Part shown: positions 1 through 64,000 of the stretch, piece after piece | Position numbering within the stretch: the stretch's first letter is position 1 | How the letters are laid out: the number at the start of each line of letters is the position of its first letter | Assembly (NCBI GenBank): GCA_023078555.1 | Contig: CM041199.1 | Coordinates: forward strand, 5,709,315 to 5,773,314 | DNA: 64,000 bases | Direction of reading: 5' to 3' | From: Ulva prolifera | Lineage: Eukaryota > Chlorophyta > Ulvophyceae > Ulvales > Ulvaceae | Notes under the pieces: generated by a model | What the model saw: only the letters and a program-made list of their open reading frames with translations | Told to the model about the DNA's origin: nothing | Database searches by the model: none | Made by a program: the position numbers and the translations under genes

Positions 1-601
1 GCACCCGTCTGCGTGGAGTGAGAATGATTGGGTGGACTCCGTCTTCATTGAAGTTGCCTTCATCCGCTTGCAGTCAACATGACCGTCCCGAGTTCGTGTA
101 AAGCGGACATGCACGCGTCTGCGTGGAGTGAGAATGATTGCTTGGACTCCGTCTTCATTGAAGTTGCCTTCATCCGCTTGCAGTCAACATGTCCTCTCCG
201 ACGCCGTGTGAATAAAACATGTTCGCGTCCGTGTGGAGTCAACATGACCGTCCCGAGTTCATGTGAAGCGGACATGCCCCCGTCTGCGTGGAGTGAGAAT
301 GATTGCTTGGACTCGGTCTTCATTGTAGTTGCTTTCAACCGCTTGGAGTCAACATGTCCTCTCCGACGCCGTGTGAATAAAACATGTTCGTGTGCGTGTG
401 TAGTCAACATGACCGTCCCGAGTTCGTGTGAAGCGGACATGCACGCGTCTGCGTGGATTGATTATGATTGCGTGGACTCCGTCTTCATTGAAGTTGCCTT
501 CATCCGCTTGCAGTCAACATGACCGTCCCGAGTTCGTGTGAAGCGGACATGCCCCCGTCTGCGTGGAGTGAGAATGATTACTTGGACTCTGTCTTTATTG
601 A
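1..601. repeat. Satellite, end of an array
   Basis: These are tandem units built from three 55-bp subunits that each begin with ATG. Type a starts ATGACCGTCC, type b starts ATGATTG, and type c starts ATGTCCTCTCC and contains AATAAA. The block has the same unit order as 39875-40475 and is the right edge of an array that continues to the left of the window. Open frames on both strands here come from the repeat period and are not called as genes. Confidence 0.93.
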
Positions 602-809
602 CTAACTTGTAACTTGTGGTCTTTTTGTTGTGAGATACATCTCACTAGGGCATGCTGGCGCGGCACACCTATAGACACCTAAGGCTGCAGCGCAGACCAC
701 AACATGTGTCCTCGTAACTTGGACTGGCGTCTGTACAACGCCACTTATACATTATATACCACGTTAATTATTATTATGCACATATGTGCACGCAATTTCT
801 GTACAGCGT

Positions 810-1130
810 TGTCAGGAAAAGCGCCCACCCGAAGGTGTACTACTTTCCTTTGAGAATCTGGTCATATATATACTTGAGTGCTGATGACTCATCATGACAC
901 CTCCCCTCACTCAAGGACCGCTGACTAGGATCCGAGGAGACAAACTTGGAGGCGGACGCGGATCCGGGTGCAGCTACCCGGATTCGAACCTGCGTCTATG
1001 GAGGTTACGATCCTCGCTATGACCACTCTCACCGATACCATGTCAGGAAAAGCGCCCACCCGAAGGTGTACTACTTTCCTTTGAGAATCTGGTCATATAT
1101 ATACTTGAGTGCTGATGACTCATCATGACA
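810..1130 (-). mobile_element. TRIM-1 miniature LTR element, whole
   Basis: Two identical 90-bp LTRs (810-899 and 1041-1130) start TGTCA and end TGACA. They flank a 141-bp interior with no coding capacity. A 5-bp target duplication AGCGT lies at 805-809 and 1131-1135. On the minus strand the LTR is followed at once by the primer site TGGTATCGGTGAG (1040 downward). A purine-rich tract, GAGTGAGGGGAGG, precedes the other LTR. The LTR also holds ATGACTCAT (884-892), a bZIP-type site. The identical LTRs suggest a young insertion. It must have been moved by proteins of another element, as is known for TRIMs. Confidence 0.9.
975..1040 (-). other. tRNA-like module inside TRIM-1
   Basis: Read on the minus strand from the primer site, the sequence looks like the 5' two thirds of a tRNA. 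It has a D-arm-like stretch GAGAGTGGTCATAGCG, then a GAGG/CCTC stem around the 7-base loop ATCGTAA (anticodon CGT if real), then a perfect B box GGTTCGAATCC (980-990). No matching 3' acceptor strand follows. Instead there is a hairpin with an 8-bp stem around CCGGGT/ACCCGG. It is a tRNA-derived relic or a Pol III promoter module rather than a working tRNA gene. Confidence 0.6.
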
Positions 1131-1858
1131 AGCGTCCTGTACACTCGAATCACAATGATACGTGTATGCCTGACACCTTACTGGACGTGGCTACGAGTGC
1201 ACCAACTCGGCCAGCTTACGCAGCCATGCTTAGTTGGCACTATATTATATCGGGTTACTCGGAACAGCGCATTAGCGGTCATGTCCTACCCAAGCTAGAC
1301 TGGTATCTTACAGACCGGGTCGCATGCAGACCTCCCATGTTTATTTGCGAACTCACACATGTTACGCGGCAGCCTTGGGGCTTCGCATGCATGCCCGCTG
1401 TTAGCAGGCACGGCACCCACATCGAACACGAAATCAGTGTGCGATCAGCCTTCAGGCTCCGAAGGCCACATGTTCACTTTCTCCCGCAGTTACTCGGGAT
1501 CTTGGGTCTGCGCTCTGCGCGATCCGGCGAGGCCAGCTCTGACAGGGGGATCGACCTGGGCGCACACACCATCGGTATTTATACCGAGCGCTTGCTGGGA
1601 CCAGGCACGTTTTTACAGTGATCTGGTTGGGGCGCCACCCATTCGTGCATCACATTGTATTGAATTCTTGCCTCTTTTCGCATCTGTCTGTTCTATTTCT
1701 GTCTGCCTGTACAGCCTTCGTGCTGCGGCGTTTAGCCCATTTTATTCAGCTGTCCTCGCGCAGCACCGTAGGTCCGTTCCGCCCCGGCGACTCAGAGACT
1801 TCTACAGGTATCGGTGACCTCAAGATCTCTGTCCCGATTATTCTTTTATTACTTGCAG

Positions 1859-3139
1859 ATGGCCAGCGAATTAGCTGCCCAAGCCATGGAGGACCCGGTT
1901 ACGTGGGAATCCGCTCGTGAGTCGATCGTTACATGTGTTGATTCGAATTTTTCTTTAGAACAATGTCAGAATCCTGGCCTGGCTAGCTTCCCTCAGGAAG
2001 ACTTAGACTTTATTCGACGTCTGTTTAGCATGCTGCTGTGGCTGCAAAACGTTATGGTGAATTGTGCTGCTGACTTTGACAAGCCGGCGTTCATGGCTGT
2101 ATGCCGGGATGCCAGACAGATTTTCTTAGAGTCTGACCTGCCGGATGACGAGGTACCCTTCCGACCTCTGGAGAAGAAGGTGTCTTCGGAAGCTGTTAAG
2201 CGTGCCCTTAAGGCGCCGGGTGGATTTTTGTGCGCGGCTGATTGGGGCCCCGTGGACGGCCCCGTGCGCAACTTGCTTAGCCCGGCAGCCATGACATTAT
2301 TGGTCTGGCTCGGGCCTAGGTTCGCCAAGCCCCTGCTTGATCTGACTTTTGCTTTCTCCACCAATTACAAGTCGTTTACGCTTGCCATGTTGGCATGCCC
2401 TGTCCGTACCGACTTGTTAGGACTGCTTGGCGTCAAGGAGCGGACTACGAAGTTACGTACCACGCCCGCTGTTAACAGCCATGGCGCTGCACTAATTAAG
2501 CTTGTGAAAGCCTCGGAGCCAAAAGTTTTTAATATTGTGCACGCAGTATGGCATGCGTTTACTAGTGCACGTTATTGTCTCAAAAGCGTGTCTGAAGTGT
2601 TCCCAACGGTCCACGTTTCGGAGATTACCAAGGCGGAGGCACAACAGTATCGGGACTGCTCGGCAAGCGTCACCACCCAGGTGCAGTCAATCTTACCCAT
2701 CCATTCATCACTGCCTGAGAGTAACCCGAATTTTCTTGATGACAGCTCAAATACGTGTTTTCGTAGTGCTCAATATACATTTTCGTCGGTTCACATGCCC
2801 ACAGCAGCCGCGTTGCGCGGCGATCCCTTATCCGAATTACGTTGGCACAAGTACCAAAGCGACGTTTTGCATGCACGCGCGAATTGTTTGCAACTATCAG
2901 AGAAGCAAGTCATACAACATCTGACCACCACTTTTTCTCGCACTGACCAACATGTTACGGTTGCGCAAGAAGCTGCTCTGAACCCTGAATGCACTGTCCG
3001 ACAGTGGTTAGAAGTGATTAGAGACTTTTACTTCACCAGCGGTCAGTTCAGACATAATATTGAACACGCGTGGCAGCGCTATGACGCGGCCGACTCTGCT
3101 GATTTTAATGAGCTTATGCACCACTGTCGAGAGAAATAG
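1859..3139 (+). CDS. Gag-like protein of LTR-X (truncated)
   Basis: The frame encodes about 426 residues from the ATG at 1859. I chose this start because the open frame upstream runs back through the primer site, and the ATG directly follows a pyrimidine-rich stretch ending in CAG. No motif is recognised with certainty. The C-terminal third, with tryptophans in QWLEVIRDFYF and HAWQRYDAADSADF, has the look of a retroelement Gag core. Its place after an LTR and primer site supports that reading. The final codons lie in the LTR of Copia-1A, so the natural C-terminus, where a zinc knuckle would be expected, is absent. A host protein is possible but less likely. The last 383 bp recur at 20468-20850. 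Confidence 0.5.
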   Translation: MASELAAQAMEDPVTWESARESIVTCVDSNFSLEQCQNPGLASFPQEDLDFIRRLFSMLLWLQNVMVNCAADFDKPAFMAVCRDARQIFLESDLPDDEVPFRPLEKKVSSEAVKRALKAPGGFLCAADWGPVDGPVRNLLSPAAMTLLVWLGPRFAKPLLDLTFAFSTNYKSFTLAMLACPVRTDLLGLLGVKERTTKLRTTPAVNSHGAALIKLVKASEPKVFNIVHAVWHAFTSARYCLKSVSEVFPTVHVSEITKAEAQQYRDCSASVTTQVQSILPIHSSLPESNPNFLDDSSNTCFRSAQYTFSSVHMPTAAALRGDPLSELRWHKYQSDVLHARANCLQLSEKQVIQHLTTTFSRTDQHVTVAQEAALNPECTVRQWLEVIRDFYFTSGQFRHNIEHAWQRYDAADSADFNELMHHCREK

Positions 3140-3370
3140 GTTTAGTCTAGGCCAGTGTAAACATGCATGTAGTTGACTCACTTGTGTGATCATGAGGGTC
3201 GTGACAGCAGGGCGTACTCTGCATATATAGTCTAGATGTGGGCAGTGAGCTCTATCGAGTCTCACTGACCTTCCCTCTGTCACGACAGGTATGTCTACGT
3301 CTCTGCATCGTTCATGTCATGCTCCTGTATCTGTAAGTCGAGTCTCACTGACCTTCCCTCTGTCACGACA
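3125..3370 (+). repeat. 5' LTR of Copia-1A
   Basis: It has a TATA-like TATATAG near 3224-3230 and a bZIP-type TGACTCA at 3174-3180. A segment of about 32 bp ending CTGTCACGACAG occurs twice, about 80 bp apart. The LTR terminus is therefore also present as an internal copy, and GTATGT follows the first one. The LTR at 7432-7677 has the same structure. Confidence 0.9.
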
Positions 3371-3381
3371 GGTTATGGGCC
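3371..3381 (+). other. Primer-binding site, half-tRNA type
   Basis: GGTTATGGGCC directly follows the 5' LTR. It is the complement of GGCCCATAACC, the anticodon stem-loop region of eukaryotic initiator tRNA-Met. Drosophila copia is known to prime from a cleaved 5' half of that tRNA using such a site, so the same mechanism is inferred here. GGTTATGGGC also follows the LTR of the diverged Copia-3 element. Confidence 0.8.
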
Positions 3382-3400
3382 TTTTTACGGATCCACTGCG

Positions 3401-5869
3401 ATGAATCTCAAAGATGTGAAGTTAGGCTTAGATCTAACTCCCACCAACGCAGTCCAATGGTTCCATCGTATGGAGCTGTTGCTGCGCAGCGTCAGTTGCT
3501 GGAAGGTGGTCACAGAGGACGAAGGCACAGAGTCGATCAAAAATGCTGCCCGGCTTGCAATCTCATGCAACGTCGGAGACGACCTGATACATATTGTCAG
3601 CACGTCAGCTACTCCCAAAGAGATATGGGATGCCCTGAAGAAGCAGTTCTCAGGCGTGAGCGCAGCACGGAAGATGGCTTTATCTCGCAGCCAAGCTTGC
3701 TTCCGAAAGTCTGCAGATGAGTCACTCGATCAGTTCATAACGAGAGCAGAGCAGCTCCGAGCTGAACTAGCATCAGCACAGATGTTGAAAGAAGAAGAAT
3801 TTGTTCTAGTCTTCCTTGCAGCTTTAGATGAATCCTCATATACGTCATGGGCGCAAGCAATCGCAGCCCAAGCAGAGCTGCCCACATTCGCGGATGTGAC
3901 AGAGAATCTTCGTGGTACGTTTTACCAGAAGTTGCACACCACCGGTAGCACCTCGCAGTCCGAGGCTTACCAGACAGGTAGTACCCACTCTCAACAAGAG
4001 TGTGACTACTGCCACCACAAGGGTCACCATATCCTTCAATGTTTCAAATTGAAAAATGATCAGCAAGCAGCGCAGAGTGATCCCGGGTACAAGCAAGGCA
4101 GAGGCCGTGGCAGAGGCCGTGGCCGAGGCAGAGGCCGAGGTAGAGGTCGTGGCCGTGGCTCCTATGCCAACCACACCAGTGCATTTGTCTGCATCGCTGC
4201 AAACAAGGTTGCAACTGACAGGTCCAAGTGGTTATTCGACTCAGCTTCGACTGACCACATGGTGAATGACCCCGCCGTTCTCCATGATGCCAAGCCCTTC
4301 AGCTCCAAGTGCACAGTTGCCAACAAACAGACAGCCGAAGTCACTGCAGTTGGCACCGTGCAGCTCACCAACCATCATGGTAATCAGGTCACTCTCAAAG
4401 GCGTCTTGCTCGTCCCCACTCTACAGCACAACCTCATCTCTCTCAGCCGTGCAGACGAAGCAGGTTTGTCCTACTCTGGCCATAACAACAAAATCGTCCT
4501 AAGGGATCAGCGTACAGAGCTGCTGGTAGGGCCTTTGACAAATGGTCTCTACGAGGTGCGATGCAAGCCCGTGCTCTCAGGCTCCGCGCCTGACATACAG
4601 GCTGCCAACGTGTCCCACTCAGACAATGCCATCCTATGGCATCGCAGACTTGGCCATGCTGGCCACAGCACTCTTGCAAAGATGTCAAGAGGTGAAACAG
4701 TGCGCGGATTGCCGCCACCACAAGCATTTGAACAGCAGCTCCAATCAACAGCCGTATGCACACCATGTGCTGAAGGCAAGATGAAACGCAAACCATTTCC
4801 AGCCTCACACCAACGTGCAACCAAGAAGCTAGAGAAGCTTCATGTGGACATTGCTGGTCCTTTTGTGACGACACCGGGCAAGGCTAATTACTATCTCATG
4901 ATTGTTGATGACTTCAGCAACTACAAGCTCGTCACTCCAATTGCTCGCAAGTCAGATGCTGCAGACTGCCTCATGGACATCATCCCGAGGCTTGAAAACA
5001 AGTACGATTCGAAAGTACAGTACATGCGGTTTGATCGAGATGCCGTGTTCCTCTCAAACCGCATGAAAGCATGGTTCAAAAGCATTCATATTGAGCCACA
5101 GCCTACATCTGGCTACAGCCCACCGGAGAACGGGCATGCTGAGCGCGGCATCGGCAGCACCTCGGACATTCGTGATGCCCTATTGTCAGATTCCGGTTTG
5201 AAGAATATATATTGGGCAGAGGCAGTGGTGCATGCTGCATACCTCTCCAATATCATGAGCAGCAATGGCGGTCCGTCCGCATGGGAGCTGCTCAAAGGCA
5301 GCAAGCCAGACATCAGTGACTTGCATGTGTGGGGCTGCACATGCCACTACAAGATTCCAGCGCAGAAGCGCAAAAAGGGTGAGCTTCCGCCCAAATCTTC
5401 AGTGGGCAAGTTCCTTGGGTTTGCCCAGCCAAACTTCCAAGCATACCGAGTTTTGTTGCCCAATGGTTCAGTCATCATCTCGAGGGATGTCAAATTTGAT
5501 GAATCAGCAGCACCGGCCAGCGATGCCCGGATTGACAACGACTGTTCCAATCTGATGGAGACAGCAATGTCGCATCCGCAGATCAACCAGCAACCAGAGC
5601 AGCCACCGCAACAGCCGCAGCTGCCACCGCAACAGCCACAGCCTGCCGTGCAACCACAACAGCAACAGCCTGCCGTGCAACCGGATCTTGTGCATCTCAT
5701 GGCGGAAAATCCTTTGTTTGATGCAGCACACGGCGATAATGCAGCGCCAAACTCCCAGCCGAACACACCAAGGCGCAATCCACCTCGCACTAAACAGCCT
5801 CCTCAGGATCCATATCAGAAATATCTCCATGGCTTGCCGCAAAGTTCTCACGTAAATTTTCACCTGTAG
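3401..5869 (+). CDS. Copia-1A ORF1: Gag, protease, integrase
   Basis: The product is 822 residues. I chose the start MNLKDVKLG because it follows the primer site and the same start is seen in Copia-3. Domains by residue: Gag core of the UBN2 type about 10-190; CCHC zinc knuckle CDYCHHKGHHILQC about 201-214; an Arg-Gly repeat tract about 232-253 that probably binds nucleic acid; aspartic protease DSAST about 280; integrase zinc-binding HHCC domain about 412-456; integrase core with HVDIAGP about 480, RFDRDAVF about 543 and a catalytic Glu in NGHAERG about 576; then a Gln/Pro-rich tail. It would form the particle, mature itself and integrate the cDNA. Reverse transcriptase is in ORF2. Confidence 0.9.
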   Translation: MNLKDVKLGLDLTPTNAVQWFHRMELLLRSVSCWKVVTEDEGTESIKNAARLAISCNVGDDLIHIVSTSATPKEIWDALKKQFSGVSAARKMALSRSQACFRKSADESLDQFITRAEQLRAELASAQMLKEEEFVLVFLAALDESSYTSWAQAIAAQAELPTFADVTENLRGTFYQKLHTTGSTSQSEAYQTGSTHSQQECDYCHHKGHHILQCFKLKNDQQAAQSDPGYKQGRGRGRGRGRGRGRGRGRGRGSYANHTSAFVCIAANKVATDRSKWLFDSASTDHMVNDPAVLHDAKPFSSKCTVANKQTAEVTAVGTVQLTNHHGNQVTLKGVLLVPTLQHNLISLSRADEAGLSYSGHNNKIVLRDQRTELLVGPLTNGLYEVRCKPVLSGSAPDIQAANVSHSDNAILWHRRLGHAGHSTLAKMSRGETVRGLPPPQAFEQQLQSTAVCTPCAEGKMKRKPFPASHQRATKKLEKLHVDIAGPFVTTPGKANYYLMIVDDFSNYKLVTPIARKSDAADCLMDIIPRLENKYDSKVQYMRFDRDAVFLSNRMKAWFKSIHIEPQPTSGYSPPENGHAERGIGSTSDIRDALLSDSGLKNIYWAEAVVHAAYLSNIMSSNGGPSAWELLKGSKPDISDLHVWGCTCHYKIPAQKRKKGELPPKSSVGKFLGFAQPNFQAYRVLLPNGSVIISRDVKFDESAAPASDARIDNDCSNLMETAMSHPQINQQPEQPPQQPQLPPQQPQPAVQPQQQQPAVQPDLVHLMAENPLFDAAHGDNAAPNSQPNTPRRNPPRTKQPPQDPYQKYLHGLPQSSHVNFHL

Positions 5870-5925
5870 GGCTCCCCCCGGAGCCCACGACGCTGACAGC
5901 AGCTCTCGCCGGACCTGAGGCACCC

Positions 5926-7419
5926 ATGTGGCAAGCGGCGGTTGAAGAGGAGTACACCTCCCTGGTTTCCATGAATGCGTGGGAGCTGGTGCGGCTGCCA
6001 TCAGGCAAGAACGCCATTCCTTGCAAGTGGGTTTTCAAACGAAAACTCAATGCAGATGGCTCCATTGAACGCTACAAAGCCCGCTTGGTGATAAAAGGGT
6101 TTTATCAGAGAGAAGGTATAGACTACAATGCGGTCTTTGCCCCCGTTGTGCGTGCCAGCACCGTGCGCCTATTTCTCTCCATTGTTGCCTCTTTTGATCT
6201 TGTGTGTCATTCCATCGACATCAAGAATGCATTCATCCAAGGAGCCGTTGAAGAGAAGATCTTCATGAAGCAGCCAGACGGGTATGATGATGACTCAGGT
6301 CAGGTTTGCATGCTCAACAAGAGCTTGTATGGGCTGAAGCAGGCTCCACGTGTGTGGAACAAGACTATCACGGCCTACTTCGTGTTTCTGGGATTTGTTC
6401 AGAGCCAGAGTGATGGAGCACTCTTCATGCTGTACACAGAACAGCTTGGCTTCGTTTTGATCCTCTGCTACGTTGACGACATCCAGATCGCTGCAAAGCA
6501 ACTCACCAGTGTTCAGAATATCAAGAAAGCCATCTTGACGAAGTTTCCAGGCAAAGACACAGGAGATTCCAAGTATTTCCTGCAGATGACAATGCAACGC
6601 AACAGAGCAGCCCGCACGATCCACCTGAAGCAGCAACGACACATCGAGAAGCTCATTGATCAGCACGGACTGAAGGACGCATGGCCGATTGCAATCCCGA
6701 TGATCACCAATCTCAGCAAAGACCCTGCAGGTCCAACCATCACAGATGTTGCAGCTGTCTCGCAATACAAGTCCATCGTCGGAGCCCTGCTCCACATTGC
6801 CAACAACACTCGTCCTGATATTGCATTTGCTGTGTCATTTCTTGCTAGGTTCACTGCTCAGCCTACAGGTAGCAGCTTTGCAAGACTGAAAGATGTTTTG
6901 TTGTATCTCAAAGGCACAGCCTCATACAGCTTGAGATTAAGAGGACCAGAGTGCGCTCTTCATGGTTTTTGTGACTCAGATTGGGCAGGTTGCACGTCGA
7001 CACGGAAGTCGACGACCGGGTATGTTGTGAAATGTGGGTTAGGTTCCATTGCCTGGAAATCGGCCAAGCAGCCGACCTTGAGCAGGTCTTCATCCGAAGC
7101 AGAATATATTGCAGCAGGAGAAATTGCGAAAGAAGTGCAGTATTTTTTCAACATGGTCCCTCAAATGGGGCTGCCCTCTTTTTGTATTGCAGTGGGTATT
7201 GACAATCAAGCAGCGAAGAGTTTGATTGAGGACCCATTGTCTGCTGCACGTACGAGGCACATTGAGACGATCTATCATCACATCAGGGAGAAGGTCAAGC
7301 GCAAGCAGATGCGTTTTGTACAAGTGCCAACAGCTGATAACCCAGCTGACATTTTGACGAAGCCGTTGCCTCAACAGTTGTTTGAGAAGCATCGCCAGAC
7401 CCTAGGAGTTGTGCCTTAG
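5926..7419 (+). CDS. Copia-1A ORF2: reverse transcriptase and RNase H
   Basis: 497 residues are counted from the first ATG, but the open frame extends upstream and overlaps the end of ORF1, so this ATG may not be the real start. The reverse transcriptase contains NAFIQG, SLYGLKQAPR and the catalytic CYVDDIQ near residue 181. RNase H follows with CDSDWAG near 349, SRSSSEAEY near 388, DNQAA near 426 and the late copia motif TADNPADILTKPL. Copia-3 has the same two-ORF split at the homologous place and in the same relative frame. This suggests normal organisation for this lineage rather than damage. How ORF2 is expressed (recoding or a spliced RNA) cannot be read from the sequence alone. Confidence 0.88.
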   Translation: MWQAAVEEEYTSLVSMNAWELVRLPSGKNAIPCKWVFKRKLNADGSIERYKARLVIKGFYQREGIDYNAVFAPVVRASTVRLFLSIVASFDLVCHSIDIKNAFIQGAVEEKIFMKQPDGYDDDSGQVCMLNKSLYGLKQAPRVWNKTITAYFVFLGFVQSQSDGALFMLYTEQLGFVLILCYVDDIQIAAKQLTSVQNIKKAILTKFPGKDTGDSKYFLQMTMQRNRAARTIHLKQQRHIEKLIDQHGLKDAWPIAIPMITNLSKDPAGPTITDVAAVSQYKSIVGALLHIANNTRPDIAFAVSFLARFTAQPTGSSFARLKDVLLYLKGTASYSLRLRGPECALHGFCDSDWAGCTSTRKSTTGYVVKCGLGSIAWKSAKQPTLSRSSSEAEYIAAGEIAKEVQYFFNMVPQMGLPSFCIAVGIDNQAAKSLIEDPLSAARTRHIETIYHHIREKVKRKQMRFVQVPTADNPADILTKPLPQQLFEKHRQTLGVVP

Positions 7420-7431
7420 ACTACGTGGGAG

Positions 7432-7677
7432 TGTCGAGAGAAATAGGTTTAGTCTAGGCCAGTGTGAACATGCATGTAGTTGACTCACTTGTGTGATCAT
7501 GAGGGTCGTGACAGCAGGGCGTACTCTGCATATATAGTCTAGATGTGGGCAGTGAGCTCTATCGAGTCTCACTGACCTTCCCTCTGTCACGACAGGTATG
7601 TCTACGTCTCTGCATCGTTCATGTCATGCTCCTGTATCTGTAAGTCGAGTCTCACTGACCTTCCCTCTGTCACGACA
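7432..7677 (+). repeat. 3' LTR of Copia-1A
   Basis: It matches the 5' LTR except for about one base. It is preceded by the short purine tract GTGGGAG, a likely plus-strand primer, and it abuts satellite DNA at 7678. Confidence 0.9.
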
Positions 7678-8737
7678 CCTTCATCCGCTTGCGGTCAACA
7701 TGACCGTCCCGAGTTCGTGTAAAGCGGACATGCCCCCGTCTGCGTGGAGTGAGAATGATTGCTTGGACTCCGTCTTCATTGAAGTTTCCTTCATCCGCTT
7801 GGAGTCAACATGACCGTCCCGAGTTCTTGTAAAGCGGACATGCCCCCGTCTGCGTGGTGTGAGAATGATTGCTTGGACTCCGTCTTCATTGTAGTTGCCT
7901 TCATCCGCTTGCGGTCAACATGACCGTCCCGAGTTCGTGTGAAGCGGACATGCGCGCGTCTGCGTGGATTGTTTTTGATTGCGTGGACTCCGTCTTCATT
8001 GAAGTTGCCTTCATCCGCTTGCAGTCAACATGACCGTCCGAGTTCGTGTAAAGCGGACATGCCCCCGTCTGCGTGGAGTGAGAATGATTGTTTGGACTCC
8101 GTCTTCATTGAAGTTGCCTTCATCCGCTTGCGGTCAACATGACCGTCCCGAGTTCGTGTGAAGCGGACATGCGCGCGTCTGCGTGGAGTGAGAATGATTG
8201 CTTGGACTCCGTCTTCATTGAAGTTGCCTTCATCCGCTTGGAGTCAACATGACCGTCCCGAGTTCGTGTAAAGTGGACATGCCCCCGTCTGCGTGGAGTG
8301 AGAATGATTGCTTGGACTCCGTCTTCATTGTAGTTGCCTTCATCCGCTTGGAGTCAACATGACCGTCCCGACTTCGTGTAAAGATGACATGCCCCCGTCT
8401 GCGTGGAGTGAGAATGATTGCTTGGACTCCGTCTTCATTAAATTGCCTTCATCCACTTGGAGTCAACATGACCGTCCCAAGATCGTGTGAAGTGGACATG
8501 CCCCCGTCTGCGTGGATTAATTATGATTGCGTGGACTCCGTCTTCGTTGAAGTTGCCTTCATCAGCTTGGAGTCAACATGACCGTCCCGAGTTCGTATGA
8601 AGCGGACATGCACGCGTCTGCGTGGATTGATAATGATTGCGTGGACTCCGTCTTCATTGAAGTTGCCTTCATCCGCTTGGAGTCAACATGACCGTCCCGA
8701 GTTCGTGTAAAGCGGACATGCCCCCGTCTGCGTGGAG
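7678..8737. repeat. Satellite block of a+b dimers
   Basis: This short block contains only 110-bp a+b units and lacks the c subunit common in the large array. Compared with its duplicate at 53818-54877 it has one 110-bp unit fewer in the left half and one more near the right end. Total length is therefore unchanged although at least two unit-level events occurred after the duplication. Confidence 0.9.
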
Positions 8738-8850
8738 TTTTTTTGCAGTGTTGCTTTCTTGTGGTTGCTGGTGTGGCAGCCGGTCGCTGGGTTGGCTTGA
8801 TGTTGTTTGTTTGCTTTGCCATACAATGGCCAGCTATGTGTAACTTAACA
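8738..8850 (+). repeat. Mini-element M copy at a junction
   Basis: This is a 113-bp version of the 159-bp element found in the satellite array, in the opposite orientation. It contains the shared core GCTTTGCCATACAATGGCC and the tail TGTGTAACTTA. It bridges satellite on the left and the truncated Gag region of Copia-2A on the right. It lacks the internal duplication seen in the array copies, so it may be closer to the ancestral form. Confidence 0.75.
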
Positions 8851-10440
8851 CCGACCACGGTGCTGCTTGCGCCAGCCATGGCCTGGTTTGCCCGCGGGCG
8901 CCCCTGACCTAGCCTGCAGCTGCCGCTTTTGTTTGAGCAAGTCAGCATGCTCAGTCAAACGTGATATGATCACATGAGGGGAGGAGTGTTGGACTTCGCC
9001 GCGCACAGCGTTGAACTCCTCCCCCACCTCTAACAGATATGTGTAACTTAGGGACCTCTAACAGTTTCAAACGAAGCCATCGCTGGCCCACATCGGCACC
9101 TAGTGCCTCCAGTTGAGTGTAAACACTCATCACATCACCACAATATGTCGCGACATCTTTATTGTGTTGTGAGAAAGAATTAAACCGACTCCACAATCTG
9201 TGGATCTCGGCTTCAGTGCTAGGCATATACTTTGCAGTCAAGTAAGACCATGCTTCACACAGGTGTGGCATGCGATAGACAGTCGTCCTATCCGCGTCAG
9301 GCAAAGACATCAGGACCTGTGTCCTCGCCCTAGCATGAACACGATGTTCGTCCGCAGACGGTGCGCGCTGCAACAGATGATCTAACTCAAATTGGCCTAC
9401 CCACAAAAAGACTTTCTGTTCGTACGCAACGAAACTTTCAGTCTTAAAATTCCATTCAGGGAGTTTTCCTTTGGTCAAGTCAGGCTCGCTACGTCCCCGA
9501 GATGCACGCAGCGCTGCGGTCAACGTCTCGAGCGTGATGTATGACTCAGTGTGACCGTGATCGTCAACAACATGAGAGGAAAAAGGCACCTGCTGGCTGC
9601 TCTGCCCAGTGTGGGAAGAGGGTCGTGGCCGGACAATTCGTCCGCCCCGGAGCAACATACCCGCGGGCTGTTCTCCGTCAGGGAGCTGCTGGTCAGCGTG
9701 CCTGTCGACGAGAGGCTGCTGGTCAGCATCGTCACGCCTCTCCTCGCGAGGAGAGTTGGCGTTGGAGTTGGCATTAGAAAGAGACATCCTGCATTAGGAC
9801 AGACGGTTGTTTGTTGCGCGCAGCAACTAACCAGTGGGATGGCTCGCAAGCCGACAGGTTGAGAAAAATAAGCGAACGCGTTTGCTTTTCTCAGCGCTGA
9901 TCATTAAAACAAGCTTCTCGAATTGTGTCTAACAACAATATACTACGAGAAAGCTTAATGATGCTTGCGCTTTTGACCGCAGTCTGAGCGCCGGCAGAAC
10001 ACTGGAATGCCCGCCGTGTCTGCGCACAGACATTGGTCGACGGCTTCCTGAACAAGACCATAAACAGACATAACGCTAACATTCACCGATACCATGTCAG
10101 AAATGAGTTCTATCGTCAGGTCAGACGCGCAGTCTTAAGTCAGGTGAGGTCAGGGCAGCCAGCGTTCCATACCTGCTGCGCACAGAGGTAGAACCGAGGA
10201 ACGCTGTAAGGGAGTGCTAGAACCGGGAAACAGTGAGAAGAATGGTTACAGATCTCAGTGTGCACATGCCTATATGCACACTGAACACTCAAGGTTACGG
10301 CGGGAAACCCTCGTGGGATCTCTCTCACTACATCGAGACAATCTTGGCTGGCGGCTTACCCCTGCACTGGATCCGCGGATCGTCCGTGCATGGGTGCACC
10401 TGTCACCACACTGCTGCCGGCAGGCTCATGCATTGTGACA
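8851..10440 (-). mobile_element. Copia-2A, 5' part only (minus strand)
   Basis: The 5' LTR is 10095-10440, starting TGTCACAATGC on the minus strand and ending CTGACA. The primer site TGGTATCGGTGA follows at 10083-10094. A Gag region begins at 9787 with MSLSNANSNANS and a UBN2-type Gag core (for example WSYLTAKYMPSTEAEIHRLW). The remainder of the element is absent beyond 8851, so it is a broken fossil. The matching protein region of Copia-2C at 48364 onward confirms the family. The LTR abuts the Pro/Ala-rich fragment on its outer side. Confidence 0.85.
9037..9053 (+). repeat. 17-bp stub of mini-element M with target duplication
   Basis: ATATGTGTAACTTAGGG is flanked by the 11-bp direct repeat ACCTCTAACAG (9026-9036 and 9054-9064). 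It matches only the tail of mini-element M. It looks like an insertion truncated to its last few bases, as target-primed reverse transcription produces. Confidence 0.6.
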
Positions 10441-11235
10441 TCCACGCCCCTTTGCCGCTCTGCCGGCGCCACCGCGGCTCGTACCGGCGCCTGGGGCGGC
10501 GGCTGCGGGCCGGGCAGGCTGCTCGCGCGTGCCGGCACCCGCGCCAGGTGCTGACTGTTCAGCAGTGGCTGCAGGCGGGTCGGCAGGGGCGGGCTGAGCT
10601 GTCGGCGGGGGTGGCGGCGGGGGAAGGTCCGGCTGAGGCTGCTCCACGGGGTGCGCGGCGCCTGCGCTGGCTGTGGCTCCACGGTCGGTGGGTTCATCAT
10701 TGGTGGGAATCGGGCGGTCGGAGTATGGTCGATGCGCTGGTGGTGCGTCTGTAGGCGTCGCTGCTCCGGTGGCTGCTGCAGGGGTCGGCGCTGGGGCTGG
10801 CGTGGCTGATGTGCTTGACGGACCTTCAGCAGCTGGAGCAGCCTTGGCTGCTTCTTCAGTGCAGGGAGGTTCCTCAGAGCTGCTCCGGGAATGCTGGCCC
10901 GAGGGTGGACCGGGATCCTCTCTCAGCTTCGCCCGCCGTGACCGCGGAGCGCTAGCTGGCACAGATTCAACTTGTAACTTGGTTGCGAGCTGCTTCAGGA
11001 GCCGGCTAGCGGCTGCTGGCGGTTCATGTGGAGTCTCATCTACTTTGCTGTCCTCAGCTTCGACCTCTACGAGGCTGCCTTGCAAGCAGCACTCGCAATC
11101 AGATCTGGCAGCTGCTGCTTCATCTTTTGCTTCTGGATGCAGCACAGCGCGCTGGAGCTTGATGGGCGAGCGTGCTGGAGCTGCGACGCCTTCAAGCGTC
11201 CCAGAACGCCTTCTGTTCGACGTCGAGGATATGCT
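10426..11235 (-). CDS. Unidentified Pro/Ala-rich coding fragment
   Basis: An open frame of about 270 codons on the minus strand has no visible ATG start. It runs from 11235 to the LTR of Copia-2A, whose first bases supply its last codons. The N-terminal part contains NRRRSGTLEGV and RSPIKLQRAVLHPEAKDEA. The middle is acidic and Ser-rich. The C-terminal half is low-complexity Pro/Ala (PQPDLPPPPPPPTAQPAP and similar). No domain is recognised. A TTAG precedes the frame, so it could begin as an internal exon. It may be a captured host gene piece, a disordered Gag segment of another element, or a chance GC-rich frame. The duplicate at 56566-57375 is nearly identical. Confidence 0.35.
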   Translation of the reverse strand, partial: SISSTSNRRRSGTLEGVAAPARSPIKLQRAVLHPEAKDEAAAARSDCECCLQGSLVEVEAEDSKVDETPHEPPAAASRLLKQLATKLQVESVPASAPRSRRAKLREDPGPPSGQHSRSSSEEPPCTEEAAKAAPAAEGPSSTSATPAPAPTPAAATGAATPTDAPPAHRPYSDRPIPTNDEPTDRGATASAGAAHPVEQPQPDLPPPPPPPTAQPAPADPPAATAEQSAPGAGAGTREQPARPAAAAPGAGTSRGGAGRAAKGRGCHNA

Positions 11236-11674
11236 CTAACCGAGCGCCGTCATAAAATGTAATCCTTGCACTTTGTTTTCTTTTTGTGCTTCGCGGGCGG
11301 GTTCTTTTAGCTCCGCTCCTAGTCGCTTCACAGACAGAGCCACCGGGACTGCAACTTACAGCCACGGCAACAAGGCACCGTCCGGAACGCGAGGACCTAA
11401 ACTAAACGCAGCAGTCTATTTAACGAAATAGATAAAGCATATTGGCATTGAATTCACGAGAACGCTCGTGCTCCTAGGAGCTGGGCTGTACGACCGCTGT
11501 CGTTACAGCACTCGAAACTTCCACAGCGCAGCTCTAAACACAGACAAATGGACCATAAAACAAATCTAATTAATCAGATGCCAATATCTACTGCGAATTG
11601 TGTTTGCAGGCCTGCGGCGCACAGGAGCAAAGCGCCACAGTAGCGTCACGAATACAATGGACGAAGAGTCAGGA
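11236..11674. other. Non-coding stretch, nothing recognised
   Basis: These 439 bp have no supported gene, repeat or LTR. They lie between the Pro/Ala-rich frame and the point near 11675 where similarity to Copia-2C begins. If the Pro/Ala-rich frame is an exon, this would be its upstream intron or promoter region on the minus strand. Confidence 0.4.
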
Positions 11675-14600
11675 GTCATGGTAGGGTTCCTGTCATGGAA
11701 ATGACATGTCGGCAGGATAACCCTGAGCCCAGTCCTGCTGTGTACTCTCCACGATTTGGAGCTGGCTCCTCTGCGGAGATCATCCGACGTGACCCTGCTC
11801 GGGCAACACCGGAAATGGCCAGATCAGCTTTGCATCGCACGCGCGCGACATCTAGAGCTGCCGCTCACCCCAACGTCCCTGTCCCCCCCCGTGTGCGCGG
11901 CGAAGTGCATCACCCTGTCGCTATGCCCTCTCGCACTGCGCAGTATGTTGTCACGCGCAACGCTGTGTTGCACGACCCTGGTGTAGAAGCTGCCTTTCCT
12001 GTTCAATTGTCTGTCAGTGCGTCTGATGATGACATGGATGCGGACGACTCTAATCCTGGCATCTACGATGATGACGATGAATAGGATATGGACTACACCG
12101 TCTCAGATGATGAACGTGCTGCGGCCCATCAGAATCTGGAGGCTCAGCGGGTCCGTTCCGGAAGTAATTCGGCAGCGGCCTCAGCATCTGGCGCGGGGGC
12201 AGTTGCTCAGCCCCTGCGAGGAGCCGAGGCGCCGAGGCCCTTCTAGGAGGATGAGCCAGATGAGGTGGAGACCAGGTCCGAATTAGGGGGAGAGGAACCG
12301 GACCCCTCAGCCGCAGTTGGGGTTGATTTGCCTGACGAGGTAAGGGCCATTCCAGCTGCCCTACCCCGCATTAAAATCAATCCTCTTGTACGCAAACGCC
12401 TTGTTCCATTGGCTGCGGATGTAGCAGCTGTACAAATGCATGAGCCTGCGGGCTCTGACATTGATAGTAGTGAGACAGTTGTAGCTGCTATTGATGTTTC
12501 AGCTTGCGATCAGGACACATCAGCCGCGGCTGACTGTGGAGTGTCCTGTGCAGGCCTGAAGCCTCAGCATGTGGAGTCTGGTGAGCAGCGGAATGCTCAG
12601 CGACGTGGGCCGCGCAGAGCACCTGCCGCCAGGAAGCAGAAGGCCTCCGACCCTGACATGCCTTCTTTGAAGGAAGCACTCGCGAGTGCTGACAGGGATG
12701 CATGGCTGCGTGCCATGCAGGAGGAGGTAGATGCACTGGGTGAGCACGGAACCTTCGGGTTGTGCTATCTGCCTGCGGGCAAACGGGCTATCTCGGGCAA
12801 CTGCGTGCTCAAGATCAAGCGTGGGCCTGCTGGTGAGGTTCAGCGGTATAAGGCACAATATGTAGCTCGTGGTTTTTCTCAGGTAGAAGGTATAGATTTC
12901 TTCGAGACCTGGTCTTCTGTTGGTAGTTACGCGACACTGCGTGTGTTGCTGTCAGTTGCTGCTCAGGAAGACTTAGAGATTAGACACATAGATATTCAGT
13001 GTGCTTTTCTGAATGGCGAGCTGGAGGAGGAAGTGTTCGTTGAACAGCCCCCGTTCTTCACTGACTTAGTGAAACGTTCTTCACTGACGGGACAGCACAT
13101 GTATGGAGATTGCATAAAACCTTGTATGGCCTGAAGCAAGCTGCTCGCGAGTGGCATAAAGCTTTAATAAAGGTCCTAGCTGAGATGGGATTTGTGTGCG
13201 CACAAAGTGATCCCGGAATGTATGTTAGAACATCAGGTTGCTGTTTTATTTTCTTATGGGTCGATGACTTGTTCATTTTTTGCAGCTCTGCGGGACTGCA
13301 AGAACTTGTCGACATCATTCTCACGAAATTCGAGGGCAGGGACCTAGGTGAACTTGCATGGGCACTTGGCACAGAGATCATGCGTGATCGCAAGGCCAAA
13401 ACAATCATCATGACACAACGAAACAAAATTCGAAACTTGCTTGAAAAGTACAGTATGTGTGACTGTCGCAAATCTCCCACTCCCTTAGTGCCGCGGCAAC
13501 AACTAAGGAGTGCGAAAGAGCATCTTGACGTGGAGAAAGCCAGTGCTGCTGAGCATTCCAGGTTCATGCGTGCTGTAGGGAGCATCCAGTATATTGCAGG
13601 AGTGACACGACCTGACCTGAGCTATGTGGCACATGCCCTGGCCCGGCACATGTCTAGTAGTCTAAAGGAACATTGGTGTGCCGTGCAACATGTTCTGAGA
13701 TACCTGCAGTCCACAAAGAATCTAGGGATAAAATTTGAGGGACACGGGTGTTTATTAGAAGCTTTTTCGGATGCAGATTTTGCGAACTCTGCTGATATGA
13801 AAAGCGTATCTGGTATAGTTATTTGAGTGTATGGAAACTCTGTTCTCTGGCGTTCGAAGAAACAGAGTATAGTGGCTGGGGATACAACAGAGGCTGAGCT
13901 CATCGCGATGAGTGCAACAGCCAACGAGTTAATGTGGGTGAAGCAGTTGCTTCTCGATTTGCAGCTCGTCCCACATAAGCCAACTCTGTATCCGTAAGTT
14001 ACACATATCTGGCCATTGTATGGCAAAGCAAACAGACAACATCAAGCCAACCCAGCAACCGGCCGCCACACCAGCAACCACAAGAAAGCTTACTTACGAA
14101 CACCAGAAACCACAAGCCAACTCTGTGGGGTGACAATAAGAGTGCCAACATTTTGGCTGTCAATGCTGTGTCCACTGACAGATCCAAGCACATTCGTGTG
14201 CGGCACTTGCGAGTGCGGGAATATGTCCAGATGGATGAACTTAAGGTAGCATGGGTAGGCACTATTGATCAATTAGCGGATGTTGTTACTAAAGTGCTGC
14301 CCGGACCTGCTTTGCAAGAAGTTCGTAATAAACTCCAGCTAGTGGAGACGTAGCAGGGTTTATGGGGGAGTGTCACAATGCATGAGCCTGCGGGCAGCAG
14401 TGTGGTGACAGGTGCACCCATGCACGGACGATCCGCGGATCCAGTGCAGGGGTAAGCCGCCAGCCGAGATTGTCTCGATGTAGTGAGAGAGATCCCGCGA
14501 GGGTTTGAGTCGTAACCTTGAGTGTTCAGTGTGCATATAAGCATGTGCGCACTGAGATCTGTAACCATTCTTCTTACTGTTTCCCGGTGCTAGCATCTTC

Positions 14601-14717
14601 CTCTTACAGTGTTCCTCGGTTCTACCTCTGTGCGCAGCATGTATGGAACACTGGCCTCCTGACCTGATCTGAACTGAGACTGCGCGTCTGACCTGACAAG
14701 ATGTAGCATTTGTGACA
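11675..14717 (+). mobile_element. Copia-2B, 3' half (plus strand)
   Basis: Similarity to Copia-2C starts near 11675 (51395 in C). It covers the linker after integrase, reverse transcriptase (ISGNCVLKIKRGP, RHIDIQCAFLNGE, LYGLKQAAREW, WVDDLFIF, about 12640-13420), RNase H (DADFANSADMKS onward to about 14350), the purine tract TATGGGGGAG and the 3' LTR 14371-14717. A copy of mini-element M sits in RNase H. The 5' half is missing and several breaks are present. With Copia-2A it brackets the Pro/Ala-rich fragment in opposite orientation. They are two separate damaged copies, not halves of one element. Confidence 0.87.
13990..14113 (-). repeat. Mini-element M, independent insertion with 13-bp target duplication
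   Basis: 124 bp split the RNase H region of Copia-2B and are flanked by the direct repeat AAGCCAACTCTGT (13977-13989 and 14114-14126). The interior matches the array copies, including GCTTACTTACG and the CGTAAGTTACACATATCTGG end. Because the target is a known sequence type, this copy defines the edges of the element and shows that it moved by itself at least once. Confidence 0.85.
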
Positions 14718-15730
14718 GATGCCAACGGGATCTCCGCCAGCGCTGCCACCGCCCCCATCCCCACTTCCCCGCCGGCCCACGCCAACGCCGACCCGCCGCC
14801 GTTCTCCGCGACCGCTCCTGGTTGCCTCCGCACCCCATCTCCAATGTCAGACATTGACTTCACGCCTACAGCGGAGGAGGCCGAATTCCTCGGCCTCACC
14901 CCTCCACCAACAGCCCGCACATGAGGACGACGCAGCGACCGCGCAGCCCGATGCTTCCGCGGTGGACTGGGTCGACCAGGAGGACCTGGTGTGTGACGGC
15001 CGCGCAGTCGACGCGCAGCGTGTGGGTACGCACTCACAAGCAGAGCTGCTTCTGAAACAATCCAACAGATACTTGACTCTAGATCTGCACGCGGACGACT
15101 TCTGGCAGCGCTTGCGTAGTGGCTATGCACATGATTCTGATTTTGCCGAGCCACCTGCATCATACCATTACGACCCTGAGCACCAGATGTACCTGCACAA
15201 GAACAAGATTGTTGTCCCTAATCATGATCACTTACGCCGGCAAATTCTGTTGTGGCACCACGTACACCCCTGGCATGCACACATGGGTGTCTCTCGCACA
15301 GCATCATTGATCATAGACTCATTGTACTGGCCAGATATACACAAGGATGTCAAGAAATTTGTGTCACAATGCATGAGCCTGCGGGCAGCAGTGTGGTGAC
15401 AGGTGCACCCATGCACGGACGATCTGCGGATCCAGTGCAGGGGTAAGCCGCCAGCCGAGATTGTCTCGATGTAGTGAGAGAGATCCCGTGAGGGTTTCCC
15501 GCCGTAACCTTGTGTGTTCAGTGTGCATATAAGCATGTGCACACTGAGATCTGTAACCATTCTCTTTACTGTTTCACGGTATTAGCACTCTCCTTTCAGC
15601 ATCTCTCGGTTCTACCTCTGTGCGCAGCAGGTACGAGATGCTGGCTGTCCTGACCTGACTTGAACGAGGACTGCGCGTCCGCCCTGCACAAATGATAGCT
15701 TTTCTGACAATTTGTGTCACAATGCCATAG
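14718..15730 (+). mobile_element. Ty3/gypsy-like integrase fragment
   Basis: The recognisable part is the integrase zinc-binding domain at about 15205-15376. It contains IVVPNHDHLRRQIL, HVHPWHAHMGVSRTAS and LYWPDIHKDVKKFVSQC, the H2C2 pattern of Ty3/gypsy and related polyproteins. The preceding coding-like DNA is Pro-rich. A solo Copia-2 LTR interrupts the fragment and only 21 bp continue beyond it before Copia-3. It is a small broken fossil without LTRs of its own. Confidence 0.75.
15362..15709 (+). mobile_element. Solo LTR of Copia-2
   Basis: This single 348-bp LTR starts TGTCACAATGC and ends CTGACA. It has the 5-bp target duplication ATTTG (15357-15361 and 15710-15714) and no body next to it, the usual product of LTR-LTR recombination. 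A TATA-like CATATAAGC lies inside. The target sequence after the duplication is TGTCACAATGCC, which equals the LTR's own first 11 bases. Confidence 0.9.
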
Positions 15731-16039
15731 TGTCACGACATGTGGGTCGTTAGCAAGCACTCTGTGTTTACATGAGAGAGGGCGACATATTTATGCAATG
15801 AGTTTGAGGTCACACCTGTCACGACATGTGGGTCGTTAGCAAGCACTCTGTGATGCTCACTAACTACAGCTACACTATATGCAGATCAATATCCCACAGT
15901 CATGACCACTAGCACACTGTTGCTGCATGATATGCATTAGCCGCTACATTGACTCAGCACGAGTCAGCGCGAGTCAGCGCGAGTCAGCATGTCTACTCAG
16001 CGGGCGCTCAGCACTAGGCTAAACACACTTCTCTCAACA
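15731..16039 (-). repeat. LTR of Copia-3 with repeated modules
   Basis: A segment of about 36 bp starting TGTCACGACATGTGGG occurs twice, 87 bp apart, so the terminus is also present as an internal copy. A TGACTCA at 15950-15956 is followed by three copies of the 10-bp unit GAGTCAGCGC/T (15961-15990), possible bZIP-type enhancer repeats. The LTR at 20159-20467 is the same. Confidence 0.85.
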
Positions 16040-16051
16040 CGCCCCCATAGT

Positions 16052-17584
16052 CTAGGGCACAACGCCAAGCGTCTGACGATGCTTCTCAAACATCTGTTGC
16101 GACAGTGGCTTCGTTAAAACATCAGCTGGATTGTCAGCTGTTGGAACTGGTATGAATCTCATCTGCTGTCGCTTCACCTTCTCTCTCACATGATGAAAAA
16201 CAATTTCTATGTGCTTAGTCCGGGCAGCTGAAAGTGGATCTTCAATTAAACTCTTCGCTGCCCTGTTGTCAATCCCTATTGGTATACAAGCAGGAGGAAG
16301 GCCCACTTGAGGAGCCATGTCGTACAGATACTGTACTTATTTTGCAATCTCTCCAGCTGCTATGTATTCTGCTTCTGATGATGAGCGACTCACGGTGGCC
16401 TGCTTGGAACACTTCCAAACAATGCTACCTATGCCGCACTTCACAATGAAGCCTGTCGTTGATTTCCTTGTATACACACAACCAGCCCAATCAGAATCAC
16501 AGAAACCATGCAATGCACATTCAGGGCCTCCTAGTCTCAAGCTGTAGGAAGCAGTGCCATGCAGGTATAGCAGCACATCTTTCAGCCTAGCAAAGTTGCT
16601 GCATGTTGGCTGAGCAGTAAATCTGGCCAGGTAGGAGACAGCGAACGCAACATCTGGCCTGGTGTGGTTGGCAATGTGGAGAAGAGTTCCCACAATAGAC
16701 TTGTACTGCGAAATGGCGGTTGGATCTGTGATTGTTTGACCTGATGGGTCTTTATATACATTGACGATCATTGGGATTGACACTGGCCATGCATCTTGAA
16801 GATTGTGCTCATCAATCAGCTTTTCAATGTGGCGTTGCTGCTTTAAGTAGACGAGCTTCTGTTGGCGATTTCGTTGAATTGACATTTGCAGGAAGAACTT
16901 TGACTCACCCAGATCTTTCCCAGGGAATTTGAGCAAGATTGCTTGCTTGATCTTCTGAACGCTGCTCAATTTCTTGGCAGCAATCTGAATGTCGTCCACA
17001 TAACAAAGGAGGAGGACAAAACCGAGTTGCTCAGAGAACAACATGAATAATGCACCATCGCTCTTGTTCTGGACAAATCCCAGGAAGACAATGTGGGCTG
17101 AAAGCAGCTTGTTCCACACACGTGGAGCCTGCTTGAGGCCATACAGACTCTTGTTCAAGAGACAAGCACGGCCTGTGTTATCATCATATCCCGCTGGCTG
17201 TTGCATGAATATCTGCTCTTCTAGATCGCCCTGGATGAAGGCATTTTTGATATCAATGGCATGGCACTCAAGATCGAAGCTCGCCACGATAGAGAAGAAC
17301 AGGCGGACTGTGCTTGCACGCACAACTGGAGAAAAGACTGCATTGTAGTCTACTCCAGGTCTTTGAAAGAAGCCTTTGATCACAAGGCGCGCTTTGTAGC
17401 GCTCAATTGAACCATCTGCGTTCAACTTCCTCTTGAACACCCATTTGGATGGAATGGCCTTTTTGTCACGTGGCACTGCCATGAGTTCCCATGCATTCAT
17501 TGACACGAGAGAATTGTACTCCTCATCAGCTGCAACTTGCCAAAACGGCGCTTCAGGTCCAGCAAGTGCTGCTTCAATGGTCAA
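16052..17584 (-). pseudogene. Copia-3 reverse transcriptase and RNase H region
   Basis: On the minus strand the reverse transcriptase has WVFKRKLNADGS, NAFIQGDLEE, SLYGLKQAPRVW and CYVDDIQIAAK. The RNase H has CDSDWAGC, SRSSSEAEYIAAG, DNRAAKSL and the terminal TADNPADVLTKPL. It lies in a frame different from the Gag-integrase frame, as in Copia-1. The region is not fully open, so it is treated as a fossil. Confidence 0.85.
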
Positions 17585-17601
17585 GGGCTCAGGAGCAAGC
17601 C

Positions 17602-20114
17602 CTACAGCCGAAAATTCACATGGGCGTTGCGTGGGAGACCGTGCATGAATTGCCGATAAGGATCCTGAGGTGGCTGTCGTTTGCGCGGAGGATTGCGCCG
17701 TGGCATGACGGGTTGCACGGCGGACTCATCAGAAGGTTCCTCTTCTGGAGCTGCATCCTCAGGCGCTTGCTCTTGTTCATCATAGAGCGGATTTGTCGAC
17801 ATGAGTGGCTGCACATGCGCCGGCGGCAATGGCAGAGAAATTTGCTGCTGCAATTGCTGCTGAGTCTGAGGCTGTGATTGCGATGCTGCTTGTGGTGGCG
17901 CTTGCGGTGGCGCTTGTGGCGGCGCTGCTGCGTCCATCACATCTGACAACATGTCGAAGCGATCATCGCTTGCTGGTGCTGCCGACTCATCAAACCACAC
18001 ATCTCTGGAGATCTGGACCTTGCCATCAGGAAGCAGGATTCTGAATGCTTTGAAATTTGGCTGAGCATAACCAAGATGCTTACCCACAACTGCTTTGGCT
18101 GGGAGTTGACCTTTCTTGCGCTTCTCGGATGGGACTCGCACGAAGCACGTGCAGCCCCAGATGTGCAAATTGCTGATATCAGGCTTGGTGCCTTTCAGGA
18201 GCTGCCATGATGATGGCTCACCTTCACTGGACATGATGTTGGACAGGTACACGGCATGCATTGCTGCCTCTGCCCAATACTTCTTCTTTAAGCCTGCATC
18301 TGCCATCAGAGAGTCACGCAAAACTGAGCAAGAGCCGATGCCTCGCTCTGCATGCCCATTCTCAGCTGGGCTGTAGCCTGATGTTTCTTGTGACTCAATG
18401 TGCCTGTCATTGAGGAAGGACTGCACTTTGTTGGACAGAAACACTGTGTCGCGATCAAAGCGCACGGCACGAACAGTGGCATTGTACTTCTTCTCAAGTT
18501 TCGGAATGAGATTCATCAGTGCATCTGCTGCATCAGATTTTCTGGCAATCGGGACGATGACTTTATAGCCACTGAAGTCATCAACGACCATCAGGTAGTA
18601 ATTGGCACCACCTGCGGATGTTTCAAATGGTCCTGCAATATCAGTGTGCAGACGCTCCAGCTTGGCAGATGCTCTGCGGTGTGTTGCGGGAAATGATTCT
18701 CTCTTCATCCTCCCTATTGCACACGGGGTGCACACAGCTGTTGACTTGAGCTGTTCATCAAACACACGAGCTGGGGGCAGGCCTTGCACAGTCTCTCCTC
18801 GGGACATCTTTGCCAAGGTGCTGTGGCCTGCATGGCCGAATCTGCGATGCCATATGATGGCATCATTCACATGGGATGCAGCAGCAGCCTGTATCACCTG
18901 ATCTGAGATGATCGGCTCACACTGTACACAGTAGAGACGATTGACTTTGTCGCCTCTCAAGAGCTGCTTGGAGCCATTGCAAAGAATAATCTTGTCTTTC
19001 TCGCCTGTGTACGAGAGCCCTGCTTCATCAGCACGGCTGAGAGATATCAGATTGTCTTGCAGCTTCGGAACAAGCAGCACATTCTTCAGCTCGACCTCTT
19101 CACCGCAATGATTGGTCAGCTTGACTGTGCCAACGGCTGAAACTTCCTCGGTCTGGTTGTTGGCTACAGTACATGTTGATTGCATGGCAGTAATGTCATG
19201 CAGATACTCAGCTCGATTCACCATGTGATCGGTAGCTGCTGAATCAAAGAGCCATGTGGACTCTTGTGAGGACGCAGCATTTGCAATGCAAACAAATGCG
19301 CTGGTGCTTGGAGGGCCAGATGCTTGATTAGCATTGGCACCAGAACCTCTGCCACTGCCACGATATCCACGGCCACGGCCTCGGCCACGGCCTCTGCCAC
19401 GGCCTCTACCACGGCCTGCGCCTCGGCCAGCATTGGAATCATTCTCATAGGAAAGCTGATCATTCTTTAGTTTGAAGCACTGGAGAATCTGATGGCCTGG
19501 TCTGTGGCAATACTCACATTGAGGTCTCTGATCTGAGCTTATCTGATAAGCTCCGGACCGGGATGATGATGACGTGTCATGCAGCTTCTGATAGAAGGTG
19601 CCTCTGAGATTCTCAGTCACGTCATCAAATGAGGGCAGAGTGGGCCGAGCCGATGTGGCTTGAGCCCATGATGAGAAGTCAGATTCATCAAGAGCAGCTA
19701 GAAATGTGAGAACAAACTCGTCTTCCTTGTGCATTTGTGCTGAGATCAATTCAGCACGTAAATGCTCTGCTCTGGTGATGAAGGTGTCGAGTGACTCATC
19801 AGCATTTTTCCTGAAGCTGGCTTGAGCTCGAGATAAGGCTATCTTCCGAGCCGAACTGACACCGGAGAACTGCTTCTTCAGCACGTCCCATATGTCTTTG
19901 GGAGATGCTGTGGGGCTGACTTGATGTATTAAATCATCTCCGACATTGCATGCAAGTGCAAGTCGAGCTGCGTTTTTATGAGCAACGTCACCAGCATCAT
20001 TGGCAACGGCGGTCCAGCATTCAAGGCTTCTAAGCAGGATTTCCATCGCTGAAACCATTGGACAGCATTGGCTTGAGTGAGCTCAATGCCAAGCTTGACA
20101 TCTTTAAGATTCAT
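17602..20114 (-). pseudogene. Copia-3 Gag, protease and integrase region
   Basis: It begins with MNLKDVKLGIELT at 20114, the same start as Copia-1. It contains a UBN2-type Gag core, a CCHC knuckle CEYCHRPGHQILQC, a long Arg-Gly tract, the protease motif DSAATDHM, the HHCC domain (WHRRFGHAGHST, CTPCAIGRMK) and an integrase core ending PAENGHAERGIG. The C-terminal tail is Gln/Pro/Ala-rich. At least one break is present. The protein is related to Copia-1 along its length and is best seen as a sister family. Confidence 0.87.
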
Positions 20115-20467
20115 TTCAGATCTTTGAAACGCAGTGGATTCGTCAAAAGCCCATAACCTGTCACGACATGTGGGTCGTTAGCAAGCACTCTGTGTTTACA
20201 TGAGAGAGGGCGACATATTTATGCAATGAGTTTGAGGTCACACCTGTCACGACATGTGGGTCGTTAGCAAGCACTCTGTGATGCTCACTAACTACAGCTA
20301 CACTATATGCAGATCAATATCCCACAGTCATGACCACTAGCACACTGTTGCTGCATGATATGCATTAGCCGCTACATTGACTCAGCACGAGTCAGCGCGA
20401 GTCAGCGCGAGTCAGCATGTCTACTCAGCGGGCGCTCAGCACTAGGCTAAACACACTTCTCTCAACA

Positions 20468-20850
20468 ACAGCTCAAATACGTGGTTTCGTAGTGCTCAAT
20501 ATACATTTTCGTCGGTTCACATGCCCACAGCAGCCGCGTTGCGCGGCGATCCCTTATCCGAATTACGTTGGCACAAGTACCAAAGCGACGTTTTGCATGC
20601 ACGCGCGAATTGTTTGCAACTATCAGAGAAGCAAGTCATACAACATCTGACCACCACTTTTTCTCGCACTGACCAACATGTTACGGTTGCGCAAGAAGCT
20701 GCTCTGAACCCTGAATGCACTGTCCGACAGTGGTTAGAAGTGATTAGAGACTTTTACTTCACCAGCGGTCAGTTCAGACATAATATTGAACACGCGTGGC
20801 AGCGCTATGACGCGGCCGACTCTGCTGATTTTAATGAGCTTATGCACCAC
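20468..20850 (+). pseudogene. Fragment of the Gag-like ORF of LTR-X
   Basis: 383 bp correspond to 2742-3124 at offset 17726 and encode the last part of the Gag-like protein. They are joined on the left to the LTR of Copia-3 and on the right to Copia-1B, so the fragment travelled as part of a duplicated segment containing Copia-1. Confidence 0.85.
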
Positions 20851-23800
20851 TGTCGAGAGAAATAGGTTTAGTCTAGGCCAGTGTAAACATGCATGTAGTT
20901 GACTCACTTGTGTGATCATGAGGGTCGTGACAGCAGGGCGTACTCTGCATATATAGTCTAGATGTGGGCAGTGAGCTCTATCGAGTCTCACTGACCTTCC
21001 CTCTGTCACGACAGGTATGTCTACGTCTCTGCATCGTTCATGTCATGCTCCTGTATCTGTAAGTCGAGTCTCACTGACCTTCCCTCTGTCACGACAGGTT
21101 ATGGGCCTTTTTACGGATCCACTGCGATGAATCTCAAAGATGTGAAGTTAGGCTTAGATCTAACTCCCACCAACGCAGTCCAATGGTTCCATCGTATGGA
21201 GCTGTTGCTGCGCAGCGTCAGTTGCTGGAAGGTGGTCACAGAGGACGAAGGCACAGAGTCGATCAAAAATGCTGCCCGGCTTGCAATCTCATGCAACGTC
21301 GGAGACGACCTGATACATATTGTCAGCACGTCAGCTACTCCCAAAGAGATATGGGATGCCCTGAAGAAGCAGTTCTCAGGCGTGAGCGCAGCACGGAAGA
21401 TGGCTTTATCTCGCAGCCAAGCTTGCTTCCGAAAGTCTGCAGATGAGTCACTCGATCAGTTCATAACGAGAGCAGAGCAGCTCCGAGCTGAACTAGCATC
21501 AGCACAGATGTTGAAAGAAGAAGAATTTGTTCTAGTCTTCCTTGCAGCTTTAGATGAATCCTCATATACGTCATGGGCGCAAGCAATCGCAGCCCAAGCA
21601 GAGCTGCCCACATTCGCGGATGTGACAGAGAATCTTCGTGGTACGTTTTACCAGAAGTTGCACACCACCGGTAGCACCTCGCAGTCCGAGGCTTACCAGA
21701 CAGGTAGTACCCACTCTCAACAAGAGTGTGACTACTGCCACCACAAGGGTCACCATATCCTTCAATGTTTCAAATTGAAAAATGATCAGCAAGCAGCGCA
21801 GAGTGATCCCGGGTACAAGCAAGGCAGAGGCCGTGGCAGAGGCCGTGGCCGAGGCAGAGGCCGAGGTAGAGGTCGTGGCCGTGGCTCCTATGCCAACCAC
21901 ACCAGTGCATTTGTCTGCATCGCTGCAAACAAGGTTGCAACTGACAGGTCCAAGTGGTTATTCGACTCAGCTTCGACTGACCACATGGTGAATGACCCCG
22001 CCGTTCTCCATGATGCCAAGCCCTTCAGCTCCAAGTGCACAGTTGCCAACAAACAGACAGCCGAAGTCACTGCAGTTGGCACCGTGCAGCTCACCAACCA
22101 TCATGGTAATCAGGTCACTCTCAAAGGCGTCTTGCTCGTCCCCACTCTACAGCACAACCTCATCTCTCTCAGCCGTGCAGACGAAGCAGGTTTGTCCTAC
22201 TCTGGCCAAAACAACAAAATCGTCCTAAGGGATCAGCGTACAGAGCTGCTGGTAGGGCCTTTGACAAATGGTCTCTACGAGGTGCGATGCAAGCCCGTGC
22301 TCTCAGGCTCCGCGCCTGACATACAGGCTGCCAACGTGTCCCACTCAGACAATGCCATCCTATGGCATCGCAGACTTGGCCATGCTGGCCACAGCACTCT
22401 TGCAAAGATGTCAAGAGGTGAAACAGTGCGCGGATTGCCGCCACCACAAGCATTTGAACAGCAGCTCCAATCAACAGCCGTATGCACACCATGTGCTGAA
22501 GGCAAGATGAAACGCAAACCATTTCCAGCCTCACACCAACGTGCAACCAAGAAGCTAGAGAAGCTTCATGTGGACATTGCTGGTCCTTTTGTGACGACAC
22601 CGGGCAAGGCTAATTACTATCTCATGATTGTTGATGACTTCAGCAACTACAAGCTCGTCACTCCAATTGCTCGCAAGTCAGATGCTGCAGACTGCCTCAT
22701 GGACATCATCCCGAGGCTTGAAAACAAGTACGATTCGAAAGTACAGTACATGCGGTTTGATCGAGATGCCGTGTTCCTCTCAAACCGCATGAAAGCATGG
22801 TTCAAAAGCATTCATATTGAGCCACAGCCTACATCTGGCTACAGCCCACCGGAGAACGGGCATGCTGAGCGCGGCATCGGCAGCACCTCGGACATTCGTG
22901 ATGCCCTATTGTCAGATTCCGGTTTGAAGAATATATATTGGGCAGAGGCAGTGGTGCATGCTGCATACCTCTCCAATATCATGAGCAGCAATGGCGGTCC
23001 GTCCGCATGGGAGCTGCTCAAAGGCAGCAAGCCAGACATCAGTGACTTGCATGTGTGGGGCTGCACATGCCACTACAAGATTCCAGCGCAGAAGCGCAAA
23101 AAGGGTGAGCTTCCGCCCAAATCTTCAGTGGGCAAGTTCCTTGGGTTTGCCCAGCCAAACTTCCAAGCATACCGAGTTTTGTTGCCCAATGGTTCAGTCA
23201 TCATCTCGAGGGATGTCAAATTTGATGAATCAGCAGCACCGGCCAGCGATGCCCGGATTGACAACGACTGTTCCAATCTGATGGAGACAGCAATGTCGCA
23301 TCCGCAGATCAACCAGCAACCAGAGCAGCCACCGCAACAGCCGCAGCTGCCACCGCAACAGCCACAGCCTGCCGTGCAACCACAACAGCAACAGCCTGCC
23401 GTGCAACCGGATCTTGTGCATCTCATGGCGGAAAATCCTTTGTTTGATGCAGCACACGGCGATAATGCAGCGCCAAACTCCCAGCCGAACACACCAAGGC
23501 GCAATCCACCTCGCACTAAACAGCCTCCTCAGGATCCATATCAGAAATATCTCCATGGCTTGCCGCAAAGTTCTCACGTAAATTTTCACCTGTAGGGCTC
23601 CCCCCGGAGCCCACGACGCTGACAGCAGCTCTCGCCGGACCTGAGGCACCCATGTGGCAAGCGGCGGTTGAAGAGGAGTACACCTCCCTGGTTTCCATGA
23701 ATGCGTGGGAGCTGGTGCGGCTGCCATCAGGCAAGAACGCCATTCCTTGCAAGTGGGTTTTCAAACGAAAACTCAATGCAGATGGCTCCATTGAACGCTA

Positions 23801-25403
23801 CAAAGCCCGCTTGGTGATAAAAGGGTTTTATCAGAGAGAAGGTATAGACTACAATGCGGTCTTTGCCCCCGTTGTGCGTGCCAGCACCGTGCGCCTATTT
23901 CTCTCCATTGTTGCCTCTTTTGATCTTGTGTGTCATTCCATCGACATCAAGAATGCATTCATCCAAGGAGCCGTTGAAGAGAAGATCTTCATGAAGCAGC
24001 CAGACGGGTATGATGATGACTCAGGTCAGGTTTGCATGCTCAACAAGAGCTTGTATGGGCTGAAGCAGGCTCCACGTGTGTGGAACAAGACTATCACGGC
24101 CTACTTCGTGTTTCTGGGATTTGTTCAGAGCCAGAGTGATGGAGCACTCTTCATGCTGTACACAGAACAGCTTGGCTTCGTTTTGATCCTCTGCTACGTT
24201 GACGACATCCAGATCGCTGCAAAGCAACTCACCAGTGTTCAGAATATCAAGAAAGCCATCTTGACGAAGTTTCCAGGCAAAGACACAGGAGATTCCAAGT
24301 ATTTCCTGCAGATGACAATGCAACGCAACAGAGCAGCCCGCACGATCCACCTGAAGCAGCAACGACACATCGAGAAGCTCATTGATCAGCACGGACTGAA
24401 GGACGCATGGCCGATTGCAATCCCGATGATCACCAATCTCAGCAAAGACCCTGCAGGTCCAACCATCACAGATGTTGCAGCTGTCTCGCAATACAAGTCC
24501 ATCGTCGGAGCCCTGCTCCACATTGCCAACAACACTCGTCCTGATATTGCATTTGCTGTGTCATTTCTTGCTAGGTTCACTGCTCAGCCTACAGGTAGCA
24601 GCTTTGCAAGACTGAAAGATGTTTTGTTGTATCTCAAAGGCACAGCCTCATACAGCTTGAGATTAAGAGGACCAGAGTGCGCTCTTCATGGTTTTTGTGA
24701 CTCAGATTGGGCAGGTTGCACGTCGACACGGAAGTCGACGACCGGGTATGTTGTGAAATGTGGGTTAGGTTCCATTGCCTGGAAATCGGCCAAGCAGCCG
24801 ACCTTGAGCAGGTCTTCATCCGAAGCAGAATAAATTGCAGCAGGAGAAATTGCGAAAGAAGTGCAGTATTTTTTCAACATGGTCCCTCAAATGGGGCTGC
24901 CCTCTTTTTGTATTGCAGTGGGTATTGACAATCAAGCAGCGAAGAGTTTGATTGAGGACCCATTGTCTGCTGCACGTACGAGGCACATTGAGACGATCTA
25001 TCATCACATCAGGGAGAAGGTCAAGCGCAAGCAGATGCGTTTTGTACAAGTGCCAACAGCTGATAACCCAGCTGACATTTTGACGAAGCCGTTGCCTCAA
25101 CAGTTGTTTGAGAAGCATCGCCAGACCCTAGGAGTTGTGCCTTAGACTACGTGGGAGTGTCGAGAAAAATAGGTTTAGTCTAGGCCAGTGTGAACATGCA
25201 TGTAGTTGACTCACTTGTGTGATCATGAGGGTCGTGACAGCAGGGCGTACTCTGCATATATAGTCTAGATGTGGGCAGTGAGCTCTATCGAGTCTCACTG
25301 ACCTTCCCTCTGTCACGACAGGTATGTCTACGTCTCTGCATCGTTCATGTCATGCTCCTGTATCTGTAAGTCGAGTCTCACTGACCTTCCCTCTGTCACG
25401 ACA
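20851..25403 (+). mobile_element. Copia-1B, nearly whole
   Basis: This is a second copy of Copia-1A at a constant offset of 17726. LTRs are 20851-21096 and 25158-25403, differing at about two sites, and the primer site is at 21097-21107. Both outer junctions match those of Copia-1A, so it is a segmental copy and not a new transposition. It has about one break more than copy A, in the RNase H part. Confidence 0.92.
21127..23595 (+). CDS. Copia-1B ORF1: Gag, protease, integrase
   Basis: 822 residues, open throughout and almost identical to the ORF1 at 3401-5869, with the same CCHC knuckle, Arg-Gly tract, DSAST protease site and integrase motifs. One difference is Gln for His in the SYSGQNNK segment, shared with the copy at 43275, so copies B and C are closer to each other here than to copy A. 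Confidence 0.88.
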   Translation: MNLKDVKLGLDLTPTNAVQWFHRMELLLRSVSCWKVVTEDEGTESIKNAARLAISCNVGDDLIHIVSTSATPKEIWDALKKQFSGVSAARKMALSRSQACFRKSADESLDQFITRAEQLRAELASAQMLKEEEFVLVFLAALDESSYTSWAQAIAAQAELPTFADVTENLRGTFYQKLHTTGSTSQSEAYQTGSTHSQQECDYCHHKGHHILQCFKLKNDQQAAQSDPGYKQGRGRGRGRGRGRGRGRGRGRGSYANHTSAFVCIAANKVATDRSKWLFDSASTDHMVNDPAVLHDAKPFSSKCTVANKQTAEVTAVGTVQLTNHHGNQVTLKGVLLVPTLQHNLISLSRADEAGLSYSGQNNKIVLRDQRTELLVGPLTNGLYEVRCKPVLSGSAPDIQAANVSHSDNAILWHRRLGHAGHSTLAKMSRGETVRGLPPPQAFEQQLQSTAVCTPCAEGKMKRKPFPASHQRATKKLEKLHVDIAGPFVTTPGKANYYLMIVDDFSNYKLVTPIARKSDAADCLMDIIPRLENKYDSKVQYMRFDRDAVFLSNRMKAWFKSIHIEPQPTSGYSPPENGHAERGIGSTSDIRDALLSDSGLKNIYWAEAVVHAAYLSNIMSSNGGPSAWELLKGSKPDISDLHVWGCTCHYKIPAQKRKKGELPPKSSVGKFLGFAQPNFQAYRVLLPNGSVIISRDVKFDESAAPASDARIDNDCSNLMETAMSHPQINQQPEQPPQQPQLPPQQPQPAVQPQQQQPAVQPDLVHLMAENPLFDAAHGDNAAPNSQPNTPRRNPPRTKQPPQDPYQKYLHGLPQSSHVNFHL

Positions 25404-27433
25404 CCTTCATCCGCTTGCGGTCAACATGACCGTCCCGAGTTCGTGTAAAGCGGACATGCCCCCGTCTGCGTGGAGTGAGAATGATTGCTTGGACTCCGTC
25501 TTCATTGAAGTTTCCTTCATCCGCTTGGAGTCAACATGACCGTCCCGAGTTCTTGTAAAGCGGACATGCCCCCGTCTGCGTGGAGTGAGAATGATTGCTT
25601 GGACTCCGTCTTCATTAAAGTTGCCTTCATCCGCTTGGAGTCAACATGACCGTCCCGAGTTCGTGTAAAGCGGACATGCCCCCGTCTGCGTGGAGTGAGA
25701 ATGATTGCTTGGACTCCGTCTTCATTGTAGTTGCCTTCATCCGCTTGGAGTCAACATGACCGTCCCGAGTTCGTGTGAAGCGGACATGCCCCCGTCTGCG
25801 TGGAGTGAGAATGATTGGTTGGACTCCGTCTTCATTGAAGTTGCCTTCATCCGCTTGCGGTCAACATGACCGTTCCGAGTTCGTGTAAAGCGGACATGCA
25901 CGCGTCTGCGTGGAGTGAGAATGATTGCTTGGACTCCGTCTTCATTGAAGTTGCCTTCATCCGCTTGCAGTCAACATGTCCTCTCCGACGCCGTGTGAAT
26001 AAAACATGTTCGCGTCCGTGTGGAGTCAACATGACCGTCCCGAGTTCGTATGAAGCGGACATGCCCCCGTCTGCGTGGAGTGAGAATGATTGCTTGGACT
26101 CCGTCTTCATTGTAGTTGCCTTCATCCGCTTGGAGTCAACATGTCCTCTCCGACGCCGTGTGAATAAAGCATGTTCGCTTCCGCTTGGAGTCAACATGAC
26201 CGTCCCGAGGTCGTGTGAAGCGGACATGCACGCGTCTGCGTGGATTGATTATGATTGCGTGGACTCCGTCTTCATTGAAGTTGCCTTCATCCGCTTGGAG
26301 TCAACATGACCGTCCCGAGTTCGTGTGAAGTGGACATGCCCCCGTCTGCGTGGAGTGAGAATGATTGGGTGGACTCCGTCTTCATTGAAGTTGCCTTCAT
26401 CCGCTTGCAGTCAACATGACCGTTCCGAGTTCGTGTAAAGCGGACATGCACGCGTCTGCGTGGAGTGAGAATGATTGCTTGGACTCCGTCTTCATTGAAG
26501 TTGCCTTCATCCGCTTGCAGTCAACATGTCCTCTCCGACGCCGTGTGAATAAAACATGTTCGCGTCCGTGTGGAGTCAACATGACCGTCCCGAGTTCGTG
26601 TGAAGCGGACATGCCCCCGTCTGCGTGGAGTGAGAATGATTGCTTGGACTCCGTCTTCATTGAAGTTGCCTTCATCCGCTTGGAGTCAACATGTCCTCTC
26701 CGACGCCGTGTGAATAAAACATGTTCGCGTCCGTGTGGAGTCAACATGACCGTCCCGAGTTCGTGTGAAGCGGACATGCACGCGTCTGCGTGGATTGAGA
26801 ATGATTGCGTGGACTCCTTCTTCATTGAAGTTGCCTTCATCCGCTTGCAGTCAACATGACCGTTCCGAGTTCGTGTAAAGCGGACATGCACGCGTCTGCG
26901 TGGAGTGAGAATGATTGCTTGGACTCCGTCTTCATTGAAGTTGCCTTCATCCGCTTGCAGTCAACATGTCCTCTCCGACGCCGTGTGAATAAAACATGTT
27001 CGCGTCCGTGTGGAGTCAACATGACCATCCCGAGTTCGTGTGAAGCGGACATGCACGCGTCTGCGTGGATTGATTATGATTGCATGGACTCCGTCTTCAT
27101 TGAAGTTGCCCTCATCCGCTTGCAGTCAACATGTCCTCTCCGACGCCGTGTGAATAAAACATGTTCGCGTCCGTGTGGAGTCAACATGACCATCCCGAGT
27201 TCGTGTGAAGCGGACATGCACGCGTCTGCGTGGATTGATTATGATTGCATGGACTCCGTCTTCATTGAAGTTGCCTTCATCCGCTTGCAGTCAACATGTC
27301 CTCTCCGACGCCGTGTGAATAAAACATGTTCGCGTCCGTGTGGAGTCAACATGACCGTCCTGAGTTCGTGTGAAGCGGACATGCCCCCGTCTGCGTGGAG
27401 TAAGAATGATTGCTTGGACTCTGTGTTCATTGT

Positions 27434-27592
27434 CCCTTCGTAAGTTACACATATCTGGCCATTGTATGGCAAAGCAAACAGACAACATCAAGCCAACCCA
27501 GCGAACGGCCGCCACACCAGCAACCACAAGAAAGCTTACTTACGAACACCAGCAACCACAAGAAAGCAGCACAGCAAAAAGCCCCAGACAAT
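27434..27592 (-). repeat. Mini-element M, array copy 1
   Basis: A 159-bp unit is inserted in satellite subunit b between TGTGTTCATTGT (27422-27433) and TGTCTTCATTGT (27593-27604), a 12-bp target duplication with one mismatch. The plus-strand left end CCCTTCGTAAGTTACAC and the inner CTTACTTACGAA form an inverted repeat. A 21-bp segment is duplicated inside. Confidence 0.85.
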
Positions 27593-28264
27593 TGTCTTCA
27601 TTGTAGTTGCCTTCATCCGCTTGGAGTCAACATGTCCTCTCCGACGCCGTGTGAATAAAGCATGTTCGCGTCCGTGTGGAGTCAACATGACCGTCCCGAG
27701 TTCGTGTGAAGCGGACATGCACGCGTCTGCGTGGATTGATTATGATTGCGTGGACTCCGTCTTCATTGAAGTTGCCTTCATCCGCTTGCAGTCAACATGT
27801 CCTCTCCGACGCCGTGTGAATAAAACATGTTCGCGTCCGTGTGGAGTCAACATGACCATCCCGAGTTCGTGTGAAGCGGACATGCACGCGTCTGCGTGGA
27901 TTGATTATGATTGCATGGACTCCGTCTTCATTGAAGTTGCCTTCATCCGCTTGCAGTCAACATGTCCTCTCCGACGCCGTGTGAATAAAACATGTTCGCG
28001 TCCGTGTGGAGTCAACATGACCATCCCGAGTTCGTGTGAAGCGGACATGCACGCGTCTGCGTGGATTGATTATGATTGCATGGACTCCGTCTTCATTGAA
28101 GTTGCCTTCATCCGCTTGCAGTCAACATGTCCTCTCCGACGCCGTGTGAATAAAACATGTTCGCGTCCGTGTGGAGTCAACATGACCGTCCCGAGTTCGT
28201 GTGAAGCGGACATGCCCCCGTCTGCGTGGAGTAAGAATGATTGCTTGGACTCTGTGTTCATTGT

Positions 28265-28423
28265 CCCTTCGTAAGTTACACATATCTGGCCATTGTATGG
28301 CAAAGCAAACAGACAACATCAAGCCAACCCAGCGAACGGCCGCCACACCAGCAACCACAAGAAAGCTTACTTACGAACACCAGCAACCACAAGAAAGCAG
28401 CACAGCAAAAAGCCCCAGACAAT
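28265..28423 (-). repeat. Mini-element M, array copy 2
   Basis: Same insertion edges as copy 1, 831 bp downstream. 831 is 336 plus nine 55-bp steps, so it arose by amplification of the array. Confidence 0.85.
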
Positions 28424-28765
28424 TGTCTTCATTGTAGTTGCCTTCATCCGCTTGGAGTCAACATGTCCTCTCCGACGCCGTGTGAATAAAGCATGTTCGC
28501 TTCCGCTTGGAGTCAACATGACCGTCCCGAGTTCGTGTGAAGCGGACATGCACGCGTCTGCGTGGATTGATTATGATTGCGTGGACTCCGTCTTCATTGA
28601 AGTTGCCTTCATCCGCTTGCAGTCAACATGTCCTCTCCGACGCCGTGTGAATAAAACATGTTCGCGTCCGTGTGGAGTCAACATGACCGTCCCGAGTTCG
28701 TGTGAAGCGGACATGCCCCCGTCTGCGTGGAGTAAGAATGATTGCTTGGACTCTGTGTTCATTGT

Positions 28766-28924
28766 CCCTTCGTAAGTTACACATATCTGGCCATTGTATG
28801 GCAAAGCAAACAGACAACATCAAGCCAACCCAGCGAACGGCCGCCACACCAGCAACCACAAGAAAGCTTACTTACGAACACCAGCAACCACAAGAAAGCA
28901 GCACAGCAAAAAGCCCCAGACAAT
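28766..28924 (-). repeat. Mini-element M, array copy 3
   Basis: Same edges; spacing 501 bp from the previous copy (336 + 165). Confidence 0.85.
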
Positions 28925-29101
28925 TGTCTTCATTGTAGTTGCCTTCATCCGCTTGGAGTCAACATGTCCTCTCCGACGCCGTGTGAATAAAACATGTTCG
29001 CGTCCGTGTGGAGTCAACATGACCGTCCCGAGTTCGTGTGAAGCGGACATGCCCCCGTCTGCGTGGAGTAAGAATGATTGCTTGGACTCTGTGTTCATTG
29101 T

Positions 29102-29260
29102 CCCTTCGTAAGTTACACATATCTGGCCATTGTATGGCAAAGCAAACAGACAACATCAAGCCAACCCAGCGAACGGCCGCCACACCAGCAACCACAAGAA
29201 AGCTTACTTACGAACACCAGCAACCACAAGAAAGCAGCACAGCAAAAAGCCCCAGACAAT
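29102..29260 (-). repeat. Mini-element M, array copy 4
   Basis: Same edges; spacing 336 bp, the smallest seen. It equals one 165-bp unit plus 171 bp of element and target duplication. Confidence 0.85.
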
Positions 29261-31857
29261 TGTCTTCATTGTAGTTGCCTTCATCCGCTTGGAGTCAACA
29301 TGTCCTCTCCGACGCCGTGTGAATAAAGCATGTTCGCTTCCGCTTGGAGTCAACATGACCGTCCCGAGTTCGTGTGAAGCGGACATGCACGCGTCTGCGT
29401 GGATTGATTATGATTGCGTGGACTCCGTCTTCATTGAAGTTGCCTTCATCCGCTTGGAGTCAACATGACCGTCCCGAGTTCGTGTAAAGCGGACATGCAC
29501 GCGTCTGCGTGGAGTGAGAATGATTGCTTGGACTCCGTCTTCATCGAAGTTGCCTTTATCCGCTTGCAGTCAACATGTCCTCTCCGACGCCGTGTGAATA
29601 AAACATGTTCGCGTCCGTGTGGAGTCAACATGACCGTCCCGAGTTCGTGTGAAGCGGACATGCCCCCGTCTGCGTGGAGTGAGAATGATTGCTTGGACTC
29701 CGTCTTCATTGAAGTTGCCTTCATCCGCTTGGAGTCAACATGTCCTCTCCGACGCCGTGTGAATAAAACATGTTCGCGTCCGTGTGGAGTCAACATGACC
29801 GTCCCGAGTTCGTGTGAAGCGGACATGCCCCCGTCTGCGTGGAGTGAGAATGATTGCTTGGACTCCGTCTTCATTGAAGTTGCCTTCATCCGCTTGCAGT
29901 CAACATGACCGTCCCGAGTTCGTGTAAAGCGGACATGCACGCGTCTGCGTGGAGTGAGAATGATTGCTTGGACTCCGTCTTCATTGAAGTTGCCTTCATC
30001 CGCTTGCAGTCAACATGTCCTCTCCGACGCCGTGTGAATAAAACATGTTCGCGTCCGTGTGGAGTCAACATGACCGTCCCGAGTTCGTGTGAAGCGGACA
30101 TGCCCCCGTCTGCGTGGAGTGAGAATGATTGGGTGGACTCCGTCTTCATTGAAGTTGCCTTCATCCGCTTGCAGTCAACATGACCGTCCCGAGTTCGTGT
30201 AAAGCGGACATGCACGCGTCTGCGTGGAGTGAGAATGATTGCTTGGACTCCGTCTTCATTGAAGTTGCCTTCATCCGCTTGCAGTCAACATGTCCTCTCC
30301 GACGCCGTGTGAATAAAACATGTTCGCGTCCGTGTGGAGTCAACATGACCGTCCCGAGTTCGTGTGAAGCGGACATGCCCCCGTCTGCGTGGAGTGAGAA
30401 TGATTGGGTGGACTCCGTCTTCATTGAAGTTGCCTTCATCCGCTTGCAGTCAACATGACCGTCCCGAGTTCGTGTAAAGCGGACATGCACGCGTCTGCGT
30501 GGAGTGAGAATGATTGCTTGGACTCCGTCTTCATTGAAGTTGCCTTCATCCGCTTGCAGTCAACATGTCCTCTCCGACGCCGTGTGAATAAAACATGTTC
30601 GCGTCCGTGTGGAGTCAACATGACCGTCCCGAGTTCGTGTGAAGCGGACATGCCCCCGTCTGCGTGGAGTGAGAATGATTGCTTGGACTCCGTCTTCATT
30701 GAAGTTGCCTTCATCCGCTTGCAGTCAACATGTCCTCTCCGACGCCGTGTGAATAAAACATGTTCGCGTCCGTGTGGAGTCAACATGACCGTCCCGAGTT
30801 CGTGTGAAGCGGACATGCCCCCGTCTGCGTGGAGTGAGAATGATTGCTTGGACTCCGTCTTCATTGAAGTTGCCTTCATCCGCTTGCAGTCAACATGACC
30901 GTCCCGAGTTCGTGTAAAGCGGACATGCACGCGTCTGCGTGGAGTGAGAATGATTGCTTGGACTCCGTCTTCATTGAAGTTGCCTTCATCCGCTTGCAGT
31001 CAACATGTCCTCTCCGACGCCGTGTGAATAAAACATGTTCGCGTCCGTGTGGAGTCAACATGACCGTCCCGAGTTCGTGTGAAGCGGACATGCCCCCGTC
31101 TGCGTGGAGTGAGAATGATTGGGTGGACTCCGTCTTCATTGAAGTTGCCTTCATCCGCTTGCAGTCAACATGACCGTCCCGAGTTCGTGTAAAGCGGACA
31201 TGCACGCGTCTGCGTGGAGTGAGAATGATTGCTTGGACTCCGTCTTCATTGAAGTTGCCTTCATCCGCTTGCAGTCAACATGTCCTCTCCGACGCCGTGT
31301 GAATAAAACATGTTCGCGTCCGTGTGGAGTCAACATGACCGTCCCGAGTTCGTGTGAAGCGGACATGCCCCCGTCTGCGTGGAGTGAGAATGATTGGGTG
31401 GACTCCGTCTTCATTGAAGTTGCCTTCATCCGCTTGCAGTCAACATGACCGTCCCGAGTTCGTGTAAAGCGGACATGCACGCGTCTGCGTGGAGTGAGAA
31501 TGATTGCTTGGACTCCGTCTTCATTGAAGTTGCCTTCATCCGCTTGCAGTCAACATGTCCTCTCCGACGCCGTGTGAATAAAACATGTTCGCGTCCGTGT
31601 GGAGTCAACATGACCGTCCCGAGTTCGTGTGAAGCGGACATGCCCCCGTCTGCGTGGAGTGAGAATGATTGCTTGGACTCCGTCTTCATTGAAGTTGCCT
31701 TCATCCGCTTGCAGTCAACATGTCCTCTCCGACGCCGTGTGAATAAAACATGTTCGCGTCCGTGTGGAGTCAACATGACCGTCCCGAGTTCGTGTGAAGC
31801 GGACATGCCCCCGTCTGCGTGGAGTAAGAATGATTGCTTGGACTCTGTGTTCATTGT

Positions 31858-32016
31858 CCTTTCGTAAGTTACACATATCTGGCCATTGTATGGCAAAGCA
31901 AACAGACAACATCAAGCCAACCCAGCGAACGGCCGCCACACCAGCAACCACAAGAAAGCTTACTTACGAACACCAGCAACCACAAGAAAGCAGCACAGCA
32001 AAAAGCCCCAGACAAT
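31858..32016 (-). repeat. Mini-element M, array copy 5
   Basis: Same edges; spacing 2756 bp (336 plus 44 steps of 55). The gap holds the most regular 275-bp higher-order repeats. Confidence 0.85.
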
Positions 32017-32468
32017 TGTCTTCATTGTAGTTGCCTTCATCCGCTTGGAGTCAACATGTCCTCTCCGACGCCGTGTGAATAAAGCATGTTCGCTTCCGCT
32101 TGGAGTCAACATGACCGTCCCGAGTTCGTGTGAAGCGGACATGCACGCGTCTGCGTGGATTGATTATGATTGCGTGGACTCCGTCTTCATTGAAGTTGCC
32201 TTCATCCGCTTGGAGTCAACATGACCGTCCCGAGTTCGTGTAAAGCGGACATGCACGCGTCTGCGTGGAGTGAGAATGATTGCTTGGACTCCGTCTTCAT
32301 CGAAGTTGCCTTCATCCGCTTGCAGTCAACATGTCCTCTCCGACGCCGTGTGAATAAAACATGTTCGCGTCCGTGTGGAGTCAACATGACCGTCCCGAGT
32401 TCGTGTGAAGCGGACATGCCCCCGTCTGCGTGGAGTAAGAATGATTGCTTGGACTCTGTGTTCATTGT

Positions 32469-32627
32469 CCCTTCGTAAGTTACACATATCTGGCCATTGT
32501 ATGGCAAAGCAAACAGACAACATCAAGCCAACCCAGCGAACGGCCGCCACACCAGCAACCACAAGAAAGCTTACTTACGAACACCAGCAACCACAAGAAA
32601 GCAGCACAGCAAAAAGCCCCAGACAAT
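32469..32627 (-). repeat. Mini-element M, array copy 6
   Basis: Same edges; spacing 611 bp (336 + 275). Confidence 0.85.
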
Positions 32628-34454
32628 TGTCTTCATTGTAGTTGCCTTCATCCGCTTGGAGTCAACATGTCCTCTCCGACGCCGTGTGAATAAAGCATGT
32701 TCGCTTCCGCTTGGAGTCAACATGACCGTCCCGAGTTCGTGTGAAGCGGACATGCACGCGTCTGCGTGGATTGATTATGATTGCGTGGACTCCGTCTTCA
32801 TTGAAGTTGCCTTCATCCGCTTGGAGTCAACATGACCGTCCCGAGTTCGTGTAAAGCGGACATGCACGCGTCTGCGTGGAGTGAGAATGATTGCTTGGAC
32901 TCCGTCTTCATCGAAGTTGCCTTCATCCGCTTGCAGTCAACATGTCCTCTCCGACGCCGTGTGAATAAAACATGTTCGCGTCCGTGTGGAGTCAACATGA
33001 CCGTCCCGAGTTCGTGTGAAGCGGACATGCCCCCGTCTGCGTGGAGTGAGAATGATTGGGTGGACTCCGTCTTCATTGAAGTTGCCTTCATCCGCTTGCA
33101 GTCAACATGACCGTCCCGAGTTCGTGTAAAGCGGACATGCACGCGTCTGCGTGGAGTGAGAATGATTGCTTGGACTCCGTCTTCATTGAAGTTGCCTTCA
33201 TCCGCTTGCAGTCAACATGTCCTCTCCGACGCCGTGTGAATAAAACATGTTCGCGTCCGTGTGGAGTCAACATGACCGTCCCGAGTTCGTGTGAAGCGGA
33301 CATGCCCCCGTCTGCGTGGAGTGAGAATGATTGCTTGGACTCCGTCTTCATTGAAGTTGCCTTCATCCGCTTGCAGTCAACATGACCGTTCCGAGTTCGT
33401 GTAAAGCGGACATGCACGCGTCTGCGTGGAGTGAGAATGATTGCTTGGACTCCGTCTTCATTGAAGTTGCCTTCATCCGCTTGCAGTCAACATGTCCTCT
33501 CCGACGCCGTGTGAATAAAACATGTTCGCGTCCGTGTGGAGTCAACATGACCGTCCCGAGTTCGTGTGAAGCGGACATGCCCCCGTCTGCGTGGAGTGAG
33601 AATGATTGCTTGGACTCCGTCTTCATTGAAGTTGCCTTCATCCGCTTGGAGTCAACATGTCCTCTCCGACGCCGTGTGAATAAAACATGTTCGCGTCCGT
33701 GTGGAGTCAACATGACCGTCCCGAGTTCGTGTGAAGCGGACATGCACGCGTCTGCGTGGATTGATTATGATTGCGTGGACTCCGTCTTCATTGAAGTTGC
33801 CTTCATCCGCTTGCAGTCAACATGTCCTCTCCGACGCCGTGTGAATAAAACATGTTCGCGTCCGTGTGGAGTCAACATGACCATCCCGAGTTCGTGTGAA
33901 GCGGACATGCACGCGTCTGCGTGGATTGATTATGATTGCATGGACTCCGTCTTCATTGAAGTTGCCTTCATCCGCTTGCAGTCAACATGTCCTCTCCGAC
34001 GCCGTGTGAATAAAACATGTTCGCGTCCGTGTGGAGTCAACATGACCGTCCCGAGTTCGTGTGAAGCGGACATGCACGCGTCTGCGTGGATTGATTATGA
34101 TTGCATGGACTCCGTCTTCATTGAAGTTGCCTTCATCCGCTTGCAGTCAACATGTCCTCTCCGACGCCGTGTGAATAAAACATGTTCGCGTCCGTGTGGA
34201 GTCAACATGACCATCCCGAGTTCGTGTGAAGCGGACATGCACGCGTCTGCGTGGATTGATTATGATTGCATGGACTCCGTCTTCATTGAAGTTGCCTTCA
34301 TCCGCTTGCAGTCAACATGTCCTCTCCGACGCCGTGTGAATAAAACATGTTCGCGTCCGTGTGGAGTCAACATGACCGTCCCGAGTTCGTGTGAAGCGGA
34401 CATGCCCCCGTCTGCGTGGAGTAAGAATGATTGCTTGGACTCTGTGTTCATTGT

Positions 34455-34613
34455 CCCTTCGTAAGTTACACATATCTGGCCATTGTATGGCAAAGCAAAC
34501 AGACAACATCAAGCCAACCCAGCGAACGGCCGCCACACCAGCAACCACAAGAAAGCTTACTTACGAACACCAGCAACCACAAGAAAGCAGCACAGCAAAA
34601 AGCCCCAGACAAT
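34455..34613 (-). repeat. Mini-element M, array copy 7
   Basis: Same edges; spacing 1986 bp (336 + 1650). Confidence 0.85.
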
Positions 34614-35615
34614 TGTCTTCATTGTAGTTGCCTTCATCCGCTTGGAGTCAACATGTCCTCTCCGACGCCGTGTGAATAAAGCATGTTCGCTTCCGCTTGG
34701 AGTCAACATGACCGTCCCGAGTTCGTGTGAAGCGGACATGCACGCGTCTGCGTGGATTGATTATGATTGCGTGGACTCCGTCTTCATTGAAGTTGCCTTC
34801 ATCCGCTTGGAGTCAACATGACCGTCCTGAGTTCGTGTAAAGCGGACATGCACGCGTCTGCGTGGAGTGAGAATGATTGCTTGGACTCCGTCTTCATTGA
34901 AGTTGCCTTCATCCGCTTGCAGTCAACATGTCCTCTCCGACGCCGTGTGAATAAAACATGTTCGCGTCCGTGTGGAGTCAACATGACCGTCCCGAGTTCG
35001 TGTGAAGCGGACATGCCCCCGTCTGCGTGGAGTGAGAATGATTGCTTGGACTCCGTCTTCATTGAAGTTGCCTTCATCCGCTTGCAGTCAACATGACCGT
35101 TCCGAGTTCGTGTAAAGCGGACATGCACGCGTCTGCGTGGAGTGAGAATGATTGCTTGGACTCCGTCTTCATTGAAGTTGCCTTCATCCGCTTGCAGTCA
35201 ACATGTCCTCTCCGACGCCGTGTGAATAAAACATGTTCGCGTCCGTGTGGAGTCAACATGACCGTCCCGAGTTCGTGTGAAGCGGACATGCCCCCGTCTG
35301 CGTGGAGTGAGAATGATTGCTTGGACTCCGTCTTCATTGAAGTTGCCTTCATCCGCTTGCAGTCAACATGACCGTTCCGAGTTCGTGTAAAGCGGACATG
35401 CACGCGTCTGCGTGGAGTGAGAATGATTGCTTGGACTCCGTCTTCATTGAAGTTGCCTTCATCCGCTTGCAGTCAACATGTCCTCTCCGACGCCGTGTGA
35501 ATAAAACATGTTCGCGTCCGTGTGGAGTCAACATGACCGTCCCGAGTTCGTGTGAAGCGGACATGCCCCCGTCTGCGTGGAGTAAGAATGATTGCTTGGA
35601 CTCTGTGTTCATTGT

Positions 35616-35774
35616 CCCTTCGTAAGTTACACATATCTGGCCATTGTATGGCAAAGCAAACAGACAACATCAAGCCAACCCAGCGAACGGCCGCCACACC
35701 AGCAACCACAAGAAAGCTTACTTACGAACACCAGCAACCACAAGAAAGCAGCACAGCAAAAAGCCCCAGACAAT
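35616..35774 (-). repeat. Mini-element M, array copy 8
   Basis: Same edges; spacing 1161 bp (336 + 825). Confidence 0.85.
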
Positions 35775-37106
35775 TGTCTTCATTGTAGTTGCCTTCATCC
35801 GCTTGGAGTCAACATGTCCTCTCCGACGCCGTGTGAATAAAGCATGTTCGCTTCCGCTTGGAGTCAACATGACCGTCCCGAGTTCGTGTGAAGCGGACAT
35901 GCACGCGTCTGCGTGGATTGATTATGATTGCGTGGACTCCGTCTTCATTGAAGTTGCCTTCATCCGCTTGGAGTCAACATGACCGTCCTGAGTTCGTGTA
36001 AAGCGGACATGCACGCGTCTGCGTGGAGTGAGAATGATTGCTTGGACTCCGTCTTCATTGAAGTTGCCTTCATCCGCTTGCAGTCAACATGTCCTCTCCG
36101 ACGCCGTGTGAATAAAACATGTTCGCGTCCGTGTGGAGTCAACATGACCGTCCCGAGTTCGTGTGAAGCGGACATGCCCCCGTCTGCGTGGAGTGAGAAT
36201 GATTGCTTGGACTCCGTCTTCATTGAAGTTGCCTTCATCCGCTTGGAGTCAACATGTCCTCTCCGACGCCGTGTGAATAAAACATGTTCGCGTCCGTGTG
36301 GAGTCAACATGACCGTCCCGAGTTCGTGTGAAGCGGACATGCACGCGTCTGCGTGGATTGATTATGATTGCGTGGACTCCGTCTTCATTGAAGTTGCCTT
36401 CATCCGCTTGCAGTCAACATGTCCTCTCCGACGCCGTGTGAATAAAACATGTTCGCGTCCGTGTGGAGTCAACATGACCGTCCCGAGTTCGTGTGAAGCG
36501 GACATGCCCCCGTCTGCGTGGAGTGAGAATGATTGCTTGGACTCCGTCTTCATTGAAGTTGCCTTCATCCGCTTGCAGTCAACATGACCGTTCCGAGTTC
36601 GTGTAAAGCGGACATGCACGCGTCTGCGTGGAGTGAGAATGATTGCTTGGACTCCGTCTTCATTGAAGTTGCCTTCATCCGCTTGCAGTCAACATGTCCT
36701 CTCCGACGCCGTGTGAATAAAACATGTTCGCGTCCGTGTGGAGTCAACATGACCGTCCCGAGTTCGTGTGAAGCGGACATGCCCCCGTCTGCGTGGAGTG
36801 AGAATGATTGCTTGGACTCCGTCTTCATTGAAGTTGCCTTCATCCGCTTGCAGTCAACATGACCGTTCCGAGTTCGTGTAAAGCGGACATGCACGCGTCT
36901 GCGTGGAGTGAGAATGATTGCTTGGACTCCGTCTTCATTGAAGTTGCCTTCATCCGCTTGCAGTCAACATGTCCTCTCCGACGCCGTGTGAATAAAACAT
37001 GTTCGCGTCCGTGTGGAGTCAACATGACCGTCCCGAGTTCGTGTGAAGCGGACATGCCCCCGTCTGCGTGGAGTAAGAATGATTGCTTGGACTCTGTGTT
37101 CATTGT

Positions 37107-37265
37107 CCCTTCGTAAGTTACACATATCTGGCCATTGTATGGCAAAGCAAACAGACAACATCAAGCCAACCCAGCGAACGGCCGCCACACCAGCAACCAC
37201 AAGAAAGCTTACTTACGAACACCAGCAACCACAAGAAAGCAGCACAGCAAAAAGCCCCAGACAAT
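37107..37265 (-). repeat. Mini-element M, array copy 9
   Basis: Same edges; spacing 1491 bp (336 + 1155). A TRIM-1 lies 68 bp further right. Confidence 0.85.
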
Positions 37266-37332
37266 TGTCTTCATTGTAGTTGCCTTCATCCGCTTGGAGT
37301 CAACATGTCCTCTCCGACGCCGTGTGAATAAA

Positions 37333-37653
37333 TGTCAAGAAAAGCGCCCACCCGAAGGTGTACTACTTCCTTCGAGGATCTGGTCATATATATACTTGAG
37401 TGCTTGATGACTCATCATGACACCCCCCCTCACTCAAGGACCGTTGACTAGGATCCGAGGAGACAAACTTGGAGGCGGACGCGGATCCGGGTGCAGCTAC
37501 CCGGATTCGAACCTGCGTCTATGGAGGTTAAGATCCTCTCTATGACCACTCTCACCGATACCATGTAAGGAAAAGCGCCCACCCGAAGGTGTACTACTTC
37601 CTTCGAGGATCTGGTCATATATATACTTGAGTGCTTGATGACTCATCATGACA
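37333..37653 (-). mobile_element. TRIM-1 inserted in the satellite
   Basis: A separate insertion of the same 321-bp family as at 810. LTRs are 37333-37422 and 37564-37653 and the target duplication is ATAAA (37328-37332 and 37654-37658), inside the AATAAA of a c subunit. The two LTRs differ at two of 90 positions, and the copy differs from the 810 copy at several, so it looks older. The primer site TGGTATCGGTGAG and the B box GGTTCGAATCC are kept. The anticodon-like loop reads ATCTTAA instead of ATCGTAA. Confidence 0.9.
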
Positions 37654-39088
37654 ATAAAGCATGTTCGCTTCCGCTTGGAGTCAACATGACCGTCCCGAGT
37701 TCGTGTGAAGCGGACATGCACGCGTCTGCGTGGATTGATTATGATTGCGTGGACTCCGTCTTCATTGAAGTTGCCTTCATCCGCTTGGAGTCAACATGAC
37801 CGTCCCGAGTTCGTGTAAAGCGGACATGCACGCGTCTACGTGGAGTGAGAATGATTGCTTGGACTCCGTCTTCATTGAAGTTGCCTTCATCCGCTTGCAG
37901 TCAACATGTCCTCTCCGACGCCGTGTGAATAAAACATGTTCGCGTCCGTGTGGAGTCAACATGACCGTCCCGAGTTCGTGTGAAGCGGACATGCCCCCGT
38001 CTGCGTGGAGTGAGAATGATTGCTTGGACTCCGTCTTCATTGAAGTTGCCTTCATCCGCTTGGAGTCAACATGTCCTCTCCGACGCCGTGTGAATAAAAC
38101 ATGTTCGCGTCCGTGTGGAGTCAACATGACCGTCCCGAGTTCGTGTGAAGCGGACATGCACGCGTCTGCGTGGATTGAGAATGATTGCGTGGACTCCGTC
38201 TTCATTGAAGTTGCCTTCATCCGCTTGCAGTCAACATGACCGTTCCGAGTTCGTGTAAAGCGGACATGCACGCGTCTGCGTGGAGTGAGAATGATTGCTT
38301 GGACTCCGTCTTCATTGAAGTTGCCTTCATCCGCTTGCAGTCAACATGTCCTGTCCGACGCCGTGTGAATAAAACATGTTCGCGTCCGTGTGGAGTCAAC
38401 ATGACCGTCCCGAGTTCGTGTGAAGCGGACATGCACGCGTCTGCGTGGATTGATTATGATTGCGTGGACTCCGTCTTCATTGAAGTTGCCTTCATCCGCT
38501 TGCAGTCAACATGACCGTTCCGAGTTCGTGTAAAGCGGACATGCACGCGTCTGCGTGGAGTGAGAATGATTGCTTGGACTCCGTCTTCATTGAAATTGCC
38601 TTCATCCGCTTGCAGTCAACATGTCCTCTCCGACGCCGTGTGAATAAAACATGTTCGCGTCCGTGTGGAGTCAACATGACCGTCCCGAGTTCGTGTGAAG
38701 CGGACATGCACGCGTCTGCGTGGATTGATTATGATTGCGTGGACTCCGTCTTCATTGAAGTTGCCTTCATCCGCTTGCAGTCAACATGTCCTCTCCGACG
38801 CCGTGTGAATAAAACATGTTCGCGTCCGTGTGGAGTCAACATGACCATCCCGAGTTCGTGTGAAGCGGACATGCACGCGTCTGCGTGGATTGATTATGAT
38901 TGCATGGACTCCGTCTTCATTGAAGTTGCCTTCATCCGCTTGCAGTCAACATGTCCTCTCCGACGCCGTGTGAATAAAACATGTTCGCGTCCGTGTGGAG
39001 TCAACATGACCGTCCCGAGTTCGTGTGAAGCGGACATGCCCCCGTCTGCGTGGAGTAAGAATGATTGCTTGGACTCTGTGTTCATTGT

Positions 39089-39247
39089 CCCTTCGTAAGT
39101 TACACATATCTGGCCATTGTATGGCAAAGCAAACAGACAACATCAAGCCAACCCAGCGAACGGCCGCCACACCAGCAACCACAAGAAAGCTTACTTACGA
39201 ACACCAGCAACCACAAGAAAGCAGCACAGCAAAAAGCCCCAGACAAT
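39089..39247 (-). repeat. Mini-element M, array copy 10
   Basis: Same edges; spacing 1982 bp, which is 336 + 1320 + 326, the last number being the TRIM-1 plus its target duplication. Confidence 0.85.
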
Positions 39248-39589
39248 TGTCTTCATTGTAGTTGCCTTCATCCGCTTGGAGTCAACATGTCCTCTCCGAC
39301 GCCGTGTGAATAAAGCATGTTCGCTTCCGCTTGGAGTCAACATGACCGTCCCGAGTTCGTGTGAAGCGGACATGCACCCGTCTGCGTGGAGTGAGAATGA
39401 TTGCTTGGACTCCGTCTTCATTGAAGTTGCCTTCATCCGCTTGCAGTCAACATGTCCTCTCCGACGCAGTGTGAATAAAACATGTTCGCGTCCGTGTGGA
39501 GTCAACATGACCGTCCCGAGTTCATGTGAAGCGGACATGCCCCCGTCTGCGTGGAGTAAGAATGATTGCTTGGACTCTGTGTTCATTGT

Positions 39590-39748
39590 CCCTTCGTAAG
39601 TTACACATATCTGGCCATTGTATGGCAAAGCAAACAGACAACATCAAGCCAACCCAGCGAACGGCCGCCACACCAGCAACCACAAGAAAGCTTACTTACG
39701 AACACCAGCAACCACAAGAAAGCAGCACAGCAAAAAGCCCCAGACAAT
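39590..39748 (-). repeat. Mini-element M, array copy 11
   Basis: Same edges; spacing 501 bp. It is the last copy before the array ends. Confidence 0.85.
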
Positions 39749-40475
39749 TGTCTTCATTGTAGTTGCCTTCATCCGCTTGGAGTCAACATGTCCTCTCCGA
39801 CGCCGTGTGAATAAAGCATGTTCGCTTCCGCTTGGAGTCAACATGACCGTCCCGAGTTCGTGTGAAGCGGACATGCACCCGTCTGCGTGGAGTGAGAATG
39901 ATTGGGTGGACTCCGTCTTCATTGAAGTTGCCTTCATCCGCTTGCAGTCAACATGACCGTCCCGAGTTCGTGTAAAGCGGACATGCACGCGTCTGCGTGG
40001 AGTGAGAATGATTGCTTGGACTCCGTCTTCATTGAAGTTGCCTTCATCCGCTTGCAGTCAACATGTCCTCTCCGACGCCGTGTGAATAAAACATGTTCGC
40101 GTCCGTGTGGAGTCAACATGACCGTCCCGAGTTCATGTGAAGCGGACATGCCCCCGTCTGCGTGGAGTGAGAATGATTGCTTGGACTCGGTCTTCATTGT
40201 AGTTGCTTTCAACCGCTTGGAGTCAACATGTCCTCTCCGACGCCGTGTGAATAAAACATGTTCGTGTGCGTGTGTAGTCAACATGACCGTCCCGAGTTCG
40301 TGTGAAGCGGACATGCACGCGTCTGCGTGGATTGATTATGATTGCGTGGACTCCGTCTTCATTGAAGTTGCCTTCATCCGCTTGCAGTCAACATGACCGT
40401 CCCGAGTTCGTGTGAAGCGGACATGCCCCCGTCTGCGTGGAGTGAGAATGATTACTTGGACTCTGTCTTTATTGA

Positions 40476-42998
40476 CTAACTTGTAACTTGTGGTCTTTTT
40501 GTTGTGAGATACATCTCACTAGGGCATGCTGGCGCGGCACACCTATAGACACCTAAGGCTGCAGCGCAGACCACAACATGTGTCCTCGTAACTTGGACTG
40601 GCGTCTGTACAACGCCACTTATACATTATATACCACGTTAATTATTATTATGCACATATGTGCACGCAATTTCTGTACAGCGTTGTCAGGAAAAGCGCCC
40701 ACCCGAAGGTGTACTACTTTCCTTTGAGAATCTGGTCATATATATACTTGAGTGCTGATGACTCATCATGACACCTCCCCTCACTCAAGGACCGCTGACT
40801 AGGATCCGAGGAGACAAACTTGGAGGCGGACGCGGATCCGGGTGCAGCTACCCGGATTCGAACCTGCGTCTATGGAGGTTACGATCCTCGCTATGACCAC
40901 TCTCACCGATACCATGTCAGGAAAAGCGCCCACCCGAAGGTGTACTACTTTCCTTTGAGAATCTGGTCATATATATACTTGAGTGCTGATGACTCATCAT
41001 GACAAGCGTCCTGTACACTCGAATCACAATGATACGTGTATGCCTGACACCTTACTGGACGTGGCTACGAGTGCACCAACTCGGCCAGCTTACGCAGCCA
41101 TGCTTAGTTGGCACTATATTATATCGGGTTACTCGGAACAGCGCATTAGCGGTCATGTCCTACCCAAGCTAGACTGGTATCTTACAGACCGGGTCGCATG
41201 CAGACCTCCCATGTTTATTTGCGAACTCACACATGTTACGCGGCAGCCTTGGGGCTTCGCATGCATGCCCGCTGTTAGCAGGCACGGCACCCACATCGAA
41301 CACGAAATCAGTGTGCGATCAGCCTTCAGGCTCCGAAGGCCACATGTTCACTTTCTCCCGCAGTTACTCGGGATCTTGGGTCTGCGCTCTGCGCGATCCG
41401 GCGAGGCCAGCTCTGACAGGGGGATCGACCTGGGCGCACACACCATCGGTATTTATACCGAGCGCTTGCTGGGACCAGGCACGTTTTTACAGTGATCTGG
41501 TTGGGGCGCCACCCATTCGTGCATCACATTGTATTGAATTCTTGCCTCTTTTCGCATCTGTCTGTTCTATTTCTGTCTGCCTGTACAGCCTTCGTGCTGC
41601 GGCGTTTAGCCCATTTTATTCAGCTGTCCTCGCGCAGCACCGTAGGTCCGTTCCGCCCCGGCGACTCAGAGACTTCTACAGGTATCGGTGACCTCAAGAT
41701 CTCTGTCCCGATTATTCTTTTATTACTTGCAGATGGCCAGCGAATTAGCTGCCCAAGCCATGGAGGACCCGGTTACGTGGGAATCCGCTCGTGAGTCGAT
41801 CGTTACATGTGTTGATTCGAATTTTTCTTTAGAACAATGTCAGAATCCTGGCCTGGCTAGCTTCCCTCAGGAAGACTTAGACTTTATTCGACGTCTGTTT
41901 AGCATGCTGCTGTGGCTGCAAAACGTTATGGTGAATTGTGCTGCTGACTTTGACAAGCCGGCGTTCATGGCTGTATGCCGGGATGCCAGACAGATTTTCT
42001 TAGAGTCTGACCTGCCGGATGACGAGGTACCCTTCCGACCTCTGGAGAAGAAGGTGTCTTCGGAAGCTGTTAAGCGTGCCCTTAAGGCGCCGGGTGGATT
42101 TTTGTGCGCGGCTGATTGGGGCCCCGTGGACGGCCCCGTGCGCAACTTGCTTAGCCCGGCAGCCATGACATTATTGGTCTGGCTCGGGCCTAGGTTCGCC
42201 AAGCCCCTGCTTGATCTGACTTTTGCTTTCTCCACCAATTACAAGTCGTTTACGCTTGCCATGTTGGCATGCCCTGTCCGTACCGACTTGTTAGGACTGC
42301 TTGGCGTCAAGGAGCGGACTACGAAGTTACGTACCACGCCCGCTGTTAACAGCCATGGCGCTGCACTAATTAAGCTTGTGAAAGCCTCGGAGCCAAAAGT
42401 TTTTAATATTGTGCACGCAGTATGGCATGCGTTTACTAGTGCACGTTATTGTCTCAAAAGCGTGTCTGAAGTGTTCCCAACGGTCCACGTTTCGGAGATT
42501 ACCAAGGCGGAGGCACAACAGTATCGGGACTGCTCGGCAAGCGTCACCACCCAGGTGCAGTCAATCTTACCCATCCATTCATCACTGCCTGAGAGTAACC
42601 CGAATTTTCTTGATGACAGCTCAAATACGTGTTTTCGTAGTGCTCAATATACATTTTCGTCGGTTCACATGCCCACAGCAGCCGCGTTGCGCGGCGATCC
42701 CTTATCCGAATTACGTTGGCACAAGTACCAAAGCGACGTTTTGCATGCACGCGCGAATTGTTTGCAACTATCAGAGAAGCAAGTCATACAACATCTGACC
42801 ACCACTTTTTCTCGCACTGACCAACATGTTACGGTTGCGCAAGAAGCTGCTCTGAACCCTGAATGCACTGTCCGACAGTGGTTAGAAGTGATTAGAGACT
42901 TTTACTTCACCAGCGGTCAGTTCAGACATAATATTGAACACGCGTGGCAGCGCTATGACGCGGCCGACTCTGCTGATTTTAATGAGCTTATGCACCAC
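40476..42998 (+). mobile_element. LTR-X, second copy (5' part)
   Basis: Duplicate of 602-3124: LTR from about 40482 to 41680, primer site GGTATCGGTGA at 41681-41691, Gag-like frame from 41733, ended by Copia-1C at 42999. The TRIM-1 in its LTR is also present, so that insertion is older than the duplication. Confidence 0.6.
40684..41004 (-). mobile_element. TRIM-1, duplicate of the 810 copy
   Basis: Same insertion as at 810-1130 with the same target duplication AGCGT. LTRs are 40684-40773 and 40915-41004. The tRNA-like module lies at 40849-40914. Confidence 0.9.
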
Positions 42999-43013
42999 TG
43001 TCGAGAGAAATAG
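41733..43013 (+). CDS. Gag-like protein of LTR-X, second copy (truncated)
   Basis: The same 426 residues as at 1859-3139, with its natural C-terminus likewise missing because Copia-1C starts at 42999. Identical sequence in both copies says only that the duplication is recent, not that the protein is under selection. Confidence 0.5.
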   Translation: MASELAAQAMEDPVTWESARESIVTCVDSNFSLEQCQNPGLASFPQEDLDFIRRLFSMLLWLQNVMVNCAADFDKPAFMAVCRDARQIFLESDLPDDEVPFRPLEKKVSSEAVKRALKAPGGFLCAADWGPVDGPVRNLLSPAAMTLLVWLGPRFAKPLLDLTFAFSTNYKSFTLAMLACPVRTDLLGLLGVKERTTKLRTTPAVNSHGAALIKLVKASEPKVFNIVHAVWHAFTSARYCLKSVSEVFPTVHVSEITKAEAQQYRDCSASVTTQVQSILPIHSSLPESNPNFLDDSSNTCFRSAQYTFSSVHMPTAAALRGDPLSELRWHKYQSDVLHARANCLQLSEKQVIQHLTTTFSRTDQHVTVAQEAALNPECTVRQWLEVIRDFYFTSGQFRHNIEHAWQRYDAADSADFNELMHHCREK

Positions 43014-43274
43014 GTTTAGTCTAGGCCAGTGTAAACATGCATGTAGTTGACTCACTTGTGTGATCATGAGGGTCGTGACAGCAGGGCGTACTCTGCATAT
43101 ATAGTCTAGATGTGGGCAGTGAGCTCTATCGAGTCTCACTGACCTTCCCTCTGTCACGACAGGTATGTCTACGTCTCTGCATCGTTCATGTCATGCTCCT
43201 GTATCTGTAAGTCGAGTCTCACTGACCTTCCCTCTGTCACGACAGGTTATGGGCCTTTTTACGGATCCACTGCG

Positions 43275-45743
43275 ATGAATCTCAAAGATGTGAAGTTAGG
43301 CTTAGATCTAACTCCCACCAACGCAGTCCAATGGTTCCATCGTATGGAGCTGTTGCTGCGCAGCGTCAGTTGCTGGAAGGTGGTCACAGAGGACGAAGGC
43401 ACAGAGTCGATCAAAAATGCTGCCCGGCTTGCAATCTCATGCAACGTCGGAGACGACCTGATACATATTGTCAGCACGTCAGCTACTCCCAAAGAGATAT
43501 GGGATGCCCTGAAGAAGCAGTTCTCAGGCGTGAGCGCAGCACGGAAGATGGCTTTATCTCGCAGCCAAGCTTGCTTCCGAAAGTCTGCAGATGAGTCACT
43601 CGATCAGTTCATAACGAGAGCAGAGCAGCTCCGAGCTGAACTAGCATCAGCACAGATGTTGAAAGAAGAAGAATTTGTTCTAGTCTTCCTTGCAGCTTTA
43701 GATGAATCCTCATATACGTCATGGGCGCAAGCAATCGCAGCCCAAGCAGAGCTGCCCACATTCGCGGATGTGACAGAGAATCTTCGTGGTACGTTTTACC
43801 AGAAGTTGCACACCACCGGTAGCACCTCGCAGTCCGAGGCTTACCAGACAGGTAGTACCCACTCTCAACAAGAGTGTGACTACTGCCACCACAAGGGTCA
43901 CCATATCCTTCAATGTTTCAAATTGAAAAATGATCAGCAAGCAGCGCAGAGTGATCCCGGGTACAAGCAAGGCAGAGGCCGTGGCAGAGGCCGTGGCCGA
44001 GGCAGAGGCCGAGGTAGAGGTCGTGGCCGTGGCTCCTATGCCAACCACACCAGTGCATTTGTCTGCATCGCTGCAAACAAGGTTGCAACTGACAGGTCCA
44101 AGTGGTTATTCGACTCAGCTTCGACTGACCACATGGTGAATGACCCCGCCGTTCTCCATGATGCCAAGCCCTTCAGCTCCAAGTGCACAGTTGCCAACAA
44201 ACAGACAGCCGAAGTCACTGCAGTTGGCACCGTGCAGCTCACCAACCATCATGGTAATCAGGTCACTCTCAAAGGCGTCTTGCTCGTCCCCACTCTACAG
44301 CACAACCTCATCTCTCTCAGCCGTGCAGACGAAGCAGGTTTGTCCTACTCTGGCCAAAACAACAAAATCGTCCTAAGGGATCAGCGTACAGAGCTGCTGG
44401 TAGGGCCTTTGACAAATGGTCTCTACGAGGTGCGATGCAAGCCCGTGCTCTCAGGCTCCGCGCCTGACATACAGGCTGCCAACGTGTCCCACTCAGACAA
44501 TGCCATCCTATGGCATCGCAGACTTGGCCATGCTGGCCACAGCACTCTTGCAAAGATGTCAAGAGGTGAAACAGTGCGCGGATTGCCGCCACCACAAGCA
44601 TTTGAACAGCAGCTCCAATCAACAGCCGTATGCACACCATGTGCTGAAGGCAAGATGAAACGCAAACCATTTCCAGCCTCACACCAACGTGCAACCAAGA
44701 AGCTAGAGAAGCTTCATGTGGACATTGCTGGTCCTTTTGTGACGACACCGGGCAAGGCTAATTACTATCTCATGATTGTTGATGACTTCAGCAACTACAA
44801 GCTCGTCACTCCAATTGCTCGCAAGTCAGATGCTGCAGACTGCCTCATGGACATCATCCCGAGGCTTGAAAACAAGTACGATTCGAAAGTACAGTACATG
44901 CGGTTTGATCGAGATGCCGTGTTCCTCTCAAACCGCATGAAAGCATGGTTCAAAAGCATTCATATTGAGCCACAGCCTACATCTGGCTACAGCCCACCGG
45001 AGAACGGGCATGCTGAGCGCGGCATCGGCAGCACCTCGGACATTCGTGATGCCCTATTGTCAGATTCCGGTTTGAAGAATATATATTGGGCAGAGGCAGT
45101 GGTGCATGCTGCATACCTCTCCAATATCATGAGCAGCAATGGCGGTCCGTCCGCATGGGAGCTGCTCAAAGGCAGCAAGCCAGACATCAGTGACTTGCAT
45201 GTGTGGGGCTGCACATGCCACTACAAGATTCCAGCGCAGAAGCGCAAAAAGGGTGAGCTTCCGCCCAAATCTTCAGTGGGCAAGTTCCTTGGGTTTGCCC
45301 AGCCAAACTTCCAAGCATACCGAGTTTTGTTGCCCAATGGTTCAGTCATCATCTCGAGGGATGTCAAATTTGATGAATCAGCAGCACCGGCCAGCGATGC
45401 CCGGATTGACAACGACTGTTCCAATCTGATGGAGACAGCAATGTCGCATCCGCAGATCAACCAGCAACCAGAGCAGCCACCGCAACAGCCGCAGCTGCCA
45501 CCGCAACAGCCACAGCCTGCCGTGCAACCACAACAGCAACAGCCTGCCGTGCAACCGGATCTTGTGCATCTCATGGCGGAAAATCCTTTGTTTGATGCAG
45601 CACACGGCGATAATGCAGCGCCAAACTCCCAGCCGAACACACCAAGGCGCAATCCACCTCGCACTAAACAGCCTCCTCAGGATCCATATCAGAAATATCT
45701 CCATGGCTTGCCGCAAAGTTCTCACGTAAATTTTCACCTGTAG
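43275..45743 (+). CDS. Copia-1C ORF1: Gag, protease, integrase
   Basis: 822 residues, matching the ORF1 of copy B in the residues I compared, with the zinc knuckle, Arg-Gly tract, protease DSAST and integrase motifs all present. The downstream reverse transcriptase of the same copy is disrupted by insertions, so any product would be Gag-integrase only. Confidence 0.87.
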   Translation: MNLKDVKLGLDLTPTNAVQWFHRMELLLRSVSCWKVVTEDEGTESIKNAARLAISCNVGDDLIHIVSTSATPKEIWDALKKQFSGVSAARKMALSRSQACFRKSADESLDQFITRAEQLRAELASAQMLKEEEFVLVFLAALDESSYTSWAQAIAAQAELPTFADVTENLRGTFYQKLHTTGSTSQSEAYQTGSTHSQQECDYCHHKGHHILQCFKLKNDQQAAQSDPGYKQGRGRGRGRGRGRGRGRGRGRGSYANHTSAFVCIAANKVATDRSKWLFDSASTDHMVNDPAVLHDAKPFSSKCTVANKQTAEVTAVGTVQLTNHHGNQVTLKGVLLVPTLQHNLISLSRADEAGLSYSGQNNKIVLRDQRTELLVGPLTNGLYEVRCKPVLSGSAPDIQAANVSHSDNAILWHRRLGHAGHSTLAKMSRGETVRGLPPPQAFEQQLQSTAVCTPCAEGKMKRKPFPASHQRATKKLEKLHVDIAGPFVTTPGKANYYLMIVDDFSNYKLVTPIARKSDAADCLMDIIPRLENKYDSKVQYMRFDRDAVFLSNRMKAWFKSIHIEPQPTSGYSPPENGHAERGIGSTSDIRDALLSDSGLKNIYWAEAVVHAAYLSNIMSSNGGPSAWELLKGSKPDISDLHVWGCTCHYKIPAQKRKKGELPPKSSVGKFLGFAQPNFQAYRVLLPNGSVIISRDVKFDESAAPASDARIDNDCSNLMETAMSHPQINQQPEQPPQQPQLPPQQPQPAVQPQQQQPAVQPDLVHLMAENPLFDAAHGDNAAPNSQPNTPRRNPPRTKQPPQDPYQKYLHGLPQSSHVNFHL

Positions 45744-46159
45744 GGCTCCCCCCGGAGCCCACGACGCTGACAGCAGCTCTCGCCGGACCTGAGGCACCCA
45801 TGTGGCAAGCGGCGGTTGAAGAGGAGTACACCTCCCTGGTTTCCATGAATGCGTGGGAGCTGGTGCGGCTGCCATCAGGCAAGAACGCCATTCCTTGCAA
45901 GTGGGTTTTCAAACGAAAACTCAATGCAGATGGCTCCATTGAACGCTACAAAGCCCGCTTGGTGATAAAAGGGTTTTATCAGAGAGAAGGTATAGACTAC
46001 AATGCGGTCTTTGCCCCCGTTGTCAAGACGCGTGTTAGTCTCATCGAGTGTGCACAGGGGTTAATGCGCGTGCCTGAGCTGGTAAGCATGCTGACTGTGC
46101 ATGACGACGTGGAGGGGAGCGTACCTTGCCATCGCGTAAAGTCGCGCGGCAGAAATGAA

Positions 46160-46222
46160 AGTAAGAATTGAACCGGTGACCTCATGAGTACACACTACAT
46201 GCTCTACCACTGGGGCTCACCT
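46160..46222 (-). other. tRNA-like module in the left LTR of TRIM-2
   Basis: On the minus strand an A-box-like CCCCAGTGGTAGAGC (46201-46215) is followed about 27 bp later by the B box GGTTCAATTC (46165-46174). The stretch ACTCATGAGGTCACCGGTTC resembles the anticodon loop, variable loop and T-arm of an elongator tRNA-Met (CAT), but with part of the anticodon stem missing. It is a degenerate tRNA-derived segment that could act as a Pol III promoter. Confidence 0.6.
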
Positions 46223-46720
46223 GAAGCAACGAGTCCTTTGTTAGATGACTCCTCCCTTGATTATGTCATCTATATTCTTGGATCCCCAGATATGGATATC
46301 CCACAACACTTCCCCCCTTAACGAGGATCGAGCGTAGGGAGATCCAGATCTGATAACTGTGGGATATCTTCGATGCTCCTGATGGAATGTTGGAACCTTC
46401 TCTTCGCGTCCCGAGTCCACGGGGGCCCAACCCGCTATAACCGAACTCATATAATTGGGACTCCCTTAAGCTCGAGAGCTATGCTGACTGGGATGCGATC
46501 GCTCGGGAGGAGCTCACACAGCGGAAGGTGTAATGAAGATGGAAGCTGTAAGGCAGATTACGAAGTCTGCTCACCGATACCTGTCAAGACGCGTGTTAGT
46601 CTCATCGAGTGTGCACAGGGGTTAATGCGCGTGCCTGAGCTGGTAAGCATGCTGACTGTGCATGACGACGTGGAGGGGAGCGTACCTTGCCATCGCGTAA
46701 AGTCGCGCGGCAGAAATGAA

Positions 46721-46783
46721 AGTAAGAATTGAACCGGTGACCTCATGAGTACACACTACATGCTCTACCACTGGGGCTCACCT
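46721..46783 (-). other. tRNA-like module in the right LTR of TRIM-2
   Basis: Identical to 46160-46222, 561 bp downstream, as expected for an LTR-borne sequence. Confidence 0.6.
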
Positions 46784-47711
46784 GAAGCAACGAGTCCTTT
46801 GTTAGATGACTCCTCCCTTGATTATGTCATCTATATTCTTGGATCCCCAGATATGGATATCCCACAACACCCGTTGTGCGTGCCAGCACCGTGCGCCTAT
46901 TTCTCTCCATTGTTGCCTCTTTTGATCTTGTGTGTCATTCCATCGACATCAAGAATGCATTCATCCAAGGAGCCGTTGAAGAGAAGATCTTCATGAAGCA
47001 GCCAGACGGGTATGATGATGACTCAGGTCAGGTTTGCATGCTCAACAAGAGCTTGTATGGGCTGAAGCAGGCTCCACGTGTGTGGAACAAGACTATCACG
47101 GCCTACTTCGTGTTTCTGGGATTTGTTCAGAGCCAGAGTGATGGAGCACTCTTCATGCTGTACACAGAACAGCTTGGCTTCGTTTTGATCCTCTGCTACG
47201 TTGACGACATCCAGATCGCTGCAAAGCAACTCACCAGTGTTCAGAATATCAAGAAAGCCATCTTGACGAAGTTTCCAGGCAAAGACACAGGAGATTCCAA
47301 GTATTTCCTGCAGATGACAATGCAACGCAACAGAGCAGCCCGCACGATCCACCTGAAGCAGCAACGACACATCGAGAAGCTCATTGATCAGCACGGACTG
47401 AAGGACGCATGGCCGATTGCAATCCCGATGATCACCAATCTCAGCAAAGACCCTGCAGGTCCAACCATCACAGATGTTGCAGCTGTCTCGCAATACAAGT
47501 CCATCGTCGGAGCCCTGCTCCACATTGCCAACAACACTCGTCCTGATATTGCATTTGCTGTGTCATTTCTTGCTAGGTTCACTGCTCAGCCTACAGGTAG
47601 CAGCTTTGCAAGACTGAAAGATGTTTTGTTGTATCTCAAAGGCACAGCCTCATACAGCTTGAGATTAAGAGGACCAGAGTGCGCTCTTCATGGTTTTTGT
47701 GACTCAGATTG

Positions 47712-50700
47712 TGTCACAATGCATGAGCCTGCGGGCAGCAGTGGTGACAGGTGCACCCATGCACGGACGATCTGCGGATCCAGTGTAGGGGTAAGCCGCC
47801 AGGTAGGATTGTCTCGATGTAGTGAGAGAGATCGTGCGAGGGTTTCCCGTCGTAACCTTGAGTGTTCAGTGTGCATATAAGCATGTGCACACTGAGATCT
47901 GTAACCTTTCTCTTTACTGTTTCACGGTATTAGCACTCTCCTTTCAGCATCTCTCGGTTCTACCTCTGTGCGCAGCAGGTACGAGATGCTGGCTGTCCTG
48001 ACCTGACTTGAACGAGGACTGCGCGTCCGCCCTGCACAAATGATAGCCTTTCTGACATGGTATCGGTGATGTTAGCGTTATGTCTGTTTATGGTCTTGTT
48101 CAGGAAAGCCGTCGGCCAATGTCTGTGCGCAGACACGGCGGGCATTCCACTGTTCTGCCGGCGCTCAGACTGCGGTCAAAAGCGCAGGCATCATTCAGCT
48201 CTCTCGTAGTACATTGTTGTTAGACACAATTCGAGAAGCTTGTTTTAATGATCAGCGCTGAGAAAAGCGAACGCGTTCGCTTGTTTTCTCAACCTGTTTG
48301 CTTGCGAGCGATCCCACTGGTTAGTTGCTGCGCGCGACAAACAACCATCTGTCCCGATGCAGGATGTCTCTCTCGAACGCAAACTCCAACGCCAATTCTC
48401 TTCGCGAAGAGAGGCGTGACGATGCTGACCAGCAGCCTCTCGTCGACAGGGACGCTGACCAGCAGCTCCCTGACGGAGAACAGCCTGCGGGTATGTTGCT
48501 CCGGGGCGGCCGAATTGTCCGGCCACCACCCTCTTCCCACACTGGGCAGAGCAGTCAGCAGGTGCCTTTTTCCTCTCATGTTGTGAACGATCCTGGTCAC
48601 ACTGAGTCACTCATATCACTCGAGACGTTAACCGAGGCGCTGCGCGCGTCTCGGGGACGTAGCGAACCTGATTTGACTAAAGGGAAATTGCCTGATTGGA
48701 ATTACAAGACTGAAAGTTTCGTTGCGTACGAACAGAAAGTCTTTTTGTGGTTAGGTCAGTTCGAGTTAGATCATTTGTTGCAGCACGCACCGTCTGCGGA
48801 CGAACAGCGTGTTCATGCTAGGGCGAGGACACAGGTCCTAATGTCTTTGCCTGACGCGGATAGGACGACTGTCTATCGCATGTCACACTTGTGTGAAGCA
48901 TGGTCCTACTTGACTGCCAAGTACAGACCTAGCACTGAAGCCGAAATCCACAGACTGTGGAGTCGGTTTAATTCTTTATCACAACACAATAAAGATGTTG
49001 CGACATACTGTGGTGAAGTGATGAGTGTTTACACTCAACTGGAGGCACTAGGTGCCGATGTGGGCCAGCGATGGCTACGATTGAAACTGTTAGAGGTGGG
49101 GGAGGAGTTCAACGCTGTGCGCGGCGAAGTTCAACACTCCTCCCCTCATGTGATAATATCGCGTTTAACTGAGCATGCTGATTTGCTCAAACAACAGCGG
49201 TCGCTGCAGGCTAGGTCTGGGGCGCCCGCGGGCAAACCAGGCCATGGCTGGCGCAAGCAGCCCCGTGGTGACGGTCCTGTGGTCGCTGCTCTCGCAGCTG
49301 GCCAGGCTCCTCGCGAGGAGACCAGGACCTGTTTCTTCTGCAAGAAGAAGGGACACTTGCGTGCGAACTGCCCCCAACGCAAACAGGCTGCGGCCAGAGA
49401 TGTTTGCACTATTGAAATGCCTGCCAAGTACCCACAGCCGGACGCGTCCATGCCGTGGAATATCATTGTTGATAGTGGGTCGGACATGCATATAGTAGGA
49501 AATCGGGAAATGTTCACTGAGTACGGCCCGTGTCAGAAAGTTGCCAATCTCGCGGGACCAGGGCAGCTTTCTATCATGGGTAGGGGAACCATTCAGGTGA
49601 ACCTGGGTACTTATGTGGACAAGCATGGGAACACGCACCCACTGGATGTGGAAATCCCTGGTGTTTACTATGCTCCCGAATGTCCGTACAACCTGCTCAG
49701 CACGATGGGTCTTAGATCAGAGCAGATGTTCCTAGACACGCGTAGGAATGTGTTATATGTCCCTGGTCTGGGTGATATGGCTACCGACATAGAGGACGAT
49801 GCCAAATATCAGGAACTAGATATGGATGGTCACCCTGTCTTTGCATTCAAAATGGCAGTAGAGACCAAACCCATTCTTGTCGGTGCGCCTGTCAATAGGG
49901 GGGTAGTCTGGTCTAACCAGAGCAGTCCGACCTCAGTTATTGAGGATCAACAGCAGTGGCATCATATGGCGGTTGCGGCCGTTGACCTTAAGCGACCCAA
50001 TGCTGGGGGAGCTGAGGTTCCATATGATGCATACTTGCTGGAACCTGCTTTTCTAGCGCATTTGTCTTTTCACCAGTCAAATTGGGTCCTAAAACGAATG
50101 CAATCCAACAGTGAATTTTATGGTCATTTGAATCTGGATGTCGATTCCGAGCCACTAGGGAATCGGTGTCACGGCTGCAGAATTGGCAAGGTGCCTGCGG
50201 GCAAGTTCTCCGCCAATGATCGTGCGCTCATGGGCCAGGCCAAGTGGCCTGGTGAGCAACTGCACGCCGATTTAGCTGGTCCTGTCTCTCCAGTAGGAAT
50301 TGGTGGTGTGAAATATGTTTTGTTTGTGATGTGTGCCTTTACCCGTTATACTTTCGTGGTAGGTCTGCGCAAAAAGAGTGAGGCTGCGGCCATGATCTCT
50401 TATATTATCGAACGCATTCGGGTGAATGTGGTGAAGCCAGGTGAACCGGGTGTGCGCATCCTACACACCGACAAAGGGGGAGAGTTTATGGTCGCGGCCT
50501 TAAAGCTCTACCTCCAGCGTCGCGGCATCACTCACCGCTTGACCCCCACAGCCGCTCATCGCTGTAATGGCATGATCGAGAGGAGGATCGGAGTGGCCTT
50601 TGAGTCACTCCGTGCTGCGCTGCTCGCGAGCGGCCTGCCTCTGTTCCTGTGGATAGAATGCCTCGCCAGTGTTGTCCATGGTCACAATCTCACGCCGTCG

Positions 50701-53118
50701 TCGGCATTGTACCATGACAAACTGGCGAGCATCCTCAAGGGCCTGAAAACTCAGCATGCTGTCAATGCGTCTGCGGACGTTGACGAAGCTGAGAAGAGCC
50801 TGGGGAAAGGTAAGCGCATGAAAAAGGCCGAGCGCGATAAGTTGAGGGACGAGGAAAAACGCAAGTACAAGTTGCTTGCGACGACAGAATTAGATGAGTT
50901 TTTAGTGCGGTCTTGTGATAAGGATATCATTCCTTATATGGCCTTTTTCAGAGACACCTCCGTCGAGGTGTTCCAAGATCTGCTGCGGCAGCAGCGTCCA
51001 TGGGGGGTTGAAGTGTATGCATACCCTAGGGATGACAAGCTGCGGAAGTTGTCCCCGCGGGGTGTGCCTGCATACTGGGTCGGTGCCGGGTTAGGCCCCA
51101 GCATGCAGCGTGTGTACGCCCAGGATGTTCCTGGGGGTAGGGTTTTTGTTGTGCGTCAGGTGATGTGCACTGCGGATCAGATGATCCGGCACGTACGCAA
51201 GTACGATGCGTCCGCCGTTGTGGACAAGAGGGAACCTGAGGAGTTTGCGAACTCCTATACGGTTGCTTTCGAGGGGGACGATGAGGGTGAGCGTGTGACT
51301 GACGCAGATGTCCCTCCTTTCGCGGCAGAGCACACGTATGATGGGGGAGTGTTGCGCCGTCTGCGTGACCAGCTTCACACCCCCCCTGGTCATGGTAGGG
51401 TCCCTGTCATGGAAATGACATTCCGGCAGGACAACCCTGACCCTGATCCTACTGCGTACTCTCCACGGTTTGGAGCTGGCTCCTCTGCGGAGATAATCCG
51501 ACGTGACCCTGCTAGGGCAACGCCGGAAATAGCCAGAGCAGCTTTGCACCGCACGCGTGCAATGTCCAGAGCTGCTGCTCACCCTGCCGTCCCTGCCCCC
51601 CCTCGTGTTCACGGCGAAGTGCATCATCCTGTCGCCACGCCCTCTCGCACCGCGCGGTATGTTGTCACGCGCAATGCTGTGTTGCACGACCCTGGTGTAG
51701 AAGTTGCGTTCCCCATTCCAATGTCTGTCAGTGCGTCTGATGACGACATGGAGGATCCGTCCGATGATGACAGCCATGGCATCTATGACGACGATGACGA
51801 ACAGCGCATGGACTACACCGTCTCAGATGATGAAAGAGCTGCGGCTCATCAGAATCTGGAGGCTCAGCGGGTCCGCTCAGGGAGTAATTCGGCAGCGGCC
51901 TCAGCATCTGGCGCGGGGGCAGTTGCTCAGCCCTTGCGAGGAGCTGAGGCGCCGAGGCCCTTCTGGGAGGATGAGCCAGATGAGGTGGAGACCGGGTCCG
52001 AATTAGGGGGAGAGGATCCGGACCCCTCAGCCGCAGTTGGGGTTGATTTGCCTGACGAGGTGAGGGCCATTCCAGCTGCCTTACCCCGTATTAAAATCAA
52101 TCCTCTTGTACGCAGACGCCTTGTTCCATTGGCTGCGGATGTAGCAGCTGTGCATATGAATGAGCCTGCGGGCTCTAATGCTAGTAGTGAAACAGTTGTT
52201 GCTGCTATTGAAGTTTCAGCTTGTAGCCAGGACACATCAGCCGCGGCTGACTGTGGAGTGTCCTGTGCAGGCCTGAAGCCTCAGCATGTGGAGTCTGGTG
52301 AGCAGCAGAGTGTTCAGCGTCGTGGGTCGCGCCGAGCAGCTGCCGCCAGGAAGCAGAAGGCCTCCTCCGACCCTGATATGCCTTCTATGAAGGAAGGACT
52401 TGCGGGTCCGGACAGGGATGCATGGCTGCGCGCCATGCAGGAGGAGGTAGATGCACTGGGTGAGCACGGAACCTTCGGGTTGTGCTATCTGCCTGCGGGC
52501 AAACGGGCTATCTCGGGCAAATGGGTGCTCAAGATCAAACGTGGGCCTGCTGGCGAGGTTCAGCGGTATAAGGCACGATATGTAGCTCGTGGTTTTTCTC
52601 AGGTAGAAGGTATAGACTTTTTTGAGACTTGGTCTCCTGTCGGTAGTTATGCGACACTGCGTGTGTTGCTGTCAGTTGCTGCTCAGGAAGACTTAGAGAT
52701 TAGACACATAGACATTCAGTGCGCTTTTCTGAATGGTGAGCTAGAAGAAGAAGTGTTCGTTGAACAGCCCCCGTTCTTCACTGACGGGACAGCACGTGTC
52801 TGGAGATTGCATAAAACCCTGTATGGCCTGAAGCAAGCTGCTCGCGAGTGGCATAAAGCTTTAATCAAGGTCTTAGCTGAGATGGGATTTGTGTGCGCAC
52901 AAAGTGATCCCGGACTGTATGTCAGAACATCTGGTCGCTGCTTTATTTTCTTATGGGTCGATGACTTGTTCATATTTAGTAGCTCTGCGGGGTTACAAGA
53001 ACTTGTCGACATCATTCTCACGAAATTTGAGGGCAGAGATTTAGGTGAACTTGCATGGGCACTTGGCACAGAGATCATGCGTGATCGCAAGGCCAAAACA
53101 ATCATCACCTTTCTGACA
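47712..53118 (+). mobile_element. Copia-2C, inserted in Copia-1C, incomplete at its 3' end
   Basis: The 5' LTR is 47712-48057 (TGTCACAATGC to CTGACA) and the target duplication GATTG lies at 47707-47711 and 53119-53123. Gag, zinc knuckle, protease, integrase and reverse transcriptase are open. The element's own RNase H and nearly all of its 3' LTR are missing, yet its last bases still abut the target duplication. It is absent from Copia-1A and 1B. Confidence 0.92.
48058..48069 (+). other. Primer-binding site of Copia-2C
   Basis: TGGTATCGGTGA directly follows the 5' LTR. It would pair with a tRNA ending TCACCGATACCA. The same site occurs after the LTRs of Copia-2A (minus, 10083-10094), TRIM-1, TRIM-2 and LTR-X. 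Confidence 0.75.
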
Positions 53119-53559
53119 GATTGGGCAGGTTGCACGTCGACACGGAAGTCGACGACCGGGTATGTTGTGAAATGTGGGTTAGGTTCCATTGCCTGGAAAT
53201 CGGCCAAGCAGCCGACCTTGAGCAGGTCTTCATCCGAAGCAGAATATATTGCAGCAGGAGAAATTGCGAAAGAAGTGCAGTATTTTTTCAACATGGTCCC
53301 TCAAATGGGGCTGCCCTCTTTTTGTATTGCAGTGGGTATTGACAATCAAGCAGCGAAGAGTTTGATTGAGGACCCATTGTCTGCTGCACGTACGAGGCAC
53401 ATTGAGACGATCTATCATCACATCAGGGAGAAGGTCAAGCGCAAGCAGATGCGTTTTGTACAAGTGCCAACAGCTGATAACCCAGCTGACATTTTGACGA
53501 AGCCGTTGCCTCAACAGTTGTTTGAGAAGCATCGCCAGACCCTAGGAGTTGTGCCTTAG
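48364..53559 (+). CDS. Copia-2C Gag-Pol reading frame running into Copia-1C RNase H
   Basis: One continuous frame. I chose the start MSLSNANSNANS because Copia-2A begins there too; an ATG 13 codons earlier also exists. By residue: UBN2-type Gag about 100-290, CCHC knuckle CFFCKKKGHLRANC about 322, protease DSGSDMHIVG about 369, integrase core HADLAGP about 634, HTDKGGEF about 701, GMIERR about 736, reverse transcriptase WVLKIKRGPAG about 1387 to WVDDLFIF about 1532. From about 1586 on, the frame encodes the RNase H of the host element Copia-1C (TRKSTTGY to TADNPADILTKPL). The two parts come from different families; the shared frame is probably chance. Confidence 0.85.
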   Translation: MSLSNANSNANSLREERRDDADQQPLVDRDADQQLPDGEQPAGMLLRGGRIVRPPPSSHTGQSSQQVPFSSHVVNDPGHTESLISLETLTEALRASRGRSEPDLTKGKLPDWNYKTESFVAYEQKVFLWLGQFELDHLLQHAPSADEQRVHARARTQVLMSLPDADRTTVYRMSHLCEAWSYLTAKYRPSTEAEIHRLWSRFNSLSQHNKDVATYCGEVMSVYTQLEALGADVGQRWLRLKLLEVGEEFNAVRGEVQHSSPHVIISRLTEHADLLKQQRSLQARSGAPAGKPGHGWRKQPRGDGPVVAALAAGQAPREETRTCFFCKKKGHLRANCPQRKQAAARDVCTIEMPAKYPQPDASMPWNIIVDSGSDMHIVGNREMFTEYGPCQKVANLAGPGQLSIMGRGTIQVNLGTYVDKHGNTHPLDVEIPGVYYAPECPYNLLSTMGLRSEQMFLDTRRNVLYVPGLGDMATDIEDDAKYQELDMDGHPVFAFKMAVETKPILVGAPVNRGVVWSNQSSPTSVIEDQQQWHHMAVAAVDLKRPNAGGAEVPYDAYLLEPAFLAHLSFHQSNWVLKRMQSNSEFYGHLNLDVDSEPLGNRCHGCRIGKVPAGKFSANDRALMGQAKWPGEQLHADLAGPVSPVGIGGVKYVLFVMCAFTRYTFVVGLRKKSEAAAMISYIIERIRVNVVKPGEPGVRILHTDKGGEFMVAALKLYLQRRGITHRLTPTAAHRCNGMIERRIGVAFESLRAALLASGLPLFLWIECLASVVHGHNLTPSSALYHDKLASILKGLKTQHAVNASADVDEAEKSLGKGKRMKKAERDKLRDEEKRKYKLLATTELDEFLVRSCDKDIIPYMAFFRDTSVEVFQDLLRQQRPWGVEVYAYPRDDKLRKLSPRGVPAYWVGAGLGPSMQRVYAQDVPGGRVFVVRQVMCTADQMIRHVRKYDASAVVDKREPEEFANSYTVAFEGDDEGERVTDADVPPFAAEHTYDGGVLRRLRDQLHTPPGHGRVPVMEMTFRQDNPDPDPTAYSPRFGAGSSAEIIRRDPARATPEIARAALHRTRAMSRAAAHPAVPAPPRVHGEVHHPVATPSRTARYVVTRNAVLHDPGVEVAFPIPMSVSASDDDMEDPSDDDSHGIYDDDDEQRMDYTVSDDERAAAHQNLEAQRVRSGSNSAAASASGAGAVAQPLRGAEAPRPFWEDEPDEVETGSELGGEDPDPSAAVGVDLPDEVRAIPAALPRIKINPLVRRRLVPLAADVAAVHMNEPAGSNASSETVVAAIEVSACSQDTSAAADCGVSCAGLKPQHVESGEQQSVQRRGSRRAAAARKQKASSDPDMPSMKEGLAGPDRDAWLRAMQEEVDALGEHGTFGLCYLPAGKRAISGKWVLKIKRGPAGEVQRYKARYVARGFSQVEGIDFFETWSPVGSYATLRVLLSVAAQEDLEIRHIDIQCAFLNGELEEEVFVEQPPFFTDGTARVWRLHKTLYGLKQAAREWHKALIKVLAEMGFVCAQSDPGLYVRTSGRCFIFLWVDDLFIFSSSAGLQELVDIILTKFEGRDLGELAWALGTEIMRDRKAKTIITFLTDWAGCTSTRKSTTGYVVKCGLGSIAWKSAKQPTLSRSSSEAEYIAAGEIAKEVQYFFNMVPQMGLPSFCIAVGIDNQAAKSLIEDPLSAARTRHIETIYHHIREKVKRKQMRFVQVPTADNPADILTKPLPQQLFEKHRQTLGVVP

Positions 53560-53817
53560 ACTACGTGGGAGTGTCGAGAGAAATAGGTTTAGTCTAGGCC
53601 AGTGTGAACATGCATGTAGTTGACTCACTTGTGTGATCATGAGGGTCGTGACAGCAGGGCGTACTCTGCATATATAGTCTAGATGTGGGCAGTGAGCTCT
53701 ATCGAGTCTCACTGACCTTCCCTCTGTCACGACAGGTATGTCTACGTCTCTGCATCGTTCATGTCATGCTCCTGTATCTGTAAGTCGAGTCTCACTGACC
53801 TTCCCTCTGTCACGACA

Positions 53818-54877
53818 CCTTCATCCGCTTGCGGTCAACATGACCGTCCCGAGTTCGTGTAAAGCGGACATGCCCCCGTCTGCGTGGAGTGAGAATGATT
53901 GCTTGGACTCCGTCTTCATTGAAGTTTCCTTCATCCGCTTGGAGTCAACATGACCGTCCCGAGTTCTTGTAAAGCGGACATGCCCCCGTCTGCGTGGAGT
54001 GAGAATGATTGCTTGGACTCCGTCTTCATTGTAGTTGCCTTCATCCGCTTGGAGTCAACATGACCGTCCCGAGTTCGTGTAAAGCGGACATGCCCCCGTC
54101 TGCGTGGAGTGAGAATGATTGGTTGGACTCCGTCTTCATTGAAGTTGCCTTCATCCGCTTGCGGTCAACATGACCGTCCCGAGTTCGTGTGAAGCGGACA
54201 TGCGCGCGTCTGCGTGGATTGTTTTTGATTGCGTGGACTCCGTCTTCATTGAAGTTGCCTTCATCCGCTTGCAGTCAACATGACCGTCCGAGTTCGTGTA
54301 AAGCGGACATGCCCCCGTCTGCGTGGAGTGAGAATGATTGTTTGGACTCCGTCTTCATTGAAGTTGCCTTCATCCGCTTGCGGTCAACATGACCGTCCCG
54401 AGTTCGTGTGAAGCGGACATGCGCGCGTCTGCGTGGAGTGAGAATGATTGCTTGGACTCCGTCTTCATTGAAGTTGCCTTCATCCGCTTGGAGTCAACAT
54501 GACCGTCCCGAGTTCGTGTAAAGTGGACATGCCCCCGTCTGCGTGGAGTGAGAATGATTGCTTGGACTCCGTCTTCATTGTAGTTGCCTTCATCCGCTTG
54601 GAGTCAACATGACCGTCCCGACTTCGTGTAAAGATGACATGCCCCCGTCTGCGTGGAGTGAGAATGATTGCTTGGACTCCGTCTTCATTAAATTGCCTTC
54701 ATCCACTTGGAGTCAACATGACCGTCCCAAGATCGTGTGAAGTGGACATGCCCCCGTCTGCGTGGATTAATTATGATTGCGTGGACTCCGTCTTCGTTGA
54801 AGTTGCCTTCATCCGCTTGGAGTCAACATGACCGTCCCGAGTTCGTGTAAAGCGGACATGCCCCCGTCTGCGTGGAG
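53818..54877. repeat. Satellite block of a+b dimers, second copy
   Basis: Duplicate of 7678-8737 with one 110-bp unit gained on the left relative to it and one lost on the right. It shows that unit turnover continued after the duplication. Confidence 0.9.
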
Positions 54878-54990
54878 TTTTTTTGCAGTGTTGCTTTCTT
54901 GTGGTTGCTGGTGTGGCAGCCGGTCGCTGGGTTGGCTTGATGTTGTTTGTTTGCTTTGCCATACAATGGCCAGCTATGTGTAACTTAACA
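54878..54990 (+). repeat. Mini-element M at a junction, second copy
   Basis: Duplicate of 8738-8850, bridging satellite and the truncated Gag region of Copia-2A. Confidence 0.75.
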
Positions 54991-56580
54991 CCGACCACGG
55001 TGCTGCTTGCGCCAGCCATGGCCTGGTTTGCCCGCGGGCGCCCCTGACCTAGCCTGCAGCTGCCGCTTTTGTTTGAGCAAGTCAGCATGCTCAGTCAAAC
55101 GTGATATGATCACATGAGGGGAGGAGTGTTGGACTTCGCCGCGCACAGCGTTGAACTCCTCCCCCACCTCTAACAGATATGTGTAACTTAGGGACCTCTA
55201 ACAGTTTCAAACGAAGCCATCGCTGGCCCACATCGGCACCTAGTGCCTCCAGTTGAGTGTAAACACTCATCACATCACCACAATATGTCGCGACATCTTT
55301 ATTGTGTTGTGAGAAAGAATTAAACCGACTCCACAATCTGTGGATCTCGGCTTCAGTGCTAGGCATATACTTTGCAGTCAAGTAAGACCATGCTTCACAC
55401 AGGTGTGGCATGCGATAGACAGTCGTCCTATCCGCGTCAGGCAAAGACATCAGGACCTGTGTCCTCGCCCTAGCATGAACACGATGTTCGTCCGCAGACG
55501 GTGCGCGCTGCAACAGATGATCTAACTCAAATTGGCCTACCCACAAAAAGACTTTCTGTTCGTACGCAACGAAACTTTCAGTCTTAAAATTCCATTCAGG
55601 GAGTTTTCCTTTGGTCAAGTCAGGCTCGCTACGTCCCCGAGATGCACGCAGCGCTGCGGTCAACGTCTCGAGCGTGATGTATGACTCAGTGTGACCGTGA
55701 TCGTCAACAACATGAGAGGAAAAAGGCACCTGCTGGCTGCTCTGCCCAGTGTGGGAAGAGGGTCGTGGCCGGACAATTCGTCCGCCCCGGAGCAACATAC
55801 CCGCGGGCTGTTCTCCGTCAGGGAGCTGCTGGTCAGCGTGCCTGTCGACGAGAGGCTGCTGGTCAGCATCGTCACGCCTCTCCTCGCGAGGAGAGTTGGC
55901 GTTGGAGTTGGCATTAGAAAGAGACATCCTGCATTAGGACAGACGGTTGTTTGTTGCGCGCAGCAACTAACCAGTGGGATGGCTCGCAAGCCGACAGGTT
56001 GAGAAAAATAAGCGAACGCGTTTGCTTTTCTCAGCGCTGATCATTAAAACAAGCTTCTCGAATTGTGTCTAACAACAATATACTACGAGAAAGCTTAATG
56101 ATGCTTGCGCTTTTGACCGCAGTCTGAGCGCCGGCAGAACACTGGAATGCCCGCCGTGTCTGCGCACAGACATTGGTCGACGGCTTCCTGAACAAGACCA
56201 TAAACAGACATAACGCTAACATTCACCGATACCATGTCAGAAATGAGTTCTATCGTCAGGTCAGACGCGCAGTCTTAAGTCAGGTGAGGTCAGGGCAGCC
56301 AGCGTTCCATACCTGCTGCGCACAGAGGTAGAACCGAGGAACGCTGTAAGGGAGTGCTAGAACCGGGAAACAGTGAGAAGAATGGTTACAGATCTCAGTG
56401 TGCACATGCCTATATGCACACTGAACACTCAAGGTTACGGCGGGAAACCCTCGTGGGATCTCTCTCACTACATCGAGACAATCTTGGCTGGCGGCTTACC
56501 CCTGCACTGGATCCGCGGATCGTCCGTGCATGGGTGCACCTGTCACCACACTGCTGCCGGCAGGCTCATGCATTGTGACA
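54991..56580 (-). mobile_element. Copia-2A, second copy (5' part)
   Basis: Duplicate of 8851-10440 with LTR 56235-56580, primer site 56223-56234 and a Gag start at 55927. It is broken in the same way. Confidence 0.85.
55177..55193 (+). repeat. 17-bp stub of mini-element M, second copy
   Basis: Duplicate of 9037-9053 with the same 11-bp flanking repeats. Confidence 0.6.
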
Positions 56581-57375
56581 TCCACGCCCCTTTGCCGCTC
56601 TGCCGGCGCCACCGCGGCTCGTACCGGCGCCTGGGGCGGCGGCTGCGGGCCGGGCAGGCTGCTCGCGCGTGCCGGCACCCGCGCCAGGTGCTGACTGTTC
56701 AGCAGTGGCTGCAGGCGGGTCGGCAGGGGCGGGCTGAGCTGTCGGCGGGGGTGGCGGCGGGGGAAGGTCCGGCTGAGGCTGCTCCACGGGGTGCGCGGCG
56801 CCTGCGCTGGCTGTGGCTCCACGGTCGGTGGGTTCATCATTGGTGGGAATCGGGCGGTCGGAGTATGGTCGATGCGCTGGTGGTGCGTCTGTAGGCGTCG
56901 CTGCTCCGGTGGCTGCTGCAGGGGTCGGCGCTGGGGCTGGCGTGGCTGATGTGCTTGACGGACCTTCAGCAGCTGGAGCAGCCTTGGCTGCTTCTTCAGT
57001 GCAGGGAGGTTCCTCAGAGCTGCTCCGGGAATGCTGGCCCGAGGGTGGACCGGGATCCTCTCTCAGCTTCGCCCGCCGTGACCGCGGAGCGCTAGCTGGC
57101 ACAGATTCAACTTGTAACTTGGTTGCGAGCTGCTTCAGGAGCCGGCTAGCGGCTGCTGGCGGTTCATGTGGAGTCTCATCTACTTTGTTGTCCTCAGCTT
57201 CGACCTCTACGAGGCTGCCTTGCAAGCAGCACTCGCAATCAGATCTGGCAGCTGCTGCTTCATCTTTTGCTTCTGGATGCAGCACAGCGCGCTGGAGCTT
57301 GATGGGCGAGCGTGCTGGAGCTGCGACGCCTTCAAGCGTCCCAGAACGCCTTCTGTTCGACGTCGAGGATATGCT
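56566..57375 (-). CDS. Unidentified Pro/Ala-rich coding fragment, second copy
   Basis: Nearly identical to 10426-11235; I noticed one residue change (Lys-Val preceded by Asn instead of Ser in the DETPHEPP segment). No domain is recognised and no ATG start is visible. It ends in the LTR of the second Copia-2A. Confidence 0.35.
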   Translation of the reverse strand, partial: SISSTSNRRRSGTLEGVAAPARSPIKLQRAVLHPEAKDEAAAARSDCECCLQGSLVEVEAEDNKVDETPHEPPAAASRLLKQLATKLQVESVPASAPRSRRAKLREDPGPPSGQHSRSSSEEPPCTEEAAKAAPAAEGPSSTSATPAPAPTPAAATGAATPTDAPPAHRPYSDRPIPTNDEPTDRGATASAGAAHPVEQPQPDLPPPPPPPTAQPAPADPPAATAEQSAPGAGAGTREQPARPAAAAPGAGTSRGGAGRAAKGRGCHNA

Positions 57376-57814
57376 CTAACCGAGCGCCGTCATAAAATGT
57401 AATCCTTGCACTTTGTTTTCTTTTTGTGCTTCGCGGGCGGGTTCTTTTAGCTCCGCTCCTAGTCGCTTCACAGACAGAGCCACCGGGACTGCAACTTACA
57501 GCCACGGCAACAAGGCACCGTCCGGAACGCGAGGACCTAAACTAAACGCAGCAGTCTATTTAACGAAATAGATAAAGCATATTGGCATTGAATTCACGAG
57601 AACGCTCGTGCTCCTAGGAGCTGGGCTGTACGACCGCTGTCGTTACAGCACTCGAAACTTCCACAGCGCAGCTCTAAACACAGACAAATGGACCATAAAA
57701 CAAATCTAATTAATCAGATGCCAATATCTACTGCGAATTGTGTTTGCAGGCCTGCGGCGCACAGGAGCAAAGCGCCACAGTAGCGTCACGAATACAATGG
57801 ACGAAGAGTCAGGA
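57376..57814. other. Non-coding stretch, nothing recognised
   Basis: Duplicate of 11236-11674. No gene, repeat or LTR is supported. Confidence 0.4.
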
Positions 57815-60800
57815 GTCATGGTAGGGTTCCTGTCATGGAAATGACATGTCGGCAGGATAACCCTGAGCCCAGTCCTGCTGTGTACTCTCCACGATTTGGA
57901 GCTGGCTCCTCTGCGGAGATCATCCGACGTGACCCTGCTCGGGCAACACCGGAAATGGCCAGATCAGCTTTGCATCGCACGCGCGCGACATCTAGAGCTG
58001 CCGCTCACCCCAACGTCCCTGTCCCCCCCCGTGTGCGCGGCGAAGTGCATCACCCTGTCGCTATGCCCTCTCGCACTGCGCAGTATGTTGTCACGCGCAA
58101 CGCTGTGTTGCACGACCCTGGTGTAGAAGCTGCCTTTCCTGTTCAATTGTCTGTCAGTGCGTCTGATGATGACATGGATGCGGACGACTCTAATCCTGGC
58201 ATCTACGATGATGACGATGAATAGGATATGGACTACACCGTCTCAGATGATGAACGTGCTGCGGCCCATCAGAATCTGGAGGCTCAGCGGGTCCGTTCCG
58301 GAAGTAATTCGGCAGCGGCCTCAGCATCTGGCGCGGGGGCAGTTGCTCAGCCCCTGCGAGGAGCCGAGGCGCCGAGGCCCTTCTAGGAGGATGAGCCAGA
58401 TGAGGTGGAGACCGGGTCCGAATTAGGGGGAGAGGAACCGGACCCCTCAGCCGCAGTTGGGGTTGATTTGCCTGACGAGGTAAGGGCCATTCCAGCTGCC
58501 CTACCCCGCATTAAAATCAATCCTCTTGTACGCAAACGCCTTGTTCCATTGGCTGCGGATGTAGCAGCTGTACAAATGCATGAGCCTGCGGGCTCTGACA
58601 TTGATAGTAGTGAGACAGTTGTAGCTGCTATTGATGTTTCAGCTTGCGATCAGGACACATCAGCCGCGGCTGACTGTGGAGTGTCCTGTGCAGGCCTGAA
58701 GCCTCAGCATGTGGAGTCTGGTGAGCAGCGGAATGCTCAGCGACGTGGGCCGCGCAGAGCACCTGCCGCCAGGAAGCAGAAGGCCTCCGACCCTGACATG
58801 CCTTCTTTGAAGGAAGCACTCGCGAGTGCTGACAGGGATGCATGGCTGCGTGCCATGCAGGAGGAGGTAGATGCACTGGGTGAGCACGGAACCTTCGGGT
58901 TGTGCTATCTGCCTGCGGGCAAACGGGCTATCTCGGGCAACTGCGTGCTCAAGATCAAGCGTGGGCCTGCTGGTGAGGTTCAGCGGTATAAGGCACAATA
59001 TGTAGCTCGTGGTTTTTCTCAGGTAGAAGGTATAGATTTCTTCGAGACCTGGTCTTCTGTTGGTAGTTACGCGACACTGCGTGTGTTGCTGTCAGTTGCT
59101 GCTCAGGAAGACTTAGAGATTAGACACATAGATATTCAGTGTGCTTTTCTGAATGGCGAGCTGGAGGAGGAAGTGTTCGTTGAACAGCCCCCGTTCTTCA
59201 CTGACTTAGTGAAACGTTCTTCACTGACGGGACAGCACATGTATGGAGATTGCATAAAACCTTGTATGGCCTGAAGCAAGCTGCTCGCGAGTGGCATAAA
59301 GCTTTAATAAAGGTCCTAGCTGAGATGGGATTTGTGTGCGCACAAAGTGATCCCGGAATGTATGTTAGAACATCAGGTTGCTGTTTTATTTTCTTATGGG
59401 TCGATGACTTGTTCATTTTTTGCAGCTCTGCGGGACTGCAAGAACTTGTCGACATCATTCTCACGAAATTCGAGGGCAGGGACCTAGGTGAACTTGCATG
59501 GGCACTTGGCACAGAGATCATGCGTGATCGCAAGGCCAAAACAATCATCATGACACAACGAAACAAAATTCGAAACTTGCTTGAAAAGTACAGTATGTGT
59601 GACTGTCGCAAATCTCCCACTCCCTTAGTGCCGCGGCAACAACTAAGGAGTGCGAAAGAGCATCTTGACGTGGAGAAAGCCAGTGCTGCTGAGCATTCCA
59701 GGTTCATGCGTGCTGTAGGGAGCATCCAGTATATTGCAGGAGTGACACGACCTGACCTGAGCTATGTGGCACATGCCCTGGCCCGGCACATGTCTAGTAG
59801 TCTAAAGGAACATTGGTGTGCCGTGCAACATGTTCTGAGATACCTGCAGTCCACAAAGAATCTAGGGATAAAATTTGAGGGACACGGGTGTTTATTAGAA
59901 GCTTTTTCGGATGCAGATTTTGCGAACTCTGCTGATATGAAAAGCGTATCTGGTATAGTTATTTGAGTGTATGGAAACTCTGTTCTCTGGCGTTCGAAGA
60001 AACAGAGTATAGTGGCTGGGGATACAACAGAGGCTGAGCTCATCGCGATGAGTGCAACAGCCAACGAGTTAATGTGGGTGAAGCAGTTGCTTCTCGATTT
60101 GCAGCTCGTCCCACATAAGCCAACTCTGTATCCGTAAGTTACACATATCTGGCCATTGTATGGCAAAGCAAACAGACAACATCAAGCCAACCCAGCAACC
60201 GGCCGCCACACCAGCAACCACAAGAAAGCTTACTTACGAACACCAGAAACCACAAGCCAACTCTGTGGGGTGACAATAAGAGTGCCAACATTTTGGCTGT
60301 CAATGCTGTGTCCACTGACAGATCCAAGCACATTCGTGTGCGGCACTTGCGAGTGCGGGAATATGTCCAGATGGATGAACTTAAGGTAGCATGGGTAGGC
60401 ACTATTGATCAATTAGCGGATGTTGTTACTAAAGTGCTGCCCGGACCTGCTTTGCAAGAAGTTCGTAATAAACTCCAGCTAGTGGAGACGTAGCAGGGTT
60501 TATGGGGGAGTGTCACAATGCATGAGCCTGCGGGCAGCAGTGTGGTGACAGGTGCACCCATGCACGGACGATCCGCGGATCCAGTGCAGGGGTAAGCCGC
60601 CAGCCGAGATTGTCTCGATGTAGTGAGAGAGATCCCGCGAGGGTTTGAGTCGTAACCTTGAGTGTTCAGTGTGCATATAAGCATGTGCGCACTGAGATCT
60701 GTAACCATTCTTCTTACTGTTTCCCGGTGCTAGCATCTTCCTCTTACAGTGTTCCTCGGTTCTACCTCTGTGCGCAGCATGTATGGAACACTGGCCTCCT

Positions 60801-60857
60801 GACCTGATCTGAACTGAGACTGCGCGTCTGACCTGACAAGATGTAGCATTTGTGACA
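57815..60857 (+). mobile_element. Copia-2B, second copy (3' half)
   Basis: Duplicate of 11675-14717 with reverse transcriptase, RNase H interrupted by mini-element M, and 3' LTR 60511-60857. Confidence 0.87.
60130..60253 (-). repeat. Mini-element M in Copia-2B, second copy
   Basis: Duplicate of 13990-14113 with the same 13-bp flanking repeat AAGCCAACTCTGT. Confidence 0.85.
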
Positions 60858-61870
60858 GATGCCAACGGGATCTCCGCCAGCGCTGCCACCGCCCCCATCC
60901 CCACTTCCCCGCCGGCCCACGCCAACGCCGACCCGCCGCCGTTCTCCGCGACCGCTCCTGGTTGCCTCCGCACCCCATCTCCAATGTCAGACATTGACTT
61001 CACGCCTACAGCGGAGGAGGCCGAATTCCTCGGCCTCACCCCTCCACCAACAGCCCGCACATGAGGACGACGCAGCGACCGCGCAGCCCGATGCTTCCGC
61101 GGTGGACTGGGTCGACCAGGAGGACCTGGTGTGTGACGGCCGCGCAGTCGACGCGCAGCGTGTGGGTACGCACTCACAAGCAGAGCTGCTTCTGAAACAA
61201 TCCAACAGATACTTGACTCTAGATCTGCACGCGGACGACTTCTGGCAGCGCTTGCGTAGTGGCTATGCACATGATTCTGATTTTGCCGAGCCACCTGCAT
61301 CATACCATTACGACCCTGAGCACCAGATGTACCTGCACAAGAACAAGATTGTTGTCCCTAATCATGATCACTTACGCCGGCAAATTCTGTTGTGGCACCA
61401 CGTACACCCCTGGCATGCACACATGGGTGTCTCTCGCACAGCATCATTGATCATAGACTCATTGTACTGGCCAGATATACACAAGGATGTCAAGAAATTT
61501 GTGTCACAATGCATGAGCCTGCGGGCAGCAGTGTGGTGACAGGTGCACCCATGCACGGACGATCTGCGGATCCAGTGCAGGGGTAAGCCGCCAGCCGAGA
61601 TTGTCTCGATGTAGTGAGAGAGATCCCGTGAGGGTTTCCCGCCGTAACCTTGTGTGTTCAGTGTGCATATAAGCATGTGCACACTGAGATCTGTAACCAT
61701 TCTCTTTACTGTTTCACGGTATTAGCACTCTCCTTTCAGCATCTCTCGGTTCTACCTCTGTGCGCAGCAGGTACGAGATGCTGGCTGTCCTGACCTGACT
61801 TGAACGAGGACTGCGCGTCCGCCCTGCACAAATGATAGCTTTTCTGACAATTTGTGTCACAATGCCATAG
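60858..61870 (+). mobile_element. Ty3/gypsy-like integrase fragment, second copy
   Basis: Duplicate of 14718-15730. The integrase zinc-binding domain lies at about 61345-61516, and the solo LTR interrupts it. Confidence 0.75.
61502..61849 (+). mobile_element. Solo LTR of Copia-2, second copy
   Basis: Duplicate of 15362-15709 with the target duplication ATTTG on both sides. Confidence 0.9.
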
Positions 61871-64000
61871 TGTCACGACATGTGGGTCGTTAGCAAGCAC
61901 TCTGTGTTTACATGAGAGAGGGCGACATATTTATGCAATGAGTTTGAGGTCACACCTGTCACGACATGTGGGTCGTTAGCAAGCACTCTGTGATGCTCAC
62001 TAACTACAGCTACACTATATGCAGATCAATATCCCACAGTCATGACCACTAGCACACTGTTGCTGCATGATATGCATTAGCCGCTACATTGACTCAGCAC
62101 GAGTCAGCGCGAGTCAGCGCGAGTCAGCATGTCTACTCAGCGGGCGCTCAGCACTAGGCTAAACACACTTCTCTCAACACGCCCCCATAGTCTAGGGCAC
62201 AACGCCAAGCGTCTGACGATGCTTCTCAAACATCTGTTGCGACAGTGGCTTCGTTAAAACATCAGCTGGATTGTCAGCTGTTGGAACTGGTATGAATCTC
62301 ATCTGCTGTCGCTTCACCTTCTCTCTCACATGATGAAAAACAATTTCTATGTGCTTAGTCCGGGCAGCTGAAAGTGGATCTTCAATTAAACTCTTCGCTG
62401 CCCTGTTGTCAATCCCTATTGGTATACAAGCAGGAGGAAGGCCCACTTGAGGAGCCATGTCGTACAGATACTGTACTTATTTTGCAATCTCTCCAGCTGC
62501 TATGTATTCTGCTTCTGATGATGAGCGACTCACGGTGGCCTGCTTGGAACACTTCCAAACAATGCTACCTATGCCGCACTTCACAATGAAGCCTGTCGTT
62601 GATTTCCTTGTATACACACAACCAGCCCAATCAGAATCACAGAAACCATGCAATGCACATTCAGGGCCTCCTAGTCTCAAGCTGTAGGAAGCAGTGCCAT
62701 GCAGGTATAGCAGCACATCTTTCAGCCTAGCAAAGTTGCTGCATGTTGGCTGAGCAGTAAATCTGGCCAGGTAGGAGACAGCGAACGCAACATCTGGCCT
62801 GGTGTGGTTGGCAATGTGGAGAAGAGCTCCCACAATAGACTTGTACTGCGAAATGGCGGTTGGATCTGTGATTGTTTGACCTGATGGGTCTTTATATACA
62901 TTGACGATCATTGGGATTGACACTGGCCATGCATCTTGAAGATTGTGCTCATCAATCAGCTTTTCAATGTGGCGTTGCTGCTTTAAGTAGACGAGCTTCT
63001 GTTGGCGATTTCGTTGAATTGACATTTGCAGGAAGAACTTTGACTCACCCAGATCTTTCCCAGGGAATTTGAGCAAGATTGCTTGCTTGATCTTCTGAAC
63101 GCTGCTCAATTTCTTGGCAGCAATCTGAATGTCGTCCACATAACAAAGGAGGAGGACAAAGCCGAGTTGCTCAGAGAACAACATGAATAATGCACCATCG
63201 CTCTTGTTCTGGACAAATCCCAGGAAGACAATGTGGGCTGAAAGCAGCTTGTTCCACACACGTGGAGCCTGCTTGAGGCCATACAGACTCTTGTTCAAGA
63301 GACAAGCACGGCCTGTGTTATCATCATATCCCGCTGGCTGTTGCATGAATATCTGCTCTTCTAGATCGCCCTGGATGAAGGCATTTTTGATATCAATGGC
63401 ATGGCACTCAAGATCGAAGCTCGCCACGATAGAGAAGAACAGGCGGACTGTGCTTGCACGCACAACTGGAGAAAAGACTGCATTGTAGTCTACTCCAGGT
63501 CTTTGAAAGAAGCCTTTGATCACAAGGCGCGCTTTGTAGCGCTCAATTGAACCATCTGCGTTCAACTTCCTCTTGAACACCCATTTGGATGGAATGGCCT
63601 TTTTGTCACGTGGCACTGCCATGAGTTCCCACGCATTCATTGACACGAGAGAATTGTACTCCTCATCAGCTGCAACTTGCCAAAACGGCGCTTCAGGTCC
63701 AGCAAGTGCTGCTTCAATGGTCAAGGGCTCAGGAGCAAGCCCTACAGCCGAAAATTCACATGGGCGTTGCGTGGGAGACCGTGCATGAATTGCCGATAAG
63801 GATCCTGAGGTGGCTGTCGTTTGCGCGGAGGATTGCGCCGTGGCATGACGGGTTGCACGGCGGACTCATCAGAAGGTTCCTCTTCTGGAGCTGCATCCTC
63901 AGGCGCTTGCTCTTGTTCATCATAGAGCGGATTTGTCGACATGAGTGGCTGCACATGCGCCGGCGGCAATGGCAGAGAAATTTGCTGCTGCAATTGCTGC
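61871..64000 (-). mobile_element. Copia-3, second copy, cut by the window end
   Basis: Duplicate of 15731-17860. The left LTR is 61871-62179, followed by the RNase H and reverse transcriptase region (62192-63724) and the end of the Gag-integrase region. A few silent or conservative base differences from the first copy are visible, for example Ala for Thr in SIVGALLHIAN. Confidence 0.9.

What the first reader, a model, noticed from the sequence alone, without database searches (positions are those of the whole stretch)
46021..46869. TRIM-2 carries a tRNA-Met-like A and B box segment in each LTR
The Cassandra elements of plants are TRIMs with 5S rRNA sequence in their LTRs. Here the LTR instead contains a tRNA-like segment (CCCCAGTGGTAGAGC then GGTTCAATTC, minus strand) in the same sense as the element. 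This would be a tRNA-promoter analogue of Cassandra. A second, unrelated TRIM family in the same window also holds a tRNA-like module, which makes chance less likely.
Basis: partly seen in the sequence, partly recalled or inferred. Interest (0 to 1): 0.75.

Follow-up and report, generated by a model that had tools for sequence, protein, structure and literature searches.

The report
Mini-retrotransposon with tRNA-threonine-like promoter
A very short non-coding retrotransposon in what looks like a green-alga genome carries a decayed copy of a threonine tRNA gene, probably used as its promoter, in each of its end repeats; this kind of element was named Helenus in 2024, so the find is a new member in a probably new host group.

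Summary
46021-46869 is an 849-bp TRIM on the minus strand: two identical 288-bp LTRs, a 5-bp target duplication (CCCGT) with the empty site present twice in the window, a PBS matching host initiator tRNA, and a polypurine tract. Each LTR holds, in the element's sense, a segment aligning ungapped at 42 of 57 positions to the host's tRNA-Thr(UGU) gene. Its score is 54; the maximum in 1000 shuffles is 38 and in genomic controls 40, one real tRNA set aside. So the source is Thr, not Met, among the tRNAs compared. Thr(UGU) is best in 40 of 40 LTR copies read. The LTR start occurs 179 times, and A-B spacing is kept where it could be paired.

A tRNA analogue of Cassandra is not new: Kojima 2024 (PMC10886601) named such elements Helenus. 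This one meets the tested features. The host is of the green lineage, probably a green alga, a group absent from Kojima's host table. Pol III use is inferred: the segment is not more conserved than the rest, and lack of a T4 stop is not significant.

The parts
46021..46869 (-). Full TRIM-2 element (849 bp), no ORF of 150 aa or more inside
   Evidence: empty site in two other copies of the host Copia
46582..46869 (-). 5' LTR (288 bp, TGTTGT...TTGACA)
   Evidence: 100% identical to the other LTR
46021..46308 (-). 3' LTR (288 bp)
46870..46874 (.). Target site duplication CCCGT, copy 1
   Evidence: single copy at the empty sites 6142-6146 and 23868-23872
46016..46020 (.). Target site duplication CCCGT, copy 2
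46728..46784 (-). tRNA-Thr(UGU)-like segment in the 5' LTR (42 of 57 identical, ungapped)
46167..46223 (-). tRNA-Thr(UGU)-like segment in the 3' LTR
46762..46776 (-). Box A / D-arm part, CCCCAGTGGTAGAGC, 5' LTR
   Evidence: D arm matches host tRNA-Thr at 13 of 15
46201..46215 (-). Box A / D-arm part, 3' LTR
46726..46735 (-). Box B, GGTTCAATTC, 5' LTR
   Evidence: host tRNA-Thr(UGU) reads TGTTCAATCC at this place
46165..46174 (-). Box B, 3' LTR
46570..46581 (-). Primer-binding site GGTATCGGTGAG, complementary to the 3' end of host initiator tRNA-Met except its terminal A76
   Evidence: Host initiator gene L111; comparison
46309..46319 (-). Polypurine tract AAGGGGGGAAG directly before the 3' LTR
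46832..46837 (-). TATA-like AATATA at LTR position 33 (possible Pol II promoter; rival reading)
45800..47711 (+). Copia reverse-transcriptase region interrupted by the element (host element, not part of TRIM-2)
   Evidence: ORFs; uninterrupted copies at 5926-7419 and from 23652

Best explanation
TRIM-2 is a Helenus-type TRIM: a short non-coding LTR retrotransposon whose LTR has taken in a tRNA-Thr(UGU)-derived sequence. Shown: LTRs, target duplication, PBS, polypurine tract, copy number, the tRNA-Thr-like segment in sense, and box A to box B spacing kept in the copies that could be paired. Inferred: TFIIIC binds the A and B boxes in the 5' LTR and Pol III starts a few bases upstream, near LTR position 75-85. 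It reads through U5, the internal region and the 3' LTR, because no TTTT run stops it. The RNA then begins and ends with the same sequence (R), and a Copia element supplies reverse transcriptase and integrase in trans. First-strand synthesis is primed by initiator tRNA-Met and second-strand synthesis by the polypurine tract. The tRNA-like part is a promoter, not a working tRNA.
For: Best match of the LTR to host tRNA-Thr(UGU) at 54, against shuffle maximum 38 of 1000 and genomic controls of at most 40 apart from one real tRNA. Thr(UGU) is the best match in 40 of 40 LTR copies read. The match runs from tRNA position 2 to 58, with variable loop AGGTC 5 of 5 and D arm 13 of 15. A-region (one-T form) and B-region 24-mers with up to 3 mismatches occur 69 and 157 times genome-wide, reversed-pattern controls 0. 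All 44 A-B pairs formed from the listed places are 35 nt apart; 25 of the 69 A places have no listed partner. Exact 5-bp target duplications in 23 of 27 distinct loci; the other 4 lack an intact end. LTR pairs identical in 7 of 10 complete elements with duplication. Empty site present twice in the window. PBS shares 12 nt with the complement of the host initiator tRNA 3' end. Polypurine tract AAGGGGGGAAG. No TTTT in the window copy.
Against: No transcript data. Box A has lost the first T (GAGCC where Kojima gives TRGCY). The score to tRNA-Thr falls to 38, the shuffle maximum, in one copy, and 6 of 40 copies do not fit the strict box expression. The segment is not more conserved than the rest of the LTR: 16 of 64 positions vary against 47 of 224; the copies are young, so the test is weak. 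Lack of TTTT is not significant: 629 of 2000 shuffles also lack it, and 2 of 29 distinct LTR copies have it. An AATATA lies at LTR position 33, so a Pol II start is possible. No autonomous partner was identified. The PBS lacks the T that should pair with A76 of a mature tRNA.
Confidence: 0.67

Rival explanations
1. The tRNA-Thr segment is a relic, for example of a tRNA-derived SINE or tRNA pseudogene that landed in an ancestral LTR. Transcription is by Pol II from the TATA-like U3, and the tRNA part is a passenger.
For: AATATA at LTR position 33; segment no more conserved than the rest; box A partly eroded and tRNA fold lost; a second TRIM family in the same genome with similar LTR start, PBS and polypurine tract has only a weak tRNA match, score 28, the 95th percentile of the shuffles.
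Against: 34 of 40 copies read keep both boxes by a strict expression, and the spacing is kept where it could be paired; no AATAAA or TGTAA in the sense strand of the window copy.
Confidence: 0.26
2. Chance resemblance: A-box and B-box words in an unrelated LTR.
For: Such words are short; Rfam and ARAGORN find no tRNA.
Against: Score 54 lies beyond all 1000 shuffles (maximum 38) and the genomic controls apart from a real tRNA gene; the best isotype is Thr(UGU) in 40 of 40 copies read.
Confidence: 0.02
3. The segment encodes a working tRNA or tRNA-like RNA that spreads with the element.
For: The anticodon TGT is kept in the alignment; copy L121 can form a 5-bp anticodon stem by eye (CATGT/ACATG; one search prints the copy).
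Against: No tRNA model hit at E up to 10; T arm 9 of 17 and 3' acceptor 1 of 8 identical; the minimum-energy fold is not a cloverleaf, though neither is that of the real tRNA-Thr with these parameters.
Confidence: 0.02

Closest known systems
Helenus (TRIMs with tRNA-like LTRs; Kojima 2024, PMC10886601)
   Same: Short non-coding element, tRNA-derived sequence with A and B boxes in each LTR, PBS, polypurine tract, 5-bp target duplication as in fungal and plant Helenus, solo LTRs; Kojima also finds Thr-like members.
   Different: Host is of the green lineage, probably a green alga; Kojima's only plant host is Selaginella. The PBS uses the 3' end of initiator tRNA-Met without the terminal T. LTR homology to named families not tested (Repbase not held).
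Cassandra (plant TRIMs with 5S rRNA in the LTR)
   Same: TRIM with a small-RNA-gene promoter inside each LTR; methionine PBS and tandem forms (passages of PMC10853983 and PMC4717578).
   Different: Source is tRNA-Thr, not 5S rRNA. Pol III transcription counts as validated for Cassandra (so stated in PMC10886601) but is not tested here.
TRIMs of green algae (Gao et al. 2016, PMC4717578; passages seen)
   Same: TRIMs reported in Chlamydomonas and Volvox; tandem arrays common.
   Different: The passages seen report 5S sequence only in Cassandra; the search listing counted the word tRNA zero times in that paper.
Cassandra-like TRIMs without the 5S promoter in Asteraceae (PMC10853983, section 13 read)
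   Same: Related TRIMs with and without the Pol III promoter in one genome, like TRIM-2 beside the second family (L119, L120).
   Different: There part of the internal region is shared; here, by eye, only LTR start, PBS and polypurine tract look alike (no alignment run).

Membership tests
Helenus | tRNA-derived sequence inside the LTRs | tested here: met
   42 of 57 to host tRNA-Thr(UGU), beyond controls; 40 of 40 copies read
Helenus | Box A with TRGCY and YGG, box B with GGTTC (in most families) | tested here: met
   Box B GGTTC and YGG (TGG) exact; GAGCC matches TRGCY at 4 of 5
Helenus | Short non-coding element (311-1263 bp) | tested here: met
   849 bp; no ORF of 150 aa or more inside
Helenus | PBS next to the 5' LTR | tested here: met
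   12 nt complementary to host initiator tRNA 3' end, terminal T missing
Helenus | Polypurine tract before the 3' LTR | tested here: met
   AAGGGGGGAAG
Helenus | 5-bp target duplication (fungi, plants) | tested here: met
   23 of 27 loci, the other 4 lack an intact end; empty site
Helenus | Mobilised by an autonomous LTR element with similar PBS | tested here: inconclusive
   Copia-C in the window has TGGTATCGGTGA after its LTR, but TRIM-2 has no other similarity in the window; no partner identified
Helenus | Sequence homology to named Helenus families | not testable with these tools
TRIMp3 (Pol III-transcribed TRIM) | Pol III transcription from the LTR | not testable with these tools
   No transcript data; Kojima also infers it for Helenus
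Cassandra | 5S rRNA sequence in the LTR | tested here: not met
   No Rfam match at gathering score in the window; over the element at E up to 10 only a mir-62 match far below its gathering score

The most novel reading that the evidence does not exclude
TRIM-2 is an independently arisen Pol III-driven TRIM in green algae. Its promoter was captured from the alga's own tRNA-Thr(UGU). It sits beside a sister TRIM family (L119, L120) with the same LTR start, the same T-less PBS and nearly the same polypurine tract but no clear tRNA segment, so promoter swapping between Pol II and Pol III within one TRIM lineage could be followed in one genome. The T-less PBS (28 of 29 full internal copies of TRIM-2 within one mismatch; 4 of 4 junctions read of the second family) would mean that reverse transcription is primed by initiator tRNA ending in CC instead of CCA.
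Probability: 0.25. Interest if true: 0.6.

Novelty: new member of a known kind. Interest (0 to 1): 0.42.

Why it matters
It extends tRNA-promoter TRIMs (Helenus) to what is probably a green alga. Kojima lists fungi, animals and one lycophyte, so this supports repeated independent origins. The family looks recently active (identical LTR pairs in 7 of 10 complete elements; clean target duplications), which makes Pol III transcription of an LTR retrotransposon testable in a live host. The second family without a clear tRNA segment gives a natural comparison.

Tried and rejected
Met origin: rejected among the tRNAs compared. Working tRNA: not supported. Chance: rejected. Selection on the boxes: not supported (one search was a first version spoiled by one LTR in the wrong orientation and is replaced). 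Pol III terminator avoidance: not significant. Second TRIM as support: not supported. Similarity of the TRIM-2 LTR or internal region to other parts of the window: none at E 0.001. Species name: not found; SSU rRNA searches failed and paper searches for the genome gave nothing usable. The top LHC match, 9vfj, owes its score to several domains; the best single-domain match is chain 7dz7_V.

Full report
What is there. The region 46021-46869 is a complete TRIM inserted into the reverse-transcriptase region of a Copia element. The two 288-bp LTRs are identical. The element lies on the minus strand: after the 5' LTR comes GGTATCGGTGAG..., and AAGGGGGGAAG stands directly before the 3' LTR. The target duplication is CCCGT. 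Two other copies of the same Copia in the window lack the insertion and have CCCGT once, at 6142-6146 and 23868-23872.

The family. The window lies in an unnamed eukaryotic genome of 88.9 Mb in 44 contigs. The first 24 bases of the LTR occur 179 times with up to 3 mismatches, reversed control 0. The internal region gives 33 matches: 29 over the full 273 bases and 4 partial. From the 60 LTR loci fetched, 27 distinct loci were read. Of these, 23 have exact 5-bp duplications: 10 complete elements, 12 solo LTRs and one tandem with two internal regions. The other 4 lack an intact end. In the 10 complete elements the LTR pair is identical in 7 and differs at 1, 2 and 6 places in the others.

The tRNA-like segment. 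43 distinct host tRNA sequences, from 50 tRNA loci (of the 60 matches reported, itself a capped list) and the initiator gene, were aligned to the LTR. The best is tRNA-Thr(UGU), score 54, ungapped 42 of 57; the next isotypes score 36. Controls: maximum 38 in 1000 dinucleotide shuffles, 36 in 434 window stretches, 40 in 360 flank stretches after one real tRNA gene (148). The set lacks several isotypes, elongator Met among them, so 'Thr' is the best of those compared. Per arm: D arm 13 of 15, anticodon arm 11 of 17, variable loop 5 of 5, T arm 9 of 17, 3' acceptor 1 of 8. Thr(UGU) is best in 40 of 40 LTR copies read (37), with scores from 38 to 58; 38 equals the shuffle maximum. A strict box A-box B expression fits 34 of the 40.

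Spacing of the boxes. I used the first 100 listed places (of 179 and 157; both lists are cut off) and all 69. Of 100 LTR starts, 66 pair with a listed B box: at 125 nt (30), 126 nt (33), and 120, 127 and 157 nt (1 each); 34 have no listed partner. All 44 A-B pairs of the one-T form are 35 nt apart, and 25 A places have no listed partner. The 126-nt class fits the AGTGGTTAGAGC form, seen as a one-base insertion after LTR position 102 in 6 of 30 distinct aligned rows. Host tRNAs show both D-loop forms.

Primer. The host initiator tRNA-Met gene (L111, G000:C10) ends CACCGATA, so a mature tRNA would give the PBS TGGTATCGGTGAGAGG. TRIM-2 has (ACA)GGTATCGGTGAG. A search for the T-less junction with up to one mismatch gives 69 places: 20 exact, 8 ...GATGAG, 1 GACCGG and 40 AACAGG... 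(my count from its table). The first three groups cover 28 of the 29 full internal copies. The pattern would miss junctions that have the T. The AACA group was read at two places (L119, L120; 4 junctions). It is a second TRIM family with LTR start TGTTGTG, the same T-less PBS and the tract AAGGGGGGAGG; L120 also shows a GAACA duplication. Its best tRNA score is 28, at the 95th percentile of the shuffles. By contrast, Copia-C and the small 321-bp TRIM have the full TGGTATCGGTGA. Why the T is missing is unexplained.

How it probably works. A Pol III promoter in the LTR would give RNA with a repeated end, which the LTR-retrotransposon cycle needs; length and anatomy fit. Against: no transcript data, an eroded box A, a TATA-like AATATA in U3, no excess conservation of the segment (16 of 64 variable positions against 47 of 224; 108 of 288 circular shifts reach the observed count) and a non-significant lack of TTTT (629 of 2000 shuffles lack it too; 2 of 29 distinct LTR copies and 0 of 11 distinct internal copies have it). 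I put Pol III promoter use at about two in three.

What it is called. Searching papers for TRIM, retrotransposon, LTR, tRNA-like and Cassandra gave one paper, Kojima 2024. I read its abstract and outline, parts 1-4 of 6, and the legends and tables. It defines Helenus as TRIMs with tRNA-derived LTR sequence and proposes the term TRIMp3. TRIM-2 meets the tested features. Kojima's host table has fungi, animals and Selaginella. The present host gives 38 matches to the chlorophyll a/b-binding family, and one of these proteins is closest, by single domain, to chain 7dz7_V, a chloroplast antenna protein (that this entry is from Chlamydomonas is recalled). The initiator tRNA also looks plant-like (recalled). 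So the host is of the green lineage and probably a green alga; the species is not identified. No paper on a tRNA-like LTR in green algae appeared in the listings; two searches showed only 15 of 974 and 8 of 77 papers, and the library lacks most subscription journals.

Verdict. A real, recently active, well-formed Helenus-type TRIM.

Noticed in passing
L119, L120 (G000:C2:3952750-3954600, G000:C1:73200-74350): Second TRIM family with LTR start TGTTGTG, T-less PBS GGTATCGGTGAG and polypurine tract AAGGGGGGAGG but only a weak tRNA match; 40 such junctions genome-wide, one tandem array with 470-bp period.
   Followed up: partly
810-1130; about 37.33-37.65 kb; about 40.68-41.0 kb: Very small TRIM (321 bp, 90-bp LTRs) with PBS TGGTATCGGTGAGAG and a B-box-like stretch CGCAGGTTCGAATCC in the internal region (980-994, minus strand).
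   Followed up: partly
3371-3381, 21097-21107, 43245-43255 (+); 20149-20158 (-): Two Copia families have the PBS GGTTATGGGC(C), complementary to the anticodon region of the host initiator tRNA, which suggests priming by a cut tRNA as Kojima reports for fungal Helenus and as known for Drosophila copia and Ty5.
   Followed up: partly
about 47709-53118 inside 42999-53817: Nested insertions: a second Copia (Copia-C, LTR 47709-48057) sits in the same Copia copy that holds TRIM-2.
   Followed up: no
about 8951-15163 and 55091-61303; 1109-3139 and 40983-43013: Nearly identical ORFs repeat at offsets 46140 and 39874, so the window holds large recent duplications.
   Followed up: no
from 8, 7552-8861, from 25278 onward, 53818-54878: Tandem arrays with 55/110-bp period (one search lists up to 207 register matches of a 300-base reference, most not shown), which give spurious repetitive ORFs.
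   Followed up: no
Host tRNA genes read: A gene called tRNA-Ser(act) has no long variable arm and a body like the Thr tRNAs; one Thr and two Lys genes have an insertion in the anticodon loop, probably introns.
   Followed up: no
[quoted passage not shown] contig C7 holds 30 of the first 100 listed LTR starts (list cut off).
   Followed up: no
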